Positions 1 through 42,534 of a stretch of DNA of 42,534 nucleotides are shown piece by piece; the first letter of the stretch is position 1; each line of letters opens with the position of its first letter. The position numbers were made by a program, and so were the translations under genes. The notes beneath the pieces are model-generated. The model was not told the origin of the DNA. It saw only the letters and a list, made by a program, of their open reading frames with translations, and did no database searches. The stretch is from Chloroflexia bacterium (GTDB lineage: Bacteria; Chloroflexota; Chloroflexia; Thermomicrobiales; CFX8): assembly GCA_030431755.1 (NCBI GenBank), contig JAUIIK010000033.1:1-42534 (forward strand), given 5' to 3'.

Positions 1-362
1 CGGAGTACACCGTCGACGCGAACAAGCAACTGGCGGTGATCGCGCTGATCGAGAATGTCGCGGCGCTGGACGAGCTGCCCGAGATTCTGGCGGTCGAGGG
101 CATCACCGCCGTCACGATTGGCCCGGCTGACCTGTCGCAATCGCTCGGCCACCCTGGTAACCGGCATCATCCGGATGTCGAAGCAGCCATCGACCAGATC
201 ATCACGACGGCAATCGACGCGGGCGTGCCAGTCGGCATCAACACCTCGACCGGCGCGGACGCCAAGGCAGCCCGCGACCGCGGCTGTCTCCAGACGAGCG
301 TCACTTCCTGGGGTCTACTTGGGAGCGCCTCCCGTGCCTACCTTGCGGCTGCGGCGGAATAA
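1..362 (+). CDS. HpcH/HpaI-type aldolase, C-terminal part (5' cut by window edge)
   Basis: The frame is open from the first complete codon (position 3) to a TAA at 360-362, so the start lies outside the window. The visible ~119 residues fit the C-terminal third of the HpcH/HpaI aldolase / citrate-lyase beta barrel: 'ALIENVAALDELPEIL' (the conserved ALIE strand), 'AVTIGPADLSQSLG' (metal/phosphate-binding loop) and 'HPDVEAAIDQI'. Family members are cytoplasmic class II aldolases that cleave or form 2-keto-3-deoxy sugar acids or related hydroxy-keto acids with a divalent metal. A GTG at 36 is internal and not a likely start. The adjacent leftward operon contains a SelA/DgaE-like enzyme; in known glucosaminate catabolism such enzymes work with a keto-acid aldolase, but the two units converge here, so shared function is only a guess. 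Confidence 0.8.
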   Translation, partial: EYTVDANKQLAVIALIENVAALDELPEILAVEGITAVTIGPADLSQSLGHPGNRHHPDVEAAIDQIITTAIDAGVPVGINTSTGADAKAARDRGCLQTSVTSWGLLGSASRAYLAAAAE

Positions 363-458
363 TCTCAAGATCGGCGTAGGGCCGGGTCTCGTCCCCGGCC
401 GCGTTTGGCTCATGTACTGGGAGTACGCATCTCCTCCCGATCCGACGTTCAGGACGAT

Positions 459-565
459 GTCATCCTGAGCGAAGGTTTTACGGAGCCGAAGGATCTATTC
501 ATTCCATCGCAGCTCCGGCCTGGTCACAAGATCCTTCGGCTGCACTCCGTTTCGCTCAGGATGAC
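459..565. repeat. Imperfect inverted repeat, dispersed TCATCCTGAG/GAAGGATCT family
   Basis: The left arm 459-496 and right arm 529-565 are reverse complements over most of their length. They share GTCATCCTGAGCGAA at the outer ends and GCCGAAGGATCT at the inner ends, with a mismatched middle and a 32-nt loop. It lies between the converging ends of the aldolase and the aminotransferase. A degenerate relative is at 37073-37214, so this is a family and not a local terminator. Similar short palindromes are common in Chloroflexota and some other genomes (general knowledge). It could be a REP/MITE-like element or act as a bidirectional terminator. Confidence 0.75.
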
Positions 566-639
566 GCAATGGTAAGAGCTGAGTGCCAACCCACAATTGC
601 GGGACGCTGGAATTCTGCCAGGATCGGGGCGCATGGGTA

Positions 640-1818
640 TCAGGGCTGATTGCCCAATTCTCCCAACGCATCGAGCAGCCCTTCGACCTCCTCTTCGAGC
701 AGGAAAAAGGGCAGGCTGGTGCGGATGCCGGGCCGGCCGTGGGGGACCGGTTTGACCATGATGTTGTGCTGCTCCCGGAGCGTCGAGGTCAGTTCTGGGC
801 CCGACCAGCCGGCGAGATCCAGGCTGACGAGCGCCGCAGACTGAGCCGCCGGCCCTGGCGTCAGTAGCGTTGCGCCGTTGATCTCCCGCAGGCCGTCCTT
901 GAGCATCGTCGTCAGGTCGGCGGTGCGCGCCCAGATCGCGTCGATGCCGTAGCTATCCAGCCAATCGGCGGCGAAGGCCCAGGTATGGACGAGCGGCCAG
1001 GACCAGGGGCCGAACTGGAAGCGCTCGGCGCTGTCGTGGAGCGCGTAGGTCGCCGTGGCGTAGTCGAGCCAGGCCTCGGCCCGGCCGCCGGCGTAGCGCA
1101 CGTGCAGGTCGTCGAGGCGGTCGCGCCGGACATAGAGCAGGCCGGCGGCATAGGGACTGTACATCCATTTATAGGAGAGGATGCCGGCGAAGTCGCAGCC
1201 CAGCTCGTGCAGGTCGATCGGGAAGAGCCCGGCTGAGTGGGCCATGTCGACGAAGCTGTACGCGCCAGCGTCACGGGCCGCCTCGCAGATGGCGCGGGTC
1301 GGCAGCCGGTAACCCAGGTCAGTTGTGACGTGGCTGAAGGCGACTAGCCTGGTGCGGTCGTTCATCCGGCTCGTGTAGGCCGCGAGCTGCGCTTCCAGGT
1401 CGGCTGCGAGCGGTACCTGCACGACGTCGACTCCCTCGACATCGCGCAGGTGCAACGCTGCCAGCAGCAGCGCCTCTTCCTCGTCCGCCGAGATCAACAC
1501 GCGGTCGCCTGGTTGCCAGTCGATTCCACGCAGCACCGTCTGAAAACCCTCGCTGACGCCGCGCATGAGCGCCAGCTCCTCCGGCTCGGCGTTGAAGAAG
1601 CGTGCCAGCCGGGTCATCGACGCGGCCCGGCGCGGGTATTCCTCGTCCGGGTAGACGATGTGCATTGGACCGCGCTCGTAGAGCTCGCGCATCAGCCGGG
1701 CGTGCTCGGCGGCGATGGGTCCGGGCGTCACGCTGACGCCGCCATTCTGGAACCAGGTGTAGCGTTCCAGCGGCGGAATGCCGGCGCGGATGTCCTCGAT
1801 TGCGGCGCGGTCGATCAT
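640..1818 (-). CDS. Class V aminotransferase-fold PLP enzyme (cysteine desulfurase/isopenicillin epimerase-like)
   Basis: The 392-residue product is a full-length fold-type I PLP enzyme of the class V aminotransferase family. Visible landmarks are SHVTTDLGYRLP (162-173, cofactor-side loop), the PLP-ring aspartate in DMAHSAG (D191, with H194 two turns on) and the Schiff-base lysine in SYKWMYSP (K217). The C-terminal domain ends with a GIRTSLPFFL strand. The family includes cysteine desulfurases, isopenicillin-N epimerase-like proteins and kynureninase; no cysteine-loop feature singles out a desulfurase, so the substrate is unknown. The start is ATG with GAGGAA about 9 nt upstream. It is the last gene of the leftward operon beginning at 5392, 45 bp after the M20 peptidase. 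Its company suggests it works on an amino compound released by the hydrolases. Confidence 0.85.
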   Translation of the reverse strand: MIDRAAIEDIRAGIPPLERYTWFQNGGVSVTPGPIAAEHARLMRELYERGPMHIVYPDEEYPRRAASMTRLARFFNAEPEELALMRGVSEGFQTVLRGIDWQPGDRVLISADEEEALLLAALHLRDVEGVDVVQVPLAADLEAQLAAYTSRMNDRTRLVAFSHVTTDLGYRLPTRAICEAARDAGAYSFVDMAHSAGLFPIDLHELGCDFAGILSYKWMYSPYAAGLLYVRRDRLDDLHVRYAGGRAEAWLDYATATYALHDSAERFQFGPWSWPLVHTWAFAADWLDSYGIDAIWARTADLTTMLKDGLREINGATLLTPGPAAQSAALVSLDLAGWSGPELTSTLREQHNIMVKPVPHGRPGIRTSLPFFLLEEEVEGLLDALGELGNQP

Positions 1819-1863
1819 GGCTCGCAGTTCCTCGTCTTCGGTGTCATCCTTGCGCCTCGGCTG

Positions 1864-3054
1864 TCAGCTTGTGTTTGCGACGCCACAGTAGCGTGTCGCG
1901 GCCAGCGCGTACACGGTGGCCGCGCTGGTGACGCGGTCGACGGAGACCCACTCGTCATCGCCGTGGGCAGTCTCATTGGATGGGCCGTAGTAGAAGGTCG
2001 GGATGCCGGTCCCGGCGACGTAGATGTTCGCGTCGCCGACGATCCGCTCGCCGACATACTCGGCCTTAGCGCCGGTGACTTCCTGGTGCGCGGCGGCGAC
2101 GGCTTGAACCGCCGGGTCGTCGGGCGCCGTCTCGAAGGGCTCGCGTTCGTGCTCCATCGTGACGCGCAGTTCCAGGTTTCCGGCAGCGGCAATCGGGGCT
2201 GCCAGCGCGCGCAGCTCGGCCAGCGCGTCGCTGGCGGTCATCCTGGCAGTCCAGCGGCGTGTTCCGACCAGACGGCAGCGGCCGGGTGTGCGGTTGAAGT
2301 AGTCGCCGGCTGCGGCGATGCCGAGGTCGATGCGTTCGGGACCGGCCAGCGGGTGGTTCGTCGTCTCGTCGAGCTCCTGCTGGAAACTGTCGAGCCGCTG
2401 GATCAGAGCGCCCATGGCGCGGATCGGATTCTCGCCGAAGGGCACGTAGCGCGTGTGGCGGCCGCCGAGCGGCGAGTCAAGCAGGATCTCGAAGTTGAGC
2501 GAACCCATGCTCATGATCCAGAGCGCGTCGCGGCCTTCGACGATGAGGATGCGGTCGGCGGCGATGCGCCCGTTGCGCAGATCGTCGACGAGCGCTAGCG
2601 GACCATCCTTGGCAGCCTCCGGCTCCTCGTGGCCGACGACTGCGGTCAGCCAGAGATCGCCGGCGAGCCGGACACCGCTTTCGATCAACGCTTTGACTGC
2701 GCCGAGCGCCGCCGCCATGCCGCCCTTCATGTCGGTTGCGCCGCGGCCGCTGATTCGGTCGCCGTCGCGGCCCGGCGGTGGGCAGTTGTTGAGCGGAATC
2801 GTGTCGAGGTGGCCGTTCAACATCAGCGCCGGTCCGCCGCCCGTGCCCGGCAGACGGGCGTAAAGGTTGTTCCGGCCCGGTGTCACCTCGCGCACGTCGA
2901 CGGCGAGACCTAGCTCCCGCAACTGCTCCTCGTAGTAGGCGCAGACGGCCGCTTCGTCCATCGTGACACTCGGAATCTCGACCAGCGCCAGCGTCTGGGC
3001 CGCCAGCCATTCGGCGTCGATAGCGGGTTGGATCTGGCGCAGCAGGTCGCGCAT
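1864..3054 (-). CDS. M20-family metallopeptidase/deacylase (ArgE/DapE/CPG2-like)
   Basis: This 396-residue protein carries the M20 zinc-site motifs in order: NGHLDTIP (H82, D84), GRGATDMKGG (D108 as bridging ligand), GHEEPE (catalytic E143 with metal ligand E144), VEGRD (E173) and a late AHGDDEW (histidine ligand). The dimerisation (lid) domain lies between about 185 and 300. Relatives hydrolyse N-acyl or peptide bonds of small substrates (acetylornithine, succinyl-diaminopimelate, carboxypeptidase G2 substrates). The 'ATDMKGG' and 'NGHLDT' forms are closest to the ArgE/DapE branch. The start ATG shares its A with the TGA of the upstream C45 gene (TGATG at 3056-3052), so translation is probably coupled. 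Which acyl or peptide bond it cuts cannot be told from sequence. Confidence 0.88.
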   Translation of the reverse strand: MRDLLRQIQPAIDAEWLAAQTLALVEIPSVTMDEAAVCAYYEEQLRELGLAVDVREVTPGRNNLYARLPGTGGGPALMLNGHLDTIPLNNCPPPGRDGDRISGRGATDMKGGMAAALGAVKALIESGVRLAGDLWLTAVVGHEEPEAAKDGPLALVDDLRNGRIAADRILIVEGRDALWIMSMGSLNFEILLDSPLGGRHTRYVPFGENPIRAMGALIQRLDSFQQELDETTNHPLAGPERIDLGIAAAGDYFNRTPGRCRLVGTRRWTARMTASDALAELRALAAPIAAAGNLELRVTMEHEREPFETAPDDPAVQAVAAAHQEVTGAKAEYVGERIVGDANIYVAGTGIPTFYYGPSNETAHGDDEWVSVDRVTSAATVYALAATRYCGVANTS

Positions 3055-4160
3055 CAGGCGTCCAGTGTGTAGCTAACGAACGGGCTCTCGCACGGCGGGC
3101 CGTAGGAAATATGCAGCCGTCCGCTAGCAGGCTCGGCGACCAGCGCAGCGACCGTCTGCCCGGCCTGCTCGAAGCCGTCGGCCGGATCGACGGAACGTGG
3201 ATGGCGACAGATCGAGGCCGGGTGGTTGTCGTGGTCGCGGAGCAGCGCTTGCAACGCGTCCACGGTCAAGGATCCGAAGCGTCTGCCAAGCAGCGTGTCG
3301 ATGCGCTCCTGTCGCGGAAAGGAGTCGGTGACGGACTGCTGGTGATTCTCCTCGGTGGCGTACTGGCTGGCGCAGAAGTGGTTGGCGTGGGCGATGAAGC
3401 CCGCGCCGTCGTCGTGGATGAACGCCGGGCCGGCGGTTGTCGCTTCGACATCGAGGATCGCGCCGCGCCCGTCGCAGACGACGTAGTTGCCGTTCGACGC
3501 CAGCGGTAAGCGCTCGAAGAGATCCACGACCTCCGCTAGCGAGCTGCACTCTAGCAGCAGGCGCTTGAACGGGTAGTGCGGCAGGCCGAAACGCGCTGGC
3601 GGGCCACCCTCGCCGAGATCGTTGGCGAACTGGGCGACTCCGGCGCTATTCAGCCCGTGGTAGCCGAGCATGCCGCCAAAGGTCCACATCAACATTTTCG
3701 GCTTGTCAACGGGTTCCAGGCGCAGGACGTAGCCGAAATCCATCACATTCGGCAGGGTGTCGCTCGTCTGGCCGATCAGCGGCTCGCCGTTGGCGGTTCC
3801 GCCGGCTGAGATGACGAAGGATGTGCAGCCCTCTTCCGGGGCCGTGCCCAGCGCGGCCCGGACGTTGACCGCCAGCGCTTCGTGGAACGCGATGCCTGCG
3901 CCCTCGGCAAGCCCCTGGAGCTCCTCGACGAGGTGCGGGCAGTAGCGCTCGAAGAGCGGCAGAAAGGTCAGCGCCCGCCGCTTGAACTGCTCGCCAGAGA
4001 ATCCGAGCGACGAGCGCAGCGCATCGAGATGCGCGCCGATGCGTACCGCCGCCTGCTCGCCATGTTGCCTGCCAAGTCCCCGATGCGTTCCGGCCGCGCG
4101 GTAGAGCGGGTAGGCCGGCGCGTGTTCCGCGGCATCGAGTGGAAGCGCTGTGGAGGTCAC
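3054..4160 (-). CDS. C45 peptidase / acyl-CoA:6-aminopenicillanate acyltransferase-like Ntn hydrolase
   Basis: The 368-residue product matches the C45 (acyl-CoA:6-APA acyltransferase-like) family of Ntn hydrolases. The expected order is seen: an N-terminal helical pro-segment with GRQHGEQ (~30-36), then GCTSFVIS, where C112 after glycine would become the N-terminal nucleophile after self-cleavage, then GQTSDTLPN (~132-140), a strand pair and a C-terminal half with NHF and RxxR-type loops. Bacterial relatives are mostly uncharacterised amide hydrolases or acyl transferases. The start is GTG at 4160 with only a weak SD (GGGG). It sits 26 bp after the SelA-like gene and overlaps the M20 gene by one base. 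Side-by-side amide hydrolases suggest that the pathway opens an N-acyl bond, which is inference. Confidence 0.82.
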   Translation of the reverse strand: MTSTALPLDAAEHAPAYPLYRAAGTHRGLGRQHGEQAAVRIGAHLDALRSSLGFSGEQFKRRALTFLPLFERYCPHLVEELQGLAEGAGIAFHEALAVNVRAALGTAPEEGCTSFVISAGGTANGEPLIGQTSDTLPNVMDFGYVLRLEPVDKPKMLMWTFGGMLGYHGLNSAGVAQFANDLGEGGPPARFGLPHYPFKRLLLECSSLAEVVDLFERLPLASNGNYVVCDGRGAILDVEATTAGPAFIHDDGAGFIAHANHFCASQYATEENHQQSVTDSFPRQERIDTLLGRRFGSLTVDALQALLRDHDNHPASICRHPRSVDPADGFEQAGQTVAALVAEPASGRLHISYGPPCESPFVSYTLDA

Positions 4161-4186
4161 TGATGGCCCCGCAATCGTGGTCTAGT

Positions 4187-5392
4187 TCAGGCGAGCCAGC
4201 GGACGAACGCGTCACCAACGGCACGCTCCGAGCGCGCCATCGAGCCGAGCCGCTCCCGCGCCGCAGCCTTCTCTTCGGCGGACATCCCGGCGAGGGCTTG
4301 CAGCCGTTCGGCGACGAAATCCATCTCGTCCTTCGAGATGTGGACTGGTTCGAGCAGGAACCAACCCTCGTCGGTATGGTGGTCACGCGGCTTGATCGAG
4401 GGCGTCGACTCCTTCAGGAGACTGGCGAGTTGGGCGGCGTCGAGCCCCAGTGTCTCGCAGTCGATGGCGAGCTTGACGCGGTAGACCGGCTGGCCGACCA
4501 GATCCTTCTGGATCGAGACCGCGATGCCCGTAAGCGCGCCGATCTTCTCGGCAAGCTGCTCGGCCCTGGCGCGTTGCTCGGATTCCCAGCCCTCGACGCC
4601 CTGTTGCTGGCGGTCTTCGATGGCGAGGATCGTCCCGAGGATGCCTTCCTTACCGACCTTCATCGGTCTGCCAATGCCCGCGTTCTGCAGGTAGAGCGCC
4701 TTGACGAGATCCTTGCGGCCGCAGACGACGCCCGCTGTCGGGCCCGACAGGTATTTCTGGCCGCTGAGGACGATCAGATCCGCGCCGCTGGCGACCATCC
4801 GCTCGATCTGGTGGTCCTGGGCCGCGCCGTCGATGATGACCGGCAGGCCGTGGTGGTGGAAGATCGAGACGAAGCGTTCGAGCTGGACATAACCATAGAG
4901 CGTCGTGTGGTGCGAGATAACGAACATCCCGGCGGCGGTCTCCGGGCCGATCACTGCTTCGATCTGCTCGGGCGTCGTCTTGTTGACTGTGCCGACCTCG
5001 ACCGGCGTCGCTCCGGCCAGCCGGATCATCTGTTCGAGTGGCGCGCCGAAGTTGACGGCGTGACCCTTCTGGACGATGACTTCGCCTGGCATGCCGGTCG
5101 TATCGGGCAGCCGGCCGATCTTCCCGGGCTCGTCGCCGGTCATGCAGGCGGCGACGCTGAGGGTGATCCCGGAGGCGGAGCAGGCCGTCACGACCCCGGC
5201 CTCCGCGCCGCTCCACTCAGCAATGCGCTCGCCGGCGCGCTGGAAGAGCTCGTCCATGTTCCAGTGGTGTCGCAGCCCCTCGGCGGCGGCGTCGATCACG
5301 GCGTCGCTACTGACCGATGTGCCGTAGACAGTCAACGGCCCGGAGAGGTTGATGACCGGCGTTAGCTCGTACTTCCGGTGCAACTCGCGCAT
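4187..5392 (-). CDS. SelA-like / D-glucosaminate-6-P ammonia-lyase-like PLP enzyme (copy 1)
   Basis: The 401-residue protein has the SelA-like PLP fold. It starts ELTPVINLSGPLT, contains VTACSASGITLSVAACMTG (PLP phosphate cup, ~68-85) and the subfamily motif RLPDTTGMPGEV (94-105), has D188 in VIIDGAAQDH and the PLP lysine K213 in LSGQKYLSGPTAG. Genuine selenocysteine synthases are usually longer and neighbour selB or tRNA-Sec, which are absent here. The DgaE-type ammonia-lyases or racemase/aldolase-like paralogues are therefore more likely. It is the first gene of the leftward operon ending at 640, reads from the promoter at 5683-5711 and has AGGT a few bases before its ATG. A paralogue with the same RLPDTTGMP motif lies at 37333-38472. 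Its substrate is unknown, probably an amino sugar acid or amino acid. Confidence 0.82.
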   Translation of the reverse strand: MRELHRKYELTPVINLSGPLTVYGTSVSSDAVIDAAAEGLRHHWNMDELFQRAGERIAEWSGAEAGVVTACSASGITLSVAACMTGDEPGKIGRLPDTTGMPGEVIVQKGHAVNFGAPLEQMIRLAGATPVEVGTVNKTTPEQIEAVIGPETAAGMFVISHHTTLYGYVQLERFVSIFHHHGLPVIIDGAAQDHQIERMVASGADLIVLSGQKYLSGPTAGVVCGRKDLVKALYLQNAGIGRPMKVGKEGILGTILAIEDRQQQGVEGWESEQRARAEQLAEKIGALTGIAVSIQKDLVGQPVYRVKLAIDCETLGLDAAQLASLLKESTPSIKPRDHHTDEGWFLLEPVHISKDEMDFVAERLQALAGMSAEEKAAARERLGSMARSERAVGDAFVRWLA

Positions 5393-5531
5393 AGCTACCT
5401 GCCCCTTTTGTCCAGTAAGGATAGGGCGGCAGCCTAGCCAGCGGCGGCGGAATTGTCAATCGAGCTATGAGGAGTATTGGCGGTGCGTGTGGGAGCAATC
5501 TCAGTGAGAGCGGCGGTAGCCGTGGGTTCCA

Positions 5532-5566
5532 GCGCATTGCCCGTGCCGGCAGAGCGGGCAATGCGC
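5532..5566. repeat. Perfect 12-bp hairpin in the 5' leader of the catabolic operon
   Basis: GCGCATTGCCCG (5532-5543) is the exact reverse complement of 5555-5566, around an 11-nt loop. It lies in the ~285-nt leader between the predicted start site (~5676) and the ATG at 5392. No T-run follows on either strand, so it is not a canonical intrinsic terminator. It may be a REP-like insertion or a leader structure. The rest of 5393-5757 holds no convincing gene. Confidence 0.6.
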
Positions 5567-5649
5567 GGCCCCCAGACTCGATCTCACATGTGGCGAACCG
5601 CGCGCGCAGGTCCCGCCACCAACCACGACGGCCCCATTGCCGCCACCGC

Positions 5650-5711
5650 GATATATCAAACACTGATATATCGACCGTCGATATAATACCGAGCTTGCGG
5701 ATCAATGTCAA
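5650..5711 (-). promoter_or_regulatory. Sigma-70 promoter overlapped by three 15-bp-spaced GATATATC boxes
   Basis: On the minus strand TTGACA (5711-5706) and TATTAT (5688-5683) are separated by exactly 17 bp, a near-consensus housekeeping promoter firing into the operon at 5392. On the plus strand GATATATC occurs at 5650-5657 and 5665-5672, and GATATAAT at 5680-5687. The starts are exactly 15 bp apart, the last box covers the -10, and the others cover the start site and early transcript. That is the geometry of a repressor operator array. No regulator gene is adjacent. The promoter reading is strong; the operator reading is inference. Confidence 0.72.
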
Positions 5712-5757
5712 CCGCGAATGCCAGCGCTCGTGCTCGGCCAGAGTGCGACCGCTCTCC

Positions 5758-7323
5758 TTATGCCGACACCGCGGCGCGTTCACGCTCGATTAGTTCGCGG
5801 CGCAATATCTTTCCAGATGGCGTTTTCGGGATCGCGTCGATGAACTCGACTAGCCGGATCTTCTTGTAGGGCGCGACCCGCTCGGCGACGTAGTCGATGA
5901 TCTTCTGCTCGCCCAGGTCAGCCTCGGTAACGACGAAGGCTTTCGGCAGCTCTCCGGCCTCCTCGTCCGGGCTGCCGATGACGGCGGCGTCGAGGATTTC
6001 CGGATGGCCCTTGAGGATGTCTTCGAGTTCGGCCGGCGCGACCTGGTAGGCCTTGTACTTGATCAACTCCTTGAGCCGGTCGACGATGTAGAAGTAGCCG
6101 TCCTCGTCAGCGTAGGCGATGTCTCCCGTCCGCAACCAACCGTCAGGCGTGATCGTCACTGCCGTCGCATCGGGTCGGTTTAGATAACCCTTCATCACCT
6201 GTGGTCCACGGACCCACATTTCGCCTTGCTCGTTGTAGCTCAATTCTTCGCCAGTGGCGGTGTCGACGATCTTGCCTTCGGTGTTGGGCAACAGCGGGCC
6301 GGTCGATCCGAGCACGATGTTGTCCGAGGGAGTCTTATGGGTGAACGGACTTGTCTCTGTCATGCCGAAGCCTTCGCATACCTTGCAATCGAGTCGCTGA
6401 CTGAACTGCAACGCAAGCTCCCGGCCGACCGGTGCTGCGCCGGAGATGACAACATCCAGGCTCGACAAGTCGAAACTGTCGACACGTGGATCTTTCGTCG
6501 CGGCAAGCAGGATTGGAGGTACCCAGCCCGTGCCGGTTACCCGATATTTCTCGATGCAAGCGAATGCCAACTCGAGGTCGAAGCGGGGTAGAAGCACTGT
6601 GGTCGCGCCGATAGCGAAACCATTGTGGGCGATACCACCGAGGCCGGCCATATGGTAAAGCGGCAATGCATTGAGCAGCACGTCGTCCTCGACCCAGAAA
6701 TTCGCTTCCATACTCTGGCAGATGTTGGCGACTATTGACTGGTGCGTGAGCATGACAGCCTTCGGCAAGCCGGTTGTGCCGCTCGATGATGGCAGCAGAC
6801 AGACAGCCCCAGGATCCGGAGACGTATCTTCAATGATCGCTGTGCTCTTGCTCAACTGCGTGAATGGTGTAGTTCCGGGTACGTCGCCAAAGGCGATGGC
6901 CGCGCGCAACCGGGTTGATGAGCGTACCGCTTCAATGCGGTCAAGCTGCTCCTGTGATCCGACGATCATCGCGGCATCGGTGTCGGCAAGTTGGTGCTGA
7001 AGTTCATGACTCGTATAGAGCGGATTGACCGTCGTGACGACTCCGCCAGCTAACAGAGCGCCGTAGTATGCGATCGGCCAGTCAAACGTGTTCGGGCTAT
7101 AAAGCGCGACGACTTCACCTGGCTGAAGGCCCAAGTCCACGTACCCGGCTGCGGCGCGGCGACTCGCCTCAATGACTTGCCCAAACGTGCGGGTCGCGCC
7201 GGTTTCGCCGTCTATGAATGCCACCTTGTTGGGCCGCTGAGCTGCCTGTTGCATAAGGAAATCCGGAAGTGAAATGCTTGCTGGAATCTCAATCTCCGGA
7301 TATGGACTCCTGAAGATCACCAT
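5758..7323 (-). CDS. AMP-forming acyl-CoA synthetase, 4-coumarate-CoA-ligase-like
   Basis: This 521-residue adenylate-forming enzyme has all ANL-family signatures. They are the P-loop-like LLPSSSGTTGLPKAV (177-190), the A4 region LPLYHMAG (220-227), GFGMTETSP (318-326, aromatic/adenine pocket), GWLRTGD with the AMP-ribose aspartate, the hinge VDRLKELIKYKAYQV, and the catalytic lysine in PKTPSGKILRREL (K505). It would activate a carboxylic acid as acyl-AMP and transfer it to CoA in the cytoplasm. Length and the GEMWVRG box suit 4-coumarate or medium/long-chain acyl-CoA ligases; the substrate cannot be fixed. The start ATG has an excellent SD, AGGAGGTGA, 7 nt upstream, and a promoter at 7374-7402 gives it its own transcript. 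Confidence 0.9.
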   Translation of the reverse strand: MVIFRSPYPEIEIPASISLPDFLMQQAAQRPNKVAFIDGETGATRTFGQVIEASRRAAAGYVDLGLQPGEVVALYSPNTFDWPIAYYGALLAGGVVTTVNPLYTSHELQHQLADTDAAMIVGSQEQLDRIEAVRSSTRLRAAIAFGDVPGTTPFTQLSKSTAIIEDTSPDPGAVCLLPSSSGTTGLPKAVMLTHQSIVANICQSMEANFWVEDDVLLNALPLYHMAGLGGIAHNGFAIGATTVLLPRFDLELAFACIEKYRVTGTGWVPPILLAATKDPRVDSFDLSSLDVVISGAAPVGRELALQFSQRLDCKVCEGFGMTETSPFTHKTPSDNIVLGSTGPLLPNTEGKIVDTATGEELSYNEQGEMWVRGPQVMKGYLNRPDATAVTITPDGWLRTGDIAYADEDGYFYIVDRLKELIKYKAYQVAPAELEDILKGHPEILDAAVIGSPDEEAGELPKAFVVTEADLGEQKIIDYVAERVAPYKKIRLVEFIDAIPKTPSGKILRRELIERERAAVSA

Positions 7324-7373
7324 GACGTCGTCACCTCCTGACGGAAATCGCTGGCGCGTCGGTTGGTTGTGTA

Positions 7374-7402
7374 GTCATAGTCTCGGCGAGATTTTGGAAC
7401 AA
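7374..7402 (-). promoter_or_regulatory. Predicted sigma-70 promoter of the acyl-CoA ligase gene
   Basis: On the minus strand TTGTTC (7402-7397) and TATGAC (7379-7374) stand 17 bp apart. The start site would fall near 7367, about 44 nt before the ATG at 7323, with the strong SD in between. Confidence 0.5.
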
Positions 7403-7415
7403 CGCATCGTGAGTT

Positions 7416-7451
7416 CTACGCATTCGTGCGGCAATTGCCGCCGATGCGTAG
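7416..7451. terminator. Nested palindrome at the 3' end of the LuxR-type gene
   Basis: CTACGCAT (7416-7423) pairs with ATGCGTAG (7444-7451) around GCGGCAATTGCCGC (7428-7441), itself a perfect 14-bp palindrome. It begins 3 bp past the stop of the regulator gene and lies just upstream of the ligase promoter. It could end the regulator transcript, though no T-run is seen, or be an operator for the ligase gene. Confidence 0.45.
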
Positions 7452-7453
7452 GC

Positions 7454-10405
7454 CTACCTATCGGCTTGTTCGAGGAGACCAAGTTCCGATCCCTGCACAG
7501 CGGCCGCAGTGCGTGAATTGACTTCAAGCTTGTTAAAGATCGACCGTAGATGCTGCCCGACTGTGCGTGGACTGATGTAGAGTCGCTCGCCGATCTGGCG
7601 GTCGGTTAGGCCTTCTGCAACGAGACCGAGAACTTCAATCTCTCGGCTACTGAGGCCATTGGCATTTGACAGTGGCCCTTGTGCAGCAGTTCCTAGCTTC
7701 GCTCGTACGATTTGTATACGTTCTAGTGCCGGTCTTGCTCCGAGGTTATTCAAGGTCCTTTGGGCATTGTGCAGTCGATTCCGAGCGAGCTCGGAGTCTC
7801 CGGCATTGATGTGAAGTTCGGCAAGCGCGATTTCGGTTATGGCACGTTCATACGGCGCGTGACATGCGTTCGCAAGATCCAGCGATTGTGTCAACCCTGC
7901 AGCGGCCGCATCGTGGTCATCGAGCGATGTTAGCGCCTCACCATGTGCGCGGTGGGCCCGGAGCAGCGCGACAGGCTGGCGCGGGTTCTCCGCGTGTCGG
8001 ACGGCATTAGCTCCAATATCGGCAGCCCGTTGTTTGTCGCCCGCTAGAAGGCAAAAGCGGGACTCCATGAAGGCGTGATCTGACTGACTGCGAACGCTGT
8101 CGCTCCACTCGATCCATGCCTGATGTGCGTCAATCCAGGTTCGCGCGGTGTCAAGATCGTCCTGGTCCATCGCGAGGTGGGCCGCGGTGCGCTGAATTTC
8201 CAGTGCTTGTGCAAACCAGAATCGAGAGTGTTTGGTCGAGCGTTCCGGTCCATTCGGGAATCCCTCCGCGATGTACTGGAGTGCGTTCTGTTCGTGGCCC
8301 GTGAGCCGAAAGCACTCAGCCAACGCGGGATATGCGAGGAAATAGAAAAAGACCGACCTGGACTGTGGGTCGGATTCAGCATGAATCTCATGCAAGCGCC
8401 GCCAGTTACCGTTTAACAGATACTCCGGGACGATGCAGATATCAGGTGGATCGTTGGTAACCAACGCGAGTTCATCGCGACCAAATGTCTCTAGTCGGTC
8501 GACAAGCGCGTGGCGGTAGTCTCGATCATCAGAGAAATAGGAAAGCGCTATGAAGAGCAGCTCGTAACAAGTAACGGTACCCGCATGAAATTGATACCCT
8601 GCCATCCCGAACACTTCTTGTGAGATCTCGAGGGCCCGTCGGGCTCGGTCCGGCCTTCCCAGGCAGGCATATGCCAGGCCTGCGCCCCAATGTATGACAG
8701 CTGCGTGGACGGGCCCGGAGGCTGACTCCGGGTCGAGTTGTGTAAGTGACTGCTCACTGGACTCAATGGCTTCATGGTAACGACCACGCGACGAATACCA
8801 TATCGGCATTTCGCGCCGTTCCTGTGCTGGACTGATTCTCTGGCCGGGAAGCATCGCCTGCAAATAGGCGCGGTCTTTGTCCGGCAGGTTATCTAGGATC
8901 TCGAAACCTAGATAGATATCGTCAAATCCGTCCTGTCCAGAGTAGACGAGGTTGATCCCGCGATTGCGAACTGCCACAGCCCGCAGCGGCTCGTTGGATT
9001 CGTTGATAGCGATTTGTTCAGCGTCCGTAGCGTAGCGGATTCCCTGGAGAGGGTCGGCATAGCGCATCGTTTGGGAGAGCTGGACCAAGAGCCAGCCTTT
9101 TCGTTCCGACGCCTCATCGAACATGGTTGCCAACGCAGCACGATAGCGAGATATCGCGGTACGGAGAGAATATGCTCGGTAGTAAGCGCGGTCGCCAGCC
9201 TTGATGAGCCACTCTCCGGCGCGGGAGTCGCCGGCCTGTTGGAGGTGGTGGGCGAGGGCGTCGGGGTCGGGATCGTCCTCGGTGAGAAGCGCTTCGGCGA
9301 CCCGAAGGTGCAGGGTACGGCGACGCAGTGGGAGGATCTCCTCGTACAACGCTGCGCGGATCAGGGCATGGCGGAATGCCAGCCGGCGGCCATCCGCCGA
9401 CAGCTCGACGAGCGCGACGCTGACGGCCTGTTCGGCGATGTTCAGGATTTCGCTGTCGGTGAGCTCCGCAAGACGTTGCCAGATCGCGATCTCCACGTCC
9501 TGGCCGATCACGGACGCGAAGGCGAGCGCCGCGCGCGCTTCGGGCTCGATCCGGCTTAGACGTGCCTCGATGACCTGACGGAGCAACACCGGAACGCCGA
9601 CATTGTCCAGCGTTTCGAGAACCCATGCGCCCTCCAGTCGATGCAGGATGCCGGTCTCCTCGAGCTCGCGGAGGATTTCGCCGGCATAGAACGGATTGCC
9701 GTCGGCGTGCTGCTGGAGGTGTGCCGCCAGACGCTGTTCATCGGCGGCCGCGAGCGCATAGGCGCTACGCAGCCAGGCGAGAATGGCGCTGTCATCGAGC
9801 GGCTGCAGATCGATGCGCTCGGGATTTGACTCGCGGACGATCGCCGGGAGCAGGATATAGAGTGGGTGGCCACTCTCGATCTCGTAACCCCGGTAGGTTG
9901 CTACGAGGAGCACGGGAATGCCGGCGATGGAGCGGCCGAGGAATCTCAGGAAATCCAGGCTGGCTCTATCGTCCCAGTGGATGTCTTCGAGGACGAGCAC
10001 CAGTGGCCGGTCGGCTGCGAGTTTCTCGAAGAGCGCCAAGCCCCAGGCAAACAGCTCGTCACCGCGTCCTGGGCTCGCGCCGTCGTCGAACCCTCCACTG
10101 GTGATCTCACGGAGAGAGGGGAGCCCCTCGACACGCGGGCTTGCCCGGACGATCTCCAACCAGGGTCCAAAAGGCGGGGTCGTCGTGAGGTCGTAGCAGT
10201 GGCCGGCCAGGACCAGTGCGCCACGGTCCACAGCGGCGCGCCCGAGCTCCTGGACGAGCGTCGTCTTGCCGATGCCGGCCTCGCCGCTCAGCAAGACGAG
10301 GCCGCCGTTACCGTCGAAGGTGCGCTCTAGCGCCGCATGCAGGCGCTCCTGCTCACGTTGACGGCCAAAGACTGCTGGCCCGTCGGTTGAAGGAGTGGAA
10401 GCCAT
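7454..10405 (-). CDS. LuxR-family transcriptional regulator with N-terminal AAA/STAND ATPase (LAL type)
   Basis: The 983-residue regulator has the layout of large ATP-binding LuxR (MalT-like) proteins. FGRQREQERL is followed by the Walker A GEAGIGKTT (41-49) and a Walker B with VLVLEDIHWDD. A long helical/TPR-like middle spans roughly 350-900, and the C-terminal LuxR helix-turn-helix starts at LSSREIEVLGLVAEG and contains SPRTVGQHLRSIFNKL. Such proteins sense an inducer or partner through the TPR part, switch by ATP and activate transcription from the C-terminal domain. The gene lies between the S9 peptidase (89 bp upstream) and the acyl-CoA ligase (130 bp downstream), all leftward; the ligase is the simplest candidate target. 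The ligand is unknown. The start ATG lacks a strong SD. Confidence 0.88.
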   Translation of the reverse strand: MASTPSTDGPAVFGRQREQERLHAALERTFDGNGGLVLLSGEAGIGKTTLVQELGRAAVDRGALVLAGHCYDLTTTPPFGPWLEIVRASPRVEGLPSLREITSGGFDDGASPGRGDELFAWGLALFEKLAADRPLVLVLEDIHWDDRASLDFLRFLGRSIAGIPVLLVATYRGYEIESGHPLYILLPAIVRESNPERIDLQPLDDSAILAWLRSAYALAAADEQRLAAHLQQHADGNPFYAGEILRELEETGILHRLEGAWVLETLDNVGVPVLLRQVIEARLSRIEPEARAALAFASVIGQDVEIAIWQRLAELTDSEILNIAEQAVSVALVELSADGRRLAFRHALIRAALYEEILPLRRRTLHLRVAEALLTEDDPDPDALAHHLQQAGDSRAGEWLIKAGDRAYYRAYSLRTAISRYRAALATMFDEASERKGWLLVQLSQTMRYADPLQGIRYATDAEQIAINESNEPLRAVAVRNRGINLVYSGQDGFDDIYLGFEILDNLPDKDRAYLQAMLPGQRISPAQERREMPIWYSSRGRYHEAIESSEQSLTQLDPESASGPVHAAVIHWGAGLAYACLGRPDRARRALEISQEVFGMAGYQFHAGTVTCYELLFIALSYFSDDRDYRHALVDRLETFGRDELALVTNDPPDICIVPEYLLNGNWRRLHEIHAESDPQSRSVFFYFLAYPALAECFRLTGHEQNALQYIAEGFPNGPERSTKHSRFWFAQALEIQRTAAHLAMDQDDLDTARTWIDAHQAWIEWSDSVRSQSDHAFMESRFCLLAGDKQRAADIGANAVRHAENPRQPVALLRAHRAHGEALTSLDDHDAAAAGLTQSLDLANACHAPYERAITEIALAELHINAGDSELARNRLHNAQRTLNNLGARPALERIQIVRAKLGTAAQGPLSNANGLSSREIEVLGLVAEGLTDRQIGERLYISPRTVGQHLRSIFNKLEVNSRTAAAVQGSELGLLEQADR

Positions 10406-10436
10406 GCCCGTTGCTCATCCTGAAACTATGTTGCCC

Positions 10437-10474
10437 GATGCATGCATCTTCTCCGTACAGCGGTGACTTGTCAA
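10437..10474 (-). promoter_or_regulatory. Possible promoter of the LuxR-type gene with palindrome
   Basis: On the minus strand a perfect -35, TTGACA (10474-10469), is followed after 17 bp by a weak -10, GAAGAT (10451-10446). The perfect 12-bp palindrome GATGCATGCATC (10437-10448) overlaps the -10. A weak -10 next to a palindrome fits activator-dependent or autoregulated control. Confidence 0.38.
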
Positions 10475-10494
10475 ACACTCCTCCGCCGGCGCCG

Positions 10495-12339
10495 CTAGCT
10501 ATCCAGCACGGCTCGCAGCAGGAACGCCTGGCTGCGGTTGGCGTCGTCGATGACGGTTGAGATCTTCTTGAAGCCGTGGCCTTCGCCGTCGTAGACCTTG
10601 TACTCGATGTCTTTGCCGGCCTGCTCCAGGGCTGCGGTCATGTTGTCCATCTCGGAGCGGTGGCAGACGATGTCGATGTCGCCCTGGAGGATCAAGAGCG
10701 GCCCTTGTACATCGTCGACGAAGTTGATCGGCGAGCGCTCGTCGTAAAGCTCGGAGCGCTCGCCGCCGGTGCCGCCCATCAGCTTGGCCAGGTAGTAGCG
10801 CTCGAAGACCCAGGTCTTCTCGTGGAACGACTTCAGGTTGCTGATGCCGAAGCGGGCGATGCCGGCCTTGAAGAAGTCGGGCGCTTTGGTCATGCAGATC
10901 AACGTGCTGTAGCCGCCTGCTGAGCCTCCGGTCGCGACAACCCGGCCCGGATCGACCGCGCCACGGGCGATGACCGCCTTTGCCCCCGTCACGTTGTCGT
11001 CGAGGTCGCCGCCGCCCCAGTCGCCGTAGAGCTTCTCCATGAAGGAACGGCCGTAGCCCTTCGAGCCGCGGTAGTTCGGGACGAGGACGAGGTAGCCTTG
11101 CTGGACGAGCTGCTGGATCCACGGCTGCCAGTTCTTCGGGGCCTGGCCGACCGGGCCGCCGTGGATATGGACCATCAACGGGTGTTTTCCGGGCCGGATC
11201 TCAGCCGGTTCGAAGAGCATGCCGGAGACCTTCAGACCATCGGACGCCTCCCAATTGAGCACCTCCGGCAGTTTCAGGTCGCCGCCCAGGACCGCGCCGG
11301 TCGCGCTTTGCGTGAGCTGCCGTCGGGAGCCGTCCAGGTCGACAACCCAGAGGTCGGCCGGCAGGAGCGGCGACTCGAAGACGCAGAGGATTCGGTCGTC
11401 ATCAAGCCAGGCAAGGTCGCTGTGGACTCCGGCTTCGCTGGTGATCTGGCGCGTCTTGCCATGCTCCCAGACCCAGATCTGATGCTCGCAGTCGACGCTC
11501 CGAAGGTAGGCGAGCTTCTTCCCGTTGGGCGACCAGACCGGGCGCAGATGGTCGTGGCTCTCGCTGACGAGCGCCTCGGCGTCGGAGCCGTCCGGCTTCA
11601 TCCGCCAGAGGTTGGGGTGTTCCCGGTCGCGGTCGGAGACATAGGCGATCCACTCGCTATCGGGTGACCACTGTGACCAGTTGTTCGCGACGCGCTCGCC
11701 GCCGCTGACTTCGGTCGCTGAGCCGTGGGTCGCGTCGGAGACATAGACGGCTGTCTCGTCCCAGGGCATGTCGTAGTGGGGCCAGCGCGTCCACATGAGC
11801 TGCCCGCCACCCGGCGACCAGCGTGGGTTGGCTACGAAGCCATCGTCCGAGCGCGAGCTCATCTGTCGCAAGAGCATGCCGTCGGCGGAGACGACGAAGA
11901 TATCGACATCCTCGCCGCGTTCGGCGACGAAGGCGATCCGCGCGCCGTCCGGCGAGACCGCCGGCGAGTGGTGGTTGCCCGGCGCTTCCTCGATCTGTTC
12001 CGCCGGCCCGCCGCTGGCCGCGACCTTGTGCAGCTTGCCATTGGACGCCGCGAAGATGATGTCGGCGCTGTCGGGTGTCCAGGTCAGCGGCAGGGCCTGA
12101 CGCTGATTGGGATCCGGGCCTTGCGGCGTCACGGCATCGGTGAGCTGGACCGGCAGGCCGCCGGCGGTATCGACGACCCAGAGATCGTTGCGGCCGTCGT
12201 AGCCGCGAATGTAGGCCACCTGCGTGCCGTCCGGGGAAACGCTTGGCGCTTGAATACGCGGGATCGTCGCCCAGGCTTCCGGGGCGAGGGTGGCCGACCA
12301 GCGGCCGGGTTCGTTGCTCCAATGGTTTGCGGCGGTCAA
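10495..12339 (-). CDS. S9-family prolyl oligopeptidase-like peptidase
   Basis: This 614-residue protein has a beta-propeller of WD40/TolB-like repeats in its first ~350 residues (repeated 'xWSPDGxxIAYVS' strands such as PRWSPGGGQL and PVWSPNGKKLAYL). An alpha/beta-hydrolase domain follows, with HIHGGP (oxyanion side, 391-396), the nucleophile S473 in GGSAGGYS, acid D556 in LQGDIDIV and H588 in DGEGHGF. This is the S9C/S9A prolyl-oligopeptidase or acylaminoacyl-peptidase plan. No signal peptide is visible, so it should act on oligopeptides in the cytoplasm. Translation appears to begin at TTG with AAAGGA about 8 nt upstream. A -10-like TATGAT is at 12380-12375 on the same strand. The LuxR-type gene follows 89 bp downstream. 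Confidence 0.9.
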   Translation of the reverse strand: MTAANHWSNEPGRWSATLAPEAWATIPRIQAPSVSPDGTQVAYIRGYDGRNDLWVVDTAGGLPVQLTDAVTPQGPDPNQRQALPLTWTPDSADIIFAASNGKLHKVAASGGPAEQIEEAPGNHHSPAVSPDGARIAFVAERGEDVDIFVVSADGMLLRQMSSRSDDGFVANPRWSPGGGQLMWTRWPHYDMPWDETAVYVSDATHGSATEVSGGERVANNWSQWSPDSEWIAYVSDRDREHPNLWRMKPDGSDAEALVSESHDHLRPVWSPNGKKLAYLRSVDCEHQIWVWEHGKTRQITSEAGVHSDLAWLDDDRILCVFESPLLPADLWVVDLDGSRRQLTQSATGAVLGGDLKLPEVLNWEASDGLKVSGMLFEPAEIRPGKHPLMVHIHGGPVGQAPKNWQPWIQQLVQQGYLVLVPNYRGSKGYGRSFMEKLYGDWGGGDLDDNVTGAKAVIARGAVDPGRVVATGGSAGGYSTLICMTKAPDFFKAGIARFGISNLKSFHEKTWVFERYYLAKLMGGTGGERSELYDERSPINFVDDVQGPLLILQGDIDIVCHRSEMDNMTAALEQAGKDIEYKVYDGEGHGFKKISTVIDDANRSQAFLLRAVLDS

Positions 12340-12463
12340 TGGACGGTCCTTTCTGGCGTTGCCGGTGATGGCGCATCATAGCCGACCTGCAATGCAGCGC
12401 GGGCTTCAGCACGTGTAGCTAACGACGCGTAAGGTCAATTTCGAGATTCGTGGCGATCGGGGG

Positions 12464-12500
12464 TTGACAGACGGTCACTGTACGGTTAGTATGTACATAC
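12464..12500 (+). promoter_or_regulatory. Strong rightward promoter with a 12-bp palindrome on the -10, no evident protein gene downstream
   Basis: TTGACA (12464-12469) and TAGTAT (12487-12492) are 17 bp apart on the plus strand. The perfect palindrome GTATGTACATAC (12489-12500) overlaps the -10 and the start site, as TetR-type operators do. Nothing recognisable is encoded rightward from it before the convergent KimA-like gene at 12970. Confidence 0.6.
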
Positions 12501-12969
12501 GATCCCGATGAGTTGACGGATCGACGCACCGAAGCCGGACACGAGGAGTCTGGCAGAGGATGCGGATCGGAGTCGAGAACCGGCTCCCGGCTACCCCAAA
12601 CGGACGCTCCCTCAGCGTTCGGGCCAGGAGACAGGCATCGTCGCCGGACTGCAGGCGCGCGGAAACGCACGCCAGTTCCCGAGCCAGTGGCTTCCGTCGG
12701 AGTTCTTCGGAAATCCGCGTTGGAGCCCCGGTTTGACGGACACGCGTCGACTCCTGAGCGGCCCGTCGGGATCGTACTCGTTAACCCCCGATTCCAGTCC
12801 AGCTTTCTCCTCAACCCTGTGCGATCGTCTGACCGCAACGCGCTCCACGACCACCTGCGGGAACGAAGCGGTTGGTCCCGCACCCTGTTGATGCCACCTC
12901 GCTCAGCCGGTGACCGCAAGGAACGCGGCGCCGGCTGAGCGGTAGTGGATGGCCTTGTACGCGGGTTGG
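12501..12969 (+). other. Protein-poor 470-bp stretch downstream of an orphan promoter; candidate untranslated RNA
   Basis: Open frames here (for example a TTG-initiated frame 12513-12938) have an Arg/Ser/Pro-rich, low-complexity look with no domain. I do not call a protein. The stretch ends with an 11-bp perfect hairpin, CGCTCAGCCGG (12900-12910) pairing with 12931-12941, which could close a transcript from the 12464 promoter, though no T-run follows. It does not show the conserved cores of RNase P RNA, SRP RNA or tmRNA. Alternatives are a decayed gene or a leader of unknown role. Confidence 0.3.
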
Positions 12970-15063
12970 CTATGGGATGTGAAACGGCACGTTCGTCACG
13001 ATAATGTCCGGGCGGAAGAGCAGCGCGGCTTTGAGCCGAAGCGCCGTCTGGTTGTGCAACAGATGCTCCCACCAGTGTTGCGGGACGTACTCGGGCAGGA
13101 CGACCGTCATCGTCGACTCCGGATGAACTTCCATGACCGCGTTGATATAGGCAACCAGCGGTGCGAGGAGCGAGCGGTAGGGTGATTCGATGACGACGAA
13201 CTGGCCCGGCCACTCCATCTCACGCCATTGACGCCGGAGCGACTCTTCCTCCTCCGGCTTGTCGGTAATGTGCAGCACGGTAACGTGGTCGGAGGGCGCA
13301 ATCGCCGTGGCGTAGGCGATCGCCTGGCGCGAGGGCGCGCCAAGATTCGCGACTGGGACGACCGCGCGCATATCGATCTCGCCCGGCATCAGGAGCCGCT
13401 CCGGGATAGCGTTCTCGATCTCCTGGAATTGCAGGTAGTGACGGTGAATGTGCCACATGACCCAGACGAGCACCGGGATCAGGATCAGGACCATCCAGGC
13501 CCCGACGAGAAACTTCGAGACGCCGACGACGATGGCTACGATGCCGGTTACACCAGCGCCAAGCGCGTTCGCGCTGAGACGCCACTTCCAGTTCTTGATC
13601 GTTCCCCTGGCGCGCGACCAGTAGCGGATCAACCCGGTCTGGCTCAAGGTGAAAGCGATGAAGACGCCGACGGTATAGAGCGGGATCAGGTTGGTGACGC
13701 TAGCGTCGAATACCCAGACGAGTATGCCCGCAATAGCCGCCAGCAGCAGGATGCCGCCGGTGAATGAGAGCCGGTCTCCGCGGTAGGAGAACTGCCGCGG
13801 GAGATAGCGGTCCTTCGCCAGGATCGACGCCAGCATCGGGAAGCCGTTGAACGCGGTGTTGCCGGCCAGCACCAACAGCAAGGCCGTCGAGAACTGGACG
13901 ATGAAGAAGAGCACACCGTCGCCGACGAGCGCGCGGGTGAGCAGACTGTTGACTGTCTCGACCTCGTTCGGGTCGGGGATCACACCGATCTGCCGGGCCA
14001 GGAAGCTGAACCCGACGAAGATAGTCGCGAATAGCGCGCCCATGGCGAGCAGGGTCGTTTGGGCGTTGCGGACTTCGGGTTTCTGGAAGGCCGGCACGCC
14101 GTTTGAGACCGCCTCGGTGCCTGTCAGCGCGACGGAACCGGAGGCAAATGCGCGCAGGACGATCAACACGCTCAGTGTCTGCACGCCGGTCTCCTGCTGC
14201 CATTCACCCGACCAGCCCGCCGGTGCGGTGAAGTCCGGGAGATCGCCGGCGAGGTATCGGGCCATGCCGTAGCCCAGCAGCCCGAGCACGCTGACGAGAT
14301 AGAGATACGTCGGAATCGAAAAGATCTGGCCGGACTCGCGGATACCGCGCAGGTTTACCAGCGTCATCCCGAGGATGACGACGAGCGCCACCGCGACGCG
14401 ATGGTTGTAGATGCCGGGGAACGCAGAGCTGAGCGCGGCGACACCGGCTGAGACCGAGACGGCGACCGTGAGGATGTAATCGGTCAACAGGGCCGCCGCC
14501 GCGATGAGCCCGGCCAGTGGGCCGAGGTTCTCGTGCGCGACGACGTAGCTGCCGCCGCCGTCCGGATATGCTTGGATTACCTGGAGATAGCTGATGATGA
14601 CGATGCCCAATACCATGATCACGGCCATGGTGATCGGTAATGTCAGAGACAGGGCACCGATACCGGCGATCATCAGCACGCGCATCAGCTCTTCGGTCGC
14701 GTAGGCCGAGGAGGAGATGTTGTCGGAGGCGAAGATGGCCAGGCCGCGCGGAACCCGCACCCGTTCCTCGCTTTCCGCGGAGCTGGGGATGGGGGTGCCA
14801 AGAATCAGCCGCCGCACAGGATCGATCAGCTTGCCGATGCGGGTTGCCGGCTCGGCCCTTCCATCGCTCGGCATGATGATGCCGGGCCGCAGGCGTTGGA
14901 ATCCCGGGTGGTACCCCATGCGCACGTGGCGGTCGCCGAGCTTGCTGCCCTTGACGACCTGCCGCCATTCCAGGCCGGTCTGATCGGACGCGGTGCGCTC
15001 GCCTACGGCGGGCTCGCGGCCGTTTGCTGCCCCCGGCTGTTCGCCGGTTGTGCTCGTAGCCAT
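12970..15063 (-). CDS. KimA-like (YdaO-type) APC-superfamily potassium importer
   Basis: The 697-residue protein has a cytoplasmic N-tail with GTPIPSSAESEER, then LAIFASDNISSSAYATEE (~109-126), the first broken helix typical of KimA/YdaO. About 12 membrane segments reach to ~560, and a C-terminal cytoplasmic USP-like domain from ~575 carries ESPYRSLLAPL, HNQTALRL and IIVTNVPFHI. Those C-terminal motifs are how I recognise KimA, the high-affinity K+/H+ symporter of Bacillus subtilis, rather than an amino-acid permease. In B. subtilis it is inhibited by c-di-AMP; no c-di-AMP riboswitch is obvious upstream here. The start ATG has AAGGAA 8 nt upstream. It closes the leftward cluster headed by KdpD/KdpE-type genes, which strongly suggests potassium as substrate. 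Confidence 0.8.
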   Translation of the reverse strand: MATSTTGEQPGAANGREPAVGERTASDQTGLEWRQVVKGSKLGDRHVRMGYHPGFQRLRPGIIMPSDGRAEPATRIGKLIDPVRRLILGTPIPSSAESEERVRVPRGLAIFASDNISSSAYATEELMRVLMIAGIGALSLTLPITMAVIMVLGIVIISYLQVIQAYPDGGGSYVVAHENLGPLAGLIAAAALLTDYILTVAVSVSAGVAALSSAFPGIYNHRVAVALVVILGMTLVNLRGIRESGQIFSIPTYLYLVSVLGLLGYGMARYLAGDLPDFTAPAGWSGEWQQETGVQTLSVLIVLRAFASGSVALTGTEAVSNGVPAFQKPEVRNAQTTLLAMGALFATIFVGFSFLARQIGVIPDPNEVETVNSLLTRALVGDGVLFFIVQFSTALLLVLAGNTAFNGFPMLASILAKDRYLPRQFSYRGDRLSFTGGILLLAAIAGILVWVFDASVTNLIPLYTVGVFIAFTLSQTGLIRYWSRARGTIKNWKWRLSANALGAGVTGIVAIVVGVSKFLVGAWMVLILIPVLVWVMWHIHRHYLQFQEIENAIPERLLMPGEIDMRAVVPVANLGAPSRQAIAYATAIAPSDHVTVLHITDKPEEEESLRRQWREMEWPGQFVVIESPYRSLLAPLVAYINAVMEVHPESTMTVVLPEYVPQHWWEHLLHNQTALRLKAALLFRPDIIVTNVPFHIP

Positions 15064-15097
15064 GGTTCCCGTTCCTTGTCGCCAGCGAGCAGTGCGC

Positions 15098-15385
15098 TTA
15101 GCGCGCTGTCCGTTTGACGAACGTGAGTCTCAAATCATCGGCCCGGAAGCGGACATAACTGTCCAAACCCCATTCCCGGGCGATGTCCTGGGCACATCGA
15201 ATGAGGGCCGTCGTGTTCTGATCGTCGGCTTCTCGCTGGAGGCTCAGGTCAACACGCTGCAGCCGCAGCGTGTTGGCAAGTGCCCGGCAGGTGCCGTTGA
15301 CGACGTTGGATACGTCTGGATTCGGGCGCGTCCTGCCAGGCTCCGATAGCTGCGCCCATTCGTGTTGAACTCGTTCTTCACGCAT
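15098..15385 (-). CDS. Small uncharacterised protein in the KdpDE-KimA cluster
   Basis: A 95-residue soluble protein that I do not recognise. It has a polar N-terminal ~25 residues, then a probable alpha/beta unit, and a basic C-terminus (LRLTFVKRTAR). No signal peptide, membrane segment or cysteine pair is seen apart from two isolated cysteines. Its ATG is 3 bp after the stop of the 70-residue membrane protein and its stop is 34 bp before the KimA-like start, so it is very likely translated as part of the operon. A modulator of the transporter or kinase is a reasonable guess only. Confidence 0.6.
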   Translation of the reverse strand: MREERVQHEWAQLSEPGRTRPNPDVSNVVNGTCRALANTLRLQRVDLSLQREADDQNTTALIRCAQDIAREWGLDSYVRFRADDLRLTFVKRTAR

Positions 15386-15388
15386 CGT

Positions 15389-15601
15389 CTAGCTCTCCGA
15401 TATCTGTGATGAAACATCCGGGTCAGATCTGCCGGCCTGTCCGTAGGACGCGCCCTGCGGATCCGACATGCGGGCAGCGCGTTCGCGCCGTTCTCGCCGT
15501 TCGCGGGCGCGGTAGGCGAGGACGCCGTAGCGGCTAAGCACTCCCAGATAGAGCAGCCCCATGATGGCCAGAAAGAGGACGACATCCAGGTATGCGCTCA
15601 T
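15389..15601 (-). CDS. Small single-pass membrane protein in the KdpDE-KimA cluster
   Basis: The 70-residue product starts with one hydrophobic helix (residues ~5-24, VVLFLAIMGLLYLGVLS). An extremely basic/charged juxtamembrane run follows (RARERRERRERAARM), then a polar tail. Its ATG overlaps the stop of the lone receiver gene by 4 bases (15598-15601), and the 95-residue gene follows after 3 bp, so translation is coupled on both sides. By size, topology and setting it recalls KdpF, the one-helix subunit that stabilises the Kdp pump, but there is no sequence basis for homology. It may instead be a small regulator or stabiliser of the KimA-like transporter. Confidence 0.68.
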   Translation of the reverse strand: MSAYLDVVLFLAIMGLLYLGVLSRYGVLAYRARERRERRERAARMSDPQGASYGQAGRSDPDVSSQISES

Positions 15602-16008
15602 TGTCCGTTCCTCGCTACGGGCTGCCGGTCGGCGGACAGGTCCGGCGTTGCAACCGTTATCCGTCGGACCAGCTCATCGATCGCAAACGGCTTGTTCAGG
15701 CATGCGTCGGGCCGGAGCTGCGGCTCCGGCTCGAGCGGCCCGTATGCCGCTGTGATGACGATCGTGCGCAGGCGCCGTTCATCGCGCGAGGTTGCCCAGC
15801 GCACGAGATCCCAGCCGCTACCGTCCGGCAATCCAAGGTCGACGACGATGACTTCGACAGCGGTGCTGCGCAGTACCTCGTACGCCGCGGCCAGCGAGCC
15901 GGCTGCGTGGGTGGGAAATCCGCAGCTCTGCAATCCTTTGGCGAGGATCGCCTGCAGCCGCGCATCGTCCTCAACGATCAGCACTGTCGTGTCAGCTGTT
16001 GCCTGCAT
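15598..16008 (-). CDS. Stand-alone response-regulator receiver domain
   Basis: The 136-residue protein is a single CheY-like receiver: VLIVEDD (acidic pair D14/D15), phospho-acceptor D57 in VVDLGLPDGSGWDLV, a T in IVITAAY and the conserved lysine in LNKPFAIDEL. The ~20-residue tail is too short for an output domain. It sits between KdpE (106 bp upstream, with its own possible promoter in the gap) and the small membrane protein gene (4-base overlap). Single-domain receivers act by protein contact or as phosphate sinks. Here it may compete for phosphate from the KdpD-like kinase or act on the neighbouring small proteins or transporter. Confidence 0.82.
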   Translation of the reverse strand: MQATADTTVLIVEDDARLQAILAKGLQSCGFPTHAAGSLAAAYEVLRSTAVEVIVVDLGLPDGSGWDLVRWATSRDERRLRTIVITAAYGPLEPEPQLRPDACLNKPFAIDELVRRITVATPDLSADRQPVARNGQ

Positions 16009-16078
16009 ACTCGTCGGCTCTCTGCAAAACCGGATCTCCGGTACAACAGCCCAACGGTACGGCCAGGCGTGTCAGCGA

Positions 16079-16107
16079 GATATCAGGATGTCCGGGGCAG
16101 GTATCAA
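16079..16107 (-). promoter_or_regulatory. Possible internal promoter for the receiver/KimA half of the cluster
   Basis: On the minus strand TTGATA (16107-16102) and GATATC (16084-16079) are 17 bp apart in the 106-bp gap between KdpE and the lone receiver gene. It would start near 16072, leaving a ~64-nt leader. Confidence 0.4.
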
Positions 16108-16114
16108 GGAACCG

Positions 16115-16834
16115 TTAAGATCGCCCGGAGGCCTCTTCCGGAGGACGGAAGCGATAGCCAATACCGGGGTCGGTGACGATAAAGCGCGGCCGGGCGGAAT
16201 CCGGTTCGATCTTGCGGCGCAGCTGGTTGATGTACACGCGCAGATAGTTGGTCGAGTCTTCCGAGGCCGGCCCCCAGACCTGGGTCAGCAGCATCTGATG
16301 GGTCATGACCTTGCCGGCGTTCGTTGCCAGCACACGCAGCAGCTCGAACTCGGTCGGCGTCAAGTGGACCTCCGCCCTGTCAATCGTGACGACGTGACCG
16401 GCGAGGTCGATTCGCAGGCTGTCAAAGTCGAGGATGGGATCTGCCTGTGACTCCTGTGTCGTACGCCGCAGCGCCGCCCGGATGCGGGCCAGCAGTTCCT
16501 CCATTCCGAACGGCTTGGTGAGATAGTCGTCCGCCCCGGCGTCCAGCGCCTGCACCTTCTCGCGCTCCTCGGCGTGGGCTGACAGGACGATGATCGGCAG
16601 CTGCGACCATTCCCGGATCTGCCGGATGACTTCGAGGCCGTCAGGAGTGTCCGCTGTTGGGCCCGGCATCTCGAGATCGAGGACGATGATGTCCGGCGGG
16701 TTGCTGGCGGCCAGCGTCAGCGCGCGCTCGCCGTCGGCGGCCAGCTCCACCTGGTAGTTGTTCGCCCGCAGGCCGGCGCTGAGCGCGCGGAGTATCTGAC
16801 GTTCGTCATCGACGACGAGCACTCGTTCGGTCAC
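16115..16834 (-). CDS. kdpE: KdpE-like OmpR-family response regulator
   Basis: The 239-residue protein has a receiver domain (D9/D10, phospho-acceptor D53, S85, K107) and an OmpR winged helix. The winged helix includes LTPTEFELLRVLATNAGKVMTHQMLLTQVWG and an ending PRFIVTDPGIGYRF that closely follows KdpE. KdpE normally activates the high-affinity potassium pump operon kdpFABC; no Kdp pump subunit is in this window. The loop after D53 is longer than usual: about 12 residues separate D53 from the conserved Gly (G66), against roughly 7 in typical receivers, an insertion of about five (GPTADTP region). It overlaps the kinase gene by 4 bases (16831-16834), so the pair is translationally coupled. 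The likely target is the KimA-like gene downstream. Confidence 0.82.
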   Translation of the reverse strand: MTERVLVVDDERQILRALSAGLRANNYQVELAADGERALTLAASNPPDIIVLDLEMPGPTADTPDGLEVIRQIREWSQLPIIVLSAHAEEREKVQALDAGADDYLTKPFGMEELLARIRAALRRTTQESQADPILDFDSLRIDLAGHVVTIDRAEVHLTPTEFELLRVLATNAGKVMTHQMLLTQVWGPASEDSTNYLRVYINQLRRKIEPDSARPRFIVTDPGIGYRFRPPEEASGRS

Positions 16835-18294
16835 GGTTGTGCCACCTGTCCCGCGGGCGGCTCAGCCGTGAACGCTTCGGCCCTGGCCAGCGGTACGGTG
16901 AAGCTGAACCGCGTCCCACCGCCCGGATTCGGTTGCGCCGCGATGCTGCCGCCGTGTGCTTCCACGAACCCGCGGCAGATCGCCAGGCCCATGCCGGAGC
17001 TACGGCTGCGGGGTTGCTTCTCGACGCGATAGAACCTGTCGAAGATGCGCTCTTCGTCACCGGCAGGGATGCCCGGTCCGCGATCTTCAACCCGGAATTC
17101 GAGCATGTCGCCCAGTTTCCTCGCAGCTATCCGGATCTCGTCGTTTGCCGGAGAATACTTCACCGCGTTCTCCAGCAGGTTGGCAAGCACTTCGGAGATC
17201 ATCACGAAGTCGATGTCGATCAGCGTCGATTCGCTCGGCAGATCCAGCCGAACCTCCCGGCCTTCAAGCAAGTGCGCCGATCTATCGAGGACCTCGTTAA
17301 CGACTTCGGCGGGCTCATACCAGTCCCGCGCCAGGTTGAGCGCGCCGGCCTCGATACGCGAGAGATCGAGCAGATTCGTCACCAGCCGGTTGAGCCGGTC
17401 GGTCTCTTCATCAATAGCTTCGAGCAGCTCCAGACGGTCGGCCTCGTCCCAGCTCACGCCGGACTGCATCAACGTCGTCGCCGACGCCTTGATCGACGCC
17501 AAGGGCGTGCGGAGGTCGTGTGAGACGGCGGAAAGCAGCGCCGACTTGAGCTCGTCGGTGCGGCTAAGGATTTCCGCCCGGGTCCGTTGCTCGGTCAGCT
17601 GGCTGCGCTCGATCGCCAGGGCAGCCTGATTCGCGAAGGTGACGAGGAGACGGCTCTCCTCATCATTGAAGGGGCGTCGGTCGTAGTCGCGGACAACGAC
17701 AAGCACGCCGATTGGCTCGTCGGTCGTCCGGATCGGCACGACCAGCGTTTCATTGCCGCGCGGGCTCGACGCGCCATTGCCGAGCTGCAAGCGCCGGGTA
17801 CCGAGCCCCGTCATCTCGCGCTCGTGCAGCGCTCGCCGCGCGGTGGAGAAGAGTTCCCGATCTGTCACGTCGATCCCGTCGTCGGTTGCCGCGCCGACGC
17901 GAAAGCCGTCACCCTCAACAAGCAGCACGGCGCAGCGGTTCAAATCGAACATGCGCTGGACGCGCTCTGCGATCGAGGCCGAAACGCTCTCGACCTCGTT
18001 CGAACGGATCAGCGCCACACTAAGCTGGTAGAGAGTGTCCGTCTGCCGGCTGCGGCGCATGGCATCGCGTGTCCGCTCGCGGGCGCGGACGACGAGCCGG
18101 GAGATGATGATCGAGAGGCCGAGAAAGGCGATGAGAGCCAGGATATCGTGGGTATTGGCGACGAAGAAGGTGTGGTAGGGCGTTGTGAAGAAGAAGTTGA
18201 AGGCGAAAAACGCGCTAGCCGCGCTTGCAATGCTCGCCCGCATATCTGCTACCAGCGCGATACCGGTCACCGCGACGAGGTAGAAGACCAGCAC
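16831..18294 (-). CDS. KdpD-like sensor histidine kinase (DUF4118-GAF-HisKA-HATPase), 5' end uncertain
   Basis: From the GTG at 18294 the product is 487 residues. Membrane helices 2-4 of the DUF4118 bundle are within ~70 residues (FFAFNFFFTTP is typical of KdpD), then come a GAF domain (~95-230), HisKA with H259 in SAVSHDLRTPLASIK, and HATPase boxes LLENAVKYSP, DRGPGIP, IFDRFYRV and GMGLAICRG. The KdpD N-terminal KdpD/USP domains are absent. In-frame sequence continues upstream to a TGA at 18420 and encodes a clear extra membrane helix (TIVAALFAIIAVTGLTL), the expected first DUF4118 helix, but contains no ATG, GTG or TTG. The true start is therefore either non-canonical in 18345-18417 or reached from ATG 18421-18427 by a frameshift. 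It is coupled to kdpE. Confidence 0.8.
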   Translation of the reverse strand: MLVFYLVAVTGIALVADMRASIASAASAFFAFNFFFTTPYHTFFVANTHDILALIAFLGLSIIISRLVVRARERTRDAMRRSRQTDTLYQLSVALIRSNEVESVSASIAERVQRMFDLNRCAVLLVEGDGFRVGAATDDGIDVTDRELFSTARRALHEREMTGLGTRRLQLGNGASSPRGNETLVVPIRTTDEPIGVLVVVRDYDRRPFNDEESRLLVTFANQAALAIERSQLTEQRTRAEILSRTDELKSALLSAVSHDLRTPLASIKASATTLMQSGVSWDEADRLELLEAIDEETDRLNRLVTNLLDLSRIEAGALNLARDWYEPAEVVNEVLDRSAHLLEGREVRLDLPSESTLIDIDFVMISEVLANLLENAVKYSPANDEIRIAARKLGDMLEFRVEDRGPGIPAGDEERIFDRFYRVEKQPRSRSSGMGLAICRGFVEAHGGSIAAQPNPGGGTRFSFTVPLARAEAFTAEPPAGQVAQP

Positions 18295-18489
18295 ATCGAC
18301 GGTATCCAGATACGAGCGGAAGGGTAGCGTCAGGCCCGTAACGGCGATGATCGCGAAGAGCGCGGCAACAATTGTAGGCGGGCGGGGTCGGAATCGCTGG
18401 CGCGTACGGTGGTCCCTTCATCATCACGGCGCTACGACACTATCGAAGTATTCGCCCTGAGGCGTGGTCCGCCAAGAATAGCTGTGGGT

Positions 18490-18894
18490 TCATGGTCTGG
18501 ATGCTGTTCCGTAGAGCAGCACGCCGTCACGTAGTACCTGTGTGATGAACTCCTGCACGCGGGCATCCGCCGGCGGATTCTCGAAACGCTCAACGGTCCA
18601 GAACTGTGGCGCGATCTGGCGTCCCGCCTCCAGGAAGAGCGGATAAGTGGCATCGACCAGCGCTTGCTGGAGTTCTTCGGGGATCGGTGCGTGCGTGAGC
18701 ACCAGCAGGTCGATGTCGGATCGAAACGGCAGGTGACTGGACCACATCTCGCCGCGTGCCGCCGATCCATAGAGTATGACCTTCGTCAGATTCTGGCCCA
18801 GCCGGCCGCTGAGTATGTCGAGATACCGCTCGACGATTTCGCGTTCGGCATCGGACAAGTGTCTCAGGGTATCGTCGGTACTCTGGTGATCCAC
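18490..18894 (-). CDS. Stand-alone minimal nucleotidyltransferase (MNT/NTP_transf_2 domain)
   Basis: The 134-residue protein is one nucleotidyltransferase domain: LYGSAARGEM (GSxxRG, 43-48) and RSDIDLLVL (metal-binding D60 and D62) after an N-terminal helix. The third acidic residue is not obvious by eye. Small MNT proteins commonly pair with HEPN toxins, which they AMPylate, or act as stand-alone nucleotidyltransferases; no HEPN gene is next to it. It starts with GTG overlapping the TAG of the DedA gene by one base (TAGTG), so the two are translated together, an uncommon pairing for an antitoxin. The 195-bp gap downstream (18295-18489) carries the extra kinase helix region and nothing else I can name. 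Confidence 0.82.
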   Translation of the reverse strand: MDHQSTDDTLRHLSDAEREIVERYLDILSGRLGQNLTKVILYGSAARGEMWSSHLPFRSDIDLLVLTHAPIPEELQQALVDATYPLFLEAGRQIAPQFWTVERFENPPADARVQEFITQVLRDGVLLYGTASRP

Positions 18895-19517
18895 TAGCTG
18901 CTCCAGCGCCGGCGCAAGCGGCGAGTGACGAACGAAACGGCTACGACTGCAACGGCGGCGATGACGATGAGCTCGAAGATGTCAGTGTATTCGGACGCCC
19001 GGCTCCACTGCGAGCCGAGCAGCCAGCCGGTCAGAATCAGCGCCGCGTTCCAGATTGCGCTGCCGATCGCCGTCAGGAAAATGAATTCGGCGAGATTCAT
19101 TCGCGCCACACCGGCCGGGACCGAGACCAGGCTGCGAATGCCCGGCATGAGCCGCCCGAGCAGCACCGCCCAGCGCGCGTAGCGGTCGAACCACTCCATC
19201 GACTTGTCGAGATCCTCCGGGCCGGTCAGGGCATAGCGCCCGTAGCGCTCGAACCAACGTGTGAGCGTTGCAAATGGCACGCTCCGCGCGAGAACGTAGG
19301 GCACGAGTGCGCCGAGCACCGAACCGACCGTCGCTGCGCCGATCAGCAGGACGAGTTGGAACTCACCTTCACTGGCGAGAAAACCCGCCAGCGGCAGGAT
19401 GATCTCGGACGGGATTGGCGGGAAGACGGACTCGATGATGATGAGGATGACGACGCCCGGATAGCCGAGCCCTGTCAGGACGTCGCGCGCCCATTCTGTC
19501 AGATCGATACCTGGCAT
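18894..19517 (-). CDS. DedA-family membrane protein
   Basis: The 207-residue integral membrane protein has the DedA (SNARE-associated/VTT) signatures: acidic E29 with FPPIPSE (32-38) in the first re-entrant region, and GRLMPGIRSLVSVPAG (121-136) carrying the functional arginines R122 and R128. The re-entrant helices, with further membrane spans and a basic cytoplasmic end (RRLRRRW), fit the family. DedA proteins are lipid scramblases/flippases, for undecaprenyl phosphate or other lipids, that support membrane potential and envelope integrity. The gene is divergent from the two-component pair across 19518-19717 and coupled to the small nucleotidyltransferase. Which lipid it moves cannot be told. 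Confidence 0.88.
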   Translation of the reverse strand: MPGIDLTEWARDVLTGLGYPGVVILIIIESVFPPIPSEIILPLAGFLASEGEFQLVLLIGAATVGSVLGALVPYVLARSVPFATLTRWFERYGRYALTGPEDLDKSMEWFDRYARWAVLLGRLMPGIRSLVSVPAGVARMNLAEFIFLTAIGSAIWNAALILTGWLLGSQWSRASEYTDIFELIVIAAVAVVAVSFVTRRLRRRWSS

Positions 19518-19637
19518 CGAGCGGTTTGTGTTCCTGTCTGACGTCTATCGGGCGATGTGCGTGGCCAACCTGCGGCGGCGTCTCTGGTGACAATCCGGAA
19601 CGATATCACTCGCAACGCGTAGCGACTGAGAGACCGG

Positions 19638-19669
19638 TTAATCGGGATTTCATGGCGCCGCGCTAGGCT
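19638..19669 (+). promoter_or_regulatory. OmpR-type direct-repeat box and -10 before the two-component operon
   Basis: TTAATCGGGATTTCAT (19638-19653) consists of two TTMAT half-sites 11 bp apart start to start, the usual pitch of OmpR/PhoB-family operators. Ten bases later is a -10-like TAGGCT (19664-19669), and no -35 consensus is present, so an activator at the box would take its place. A box matching at 12 of 16 positions precedes the PepSY gene (30751-30766). It suggests autoregulation by the response regulator. Confidence 0.5.
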
Positions 19670-19717
19670 ACGGTGGACAACCCCTCCGGGGCTACGGAAG
19701 CGAGGACTGACGAAGCG

Positions 19718-20401
19718 ATGCGAGTGTTGGTTGTTGAAGATGAAACACGCATGGCCGAGTTCATCAACAAGGGCTTGACCGAGGCAGGCTACGCCGTCGA
19801 TATCGCCGAAGATGGCGAGCGGGGCCTGGCCTGGACCAATGTCGTCGACTACGACCTCATCATCCTCGACATCATGCTGCCGCGCCGCGATGGCCTCGAT
19901 GTCTGCCGCACGCTCCGCGCTCGCGGTAATCAGACGCTGATCCTTATGCTGACGGCGCGCGATGCCGTTGAAGACCGTGTGCTCGGCCTCGACAGTGGCG
20001 CTGATGACTACCTGGTGAAGCCCTTCTCGTTTGCCGAGCTCGTCGCGCGGCTGCGGGCGCTGGCGCGGCGTGAGCCGGTCCTGACTGGACCGGTGCTGGA
20101 GATCGCCGACCTGACGCTCGACACCCGGACACGCGAAGTGACGCGGGCCGGGACGCCGATCGAACTGACCAACAAGGCTTACGCGCTGCTTGAATACCTC
20201 ATGCGGCATCCGAATCAGGTGCTGACCCGGACGATGATTGGCGAGCATATCTGGAACTATGACTTCGACAACGCGACCAACGTCATCGATGTGCATATTC
20301 GCTATCTTCGCAAGGCTGTCGATGATCCCTTCGAGCCGAAGCTCATCCAGACGGTGCGCGGCGCAGGCTATCGCATCTCCGACCAGGCGCCGATGAGCTA
20401 G
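19718..20401 (+). CDS. OmpR-family response regulator (MprA/CusR-like)
   Basis: The 227-residue regulator has a receiver (VVEDE acidic pocket, phospho-acceptor D51 in LIILDIMLP, K101 in DYLVKPFSF) and an OmpR winged helix (ELTNKAYALLEYLMRHPNQVLTR split by the turn, then VDVHIRYLRKAVDD, RGAGYRI). I prefer ATG 19718, which puts the first receiver strand at residue 2 and has GAGG about 12 nt upstream; a GTG at 19673 would add 15 residues without domain content. The kinase gene starts 2 bp after its stop. Its probable box sits just upstream, and the PepSY gene at 30833 may be a second target. The signal is unknown; the MprA/CusR branch mostly answers envelope or metal stress. Confidence 0.9.
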   Translation: MRVLVVEDETRMAEFINKGLTEAGYAVDIAEDGERGLAWTNVVDYDLIILDIMLPRRDGLDVCRTLRARGNQTLILMLTARDAVEDRVLGLDSGADDYLVKPFSFAELVARLRALARREPVLTGPVLEIADLTLDTRTREVTRAGTPIELTNKAYALLEYLMRHPNQVLTRTMIGEHIWNYDFDNATNVIDVHIRYLRKAVDDPFEPKLIQTVRGAGYRISDQAPMS

Positions 20402-20403
20402 CA

Positions 20404-21837
20404 ATGGGCAATCCCCTGCGCTCGATCCGCGTCCGGCTGACTCTCTGGCATGTCGTGGCGCTGGCCTTGTTACTGGCCGTCTTCAGCGCCGGCGTCTATT
20501 TCGCGTTACGGCGCGAGCTACAGGAAAACCTCGACAACAGCCTTGAGAGCCGGGTCGCGGCGCTGTTGCCACTGGTCGAGGTCTCGGGCGGGACGCCGCG
20601 TCTGCCACCGAACGTCGCGCCGGTCGAGCTCGACGAAGATGGTGACGATGAAGCTCCCGAGCCGGATGACGAGGTCTTCGTGCGCTTGTTCGACGATACC
20701 GGCGCGCTCGTTCTCGACACCAGCGAGACAGACGAGGTCGGCCAGCTCGCTACCGCCGACGTTGCCGTGGCGCTTGAGGGCTCCCCACAGTGGCTGACGC
20801 TGAGTAGTGAGGACGAGGACGAGGACTTTCGCGTGCTCATCGCGCCGGTTGTGCGGGATGGTGAGGTCGTCGGCGCGCTAGCCGTGGGTGAGTCTGACGA
20901 GGATGTGGCCGAGGCGCTCGACGCGCTATTGACGATCGTCGGCGTCGCCTTGCCCTTGTCATTGTTGGCTGCCGGCGGCGTCGGCATCTTCCTCTCCTCG
21001 CGCGCCCTCGCGCCGATCGACCGCATCACCCGCGCGGCGCGCGACATCTCAGCCGCAGATCTCGGTCAACGGTTGGACATGGATCTGCCGGATGATGAGC
21101 TGGGCCGCTTGGCCCGCACCTTCGACGACATGCTGGAGCGGCTCGACGATGCGTTCCGCCGCCAGCGTCAGTTCACGGCCGACGCCTCGCATGAGCTACG
21201 CACACCCCTCTCGATCATGCGCGGCCAGATCGAGGTCGCGCTGGCCCGTCCCCGCGGCCCTGACGAGTACGTCGAGACGCTGGAGGCCGCCGCGGAGCAG
21301 ACCGAGCGGCTGATCGCTCTGACGACGAGTCTGCTGACGCTCGCCCGAGCCGATGCCGGTCGGATCCCGCTCCAGCCGGAGCCGCTGGAAGTCCGGGCGC
21401 TTGTCGAGCTGACCGTTGAGCAGGCGCGCCATCTGGCCGAGGAGCGGGGAGTCGCGCTTGCGGTCGCAGGCCCCGAGGCGTGGATTGAGGCCGACACCAC
21501 ACTGCTGATTCAGCTCCTGCTCAACCTGCTCGACAATGCCGTGAAACACACGCCGTCCGGTGGCCAGGTGCGGGTGACATGGACAACGGAGGCAGACGAT
21601 CTTCAGCTGAAGGTCACTGACACCGGCGAGGGCATCCCATCCGAGCACCTGCCGCACATCTTCGACCGCTTCTACCGGGTCGACGTCGCCCGCAACCGTT
21701 CCGAGGGTGGCGCCGGCATCGGCCTCGCCATCGCCCGGTGGATTGCCGAGGCCCACGGCGGCACGATCTCAGCGACCAGTCGGCCGGGGGCGGGTTCGAC
21801 CTTCCTGGTCACGCTACCTGGAACGGACGCCTCGTGA
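20404..21837 (+). CDS. Membrane sensor histidine kinase (HAMP-HisKA-HATPase) with acidic sensor domain
   Basis: The 477-residue kinase has TM1 (~13-34), an extracytoplasmic domain (~38-172), TM2 (~174-197), HAMP (~198-250), HisKA with H263 in TADASHELRTPLSIM, and HATPase boxes LLNLLDNAVKHTP, DTGEGIP, IFDRFYRV and GAGIGLAIARW. The sensor domain is strongly acidic, with Asp/Glu clusters at about 75-90 (ELDEDGDDEAPEPDDE) and 135-141 (EDEDED). Such clusters could bind cations or cationic peptides, as in PhoQ-like sensors; that is inference. The gene follows its response regulator by 2 bp and is convergent with the SARP-like gene 42 bp away. Confidence 0.9.
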   Translation: MGNPLRSIRVRLTLWHVVALALLLAVFSAGVYFALRRELQENLDNSLESRVAALLPLVEVSGGTPRLPPNVAPVELDEDGDDEAPEPDDEVFVRLFDDTGALVLDTSETDEVGQLATADVAVALEGSPQWLTLSSEDEDEDFRVLIAPVVRDGEVVGALAVGESDEDVAEALDALLTIVGVALPLSLLAAGGVGIFLSSRALAPIDRITRAARDISAADLGQRLDMDLPDDELGRLARTFDDMLERLDDAFRRQRQFTADASHELRTPLSIMRGQIEVALARPRGPDEYVETLEAAAEQTERLIALTTSLLTLARADAGRIPLQPEPLEVRALVELTVEQARHLAEERGVALAVAGPEAWIEADTTLLIQLLLNLLDNAVKHTPSGGQVRVTWTTEADDLQLKVTDTGEGIPSEHLPHIFDRFYRVDVARNRSEGGAGIGLAIARWIAEAHGGTISATSRPGAGSTFLVTLPGTDAS

Positions 21838-21879
21838 GATGCGTGCCGGGCGAGCCAGCGATCCTCCTGCCGCGGGAAT

Positions 21880-24800
21880 CTATCTGACGCGATCAAGTAT
21901 CTTGTCGAGCGTCAACGGGCCGTCCGGCATCGAGGCGTCGTCGACAATGCCCGCGCTCGCTCCGTGCGCCATCTCCGGTAGCACCTGGAGTATTTCGAGC
22001 TTCGTTGCATACCAGATTTCTGGTTGTGCCTGAATGAAGCTGCAATAGGCAGTGAGCCGGGTTGCGTCGTCGCGCCCGCTGGGTGCTGCCAGTAGGGCGC
22101 ATAGCCCTTGCGCTGCCAGGTCGAGCAGTAGCGGAGTCGCACCCGTCTCGCGGACCAGCTGAATCGCATCATGCAACGTTGATAGTGCGTCTTCGGCACG
22201 GCCCAGCGCTAGCATCGCTCTTGCAACCGCGCCCAGCGCGCTGGCGCGGCCCCGGATGTCTTCGAGTTCTTCTGCCAGTGCGAGTGCTTGGTCGGCGTCC
22301 TCCAGCGCCTCGTCAACTCGATGCTCCGAGAGCGCGACCTGGGATCGAACGACGCCCCACTGCACAATGCCGGGCAGGAAGCTATGCGCTTCGAATACCT
22401 CTTTGCACTGCCGCAACCGCTCCAGGGCATCATGCGAGTCGCCACTCAGCAGCGCTATCTCAGCCAGCCGGAGCGAGGCTATCGCGCCAACGATATACCC
22501 GCCCCGTTCCTGCGCGACCTGCCGGCATTCGATGAGGCGACGATGCGCCTCCGCGAGATCGCCCTGTCGTAGCGCGAGACGCCCCAGGCCTTCGAGCCGA
22601 GCGGGCAGGTGTTCGACGCCGAGCTCGCGGTAGAGGGCGAAACTCTCCTCCATATGGTCCTGAGCCCGCTGGAAGTCGCCAGTCTCGCAAGCGACTTCGC
22701 CAAGATTTCCAAGCTCGCGGGCGACGCCCTCCCAGTCGTGTAGCGACCGGCGGATCTCCAGGCTAGCGGCAAAGCCACGCCGCGCAGCCAGGAAATCGCC
22801 AACGTCAAAGGCGATGCCGGCCAGCCTGTTTCGCGCCGTCGCCTCACCGTAACGGTCGCCCGTGCGTTGGGCCTCCTCCAGGGAGCGCTGATAGAGGCGG
22901 CTGGCTTCCCGGAAGTTGCCGGCCATGTTTGCGATGCGCCCTTTGATATCGAGGCTGAATGCGAGCTGGTGCTGCGCCTGATGACGGGCCAGCAGCGCGT
23001 CTGCGGCAGCCAGGCTCGCTTGCGCCTGCACTGGCTGCCCGAGCATCAGCATGAAGCGCGCCTTGCGCCCGAGGATGCGCCCCATCAGGATGTCGGCGTC
23101 GACTTGCCCCTCGAGCTCCGATTGCAGCGCCGCTTGTGCCATGTCCATCAGCTGTAGTCCGGGCGCCGGCAGCTGCCGCAGGGCGTAGAACAGGCCGACG
23201 CCGTCCAGGGCGCTGCCGATCGACGCGAATTGCCGGCGGCTCACTAACCACTCCCAGGCAACCCGCAGATTGCTCCGCTCGGCATCGATCAACTTCAGCG
23301 TATCCGCCTGCTCTACTCCCTTGAGGCGCGTCTCGGCGTTTGACATGAGGTCGGAGTAGTATCGAGCATGGCGGTCTCTGGCGGCTGTAGCCAGGTCAGG
23401 ATCCTCTGCAAGGCGCTCACCGGCGTATTGCCGCAGGACTTCATGTAGCGCGAAACGGCTTGTCCCGTCGCGACGTACGAGCGATTTGTCGATGAATTCC
23501 AGCAGGTCGGGTAGTTCGGCATTGGCCGTCGCCCTGGCGGCAGCGGCGGTGAAGCCGCCCGAAAAGACTGAGAGCGCCGCGAATGTGCCCTGCCCGACAG
23601 CGTCAAGCAGATTCCAGGAACCGTCGAATACGGCTCTCAGACTCTGGTGGCGTTCGGGACGGTCGCGAGCCGCCATCCCAAGGAAGTCGAGATTCTCGCC
23701 GATTCGGCTGGCGATCTCCGCGCATGTCATCAGCCGCGCCCAGCTTGCCGCCAGCTCGATCCCGAGCGGCAAGCCGTCCAGCTGGCGGCAGATGTCCGCG
23801 ATCTGCTTGAGCTCCTCATTTCCAGGTAGAAAGTCGGGCTGGACCTGGCGGGCCCGGTCGACGAAGAGCCGGACTGCATTCGAACGCCGCAGATCCTCGC
23901 TGCCGCCTCCGTCAGCCAGCAGCCCGGCCAGCGGAATGTTCCATGCGGCTTGCAGCGCCAGGCGCTCGCGGGATGTCACCAGAATGGTGACGCCGCTGAC
24001 GTGCTCGAGCAGCCCGCTGATTACCGGGGCCGCATCGATCAGGTGCTCGAAATTGTCAAGCAGCAGCAACGCCGTCGCATCGGAGAGCTGGCGCTGTAAC
24101 TGGACCAGCGGGTCGGTCGATCCGGAGAGCGAGAAGCTGTAGGCCTCGGCGACAGCCTGGGGAATCTGTCCGACATCCTCGATCTCTGCAAGCATGGCGA
24201 TACCGGCAAGGTCGTATGCGTGGCTGTGCTCTTCAAGCGCTCGGAGCGCGAGCCGTGTCTTGCCGCTCCCGCCTGGGCCGGTCAGCGAGATCAGCCTGAC
24301 GGATTGATCTTGAAGGTATCGCGCCAGCAGCGCCAGCTCGACGTCGCGGCCAATGAACGAGGTCGCCGGTCCACGGACGCGGAGCCTGGGCACAGGCTCC
24401 GAATCTGGCTCGGCGATGACGAGCGGCCGGGCTGTCGCGGCCTCGGCGTATGCGCCGTCACGGATCTCCTGGTAGAGCCTGATCGTCTCCTGCTCCAGCG
24501 CAACGCCGAGCTCGTGTTCGAGCATCTGCGCGAAGGCGTCGAACTGGACCAGCGCGGCGTTGCGCCGGCCTGCCAGAACAAGTTCACGGGCATAGCTCCG
24601 AAACGCGGTTTCGTGCCAGGGCTCGATCTCCAGCAACCGTTCCAGCGCGCCCGCTGCCGCGTCATGTTCCCCGGCGGCGGCGTGCAGCCCGGCTAGCTGC
24701 TCGAACGCCGCCATCGCCCGGGAGCGCAGCCGTTCCCGCTCGGCAATGAGCCACTCATCGAAGGACGGCGCAGCGCGTACCGTGAAGCCGGCCAGGAAAT

Positions 24801-25212
24801 CGCCGGCATAGAGGGCACAGGCGCAGCTGAGAGTCTCTACGTCCAGCCCTGTTGACCCCGGGGCCGCGCCGGTCGCATCCAAAAAACTCGCCAAATCCGA
24901 GCTAATCGGCGCGGCGTCGGCAAGTGCGACATGGGTCCGGCTCGTTTCAAGAAAGCCCGGTCCAAGCGTCTGACGCAGGTTTGAGAGCACGACGCGCAAG
25001 CTGGCCCGGGCGTCTCGCTCGGAGACTTCGCCCCACAGCAGGCCCGCGAGGTACTCGCGGGTGTGGCTGCCGCCGGTGGCTACCAGAAACGCGACGAGCG
25101 CCGGCCCTTTCGATGAGACGAAGCCGCCGACGGGCTCGCCGTCGCGCCGGATATCCAGACCGCCAAAGAGCTGCAATTCAATTGAGGACCCCACCGGCCA
25201 GCTACCCCGCAT
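21880..25212 (-). CDS. SARP-like transcriptional regulator: winged helix + BTAD + STAND ATPase + TPR
   Basis: The 1110-residue protein follows the AfsR-type plan. An OmpR-like DNA-binding domain (~11-100: IELQLFGGL, LLWGEVSERDARASLRVVLSNLRQTL) is followed by a bacterial transcriptional activation domain (~105-255, ending QETIRLYQEI), then FIGRDVEL, a P-loop GPGGSGKT (312-319) with a LLLLDNFEHL Walker B. NB-ARC-like helices follow, and a long TPR region occupies the last ~450 residues. SARPs bind direct heptamer repeats and recruit RNA polymerase; the ATPase/TPR part gates this. It is divergent from the small gene/surface-protein pair, and three heptamers at 11-bp pitch lie 32 bp from its own ATG. 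The ligand is unknown. No LuxR domain is fused, unlike the other two large ATPase regulators in the window. Confidence 0.88.
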   Translation of the reverse strand: MRGSWPVGSSIELQLFGGLDIRRDGEPVGGFVSSKGPALVAFLVATGGSHTREYLAGLLWGEVSERDARASLRVVLSNLRQTLGPGFLETSRTHVALADAAPISSDLASFLDATGAAPGSTGLDVETLSCACALYAGDFLAGFTVRAAPSFDEWLIAERERLRSRAMAAFEQLAGLHAAAGEHDAAAGALERLLEIEPWHETAFRSYARELVLAGRRNAALVQFDAFAQMLEHELGVALEQETIRLYQEIRDGAYAEAATARPLVIAEPDSEPVPRLRVRGPATSFIGRDVELALLARYLQDQSVRLISLTGPGGSGKTRLALRALEEHSHAYDLAGIAMLAEIEDVGQIPQAVAEAYSFSLSGSTDPLVQLQRQLSDATALLLLDNFEHLIDAAPVISGLLEHVSGVTILVTSRERLALQAAWNIPLAGLLADGGGSEDLRRSNAVRLFVDRARQVQPDFLPGNEELKQIADICRQLDGLPLGIELAASWARLMTCAEIASRIGENLDFLGMAARDRPERHQSLRAVFDGSWNLLDAVGQGTFAALSVFSGGFTAAAARATANAELPDLLEFIDKSLVRRDGTSRFALHEVLRQYAGERLAEDPDLATAARDRHARYYSDLMSNAETRLKGVEQADTLKLIDAERSNLRVAWEWLVSRRQFASIGSALDGVGLFYALRQLPAPGLQLMDMAQAALQSELEGQVDADILMGRILGRKARFMLMLGQPVQAQASLAAADALLARHQAQHQLAFSLDIKGRIANMAGNFREASRLYQRSLEEAQRTGDRYGEATARNRLAGIAFDVGDFLAARRGFAASLEIRRSLHDWEGVARELGNLGEVACETGDFQRAQDHMEESFALYRELGVEHLPARLEGLGRLALRQGDLAEAHRRLIECRQVAQERGGYIVGAIASLRLAEIALLSGDSHDALERLRQCKEVFEAHSFLPGIVQWGVVRSQVALSEHRVDEALEDADQALALAEELEDIRGRASALGAVARAMLALGRAEDALSTLHDAIQLVRETGATPLLLDLAAQGLCALLAAPSGRDDATRLTAYCSFIQAQPEIWYATKLEILQVLPEMAHGASAGIVDDASMPDGPLTLDKILDRVR

Positions 25213-25243
25213 TTACGTTCTGCCCGATGTCCAACGGTTCTAG

Positions 25244-25284
25244 TTTACGGCCTCTTTACGGTGACTTTGCGATCGCCAGATAAC
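25244..25284 (+). promoter_or_regulatory. SARP-type operator: three direct heptamers at 11-bp pitch ahead of a -10
   Basis: TTTACGG at 25244-25250, TTTACGG at 25255-25261 and TTTGCGA at 25266-25272 start exactly 11 bp apart. A -10-like GATAAC (25279-25284) follows about 6 bp later, with no consensus -35. Known SARP sites (AfsR, ActII-ORF4 and DnrI promoters) are heptamer direct repeats separated by 4 bp and ending about 8 bp before the -10. The orientation points at the operon starting at 25354, and the BTAD regulator is the divergent neighbour. Confidence 0.68.
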
Positions 25285-25353
25285 GTGCGGACATGATTCC
25301 GGTCTGACGCCGGAATTGATGGTGGTTTGGCTGTTCCAGAGAGGGCGGAACGA

Positions 25354-25614
25354 GTGGACCAGGGCCGGAAGGACGCTGACTATCGCGCCTACTTGCTGCG
25401 CTGCCGGCGCAGCGGTCCGGGGCCAGGCGCAGACGTTAGCTGGCGCTGTAGCCTGGAAGATCCTCACACCGGCCGCCGGCGAACCTTCGCCGACGTCAAC
25501 GCGCTGCTCGCCGCCCTGCGCCAGGATCTGGCCGGTAGCGACGGCAGCGCCCGGCGGCACGGACCAGCGTCACCACCCACGCAAACCCAGGAGGGGGAAG
25601 GAAACCATGTCTAG
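25354..25614 (+). CDS. Small conserved-looking protein preceding the surface protein
   Basis: The 86-residue protein (GTG start with GAGGG 8 nt upstream; a TTG at 25327 would add nine residues) has a compact core. DYRAYLLRCRRSG is followed by VSWRCSLEDPHTGRRRTF and ADVNALLAALRQDL, then a disordered Gly/Ser/Pro tail. I know this pattern, 'YRAYLLR..W..SLEDP.TG....F..L..L...L', from short hypothetical proteins of Chloroflexota often found beside regulators; no function is established. It is soluble and has no signal peptide. Its stop overlaps the start of the secreted propeller protein by 8 bases, so the two are co-translated, and both should read from the SARP-type promoter. Confidence 0.68.
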   Translation: MDQGRKDADYRAYLLRCRRSGPGPGADVSWRCSLEDPHTGRRRTFADVNALLAALRQDLAGSDGSARRHGPASPPTQTQEGEGNHV

Positions 25615-28600
25615 TCGAACGCGCCTTGCAGCTGCGGGCACGAGTATGTTCGTCATCGCGTTGCTTCTGACCGTGTCGGCGTTGCCGCATCCGACCCTCG
25701 CATTCAGCGGCGGACTCAACGTCGGGGGCGCTGAGATCTGGACGCAGGCGCATTCCAATCTATCCGGCATCAGCCCGGAAAAAGACGACCAGTTTGGTGG
25801 TGTGAAGGACGATGCGGGCACCAAGCTGTTCTCAGACACCCTCGCATCCGGCGACTTCGATGGCGACGGCTTCTACGACCTGGCCATCGGCACGCCCTAT
25901 GAGAACCTGGGCGGCAAGACTGACGCCGGCATGGTCGTCGTGCTCTACAGTGACGGTCCGCTTGGTATCTGGACCAACGGCTACCAGGCCATCGACCTCG
26001 ACGACGGTAACCTTCCGGGAAACAAGGAGTACAACTTCCTTGGCGCATGGATGACCGTCGGCGACTACGATAACGATGGCTACGACGACCTCGCGATCAG
26101 CGCTGGGGGTAGTGGCCTGAGCCCGACGATCCAGAAGCTCTACATTCTCCCCGGAGGTCCATCGGGGCTGTCGCGCAACACCTTCCAGACGATCGACGTC
26201 GACATCCTTGGATGGGACGGCGCGCTGGCGTCGGGCGATCTCAGCGGCGATGGCTACGATGACCTCGCGGTAAGCAGCCCGACATTCGGCAAGGCCAGCC
26301 TCTACTGGGGCTCCGGCTCCGGACTGGTGAATGGTGGCTGTCCCGAGAGCGGCGCGTTCGGCTGCCCGACAACCTTCGGCGATGAGGAGCTCATCAGCGA
26401 ACTCGGGTTGACCGATGTCAAAGTGCCAGGGGTCGATAAGTCGCTCTTCGGCAATTCGCTGGCCATCGGCGACCTCAACAATGATGGCTATGACGACCTC
26501 GCCATTGGCGATCCCTATGCGGATGCAGAGGCTAACTGCGCCGATGTTCTCGGGTTCCGGGTCGATTGTGACGAAGGCGGCGTCTACATCATCTACGGCT
26601 CTTCAAGTCTGGATGATTCCGGTGGAGACTGGAACGTTACCGGCGAATTCGTCCACCAGGAGGATCCAGGCTCGGATACCAACGAATGGCACGACGCCTG
26701 GGGCCGTTCGGTAGCCATCGGTGACTTCGACGGCGACGGCTACGGCGATCTGGCCGTCGGCGCGCCTCAGGAGGACCACGGCTGCGTTCAAGCGATCCTC
26801 ATCTGTGACAACATCGGCAAGGGATCGATCACCGTCATCTACGGGAACAGCGGCGGCCTGTCGAACAGTACGAAGCGCATTACCCAGGAAAACCTTAGCG
26901 GCTTCTCGAACGAGGCCAATGACCGTTTCGGCGAGTACCTCGCGGTTGGTAACTTCAACGGCGACGGGGCCGACGATCTGGCCATCGGCATTCCGGATGA
27001 AGACATCAACAAGGATGATGGCAAGGCCGAGAACTCCGGCGCGGTCGTTGTGCTCTACGGCACGGTCGGGGAAGGGCTGAAGGGCGGAGAGTATCAGGGC
27101 TGGAGTCAGAAAGACTTCGACGGCGCGTCCGCCGAGGACGATGACCAGTTTGGCCGTGGCGTCGTCGCCGGCGACTTCACCGGCAACGGTGGCGACGATC
27201 TGGCCGTCGCCGTGCCCGGTGAGAACCTCTCAAGTGGCGACAACGACGATGATGGCATGGTGGTCGTCTTCTACGGCACCGGCGACACGAGCGCTCCATC
27301 GATCACCGCGAACATCAGCGGTACCCAGGGTGACAACGGCTACTACACGTCGGACGTTACTCTGAGCTGGACCATTGATGAACCGCAGTCGCCACACACG
27401 CTCTCAACGTCCGGCTGCGGCTCGGTGTCCGTAACGACGGATACGACGGGCGTCAGCTACACTTGCGAGGCGACATCAGCGGGTGGCACGGCATCGAAGA
27501 CGGTCACGATTCCCCGAGACGCCACACCGCCAACCATCGACAGTGTCGATGTTCCACCCGCCAACGACAACGGCTGGCTCAGCATCTATCCCACCGTGAC
27601 CTGGCACTGTAGCGACGCGACCTCCGGGGTCGTCGATGCCGCCCACAACGCGTCGCTCGAGGTTGAAGGCGAGAACCTCGCCTTGAGCAGCGGTTGCACC
27701 GACAAGGCCGGGAACGAGACGAAGACTATTGAGGGACCGTTCAACGTCGATGTCACCGACCCGGTCATCGCCAACTTCGACTTCAACCCTGCGAACGCCG
27801 CCGGCTGGCACAACACGCCGGTCGTTGCCACCTGGAACTGCACTGACGCGCTCTCCGGGCCGGCGCAAGCCTCCGGCAGTCAGACGCTCGATCAGGAGGG
27901 CGCGAGTCAGTCGCTCAATCCCGGCTGCGCCGATCTGGCCGGCAATACTGCCTCCCATGTCGAGGCCGGGATCAACATCGACCTGACCGCGCCGGTCGCT
28001 TCACATACCGGCCCCTATGTCGCAAACGAGGGCGATACCGTCACCCTCGACGGAACTGGCTCGAACGACGCGCTGTCAGGGATCGCCAGCACCGCCTGGG
28101 AGGTCTCCGGAACAAACGACTTCGACGACGGCGACCCGGCCAGCTACTCTGCGGTCAATGGACCCGAGACCAACCCTGTCCGGCTCAAGGTCATCGACGT
28201 TGCCGGCAACGAAACGATCGTCTCGACGACGGTCGATATCGCCAACGTCGCCCCAGCCATTACCTCGCACGTAGTCTCGCCCGACCCCTCCCAGGAGGGT
28301 GTCGATCAGGTCATGGCCATTGCCGACTTCACCGACCCAGGTGTGCTTGACAGCCACACTTGTGAAATCGATTGGGGTGATGGAACGGCCCCGGTGGCGG
28401 GCACGGTGACCGGCAAGCGCTGTTCAGCCTCTCACACCTACGCCGACAACCACCACGTCGGAACGCCATACGAGGTGACGATCACAGTCACTGATAACGA
28501 TGGTGACAGCGATGAGATCACTGAGATCCAAACGGTCAACAACATCCCTCCGTCACTTGCAACCCCGGTCGTGGCCCCCGCGCCGTCGTCCGAGGGCGAA

Positions 28601-29416
28601 GCAGTTACGCTCAGTGCGGACTTCACTGATCCCGGCACGCTCGACACGCACACCTGTGTGATCGACTGGGGTGACGGCACGCCGCCGGCAGCCGGGGTGA
28701 TCGCGAACATGAACTGCTCAGCGAGCCACACGTATGCCGATGACAATCCATCGAACTCGGCGTCGGACGACTACACGATCACCGTCACCATCACTGACAA
28801 CGATGGTGCCGCGGATCAGAAGAGCGTCGTCCAGACGGTCAACAACGTCCCGCCCAGCATCGATGCGATCAATGTCCCGGCGGCCGTCGACCTGGGTCGA
28901 TTGGTCGAGGTGAGCGTCGCCGCCAGCGATCCCGGCGCAGCCGGGGATCCGCTCACGTACGAGTTCGACTGCGATGGCGACGGTGTCTTCGAAGTCAACG
29001 CTGGTAGCGCGAACAGCTACAAGTGTTTCCCGGATCAGACGACGCTCTCGCCGTCGATCTTCGTCCGGGTGAGTGACGATGACCTGGGGATCACGGTGAG
29101 CGAGGTTGAGCTCTACGTCGAGCAGCACTTCTGCGCCAGCTTCATGACCGGCCGGCTGAGTGACGGCGGCCAGTGCTCCAGCGGCGAGATGCAGATCACA
29201 CTCGGGCCGGACTCGGCGGTGCTCTTCTGCATGAACATGATGACTGGCGCACTGCACTACTCATCGGCGGCGGCTTGCTCGACCTATTGGTACGGAATCC
29301 AGGTTCCAGCCGTGAATCAGACGAGCGTCTGTGTGAGCTACTACACCTCGCTCCTCAGCTATCGCTTCACCGGCTGCACAGCCTCTGAGTACGAGCGGAA
29401 GATCCCGGCAGCCTGA
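25607..29416 (+). CDS. Secreted FG-GAP beta-propeller / PKD multidomain protein with cysteine-rich C-terminal repeats
   Basis: From ATG 25607 (SD AGGAGGGGGAAGG just upstream) the product has 1269 residues. A signal peptide (~1-32, hydrophobic MFVIALLLTVSAL, cleavage after TLA) comes first. Seven FG-GAP repeats (~37-560) each carry a DxDxDG-type calcium loop followed by (Y/D)DLA(I/V), enough for one seven-bladed integrin-like propeller. Ig-like modules with TPPTIDSV/DVTDPVI boundaries and paired cysteines follow to ~800. A linker module comes next, then two near-identical PKD-type repeats with DWGDGT and CSASHTYAD (~880-1060), another Ig-like module, and three short Cys-pair repeats (1174-1269). 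It has no LPXTG or membrane anchor, so it is secreted or held non-covalently. Adhesion or ligand binding is likely. Confidence 0.85.
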   Translation: MSSRTRLAAAGTSMFVIALLLTVSALPHPTLAFSGGLNVGGAEIWTQAHSNLSGISPEKDDQFGGVKDDAGTKLFSDTLASGDFDGDGFYDLAIGTPYENLGGKTDAGMVVVLYSDGPLGIWTNGYQAIDLDDGNLPGNKEYNFLGAWMTVGDYDNDGYDDLAISAGGSGLSPTIQKLYILPGGPSGLSRNTFQTIDVDILGWDGALASGDLSGDGYDDLAVSSPTFGKASLYWGSGSGLVNGGCPESGAFGCPTTFGDEELISELGLTDVKVPGVDKSLFGNSLAIGDLNNDGYDDLAIGDPYADAEANCADVLGFRVDCDEGGVYIIYGSSSLDDSGGDWNVTGEFVHQEDPGSDTNEWHDAWGRSVAIGDFDGDGYGDLAVGAPQEDHGCVQAILICDNIGKGSITVIYGNSGGLSNSTKRITQENLSGFSNEANDRFGEYLAVGNFNGDGADDLAIGIPDEDINKDDGKAENSGAVVVLYGTVGEGLKGGEYQGWSQKDFDGASAEDDDQFGRGVVAGDFTGNGGDDLAVAVPGENLSSGDNDDDGMVVVFYGTGDTSAPSITANISGTQGDNGYYTSDVTLSWTIDEPQSPHTLSTSGCGSVSVTTDTTGVSYTCEATSAGGTASKTVTIPRDATPPTIDSVDVPPANDNGWLSIYPTVTWHCSDATSGVVDAAHNASLEVEGENLALSSGCTDKAGNETKTIEGPFNVDVTDPVIANFDFNPANAAGWHNTPVVATWNCTDALSGPAQASGSQTLDQEGASQSLNPGCADLAGNTASHVEAGINIDLTAPVASHTGPYVANEGDTVTLDGTGSNDALSGIASTAWEVSGTNDFDDGDPASYSAVNGPETNPVRLKVIDVAGNETIVSTTVDIANVAPAITSHVVSPDPSQEGVDQVMAIADFTDPGVLDSHTCEIDWGDGTAPVAGTVTGKRCSASHTYADNHHVGTPYEVTITVTDNDGDSDEITEIQTVNNIPPSLATPVVAPAPSSEGEAVTLSADFTDPGTLDTHTCVIDWGDGTPPAAGVIANMNCSASHTYADDNPSNSASDDYTITVTITDNDGAADQKSVVQTVNNVPPSIDAINVPAAVDLGRLVEVSVAASDPGAAGDPLTYEFDCDGDGVFEVNAGSANSYKCFPDQTTLSPSIFVRVSDDDLGITVSEVELYVEQHFCASFMTGRLSDGGQCSSGEMQITLGPDSAVLFCMNMMTGALHYSSAAACSTYWYGIQVPAVNQTSVCVSYYTSLLSYRFTGCTASEYERKIPAA

Positions 29417-29435
29417 TCGTTCGGGACCCGCTCAC

Positions 29436-29472
29436 CATCGCCCGGGCAACTCGAATGGTTGCCCGGGCGATG
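29436..29472. terminator. 15-bp perfect hairpin between convergent genes
   Basis: CATCGCCCGGGCAAC (29436-29450) pairs perfectly with 29458-29472 around a 7-nt loop, 20 bp after the surface-protein stop and 44 bp before the convergent HAAS gene end. A bidirectional terminator is likely, although no U-tract follows. Confidence 0.65.
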
Positions 29473-29516
29473 TCGTCATCGAACGTGATGCATACGCTTG
29501 TGTCGAGTTGTCAGGG

Positions 29517-30224
29517 TCAGCCTCCCAAAGACCGCAGGGCCCGTCGCGATGATCTCTCTCCAACATTGATGGCGCAACCAAGTGCTGCCCCTAGCAGGGC
29601 CGGGATGAGCTGCATGGCGTGAATGACCATGTGGGCCAGGGAGTCCTGGGCCAACCAATCGAAGCGCGTCCCGGGCGGGTTCAGGTAGGTCCTGCCCCAG
29701 CCTTCGTAGAGATCCGGAGAGACCGCGCGATCAAATACGATCCAGGTAGCGAGCATCACAATCGGGACAACCGCGGTTGCCCGCCATGTCCGTGCCACGG
29801 CTGCCGCTACCCCGGCGACCAGAAACAACGCCATATACACGAGCAGCGTCGCCAACGCCTGCCCTCCGATCGGTAAGGTCTGTGGGGAGCCGTGGCCGTC
29901 GAGCAAGAGCGCAAATGCGGACGTCGATCCAAGAGCTGCGCTGGCTATGCTGGCAACTGCGCGCTTGTTTGGCGGTAAGAAGCGGGCGCGGCGCATGTCC
30001 CAGGCTGCGCGCAGCCCATTGCCGACCTCTTCCGATGGTCCGAATTGTTCCAGCGCGCCAGCTACTGCTTCAGATTCCGACAGCCCCTGGTCAATGTGGG
30101 CGGCTATTAGGCTCTCGAGATGCTGCCGGAGCTCCAGTAGCTCCTCGTCGCGTCGTTCCCGCGGGACTCCGCGGAGCCTCTGTGCGATAGCGTCGAGATA
30201 CTCGTCCAGGCGTGGATCATGCAT
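29517..30224 (-). CDS. HAAS-domain membrane protein (PadR partner)
   Basis: The 235-residue protein starts with a HAAS-type signalling helix bundle (~1-75: RRDEELLELRQHLESLI, GLSESEAVAGALEQFG), then has about four membrane helices (~88-110, 122-143, 148-165, 196-215) and a basic tail. HAAS (heat-shock/adenylate-cyclase-associated, DUF1700-like) proteins are routinely encoded beside PadR regulators and are thought to signal through them. It overlaps the PadR gene by 8 bases (30217-30224), so the pair is coupled. It probably responds to envelope or antibiotic stress; no transporter is adjacent. Confidence 0.8.
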   Translation of the reverse strand: MHDPRLDEYLDAIAQRLRGVPRERRDEELLELRQHLESLIAAHIDQGLSESEAVAGALEQFGPSEEVGNGLRAAWDMRRARFLPPNKRAVASIASAALGSTSAFALLLDGHGSPQTLPIGGQALATLLVYMALFLVAGVAAAVARTWRATAVVPIVMLATWIVFDRAVSPDLYEGWGRTYLNPPGTRFDWLAQDSLAHMVIHAMQLIPALLGAALGCAINVGERSSRRALRSLGG

Positions 30225-30555
30225 TTGAGCTGCCCTTCACGCGCAACACCGACTGGACTGCGCCGGCATAGGCTTCCCAGCGCCGCACACGCTCCGCAAG
30301 CTCACGCGCGCCGGCATCGGTGAGGGTGTAGACCTTCCGCGCCGGACCTCGCTCAGGCGTCTCCCACGCCCCCGCAATGTGCTTGGCCTCTTCAAGCACG
30401 CGCAGCGCCGGGTAGAGCGAGCCTTCGCGCATACGCAGCACAGCGCCGCTCTTACGCTCCACCGCCCGGGCGATTGCGTAGCCGTGGGTCGGTTCCTCGC
30501 TCAGCACAGCCAGAATCAACGTGGGAATATCTCCCCGTGGAACGTCCCGGCTCAT
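30217..30555 (-). CDS. PadR-family transcriptional regulator
   Basis: The 112-residue protein is a PadR winged helix: LILAVLSEEPTHGYAIARAVE, MREGSLYPALRVLEE (recognition helix), GPARKVYTLTDAGARELAERVRRW (wing and dimer helix). Most PadR proteins are repressors of neighbouring membrane or efflux genes and of themselves. The upstream 259-bp region (30556-30814) is shared with the divergent PepSY gene. No clean PadR operator could be picked out there. Confidence 0.9.
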   Translation of the reverse strand: MSRDVPRGDIPTLILAVLSEEPTHGYAIARAVERKSGAVLRMREGSLYPALRVLEEAKHIAGAWETPERGPARKVYTLTDAGARELAERVRRWEAYAGAVQSVLRVKGSSNA

Positions 30556-30750
30556 CCCGCTCGCCCTCTATAGATCGACACTCTGGTTCGCTAATTCACC
30601 AATACTACTAAGAAATAAGAGGTAGCTCAATGCCGCGCGCCTGCGCTCCTGTCAGCGCCGCGGACTCCCGCGGTATCAGTGGTGATGGCTGCGCGTGCAT
30701 CTGGGCGGAGACGACGGCATTTCGGGGCGGCTGGAAGATCTCATGTTGAG

Positions 30751-30786
30751 TTCATCGGCCTTTAATCCTGCCCTTCAAGACTCAAT
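30751..30786 (+). promoter_or_regulatory. Second OmpR-type direct-repeat box, before the PepSY gene
   Basis: TTCATCGGCCTTTAAT (30751-30766) has two TTMAT half-sites 11 bp apart and matches 12 of 16 positions of the box at 19638-19653, in the same orientation relative to its gene. A weak -10-like CTCAAT is at 30781-30786. It probably binds the response regulator encoded at 19718. The rest of 30556-30814 shows only a small CCGCGG hairpin. Confidence 0.45.
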
Positions 30787-30832
30787 TCCGTTGGGAATCG
30801 AGCTGATAGTGTGAATGAAAGGAATCGATGAC

Positions 30833-31372
30833 GTGACCTCACGAATCAGACTTCCATACGTTTTCGCGGCCGCGCTGGGTGTGACCCTGGCCGTCGCCAT
30901 GATCGCTGTGCTGTCGGTCCAGACGGTGTTCGGAGATGAGAGCGACAGTGGTCGGCTGGAAGAAGGCCGCGAACTTGTTTCCGAGGCGTCGATCTCGGTC
31001 GACGAAGCGATCTCGATCGCCGAGTCGGAGGCCGCCGGGAGAGCTGAGGACATCGAGCTTGAGCGCCAGGGCACCCGCCTTGTCTACGAGATCGAAGTCG
31101 GCGAGACCGACGTCTACATTGATGCCGATGACGGCAGTGTCCTCGCAGTCGACAACGACATGGACGACCGCGATGAGCGTCGTCTTGGTGAACCGGCCAT
31201 CACCCGTGATGAGGCCATCGCAGCAGCCCAGGCTGAAGTCTCCGGCAATGTGACCGAAATCGAACTCGACGATGAAGCCGGTCGGCTGGTCTGGGCCATC
31301 GAGATCGGCCAACAGGAAATTAACGTCGACGCGCTGGACGGCACGATCCTGTCCGTCGAGTACGACGATTAA
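30833..31372 (+). CDS. Membrane-anchored tandem PepSY-domain protein
   Basis: About 179 residues from GTG 30833, which has AAAGGA 9 nt upstream; ATG 30815 lies six codons earlier but lacks an SD. A hydrophobic N-terminal helix (~8-30) acts as signal anchor. Two PepSY domains follow: ISVDEAISIAESEAAG...VYEIEVGETDVYIDADDGSVLAV and ITRDEAIAAAQAEVSG...VWAIEIGQQEINVDALDGTILSV. The domains are very acidic. PepSY proteins usually lie outside the membrane and inhibit peptidases or modulate sensor kinases. The upstream box links it to the two-component pair at 19718-21837, whose sensor is also acidic, so it may be a feedback or accessory protein of that pair (inference). Confidence 0.85.
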   Translation: MTSRIRLPYVFAAALGVTLAVAMIAVLSVQTVFGDESDSGRLEEGRELVSEASISVDEAISIAESEAAGRAEDIELERQGTRLVYEIEVGETDVYIDADDGSVLAVDNDMDDRDERRLGEPAITRDEAIAAAQAEVSGNVTEIELDDEAGRLVWAIEIGQQEINVDALDGTILSVEYDD

Positions 31373-31383
31373 CCCGTCCCTTC

Positions 31384-31410
31384 CGGCGCGCTCGAATACC
31401 GGGCGCGCCG
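31384..31410. terminator. 8-bp hairpin between the PepSY and PAP2 genes
   Basis: CGGCGCGC (31384-31391) pairs with GCGCGCCG (31403-31410) around an 11-nt loop, 11 bp after the PepSY stop. It could end or attenuate that transcript before the PAP2 gene. There is no T-run. Confidence 0.4.
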
Positions 31411-31454
31411 ATTCCACCTTCAACTGATTCTCAAGCATGTCACGGAGACGAACG

Positions 31455-32135
31455 ATGAGTGCCTCGCCACTTGTGGGCCGCCATACCTATCGATTGCCGG
31501 TCAGCGGCGGGCGCCGCGTCTTGAGTCTGGTGCTCCTCCTGCTGCCGGCCCTCATGCTCTCAGCGCTCGCGGCCGGTCCGGGGCAGGTGCCGGGCGATCT
31601 GACAGTGATGCGGTTTGTCCAGGCGGAGATTCCCGCCGAGCTGGGCTGGCTCTTCGAGGCCGTCAATCTGATCGGCGCGACTGCCGGGTCCATCATCGTC
31701 ACTCTGGCGCTGACAACCCTGCTGGCTGTGTCGCGGCGCTTCGATCTCGCGCTCATCGTCTTCGCCACCTTGCCACTACGTCTGGTCAACTTCGGCTTGA
31801 AGGCGCTCAACGACAGCCCACGCCCTCCCGAGCACCTGGTGCGGGTAACTGAGAGCGCCAACGGGCTCGGCTTTCCCAGCGGCCATACGATGGGCTCGAC
31901 GTTGCTCTACGGCGTGTTGCTGATCCTCGCGACCCGCCACATCACCAGCCGTCCGCTACGGCTGGCAGCGCAAATCGTCAGCGCCGCGATGATCGCGCTG
32001 GCCGGGATCAGCCGCATCTACGTCGGCGCCCACTGGCCCTCCGACGTCCTCGGCGGCTACATCTGGGGCGTGATTGCCATTCTTGTTGTCTTCATCGCCG
32101 CCCGCCGCCTTCTGCCTCGCTACCGTTGCTATTGA
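31455..32135 (+). CDS. PAP2-family membrane phosphatase
   Basis: The 226-residue protein (ATG 31455 with CGGAGA about 8 nt upstream; ATG 31437 would add six residues) has six membrane helices and the three PAP2 motifs: KALNDSPRPP (K116, R123), FPSGHT (140-145, H144 acid) and SRIYVGAHWPSDVLGG (R187, nucleophile H193). Such enzymes remove phosphate from lipid phosphates such as undecaprenyl pyrophosphate, phosphatidate or phosphatidylglycerophosphate on the outer face of the membrane. It follows the PepSY gene by 82 bp and its last 7 bases overlap the convergent anti-sigma-like gene. Confidence 0.88.
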   Translation: MSASPLVGRHTYRLPVSGGRRVLSLVLLLLPALMLSALAAGPGQVPGDLTVMRFVQAEIPAELGWLFEAVNLIGATAGSIIVTLALTTLLAVSRRFDLALIVFATLPLRLVNFGLKALNDSPRPPEHLVRVTESANGLGFPSGHTMGSTLLYGVLLILATRHITSRPLRLAAQIVSAAMIALAGISRIYVGAHWPSDVLGGYIWGVIAILVVFIAARRLLPRYRCY

Positions 32136-33367
32136 GTGGGTGGCCGGCAATTCTCCGGCGGCGCATCTCCTGGTTGATGGTTGCATTCGAAGGGGAACAC
32201 GTAGACGGTGACTGAGAGGCTAGCCGTGTCGGACGTGCCCGAAATCTCCCAGCAGCCTGGTCTAGGAAACTCGATTTCGGATTCCCAGCGCTGGCCGGAT
32301 TCGCCGATATGCCGGCTGGTGGAAGTCAGTAGGGTAGTGCCCGGACTATCCCGGTGAATCCCACGTATCGCCAGATCGTCCGAATCCGGTGAATACCAGG
32401 TCATCGTCATCTGCTGGTTAGCCCAGAACACGCCCGGAGGCGGGACGGAGGCGGTCAGCGCCTCACCGTCGAACCAGTACAGGGCAGCATCCGAGTCGAG
32501 TTGGCGGTCCGCCAGGAATGGCTCAGTAACGCTACAACTAGCTGGCACCTGAAACAGACTCGTCTGTAGCGCCGTGCGTGCCTGTGCGGCGGCGGCAAAG
32601 TCGGGACGCTCGTTTTGATCGAGGGCGAAGATGACCAGTGTGTCGGATTCTTCCCCGACCGTGACTTCCAGATTCCAACAGCCCGGCTCTGGGAACGTGA
32701 TGGTCGAGTTCATCACAAATCTTGGATCATCGTCGTGAATCTCGAATTCGATCGTGCCACCTTGATTTGCGGCTGTTTGACCGGTTATCAGTAATGGATC
32801 CTCTAGAATAGGCGGCCATACAGTAACCCGTGAAGATCCGGTGAACCACGTAGCGGAGAGTGTGTCGAGCGTTGGATCGAACTCAGTAATTGACACAGGT
32901 GAGATCCAGACGCCGACTCCCTTGGCTTCGTACCAAACAGGGTTACCATCGACATTCTCGATCCAACCGTCTGGAGGGGTGGGACTAGGCGGTGTGACGG
33001 GACAGTTGGCTGCTTGCGCGGTAGCAGCCACGCCGGAAGTGTGAGTGGCAGTCCGTGAGGAGACAGGCGGCTCAGTTGTATCGTCTGACGCTTGCGCTGT
33101 CAGCGTTGCGGCAGCGACTGCGACAAGCTTCCGGTCATCACCGTTACCGGGACTACGCTGCTGCCACCAGCCGACGCTGAATGCGATGGCGATAATCGCC
33201 GTGGCGACGATCCCAAGCTCAGTGAGGCTGCGGCGGCGAAGGAAATCCATCTCCCGTACTCCCTGCTCAAACAGTAGATCGCGGTACTGTGTCCGTTGTC
33301 GCGCAGTTGCCGGTACCGGCCTCAGCGCGCGCCGTAGTTTGCGGTCGAGGTCGTGGCTAGTCATCAT
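32129..33367 (-). CDS. Single-pass membrane protein with duplicated extracytoplasmic domain, probable anti-sigma partner
   Basis: I place the start at ATG 33367 (or ATG 33364), which overlaps the sigma-factor stop and has AGAGGA just upstream; this gives 412 residues. A ~45-residue cytoplasmic segment (HDLDRKLRRALRPVP...) precedes one membrane helix (~47-68). A Thr/Ser/Pro linker and two related extracytoplasmic domains follow, each ending in a beta strand with FPEPGCW or FPRPGCW plus a downstream strand. The topology and coupling to an ECF sigma gene fit an anti-sigma factor, but the short cytoplasmic part shows no zinc-binding HxxxCxxC motif. The PGCW repeats look like Ig-like beta sandwiches with a conserved cysteine. 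The sensed signal is unknown. Confidence 0.72.
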   Translation of the reverse strand: MMTSHDLDRKLRRALRPVPATARQRTQYRDLLFEQGVREMDFLRRRSLTELGIVATAIIAIAFSVGWWQQRSPGNGDDRKLVAVAAATLTAQASDDTTEPPVSSRTATHTSGVAATAQAANCPVTPPSPTPPDGWIENVDGNPVWYEAKGVGVWISPVSITEFDPTLDTLSATWFTGSSRVTVWPPILEDPLLITGQTAANQGGTIEFEIHDDDPRFVMNSTITFPEPGCWNLEVTVGEESDTLVIFALDQNERPDFAAAAQARTALQTSLFQVPASCSVTEPFLADRQLDSDAALYWFDGEALTASVPPPGVFWANQQMTMTWYSPDSDDLAIRGIHRDSPGTTLLTSTSRHIGESGQRWESEIEFPRPGCWEISGTSDTASLSVTVYVFPFECNHQPGDAPPENCRPPTQ

Positions 33368-33956
33368 CTTCCTCTTGTACTTCTCCAAGGCGTCGAGCGA
33401 TCCGCTGGCGAGCACGCGTCAAGCGCTGACGGGCGGCCGCGTCGTTGATCTTCAAGATGTTCGCGATGTCTCTGGTCGATAGCCCGGCGCTGTAACGCAA
33501 CGCGAGGATGTCCTGATCATCAGACGAGAGTTGTTCGAAGGCGGAGTAGACAGTAGTAATCTCCTCATCCCGCAGGATGCGCGTGAGTAGTTCCTCATCT
33601 ACTGAGATTTCATGGACGGTTCCATGGCGCCGGACATAGCGCCAGAAGCGGCGGTGGGCGCGCTGCTGATCGATGAGCTTCCGCCGGGCGATGACGAACA
33701 GCCAGGCCGCGAAGCTGCCTTTGTCCGGATCGAACGATGCGATGTGTTCGAAGGCGGCGAGCATCGTTTCACTGACAATGTCGTCGGCTACGGCCGCTGA
33801 GCGAGTTCGAGGCAGCGCGTACCAGTAGATGGCATCGACATAACGCTCATAGAGCTGCCAGAAGCGCTCCCGATCCCGCAGAGAGGCGCGCACCAGTTGC
33901 GCATCGCTGAGGGGCGGGGCCGCGCCTCCGTCTAGATTGCGTTCAGCCGTTGTCAC
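33357..33956 (-). CDS. ECF-type RNA polymerase sigma factor
   Basis: The 199-residue protein has region 2 (ADDIVSETMLAAFEHIASFD, GSFAAWLFVIARRKLIDQ) and region 4 (FEQLSSDDQDILALRYSAGLSTRDIANIL, AAARQRLTRARQRIARRL), the standard two-domain ECF layout. The start is GTG at 33956 with GAGGG nearby. The C-terminal tail is acidic (EEDDD). It is coupled by overlap to a membrane protein, a typical sigma/anti-sigma arrangement, and a possible self-recognised promoter lies 26-53 bp upstream. The subfamily cannot be assigned by eye. Confidence 0.9.
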   Translation of the reverse strand: MTTAERNLDGGAAPPLSDAQLVRASLRDRERFWQLYERYVDAIYWYALPRTRSAAVADDIVSETMLAAFEHIASFDPDKGSFAAWLFVIARRKLIDQQRAHRRFWRYVRRHGTVHEISVDEELLTRILRDEEITTVYSAFEQLSSDDQDILALRYSAGLSTRDIANILKINDAAARQRLTRARQRIARRLGEVQEEDDD

Positions 33957-33981
33957 ACGCCCTCATCCCGTTCGGGAGATA

Positions 33982-34009
33982 GATACGCGACCTGTCCCGA
34001 AATGTGACA
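33982..34009 (-). promoter_or_regulatory. Possible autoregulated ECF promoter
   Basis: On the minus strand TGTCACA (34009-34003) and CGTATC (33987-33982) are 15 bp apart, a -35/-10 layout unlike the housekeeping one but like several ECF promoters. CTGTC...GACAG (33992-34010) forms a dyad over it. Remaining bases to 34175 hold only a weak plus-strand -10 (TATTAT at 34109-34114) for the divergent LuxR-type gene. Confidence 0.4.
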
Positions 34010-34199
34010 GCTGCATGGACCTGCACTCGCGCGGCCGTCCGCGCCAGCCGCGCGCGTCGACACTACGGTCCCGGGCAGTCGGCTGGGGTGTTTGTCAGCG
34101 CGGCATACTATTATGGTTGGCTGAGACCATGTGACGTTGCGTGCCGGCCGGGTTGGTCGGGTGCAGATGTAGGCAGTGGAGGAGGCTGTTGCCGGAACC

Positions 34200-36677
34200 A
34201 TGTCGACTCTCCCTGTGCCGCTGACATCGTTGATCGGGCGTGACCGGGAGCTGGCCTGGGTGCTGGAGGCCCTGGCGCAGCCGGATGTGCGGCTATTGAC
34301 GCTGACCGGCCCCGGCGGCACCGGCAAGACACGCCTGTCGACGCAGGTCATCGCCGAAGCGGGCGAGCGTTATTCCGACGGCATCGTCTTTGTCTCGCTC
34401 GGGTCGGTCATCGAGCATTCGATGGTCATGGCGGCAATCGCCCGGGCACTGGATGTGCGCGAGTCGAGCGAGCAGTCGCTCGGCGATGCCGTTACGAGCT
34501 ATCTCCAGGACCGCCATACCCTTCTAGTGCTCGACAACTTCGAGCACGTCGTCGATGCCGCGACGGTTGTCTCGGATCTGATGCTGGCTTGCCCACTGCT
34601 CGACGTGCTGGTGACGAGTCGCATCGCGCTGCATATCCGTGGTGAGCGGGAGTACCCGCTGAGCCCGCTGCCGCTGCCCGATCCTGGCGAGTATCACTCG
34701 GTCGAATCGCTGGAGCAGAACAGCGCCGTGACGCTTTTTGTCGAGCGGGCGCGAGCATTGAACCCGCGCTTCGAGCTGGACGAATCCAACGGCGAGGCGA
34801 TCGCGTTGATCTGTACCCGCCTCGACGGGCTGCCGCTGGCGATTGAGCTGGCGGCAGCCCGGACGCGCATGCTGCCGCCCCCGGCGATCCTCGGCCGGCT
34901 CGAACGGCGCTTCTCGCTCTTGACCGGCGGCGCGCGCGATCTCCCGGATCGCCAGCAGACGCTGCGCAACGCCGTCGCCTGGAGCTACGATCTGCTGACC
35001 GACGACGAACAGAAGCTCTACCGCCGTCTCTCGATCTTTCGGGGTGGCTGGACCATCGAGGGCGCAGAGCACGTCGCCGGGACACCGCTGACCGGCGAGG
35101 TCGAGATCGACGTCTTCGAGGGCCTCTCGGCGCTGATTGACCATAATATCGTCCGGCCGGAGGACCAGCACGACGAGCCGCGTTTCACGATGCTGGAGAC
35201 GATCCGCGAGTACGGATTCGAGCGCCTGGAGGAAGCGGGGGAGGCCGCCGAGGCCGGCGAGCGCCATGCCGGCTACTATGCGCGGCTGGCGGAGCAGGCT
35301 GAAACGGACCTGACCGGAGCCAACCAGCAGTTGTGGTTGGAGCGGCTCGAAGGCGAGCACAACAACCTGCGCCTGGCCCTGACCTGGAGCCTCGCTGACC
35401 CGGCGCGGACCGAGCTTGGGATGCAGATCGCGACCAGGATCTGGCGCTTCTGGTCCTGGCATGGCCATCTGCGCGAGGGTCGCCAGTGGTTCCAGCAGTT
35501 GCTCGACCGCGCCAACGAGCCGGGCGTGGATGTGCTGCCGTTGCTCCTGGCGAAGGCGCTCAACGCCGCCGGTGTGCTCGATCTCGTCGTCGGCAATCTC
35601 GACCAATCCGCCGAGCTGCACGAGCAATGCCTGGAGCTTGCGCGTGAGCTGGCGGATCAGGAGCACATCGCCAAATCGCTCGGGAATCTCGGCGTCGTTG
35701 CTCACAAGCTGGGCCGCTACGACGACGCGACGAAGTGGACCGAGGAGGTCCTGGCGCTGGCCCGCGAGCGCGACGATCAGTGGACGATGTCGTTGGCGCT
35801 CCACAATCTCGGGGTCAACCTCTTCGCCTTGAGTGAGTGGGATCAGGCAGCCGAACGGTCGCAGGAGAGCCTGGCGCTGTCGAAGCGGCTGGGGAACGAA
35901 TCGAACGTCGCCAAGGCGCTGATGAACCTGACCCAGATCGCGATTTTGCAGGGTGTCGACGTGCAGGCTGAAGAACTTGTCGGCGAATCGCTCGAACGCA
36001 GCCGCCAACTCGGCAACAAGCTCGATATCGCCGACGGGCTCTGGTTCCAGGCCGAGATCGCTCGTCGCCGTGATGATCTGGATGCTGCACTGAGCCTGTT
36101 CCGGGAGAGCCTGAAACTGTTCCACGAGCAGGGCGCTCTCGACAGCGTCTCGCGTGCGCTGGAAGGCCTCGGCCAGGTCGCCTGCCACCGTGGGGCGCCG
36201 CTGACGGCAACGCGGCTCCTCGGCGCAGCTGAGACGTTGCGGGAGCGAACCAAGTCGCCCTTGCTGCCCCCGTACCGTGCCGATCACGAGAGCGCCGTCG
36301 CCAGTCTGCGGAGTTTTCTTGACGACGACGATTTCGACGCAGCCTGGTCGGCCGGTGCCGGACTACCCCTGGAAGACGCCTTGCAGCTGGCCGCGACTGA
36401 CTCCGCTGAAGCGATTGTCGAGATCCCACAGCTTCAGGCCGGAACCGCCGAACGGTCCGCCGAGCCTCCCGACGCCGCCGAACGCTGGGGCATTACGCCG
36501 CGCGAGATGGACGTCATCGAGCTGCTCGTCGAGGGCCGCACCAACCAGGAGATCGCTGACCAGCTCTTCATCACCCGCCGTACCGCCACGACCCACGTCA
36601 GCAACATCCTCAACAAGCTCGGCCTCGACTCCCGCACCGCCATCGTCGCCTGGGCCGTCCGGGAGGGCGTGGCGTAA
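34200..36677 (+). CDS. LuxR-family regulator with N-terminal STAND ATPase and TPRs
   Basis: From ATG 34200 the product has 825 residues; GTG 34176 would add eight. [11 protein letters not shown] is followed by the P-loop GPGGTGKT (37-44), a Walker [11 protein letters not shown], and NB-ARC-type motifs ([35 protein letters not shown]). A TPR region of about 400 residues follows, then a C-terminal LuxR helix-turn-helix beginning [15 protein letters not shown] with [15 protein letters not shown]. It is the same broad class as the 983-residue protein at 7454-10405, but its ATPase is closer to the NB-ARC type used by the SARP-like protein. A 51-codon membrane ORF is coupled to its stop (TAATG). 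Target genes are unknown. Confidence 0.88.
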
Positions 36678-36832
36678 TGCTTGTTGCCATGCTGGCCGCG
36701 ACTGCCGCGCTCGTTGCCGGGATCGTAGCTCTCATCCGTCGGCGCAGAAGATCGTCAGCCGTCCCGCCGCAGATCGCCGGGCTCTGGCGCGCAATTGGGG
36801 AGATGATCGACGCCATCATCAATCCACGCTGA
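36677..36832 (+). CDS. Short membrane peptide coupled to the LuxR-type regulator
   Basis: A 51-codon frame starts at an ATG that shares its A with the TAA of the regulator (TAATG at 36675-36679). The product has one hydrophobic helix (~2-20, LVAMLAATAALVAGIVALI), a run of five arginines as stop-transfer signal, and a short tail ending in an amphipathic stretch with W37. Composition and topology fit a real small membrane protein, and the stop/start overlap fits translational coupling. It could tether or modulate the regulator. Chance cannot be excluded for so short a frame. Confidence 0.5.
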   Translation: MLVAMLAATAALVAGIVALIRRRRRSSAVPPQIAGLWRAIGEMIDAIINPR

Positions 36833-37332
36833 CCGTTAGAGTGCTGGATGTAATTGATGGTCAGCATAGGCGAAGATGCGTCGGCCATCGTAGCGGTGGA
36901 GATGAACTCCACCTTCATATACGAGTCAAGGAAACCGGCGCAGTTTGGATGGGCGCGACATCGCGTATGTACGTCTTTACTCTGAGCGGCTGGTTGGTCT
37001 CTCCGTCACGATTGTGCGGTCCGCCGTACGCCGCCAACCACCATCGATGATGCACGTCCCGCACCAAGGTTGGCATCCTGAGGCAACGAAGGATCTACGA
37101 ACGACAGCATTGGGCGTTGGGCCAGCCGATCCTCTCCCAACGTCGCTGCTGATGGCCGTCTACCACATCGACATGCGGACCGGACGTGGCAAGATCCTCG
37201 TCCTTCGGGATGACCAGGTTGGTACGGTGGAGTGTCCAGCGACGGGCTGAAAACCGCGGATTATGGACATCTGCCGGCACGACGCCTTCACTTGCTGCAT
37301 GAAAGGCGACGACAAGCTTCGCCTTGACGCTG
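36833..37332. other. 500-bp gap with a second dispersed inverted repeat
   Basis: I see no gene here; the longest frame (36945-37250) crosses the repeat and has no domain. Visible are a GGTGGAG/CTCCACC hairpin (36895-36913, 5-nt loop) and a degenerate copy of the 459-565 repeat. The copy's arms are 37073-37096 (GCATCCTGAGG...GAAGGATCT) and 37192-37214 (AGATCCT...GGGATGAC), separated by 95 nt. The longer spacer could contain inserted or unrelated sequence. Confidence 0.55.
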
Positions 37333-38472
37333 TTACGAGGACACGCATCCATCAAGCACATCACCAAGCCGTTCGAGGATCAGCTCCGGTTCGCCGGGGA
37401 AGAGGCAGTGCATGTTGATGTCGATGCCGCCGTCGCGGGGCGGCTTGCAGTAGATCGGCGGGCTGCCGCGCTTCAGCTCCTCAACCACCTTCGCCGGGTC
37501 CCAGGCTCCGTCGACGGGATGGATGCCGAGCAGGGGCGCGGGGTAGGCGGACTGGTCGGCGAAGATGCGGCAGTAGGTGTCGGGTCGTTCTTCGAGGACC
37601 GCCTGCATCATCTCGGCCTGGGCGAGGCGTTCGCGGTATTCCGCGTCGTGGTCATGCTGCATGAACCATTCGAGCGCCGCCAGCAGGCCAGCCATCGCTT
37701 CCTTGCTGACCTTCATGCCGCGCCCGATCCCGGCGTTCGGGCTGCCGTGCATCGCCGCCGCGGCGATCAAATCGCTTCGGCCGGCTAGGAGTCCGCTATC
37801 CTGCGGTCCTCGGATGCCCTTGCCTCCGCTGTAGATGACGAGGTCCGCGCCCTGCGCCGTCCAGCGGGTGAGATGGCCGGCGGGCGGTAGCGACGAGGCC
37901 GCGTCGACGATGACCGGGATGCCGTGGCGATGGGCGATCTCGATCACTGTTGGGAAGTCCAACGCGCCGTCTCCGACACTAAACGAGTCGACGTAGGCGA
38001 CCGCGGCCGTGCGGTCGTTGAGCGCTGATTCAAGCTCCCACGGTTGGGTCTGGTGCAGCCCGCCAATTTCCACCAGCGTTGCGCCGGGGGCCCTGAACAT
38101 CTGCTCGTAGGAGATATGGTGGCAGCGATGGATGACGACCTCGTTCGGCATTCCAGTCGTGTCTGGAAGACGTTTCGCCAGCGCTGGATTGGTCCCGGTA
38201 ATACAGGCGGCAACTGCCAGGAGCATGGCCGATGCCGACCCGGAAGTGACATAACCCGCTTCCGTCCCGGTGGCCTCCGCGATGACCTCGCCAACGCGCG
38301 CGTTCATCTCTTCGATGACGACGAAGGACTCGGTTGCGGCGAGCATCGCGGCGGCGGCCTCGGGCACCATGCGGGTCCCGCCGACCGTCGTCGTCGCCCC
38401 GCTGGCATTGATGATCCGCGTGATGCCATGGCGCTCGTAAAGCCCGGTGATTTTGGCCGCTGTCGTCGCCAC
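37333..38472 (-). CDS. SelA-like PLP enzyme (copy 2)
   Basis: The 379-residue protein is a paralogue of the enzyme at 4187-5392. It shares GITRIINASGATTTVGG (the SelA-like N-terminal loop), VTSGSASAMLLAVAACITG, the motif RLPDTTGMPNEV (101-112), D190 in VIVDAASSLPP and the PLP lysine K218 in YSGGKGIRGPQDSG. It also ends in the ammonia-lyase/DgaE-like C-terminal domain. Selenocysteine synthesis is unlikely because no selB or tRNA-Sec is nearby and the protein is short. It reads leftward as a single gene, divergent from the DUF1778-GNAT pair, and the intervening 159 bp carry the toxin-antitoxin operator. Its substrate is unknown; divergence from copy 1 in the PLP region (GGK versus GQK) suggests a different substrate. 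Confidence 0.82.
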   Translation of the reverse strand: MATTAAKITGLYERHGITRIINASGATTTVGGTRMVPEAAAAMLAATESFVVIEEMNARVGEVIAEATGTEAGYVTSGSASAMLLAVAACITGTNPALAKRLPDTTGMPNEVVIHRCHHISYEQMFRAPGATLVEIGGLHQTQPWELESALNDRTAAVAYVDSFSVGDGALDFPTVIEIAHRHGIPVIVDAASSLPPAGHLTRWTAQGADLVIYSGGKGIRGPQDSGLLAGRSDLIAAAAMHGSPNAGIGRGMKVSKEAMAGLLAALEWFMQHDHDAEYRERLAQAEMMQAVLEERPDTYCRIFADQSAYPAPLLGIHPVDGAWDPAKVVEELKRGSPPIYCKPPRDGGIDINMHCLFPGEPELILERLGDVLDGCVSS

Positions 38473-38567
38473 TTCTGGACACCTCGTCCCTGTATGCCGT
38501 TGTCGATCCGGTGATTATCGGGGAGCGTTCGATGCTTGCCAAGCGTTTCCACTTGGTGTTGTGCTGC

Positions 38568-38597
38568 TTGCCATTGTACGGCATGTAGCCGTACAAT
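38568..38597 (+). promoter_or_regulatory. Promoter and palindromic operator of the DUF1778-GNAT pair
   Basis: TTGCCA (38568-38573) and TACAAT (38592-38597) are 18 bp apart. ATTGTACGGC (38573-38582) and GCCGTACAAT (38588-38597) form a perfect 10-bp inverted repeat, 5-bp centre, filling the spacer and the -10. A ribbon-helix-helix antitoxin bound here would block the promoter, as in TacAT autoregulation. Confidence 0.7.
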
Positions 38598-38631
38598 ACA
38601 TGGCTGAACTGGCATCACTCAGGAGGTAGCG

Positions 38632-38928
38632 ATGAGCACTTCGCAAACTACGCCGAAGCGCGAACGATTGGAAGCGCGCGTAACTGCGGAACAGAAGGCT
38701 CTGTTTCAGCGCGCGGCCGATCTCGAGGGCCGGACGTTGACCGACTTCATCGTTGGCAGCCTCCAGGCGTCGGCTCAGGACACGATTGCCCGGCATGAGC
38801 GAATCGCACTATCGCCAGCGGCGAGCGAGGCCTTCGTGGAAACGTTACTGAACCCGCCGGAGCCAGGACCGGAACTCGGACGGGCAGCCCGGCGCTATCG
38901 CGAGTTCCGCCAGACGCAGGCGACATGA
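38632..38928 (+). CDS. DUF1778 (TacA-like) ribbon-helix-helix antitoxin
   Basis: The 98-residue protein has an N-terminal ribbon-helix-helix (KRERLEARVTAEQKALFQRAADLEGRT broken by turns, LTDFIVGSL). Its C-terminal arm carries LSPAASEAFVETLLNPPEP, the region that wraps the acetyltransferase toxin in known TacA-TacT complexes. AGGAGGT lies just upstream of its ATG. It should neutralise the GNAT toxin and repress its own promoter through the 38573-38597 palindrome. It overlaps the toxin gene by 4 bases. Confidence 0.88.
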   Translation: MSTSQTTPKRERLEARVTAEQKALFQRAADLEGRTLTDFIVGSLQASAQDTIARHERIALSPAASEAFVETLLNPPEPGPELGRAARRYREFRQTQAT

Positions 38929-39446
38929 GTTTTGGGCAGTATCGCTTCGAGCCGCTTGGTCGTCATCACGATCGGGCGGCGTTTTCTTGTGGAGTTGATG
39001 AGCTTGATCAGTATCTTCAGCGGCGGGCGCGGCAAGACATGGCGCGAAACGTTGCTGCCGTGTTCGTCTTGCATGATGTCTCTGAAAGCAAGGTCGCAGG
39101 CTTCTACACGTTGTCGGCGACAGCGATCCGGTTGAGTGAGTTGCCAGATGACCTGGTACGCCGCTTGCCCCGTTATCCGAACTTGCCGGCTGTGCTCCTG
39201 GGCCGGCTTGCCGTCGATACCAACTATCGAGGACAGCGGCTCGGGGAGATGCTGTTGATGGATGCGCTCGAACGGTCGCTTCTGAGTAGCCAGCAGATCG
39301 CCGCTCTCGCCGTTGTTGTCGATGCGAAAGACGACGCGGCGGTCGGATTCTATCTCCGCTATGGGTTCCAGCCGGTTGTTGACGACCCGCGCCGTATGTT
39401 TCTGCCGATGCAGACAACCGCCGATACGCTCACGTCAAGCCCCTAG
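38925..39446 (+). CDS. GNAT-family toxin (TacT-like acetyltransferase)
   Basis: The 173-residue GNAT protein has FEPLGRHHDRAAFSCGVDELDQYL (split by a turn), the acetyl-CoA loop LAVDTNYRGQRLGEMLL (95-111) and FYLRYGFQP (142-150) with the likely catalytic Y143. These are the marks of TacT/AtaT-type toxins, which acetylate aminoacyl-tRNA amino groups and block translation. Its gene starts inside the antitoxin gene (ATGA overlap). The paired DUF1778 antitoxin and operator support this role over ordinary acetylation. Confidence 0.87.
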   Translation: MSFGQYRFEPLGRHHDRAAFSCGVDELDQYLQRRARQDMARNVAAVFVLHDVSESKVAGFYTLSATAIRLSELPDDLVRRLPRYPNLPAVLLGRLAVDTNYRGQRLGEMLLMDALERSLLSSQQIAALAVVVDAKDDAAVGFYLRYGFQPVVDDPRRMFLPMQTTADTLTSSP

Positions 39447-39566
39447 ATCAGTTTCGCCACCACTTCCTCTCCCGAACGCTCATGGAAGCGCCGCAGCAAA
39501 GGAGGTCGTCGTCTGATCATCTCGAATCTTCAGTGACTGTCGTTCTAGCTCCGAAAGGCGGTGCAA

Positions 39567-39848
39567 ATGACGTACGCAATCATTACGAGTGTTGAGTACC
39601 CGGAAGAAGCGACAGAAGACGATATTCATGCATACCGCGCCAACCGGCTGGCTGCGCTACAGGAGTTCCCCGGTTTCGAGACCATGATGGCAGTCAAGAC
39701 TGGAGCGCGCACCGCAGTCGGGATCATGCTATGGAAGTCGGAGCAAGACGCGAATGAGGCGTTAGCAGAGATCGCGAAGAGACAACTGACGGAACTGCAG
39801 CTCTCCGGCGAGGTCCAACGCGGAGAGGTTGTGTTCTCCGGTCCATAG
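39567..39848 (+). CDS. Small ABM-like (dimeric alpha-beta barrel) protein
   Basis: The 93-residue protein, from ATG 39567 with AAAGGCGG just upstream, has a beta-alpha-beta-beta-alpha-beta pattern (MTYAIITSVEYP, then an acidic helix, a middle strand pair TMMAVKTGARTAVGIMLWKS, helix and VVFSGP). It resembles small antibiotic-biosynthesis monooxygenase/dimeric ferredoxin-like proteins. Assignment is by pattern only and no active-site residue is visible. Upstream (39447-39566) I see no clear promoter. It stands alone between the toxin-antitoxin pair and a convergent gene. Confidence 0.62.
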   Translation: MTYAIITSVEYPEEATEDDIHAYRANRLAALQEFPGFETMMAVKTGARTAVGIMLWKSEQDANEALAEIAKRQLTELQLSGEVQRGEVVFSGP

Positions 39849-39951
39849 GAGTTGGTCCACGGTGTATTCGTCTCGGAACTTTGATGACCCACGAGATCTG
39901 ATCTTATAGGAATAGACCAGCATACTTGAAACCGGGCTCAGATCGACATCC

Positions 39952-41970
39952 CTACGGGACCACGATCTGGAGGTCGTTGAGGAAGGCGTAGCCGTCGTCC
40001 TGGGCGTTGAGGAGCGGGGTGACGAGCTCGCCGGTGGCGGGGTTGCGCAGGCCGACCTGGAGGCTGGCCGCGAAATCGCCGGTGCGTGGGAACGGCAGCC
40101 GCACGTGGGCCAGCAGGAACTCGCCGCCGAGGACAGCAGGCAGCTTCCAGGGCATGACGTCGACGCTGTTGGCGGTGATGAACTCGCCGGATTGGTCGCC
40201 GGCTGGGACGAGCCGCGCCTCCGCGACGAAGGGATCGCCATCGCGCGGTACCTGCCAGACCAGGACGACGTCGATCTCCGGTTGGGCACCGCTCGGGGTC
40301 GGGCCGGCCCGGGCGTCGAAGCCGCCGAGCAACCAGCCGTTCTCGAAGGGGATCGACGGCACGGCATAGGGCAAACCGTCGCGGGTACGTGGCCCGACGA
40401 GCCAGATGCGGTAGCTGGTTTCGCCGGCCTGGCCGGAACCGGAATCCAGCAGCTCGGCGCCGGCGAGGTAGGCGCGGAGCTGCGGCACTGGCTGTGTCGA
40501 GCGCGGCGCGACGAGATAGGCGTCATCATCAAATGGGATCGAGATCTGCTGGCGCGTTTCGATCTGATGATAGAGCCGCGCCGGCCCAAGATACTCGACG
40601 ATGTTGTACGCGTCGGCGGAGGTGATGTAGATCGGGATATCGTCGTCTGGCAGCGCGTCGGCGGCCGCGAGCGCATCGCGCAGGTCGCCGCGCATGGCGA
40701 CATAGGTCTCCGGCGATTCGCTCCACTGCCAGAAGTAGTCGTAGATAGACCAGCCGGCGCTGATCGCTACGCTGGCGGCGATCAATATGCCGGCCATTGC
40801 GCGCGCCGGCAGCGGCCTGTCTCGTAGCGCTTCCCAGGCCGTCCACATGCCGAACAGCGGGAACGCCACGAGGAGCGGCGCGAGCGGGAGGTAGAGCGCC
40901 GGGTTGTCGCCGCCGATCAAGCCGATGGCGAAGACGCCGAGCAAGCCCCAGACCAGCAGCGTCCCTTCGAGCGTCCGTGTCGGATGGCGGATTGCGGCCA
41001 CGAATCCGACGCCAGTCCAGAGCGCCAGGAGCGGATCGAGCAGCGCCCGCCCCGGCAGGTTGGTCGCTGGATTCTCCGAACCGCGCCAGATGACGCCCCG
41101 GAAGCCCGCCGCGACATCGTCGCCGGTGTCGGCGAGATCTTCCGGCAGACCCGCCGCCAGGTCGAGCGCCCGCCGGAAGTCGTCGGGGTAGTCGAGATAG
41201 TAGCTGGCCAGCGGTGTCATCGCCACGACCATCGCGAGCAGCAACAACGCTGGACCCAGGGCATCGCCTTCGCGGTTCGCGCGTAGCTGGTTCAGCGCCA
41301 GGACGCCGGCGGTGAGCAGCACTAGCGGCGGGACGGCCGCGTAGCTGGCGTCGGTGTGGAAGCCCGCGCCAAAGGCCGCGCCGGCGCAGATGTACCAGAG
41401 AAGATCGCGGCGGCGGTAGATCCGGTCCGGTTGTCTCCGGCTGCCGCGCTCCAGTCCGATCCAGGCCAGCCAGAGACCAATGCTGACGAAGAGCGCGGTC
41501 GAGATCGGCGGAACCGCCTGGCGGCTGAACATGATCTGCCAGAAGCTGGACGCCGCCAGCAAGCCGCCCAGCAACCCCCAGAACGGGCCGAGCGCGCGCG
41601 CCAGCCAAAGGGCGCAGGCGACCGCCGCCGTGATGCCGCACAGCGCCGCCGCGGCACGTGGTCCAGCGACGCCCCAGCCGCCGAGCGTGCCGGTGATCTT
41701 GACAAGGTAGGGGAACAATGGCGGCAGGGCGTCCTGCTCCTGCCCGAAGAAGACCGGCAGGTTGTCGCGGTGTATCCGTTGGGCCATGAGCGCGATGGTC
41801 GCCTCGTCGCCACCGAAGCCGGGTGTATGACGCGCCAGGCCGATCAGGCGCAGGCAACCGGCGAGAACGGCGATAAGTGCCGCGCCAAGGGCGGCCTGGC
41901 GCCTTGGCGGGAGGCTATCCCACTTCCCGACGGGGATCCTTGGCATAGTTCTCCAGCGGTTGCGCGTCAT
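39952..41970 (-). CDS. Multi-pass membrane glycosyltransferase, GT39/ArnT-like (PMT_2)
   Basis: From ATG 41970 the product has 672 residues; ATG 41946, with GGAG just upstream, may be the real start. After a first helix (ALIAVLAGCLRLIGL) comes GFGGDEATIALMAQ, the conserved acidic DE of GT39/ArnT/PMT-type enzymes that use a polyprenyl-phosphate sugar. About ten more hydrophobic segments follow, and a C-terminal ~230 residues lie outside the membrane, including strands WLLGGFDARAG and DVVLVWQVP. It probably transfers a sugar to lipid or protein on the outer membrane face. An upstream in-frame extension to 42126 would run into the divergent LysR leader and is unlikely. 39849-39951 holds nothing I recognise. 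Confidence 0.78.
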   Translation of the reverse strand: MTRNRWRTMPRIPVGKWDSLPPRRQAALGAALIAVLAGCLRLIGLARHTPGFGGDEATIALMAQRIHRDNLPVFFGQEQDALPPLFPYLVKITGTLGGWGVAGPRAAAALCGITAAVACALWLARALGPFWGLLGGLLAASSFWQIMFSRQAVPPISTALFVSIGLWLAWIGLERGSRRQPDRIYRRRDLLWYICAGAAFGAGFHTDASYAAVPPLVLLTAGVLALNQLRANREGDALGPALLLLAMVVAMTPLASYYLDYPDDFRRALDLAAGLPEDLADTGDDVAAGFRGVIWRGSENPATNLPGRALLDPLLALWTGVGFVAAIRHPTRTLEGTLLVWGLLGVFAIGLIGGDNPALYLPLAPLLVAFPLFGMWTAWEALRDRPLPARAMAGILIAASVAISAGWSIYDYFWQWSESPETYVAMRGDLRDALAAADALPDDDIPIYITSADAYNIVEYLGPARLYHQIETRQQISIPFDDDAYLVAPRSTQPVPQLRAYLAGAELLDSGSGQAGETSYRIWLVGPRTRDGLPYAVPSIPFENGWLLGGFDARAGPTPSGAQPEIDVVLVWQVPRDGDPFVAEARLVPAGDQSGEFITANSVDVMPWKLPAVLGGEFLLAHVRLPFPRTGDFAASLQVGLRNPATGELVTPLLNAQDDGYAFLNDLQIVVP

Positions 41971-42194
41971 GCCGACAGCATAGAGGAATTCATGCCGCCG
42001 GATGGCTACCGGTACCGAGCCGACTGATAATGGCCCATCTTTCATCGCTGACTTGCGTACAATTGTTGTGAGCGAATCCGATGCCGGGGTCGCCTTGCCG
42101 GTCCAATCCAGATGGTAGGCTGGCATGATGAGCCATCCAATTGCCCGAAGTGTTGGACGCCTATCTGGAACCGAAACGAAGCGAGTCTGTATCG

Positions 42195-42534
42195 TTGGAA
42201 CTTCGCCAGCTGCGCTACTTCATCGCCGTAGCCGAGGAACTGCACTTCACCCGCGCCGCCGAGCGCCTGGGTATCACCCAGCCACCATTGTCCCAACAAA
42301 TCCAGCGTCTGGAAGCGGAGCTCGGGATCGCGCTCTTCACGCGTGACAATCGCGGCGTGACGATGACCGAGGCGGGCCACGTCTTCCTCGATGGCGCGCG
42401 CCGCACGCTGGCCGAAGCCGACCGCACGCTGCACCAGGTCAAGCGCGTCAGGCGCGGCGAGGTGGGCGCTTTGACGATTGGGACCGTCTCCTCGGCCTGG
42501 CATGGCCTGCTGCCGCGCGTCTTGCGGCGCTACC
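42195..42534 (+). CDS. LysR-family transcriptional regulator, N-terminal part (3' cut by window edge)
   Basis: The frame runs open to the window end. From TTG 42195 it reads LELRQLRYFIAVAEELHFTRAA, then TQPPLSQQIQRLEAELGIALF (split by the turn), the LysR helix-turn-helix, followed by the linker helix and the first strand of the effector domain (GALTIGTVSSAWHGLLP). TTG 42195 matches the family's usual N-terminus; GTG 42150 or TTG 42141 in the same frame would add 15 to 18 residues. It is divergent from the glycosyltransferase gene. The 41971-42194 interval holds ACAATTGT (42059-42066), a small palindrome, and a TACAAT -10 without a good -35. Confidence 0.85.
   Translation, partial: MELRQLRYFIAVAEELHFTRAAERLGITQPPLSQQIQRLEAELGIALFTRDNRGVTMTEAGHVFLDGARRTLAEADRTLHQVKRVRRGEVGALTIGTVSSAWHGLLPRVLRRY

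Follow-up and report, generated by a model that had tools for sequence, protein, structure and literature searches.

In a 42,534-nucleotide stretch of Chloroflexia DNA (the window), three short direct repeats lie in the gap between the gene of a large regulator and an operon transcribed in the opposite direction, and the question raised by this locus is whether the gap serves as an operator of the SARP type and, if so, which genes it controls. In promoters activated by SARP proteins the repeats follow each other at 11 bp, the 3' repeat is placed 8 bp from the -10, and the afs box overlaps the -35 (PMC10936776). The gap (25213-25353) is very probably an activator operator of this type, belonging to an AfsR-like regulator that would switch on the operon of a small protein and a secreted protein.

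The operator and its promoter

The features of the locus are collected in Table 1. The three heptamers are separated by 4-bp gaps, which gives an 11-bp register, 11 (or 22) bp being the spacing of the heptameric direct repeats at SARP-activated promoters, and the third heptamer differs from the other two at two positions. Its distance to the predicted -10 and its overlap with a poor -35 are likewise those of a SARP-activated promoter. No -35/-10 pair of the sigma-70 type was found in 24900-29600, which fits the expectation for an activator-dependent promoter. Transcription of the divergent operon is predicted to start near 25293-25295, with a leader of about 60 nt. A first-pass annotation of this DNA had placed the heptamers at 25244, 25255 and 25266, 11 bp apart, in a gap common to a BTAD/ATPase/TPR regulator and the divergent operon, and had recognized in them the geometry of a SARP operator. 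The sequence agrees with these positions and with the common gap, and the geometry matches the rule of PMC10936776; only the distance to the -10, which had been put at about 6 bp, has to be corrected to the 8 bp that were measured. A further TTTACG(T) is present at 25212-25218, on the regulator start codon and 32 bp upstream of heptamer 1, i.e. one bp short of three 11-bp turns, and could represent either an additional weak site or a chance match.

Table 1 Features of the divergent locus (positions in the window)
Feature	Position	Strand	Basis
AfsR-type (large SARP) regulator, 1110 aa; SARP domain (wHTH + BTAD), NB-ARC/AAA P-loop ATPase, TPR array	21880-25212	-	Pfam, AfsR alignment, AF2 model
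Heptamer 1, TTTACGG (upstream repeat)	25244-25250	+	Sequence; pattern searches of window and genome
Heptamer 2, TTTACGG	25255-25261	+	Sequence; pattern searches of window and genome
Heptamer 3, TTTGCGA (3' repeat)	25266-25272	+	Sequence; pattern searches of window and genome
8-bp spacer TCGCCAGA, 3' heptamer to -10	25273-25280	+	Sequence; 8-bp register recurs at operator loci of relatives
Predicted -10, TAACGT	25281-25286	+	Sequence; inferred from AfsR geometry of PMC10936776
Gene of the small protein (86 aa), from GTG to TAG	25354-25614	+	Family alignment, profile search, predicted fold
Secreted protein of 1269 aa with a signal-like N-terminus, an FG-GAP propeller (seven stretches) and an Ig/PKD region	25607-29416	+	Pfam, N-terminus

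For a single locus that was picked post hoc, a chance repeat in an intergenic region has to be considered. Three TTTRCGR elements at the 11-bp register, with up to 3 mismatches allowed, match once in the window, however, where 0.01 matches are expected from shuffled sequences. In a pattern search of the genome to which the window belongs, the TTTNCG triple at this register occurs once in 5.1 Mb (a reversed-pattern control gave none), adjoining the one BTAD gene that this genome has, and the TTTRCGR pair at 11 bp is limited to the two overlapping pairs of the window site. A chance origin, already disfavoured on these counts and also by the phylum-wide statistics given below, is therefore most improbable.

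The regulator

The regulator has the composition of a large SARP of the AfsR type, with an N-terminal SARP domain, a central NB-ARC/NOD ATPase and C-terminal TPR units in about 1000 residues in all. Its translation starts at ATG 25212, or possibly at GTG 25194. The BTAD domain is recognized by Pfam at 3.8e-21 (76 bits against a cut-off of 22) and the TPR array by TPR_12 (5.7e-23) and TPR_MalT (1e-14); the Pfam matches to AAA_16 and NB-ARC are significant but just under the curated cut-off, and the Walker A motif GPGGSGKT is intact at residue 312. The sequence match to AfsR spans residues 14-599, and an AlphaFold (AF2) model of residues 1-260 (mean pLDDT 93) matched, at E<=0.001 in the PDB, only chains of AfsR (E 1e-11) and EmbR (E 2e-9). 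The base-contacting residues T88 and R92 of AfsR (PMC10936776) align to V74 and N78 of the regulator in an alignment read by eye. The base contacts of AfsR can thus not be transferred to this protein, and the changed residues are in keeping with the different sequence of the operator.

The closest full-length homologue of the regulator (38%) is encoded at locus L072, where the arrangement ATAACGA-4-TGAACGA-8-TACGCT is followed by a 54-aa open reading frame and then by a secreted protein. The window itself encodes two more STAND regulators, at 34176-36674 and 7454-10405, which are of the LuxR type (NB-ARC/AAA, GerE).

Conservation of the operator geometry

Five genomes of the same family contained neither a close orthologue of the regulator nor a TTTNCG triple, and the geometry of the site was therefore tested in place of literal conservation of the heptamers. 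BTAD regulators were gathered by sequence from genome contigs, mostly of Anaerolineae, Caldilineae, Thermomicrobia and other Chloroflexota with few from other phyla, and further ones from whole genomes of the family, order and class of the window. This gave 106 non-redundant upstream regions of 300 bp, for which the exact coordinates of the regulator starts were used. Heptamer pairs with at least 6/7 identity were present at 11 bp in 71 of these regions, as compared to 19-47 at other spacings from 8 to 45, and pairs with full 7/7 identity in 32 as compared to 0-14. When a composite site was defined as heptamer-4-heptamer-(6..10)-TAnnnT on the strand pointing away from the regulator, 43 of the 106 regions carried it at 11 bp and 63 lacked it at the threshold used. 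Other spacings from 8 to 30 gave 0-6 regions, except for 9 at 22 bp and 12 at 23 bp (two turns), and dinucleotide shuffles gave a mean of 1.65 and a maximum of 5.

When the -10 is taken as the anchor for the loci, self-identity at 11 bp is highest (0.75-0.96) from position -14 to -10, and the core is close to T-R-A-C-G. The exact 8-bp register with at least 5/7 heptamer identity is found at 45 of 48 operator loci. The heptamers themselves vary by locus (TGAACGA, CAAACGA, TTGACGA, GACAAGG and others). Loci with an operator are distributed over at least 10 GTDB families of the class and also occur in records of Anaerolineae, Thermoflexales and Ardenticatenaceae. The first-pass annotation had proposed conservation of the heptamers at divergent loci as a check, and the outcome is divided: spacing, distance to the -10 and orientation are conserved, whereas the sequence of the heptamers is not.

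The similarity of the operators correlates with that of the wHTH domains when a register shift is allowed (Mantel r = 0.23, p = 0.0003, with shared ancestry not fully removed), and the correlation is not significant in a fixed register without shift (p = 0.077). For cognate pairs of regulator and operator, just such a rise of operator similarity with the similarity of the DNA-binding domains is predicted. This is of importance for the main rival explanation, namely that a response regulator of the OmpR/PhoB type binds the repeats instead of the SARP regulator. Proteins of that type have the winged-helix fold in common with it, and direct repeats of 7+4 bp close to the -35 serve them as well. 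At afsS, PhoP uses repeats that are also those of AfsR (PMC10972967), and two response regulator/histidine kinase pairs are encoded nearby (19673-21837 and 16115-18294). The composite site, however, tracks the BTAD regulators and co-varies with their DNA-binding domain, while it was found upstream of none of 23 LuxR-type STAND regulators, which lack a SARP domain, from the same genomes. Moreover, the single occurrence of the heptamer pair in the genome is an ill fit to a global response regulator. Binding by a PhoB-like protein is thus disfavoured and, in our opinion, unlikely.

Alternatively, the operator could mainly serve to control the regulator itself, by autorepression or autoactivation, with the operon being incidental. 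The common gap and the short distance (31 bp) between heptamer 1 and the start codon of the regulator are compatible with this, and 11 regions carry a composite site on the strand towards the regulator, which is somewhat above the numbers for other spacings. Against it, in the 43 regions the -10 at a fixed distance is on the strand that points away from the regulator, while the offset spectrum for the opposite strand is flat, and genes of the small-protein family that have no BTAD gene nearby carry the operator upstream as well (see below). Autoregulation as the main function is accordingly regarded as improbable, and an activator site for the divergent operon is the preferred reading.

Two other observations were made in these regions. 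At L015, L024 and L072 no more than a few bases separate the predicted -10 from the start codon of the divergent gene, which suggests leaderless transcripts. At L138 (G124:C884), two BTAD regulators are mutually divergent, an open reading frame of the small family overlaps the gap and the operator points at one of the regulators, so that a regulator cascade is possible.

The divergent operon

Domain searches support the view of the first-pass annotation that the presumed target consists of a small protein and a secreted protein of 1269 residues, and not of a biosynthetic gene cluster such as is controlled by the SARPs of antibiotic clusters. The end of the small gene (TAG) overlaps the ATG of the large gene by 8 nt, and translational coupling is probable. 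The operon is immediately followed, on the opposite strand, by a PadR regulator next to a HAAS-like membrane protein (29517-30555).

Homologues of the small protein that share the motif W-R-x-S-L-E-D-x-x-T-G-E-R-x-G-F-A-D-L-x-x-L-x-x-F-L are encoded divergently from BTAD regulators at L015, L016, L024 and L034, which argues that the small gene is not a chance open reading frame. The family is present in 22 of the 106 regions overall, in a few of them not as the first gene but as the second or third. When 19 members were aligned, searches of Pfam, NCBIfam, PHROGs and PDB returned nothing that could be accepted as a match, and the structural model (beta-beta-beta-alpha, pLDDT 80) gave no convincing match in the PDB. 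A class-wide profile search detected the family at 48 places in 28 of 158 genomes, with a BTAD gene within 1.5 kb at 16 of the 30 loci examined. At four loci without a BTAD gene within this distance (L231, L239, L240, L243), a SARP-type operator is nevertheless found upstream of the small open reading frame, which suggests that these are trans targets of SARP regulators. The operator of L243, TTTACGA-4-TTAACGA-8-TATAGT, is very near to the window site in its heptamers, and at L231 the gene after the small one encodes a signal-like N-terminus.

The 1269-aa protein contains two PKD domains, and no anchor motif was identified in it; judged from its domains, it may be an adhesin. Secreted FG-GAP proteins are encoded divergently from regulators in the window and at L134 (with a small gene), L144 and L194, and such proteins face SARP-type operators in at least four genomes. 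Other large divergent genes encode beta-helix proteins (L201, L208), a LamG/LRR/fn3 protein (L142) and other propellers (L184, L207), and the set also includes FAD oxidases, an MFS transporter and isocitrate lyase. The possibility that operators mark secreted targets was rejected. When secretion was called by a simple hydropathy test, 14 of 33 large divergent genes with an operator call and 10 of 27 without one looked secreted (p = 0.79), so that secreted targets are not singled out by the operator. The use of the family for a surface protein, which had been considered unusual, is so relative to Streptomyces; among the relatives analysed here, in contrast, secreted targets are frequent. Secreted proteins divergent from regulators at L142, L147, L177, L207 and L208 end in a similar V-Y/F-L-P-L-x-x-R/K tail, which is possibly involved in sorting or anchoring.

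Relation to known SARP systems

Among the known systems that come closest is AfsR of Streptomyces coelicolor with its afs box (PDB 8HVR, 8K60, 8JKE; PMC10936776). The window regulator shares with AfsR the SARP-NOD-TPR architecture, the sequence of the SARP and NOD parts and the fold of the SARP domain, and in both operators direct repeats at 11 bp overlie the -35, at a distance of 8 bp from a poor -10. The AfsR repeat, however, is CGTT(T/C)ATCG, as compared to TTTACGG in the window, where there are three repeats and the base-contacting residues differ. Furthermore, AfsR acts on afsS, whereas the target here would be a divergent local operon for a small and a secreted protein, in a member of the Chloroflexota.

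The cluster-situated SARPs DnrI and ActII-ORF4 (reviewed in PMC10972967) also act through three heptamers with short gaps and overlap with the -35, but they are small SARPs without the ATPase/TPR half and control antibiotic biosynthesis. In the SARP-LAL regulators PimR and SanG, an N-terminal SARP domain is combined with a large ATP-binding half, and heptameric repeats are used, although the targets are polyene or nucleoside antibiotic genes (PMC10972967). The three repeats of PimR have 4-bp gaps, as in the window, but do not overlap the -35 (PMC10972967).

Proposed mechanism

A mechanism for the window operon can be envisaged in which two or three SARP domains of the regulator occupy adjacent 11-bp repeats and thereby lie over the -35 region, the promoter having no more than a weak -10. 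The bound domains would provide sigma region 4 and the polymerase with a docking surface in place of the -35, as in AfsR, and this docking would turn on the operon that encodes the small protein together with the secreted FG-GAP/PKD protein. Until a signal or the ATP state frees it, the SARP domain may be kept inactive by the ATPase and TPR parts, again as in AfsR. Most likely, the regulator is a local switch that has the window operon as its main target.

A wider use of this arrangement is possible, and we propose it tentatively. Chloroflexota might employ AfsR-type SARP-STAND regulators as local switches of one operon, with the beta-beta-beta-alpha protein of 60-90 aa as a dedicated part of the module. 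The latter could, for example, take part in feedback on the regulator or assist the exported protein with which it is co-transcribed, and the whole would represent a previously undescribed cassette for regulation plus surface display.

Implications

Regulators of the BTAD-STAND type are numerous in Chloroflexota, and the open-licence literature that was searched yielded no assigned targets for them, nor anything relevant on SARP/BTAD proteins in Chloroflexi or on surface targets. The SARP promoter rule, known from actinobacteria and from antibiotic clusters, holds beside these regulators with diverging heptamers. A small protein family without a match in the libraries, probably co-regulated with exported proteins, has come to light in this way. 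The conserved geometry provides a sequence rule by which the targets of BTAD-STAND regulators can be read straight from genomes, and the dozens of natural pairs of regulator and operator offer material for decoding the specificity of SARP proteins.
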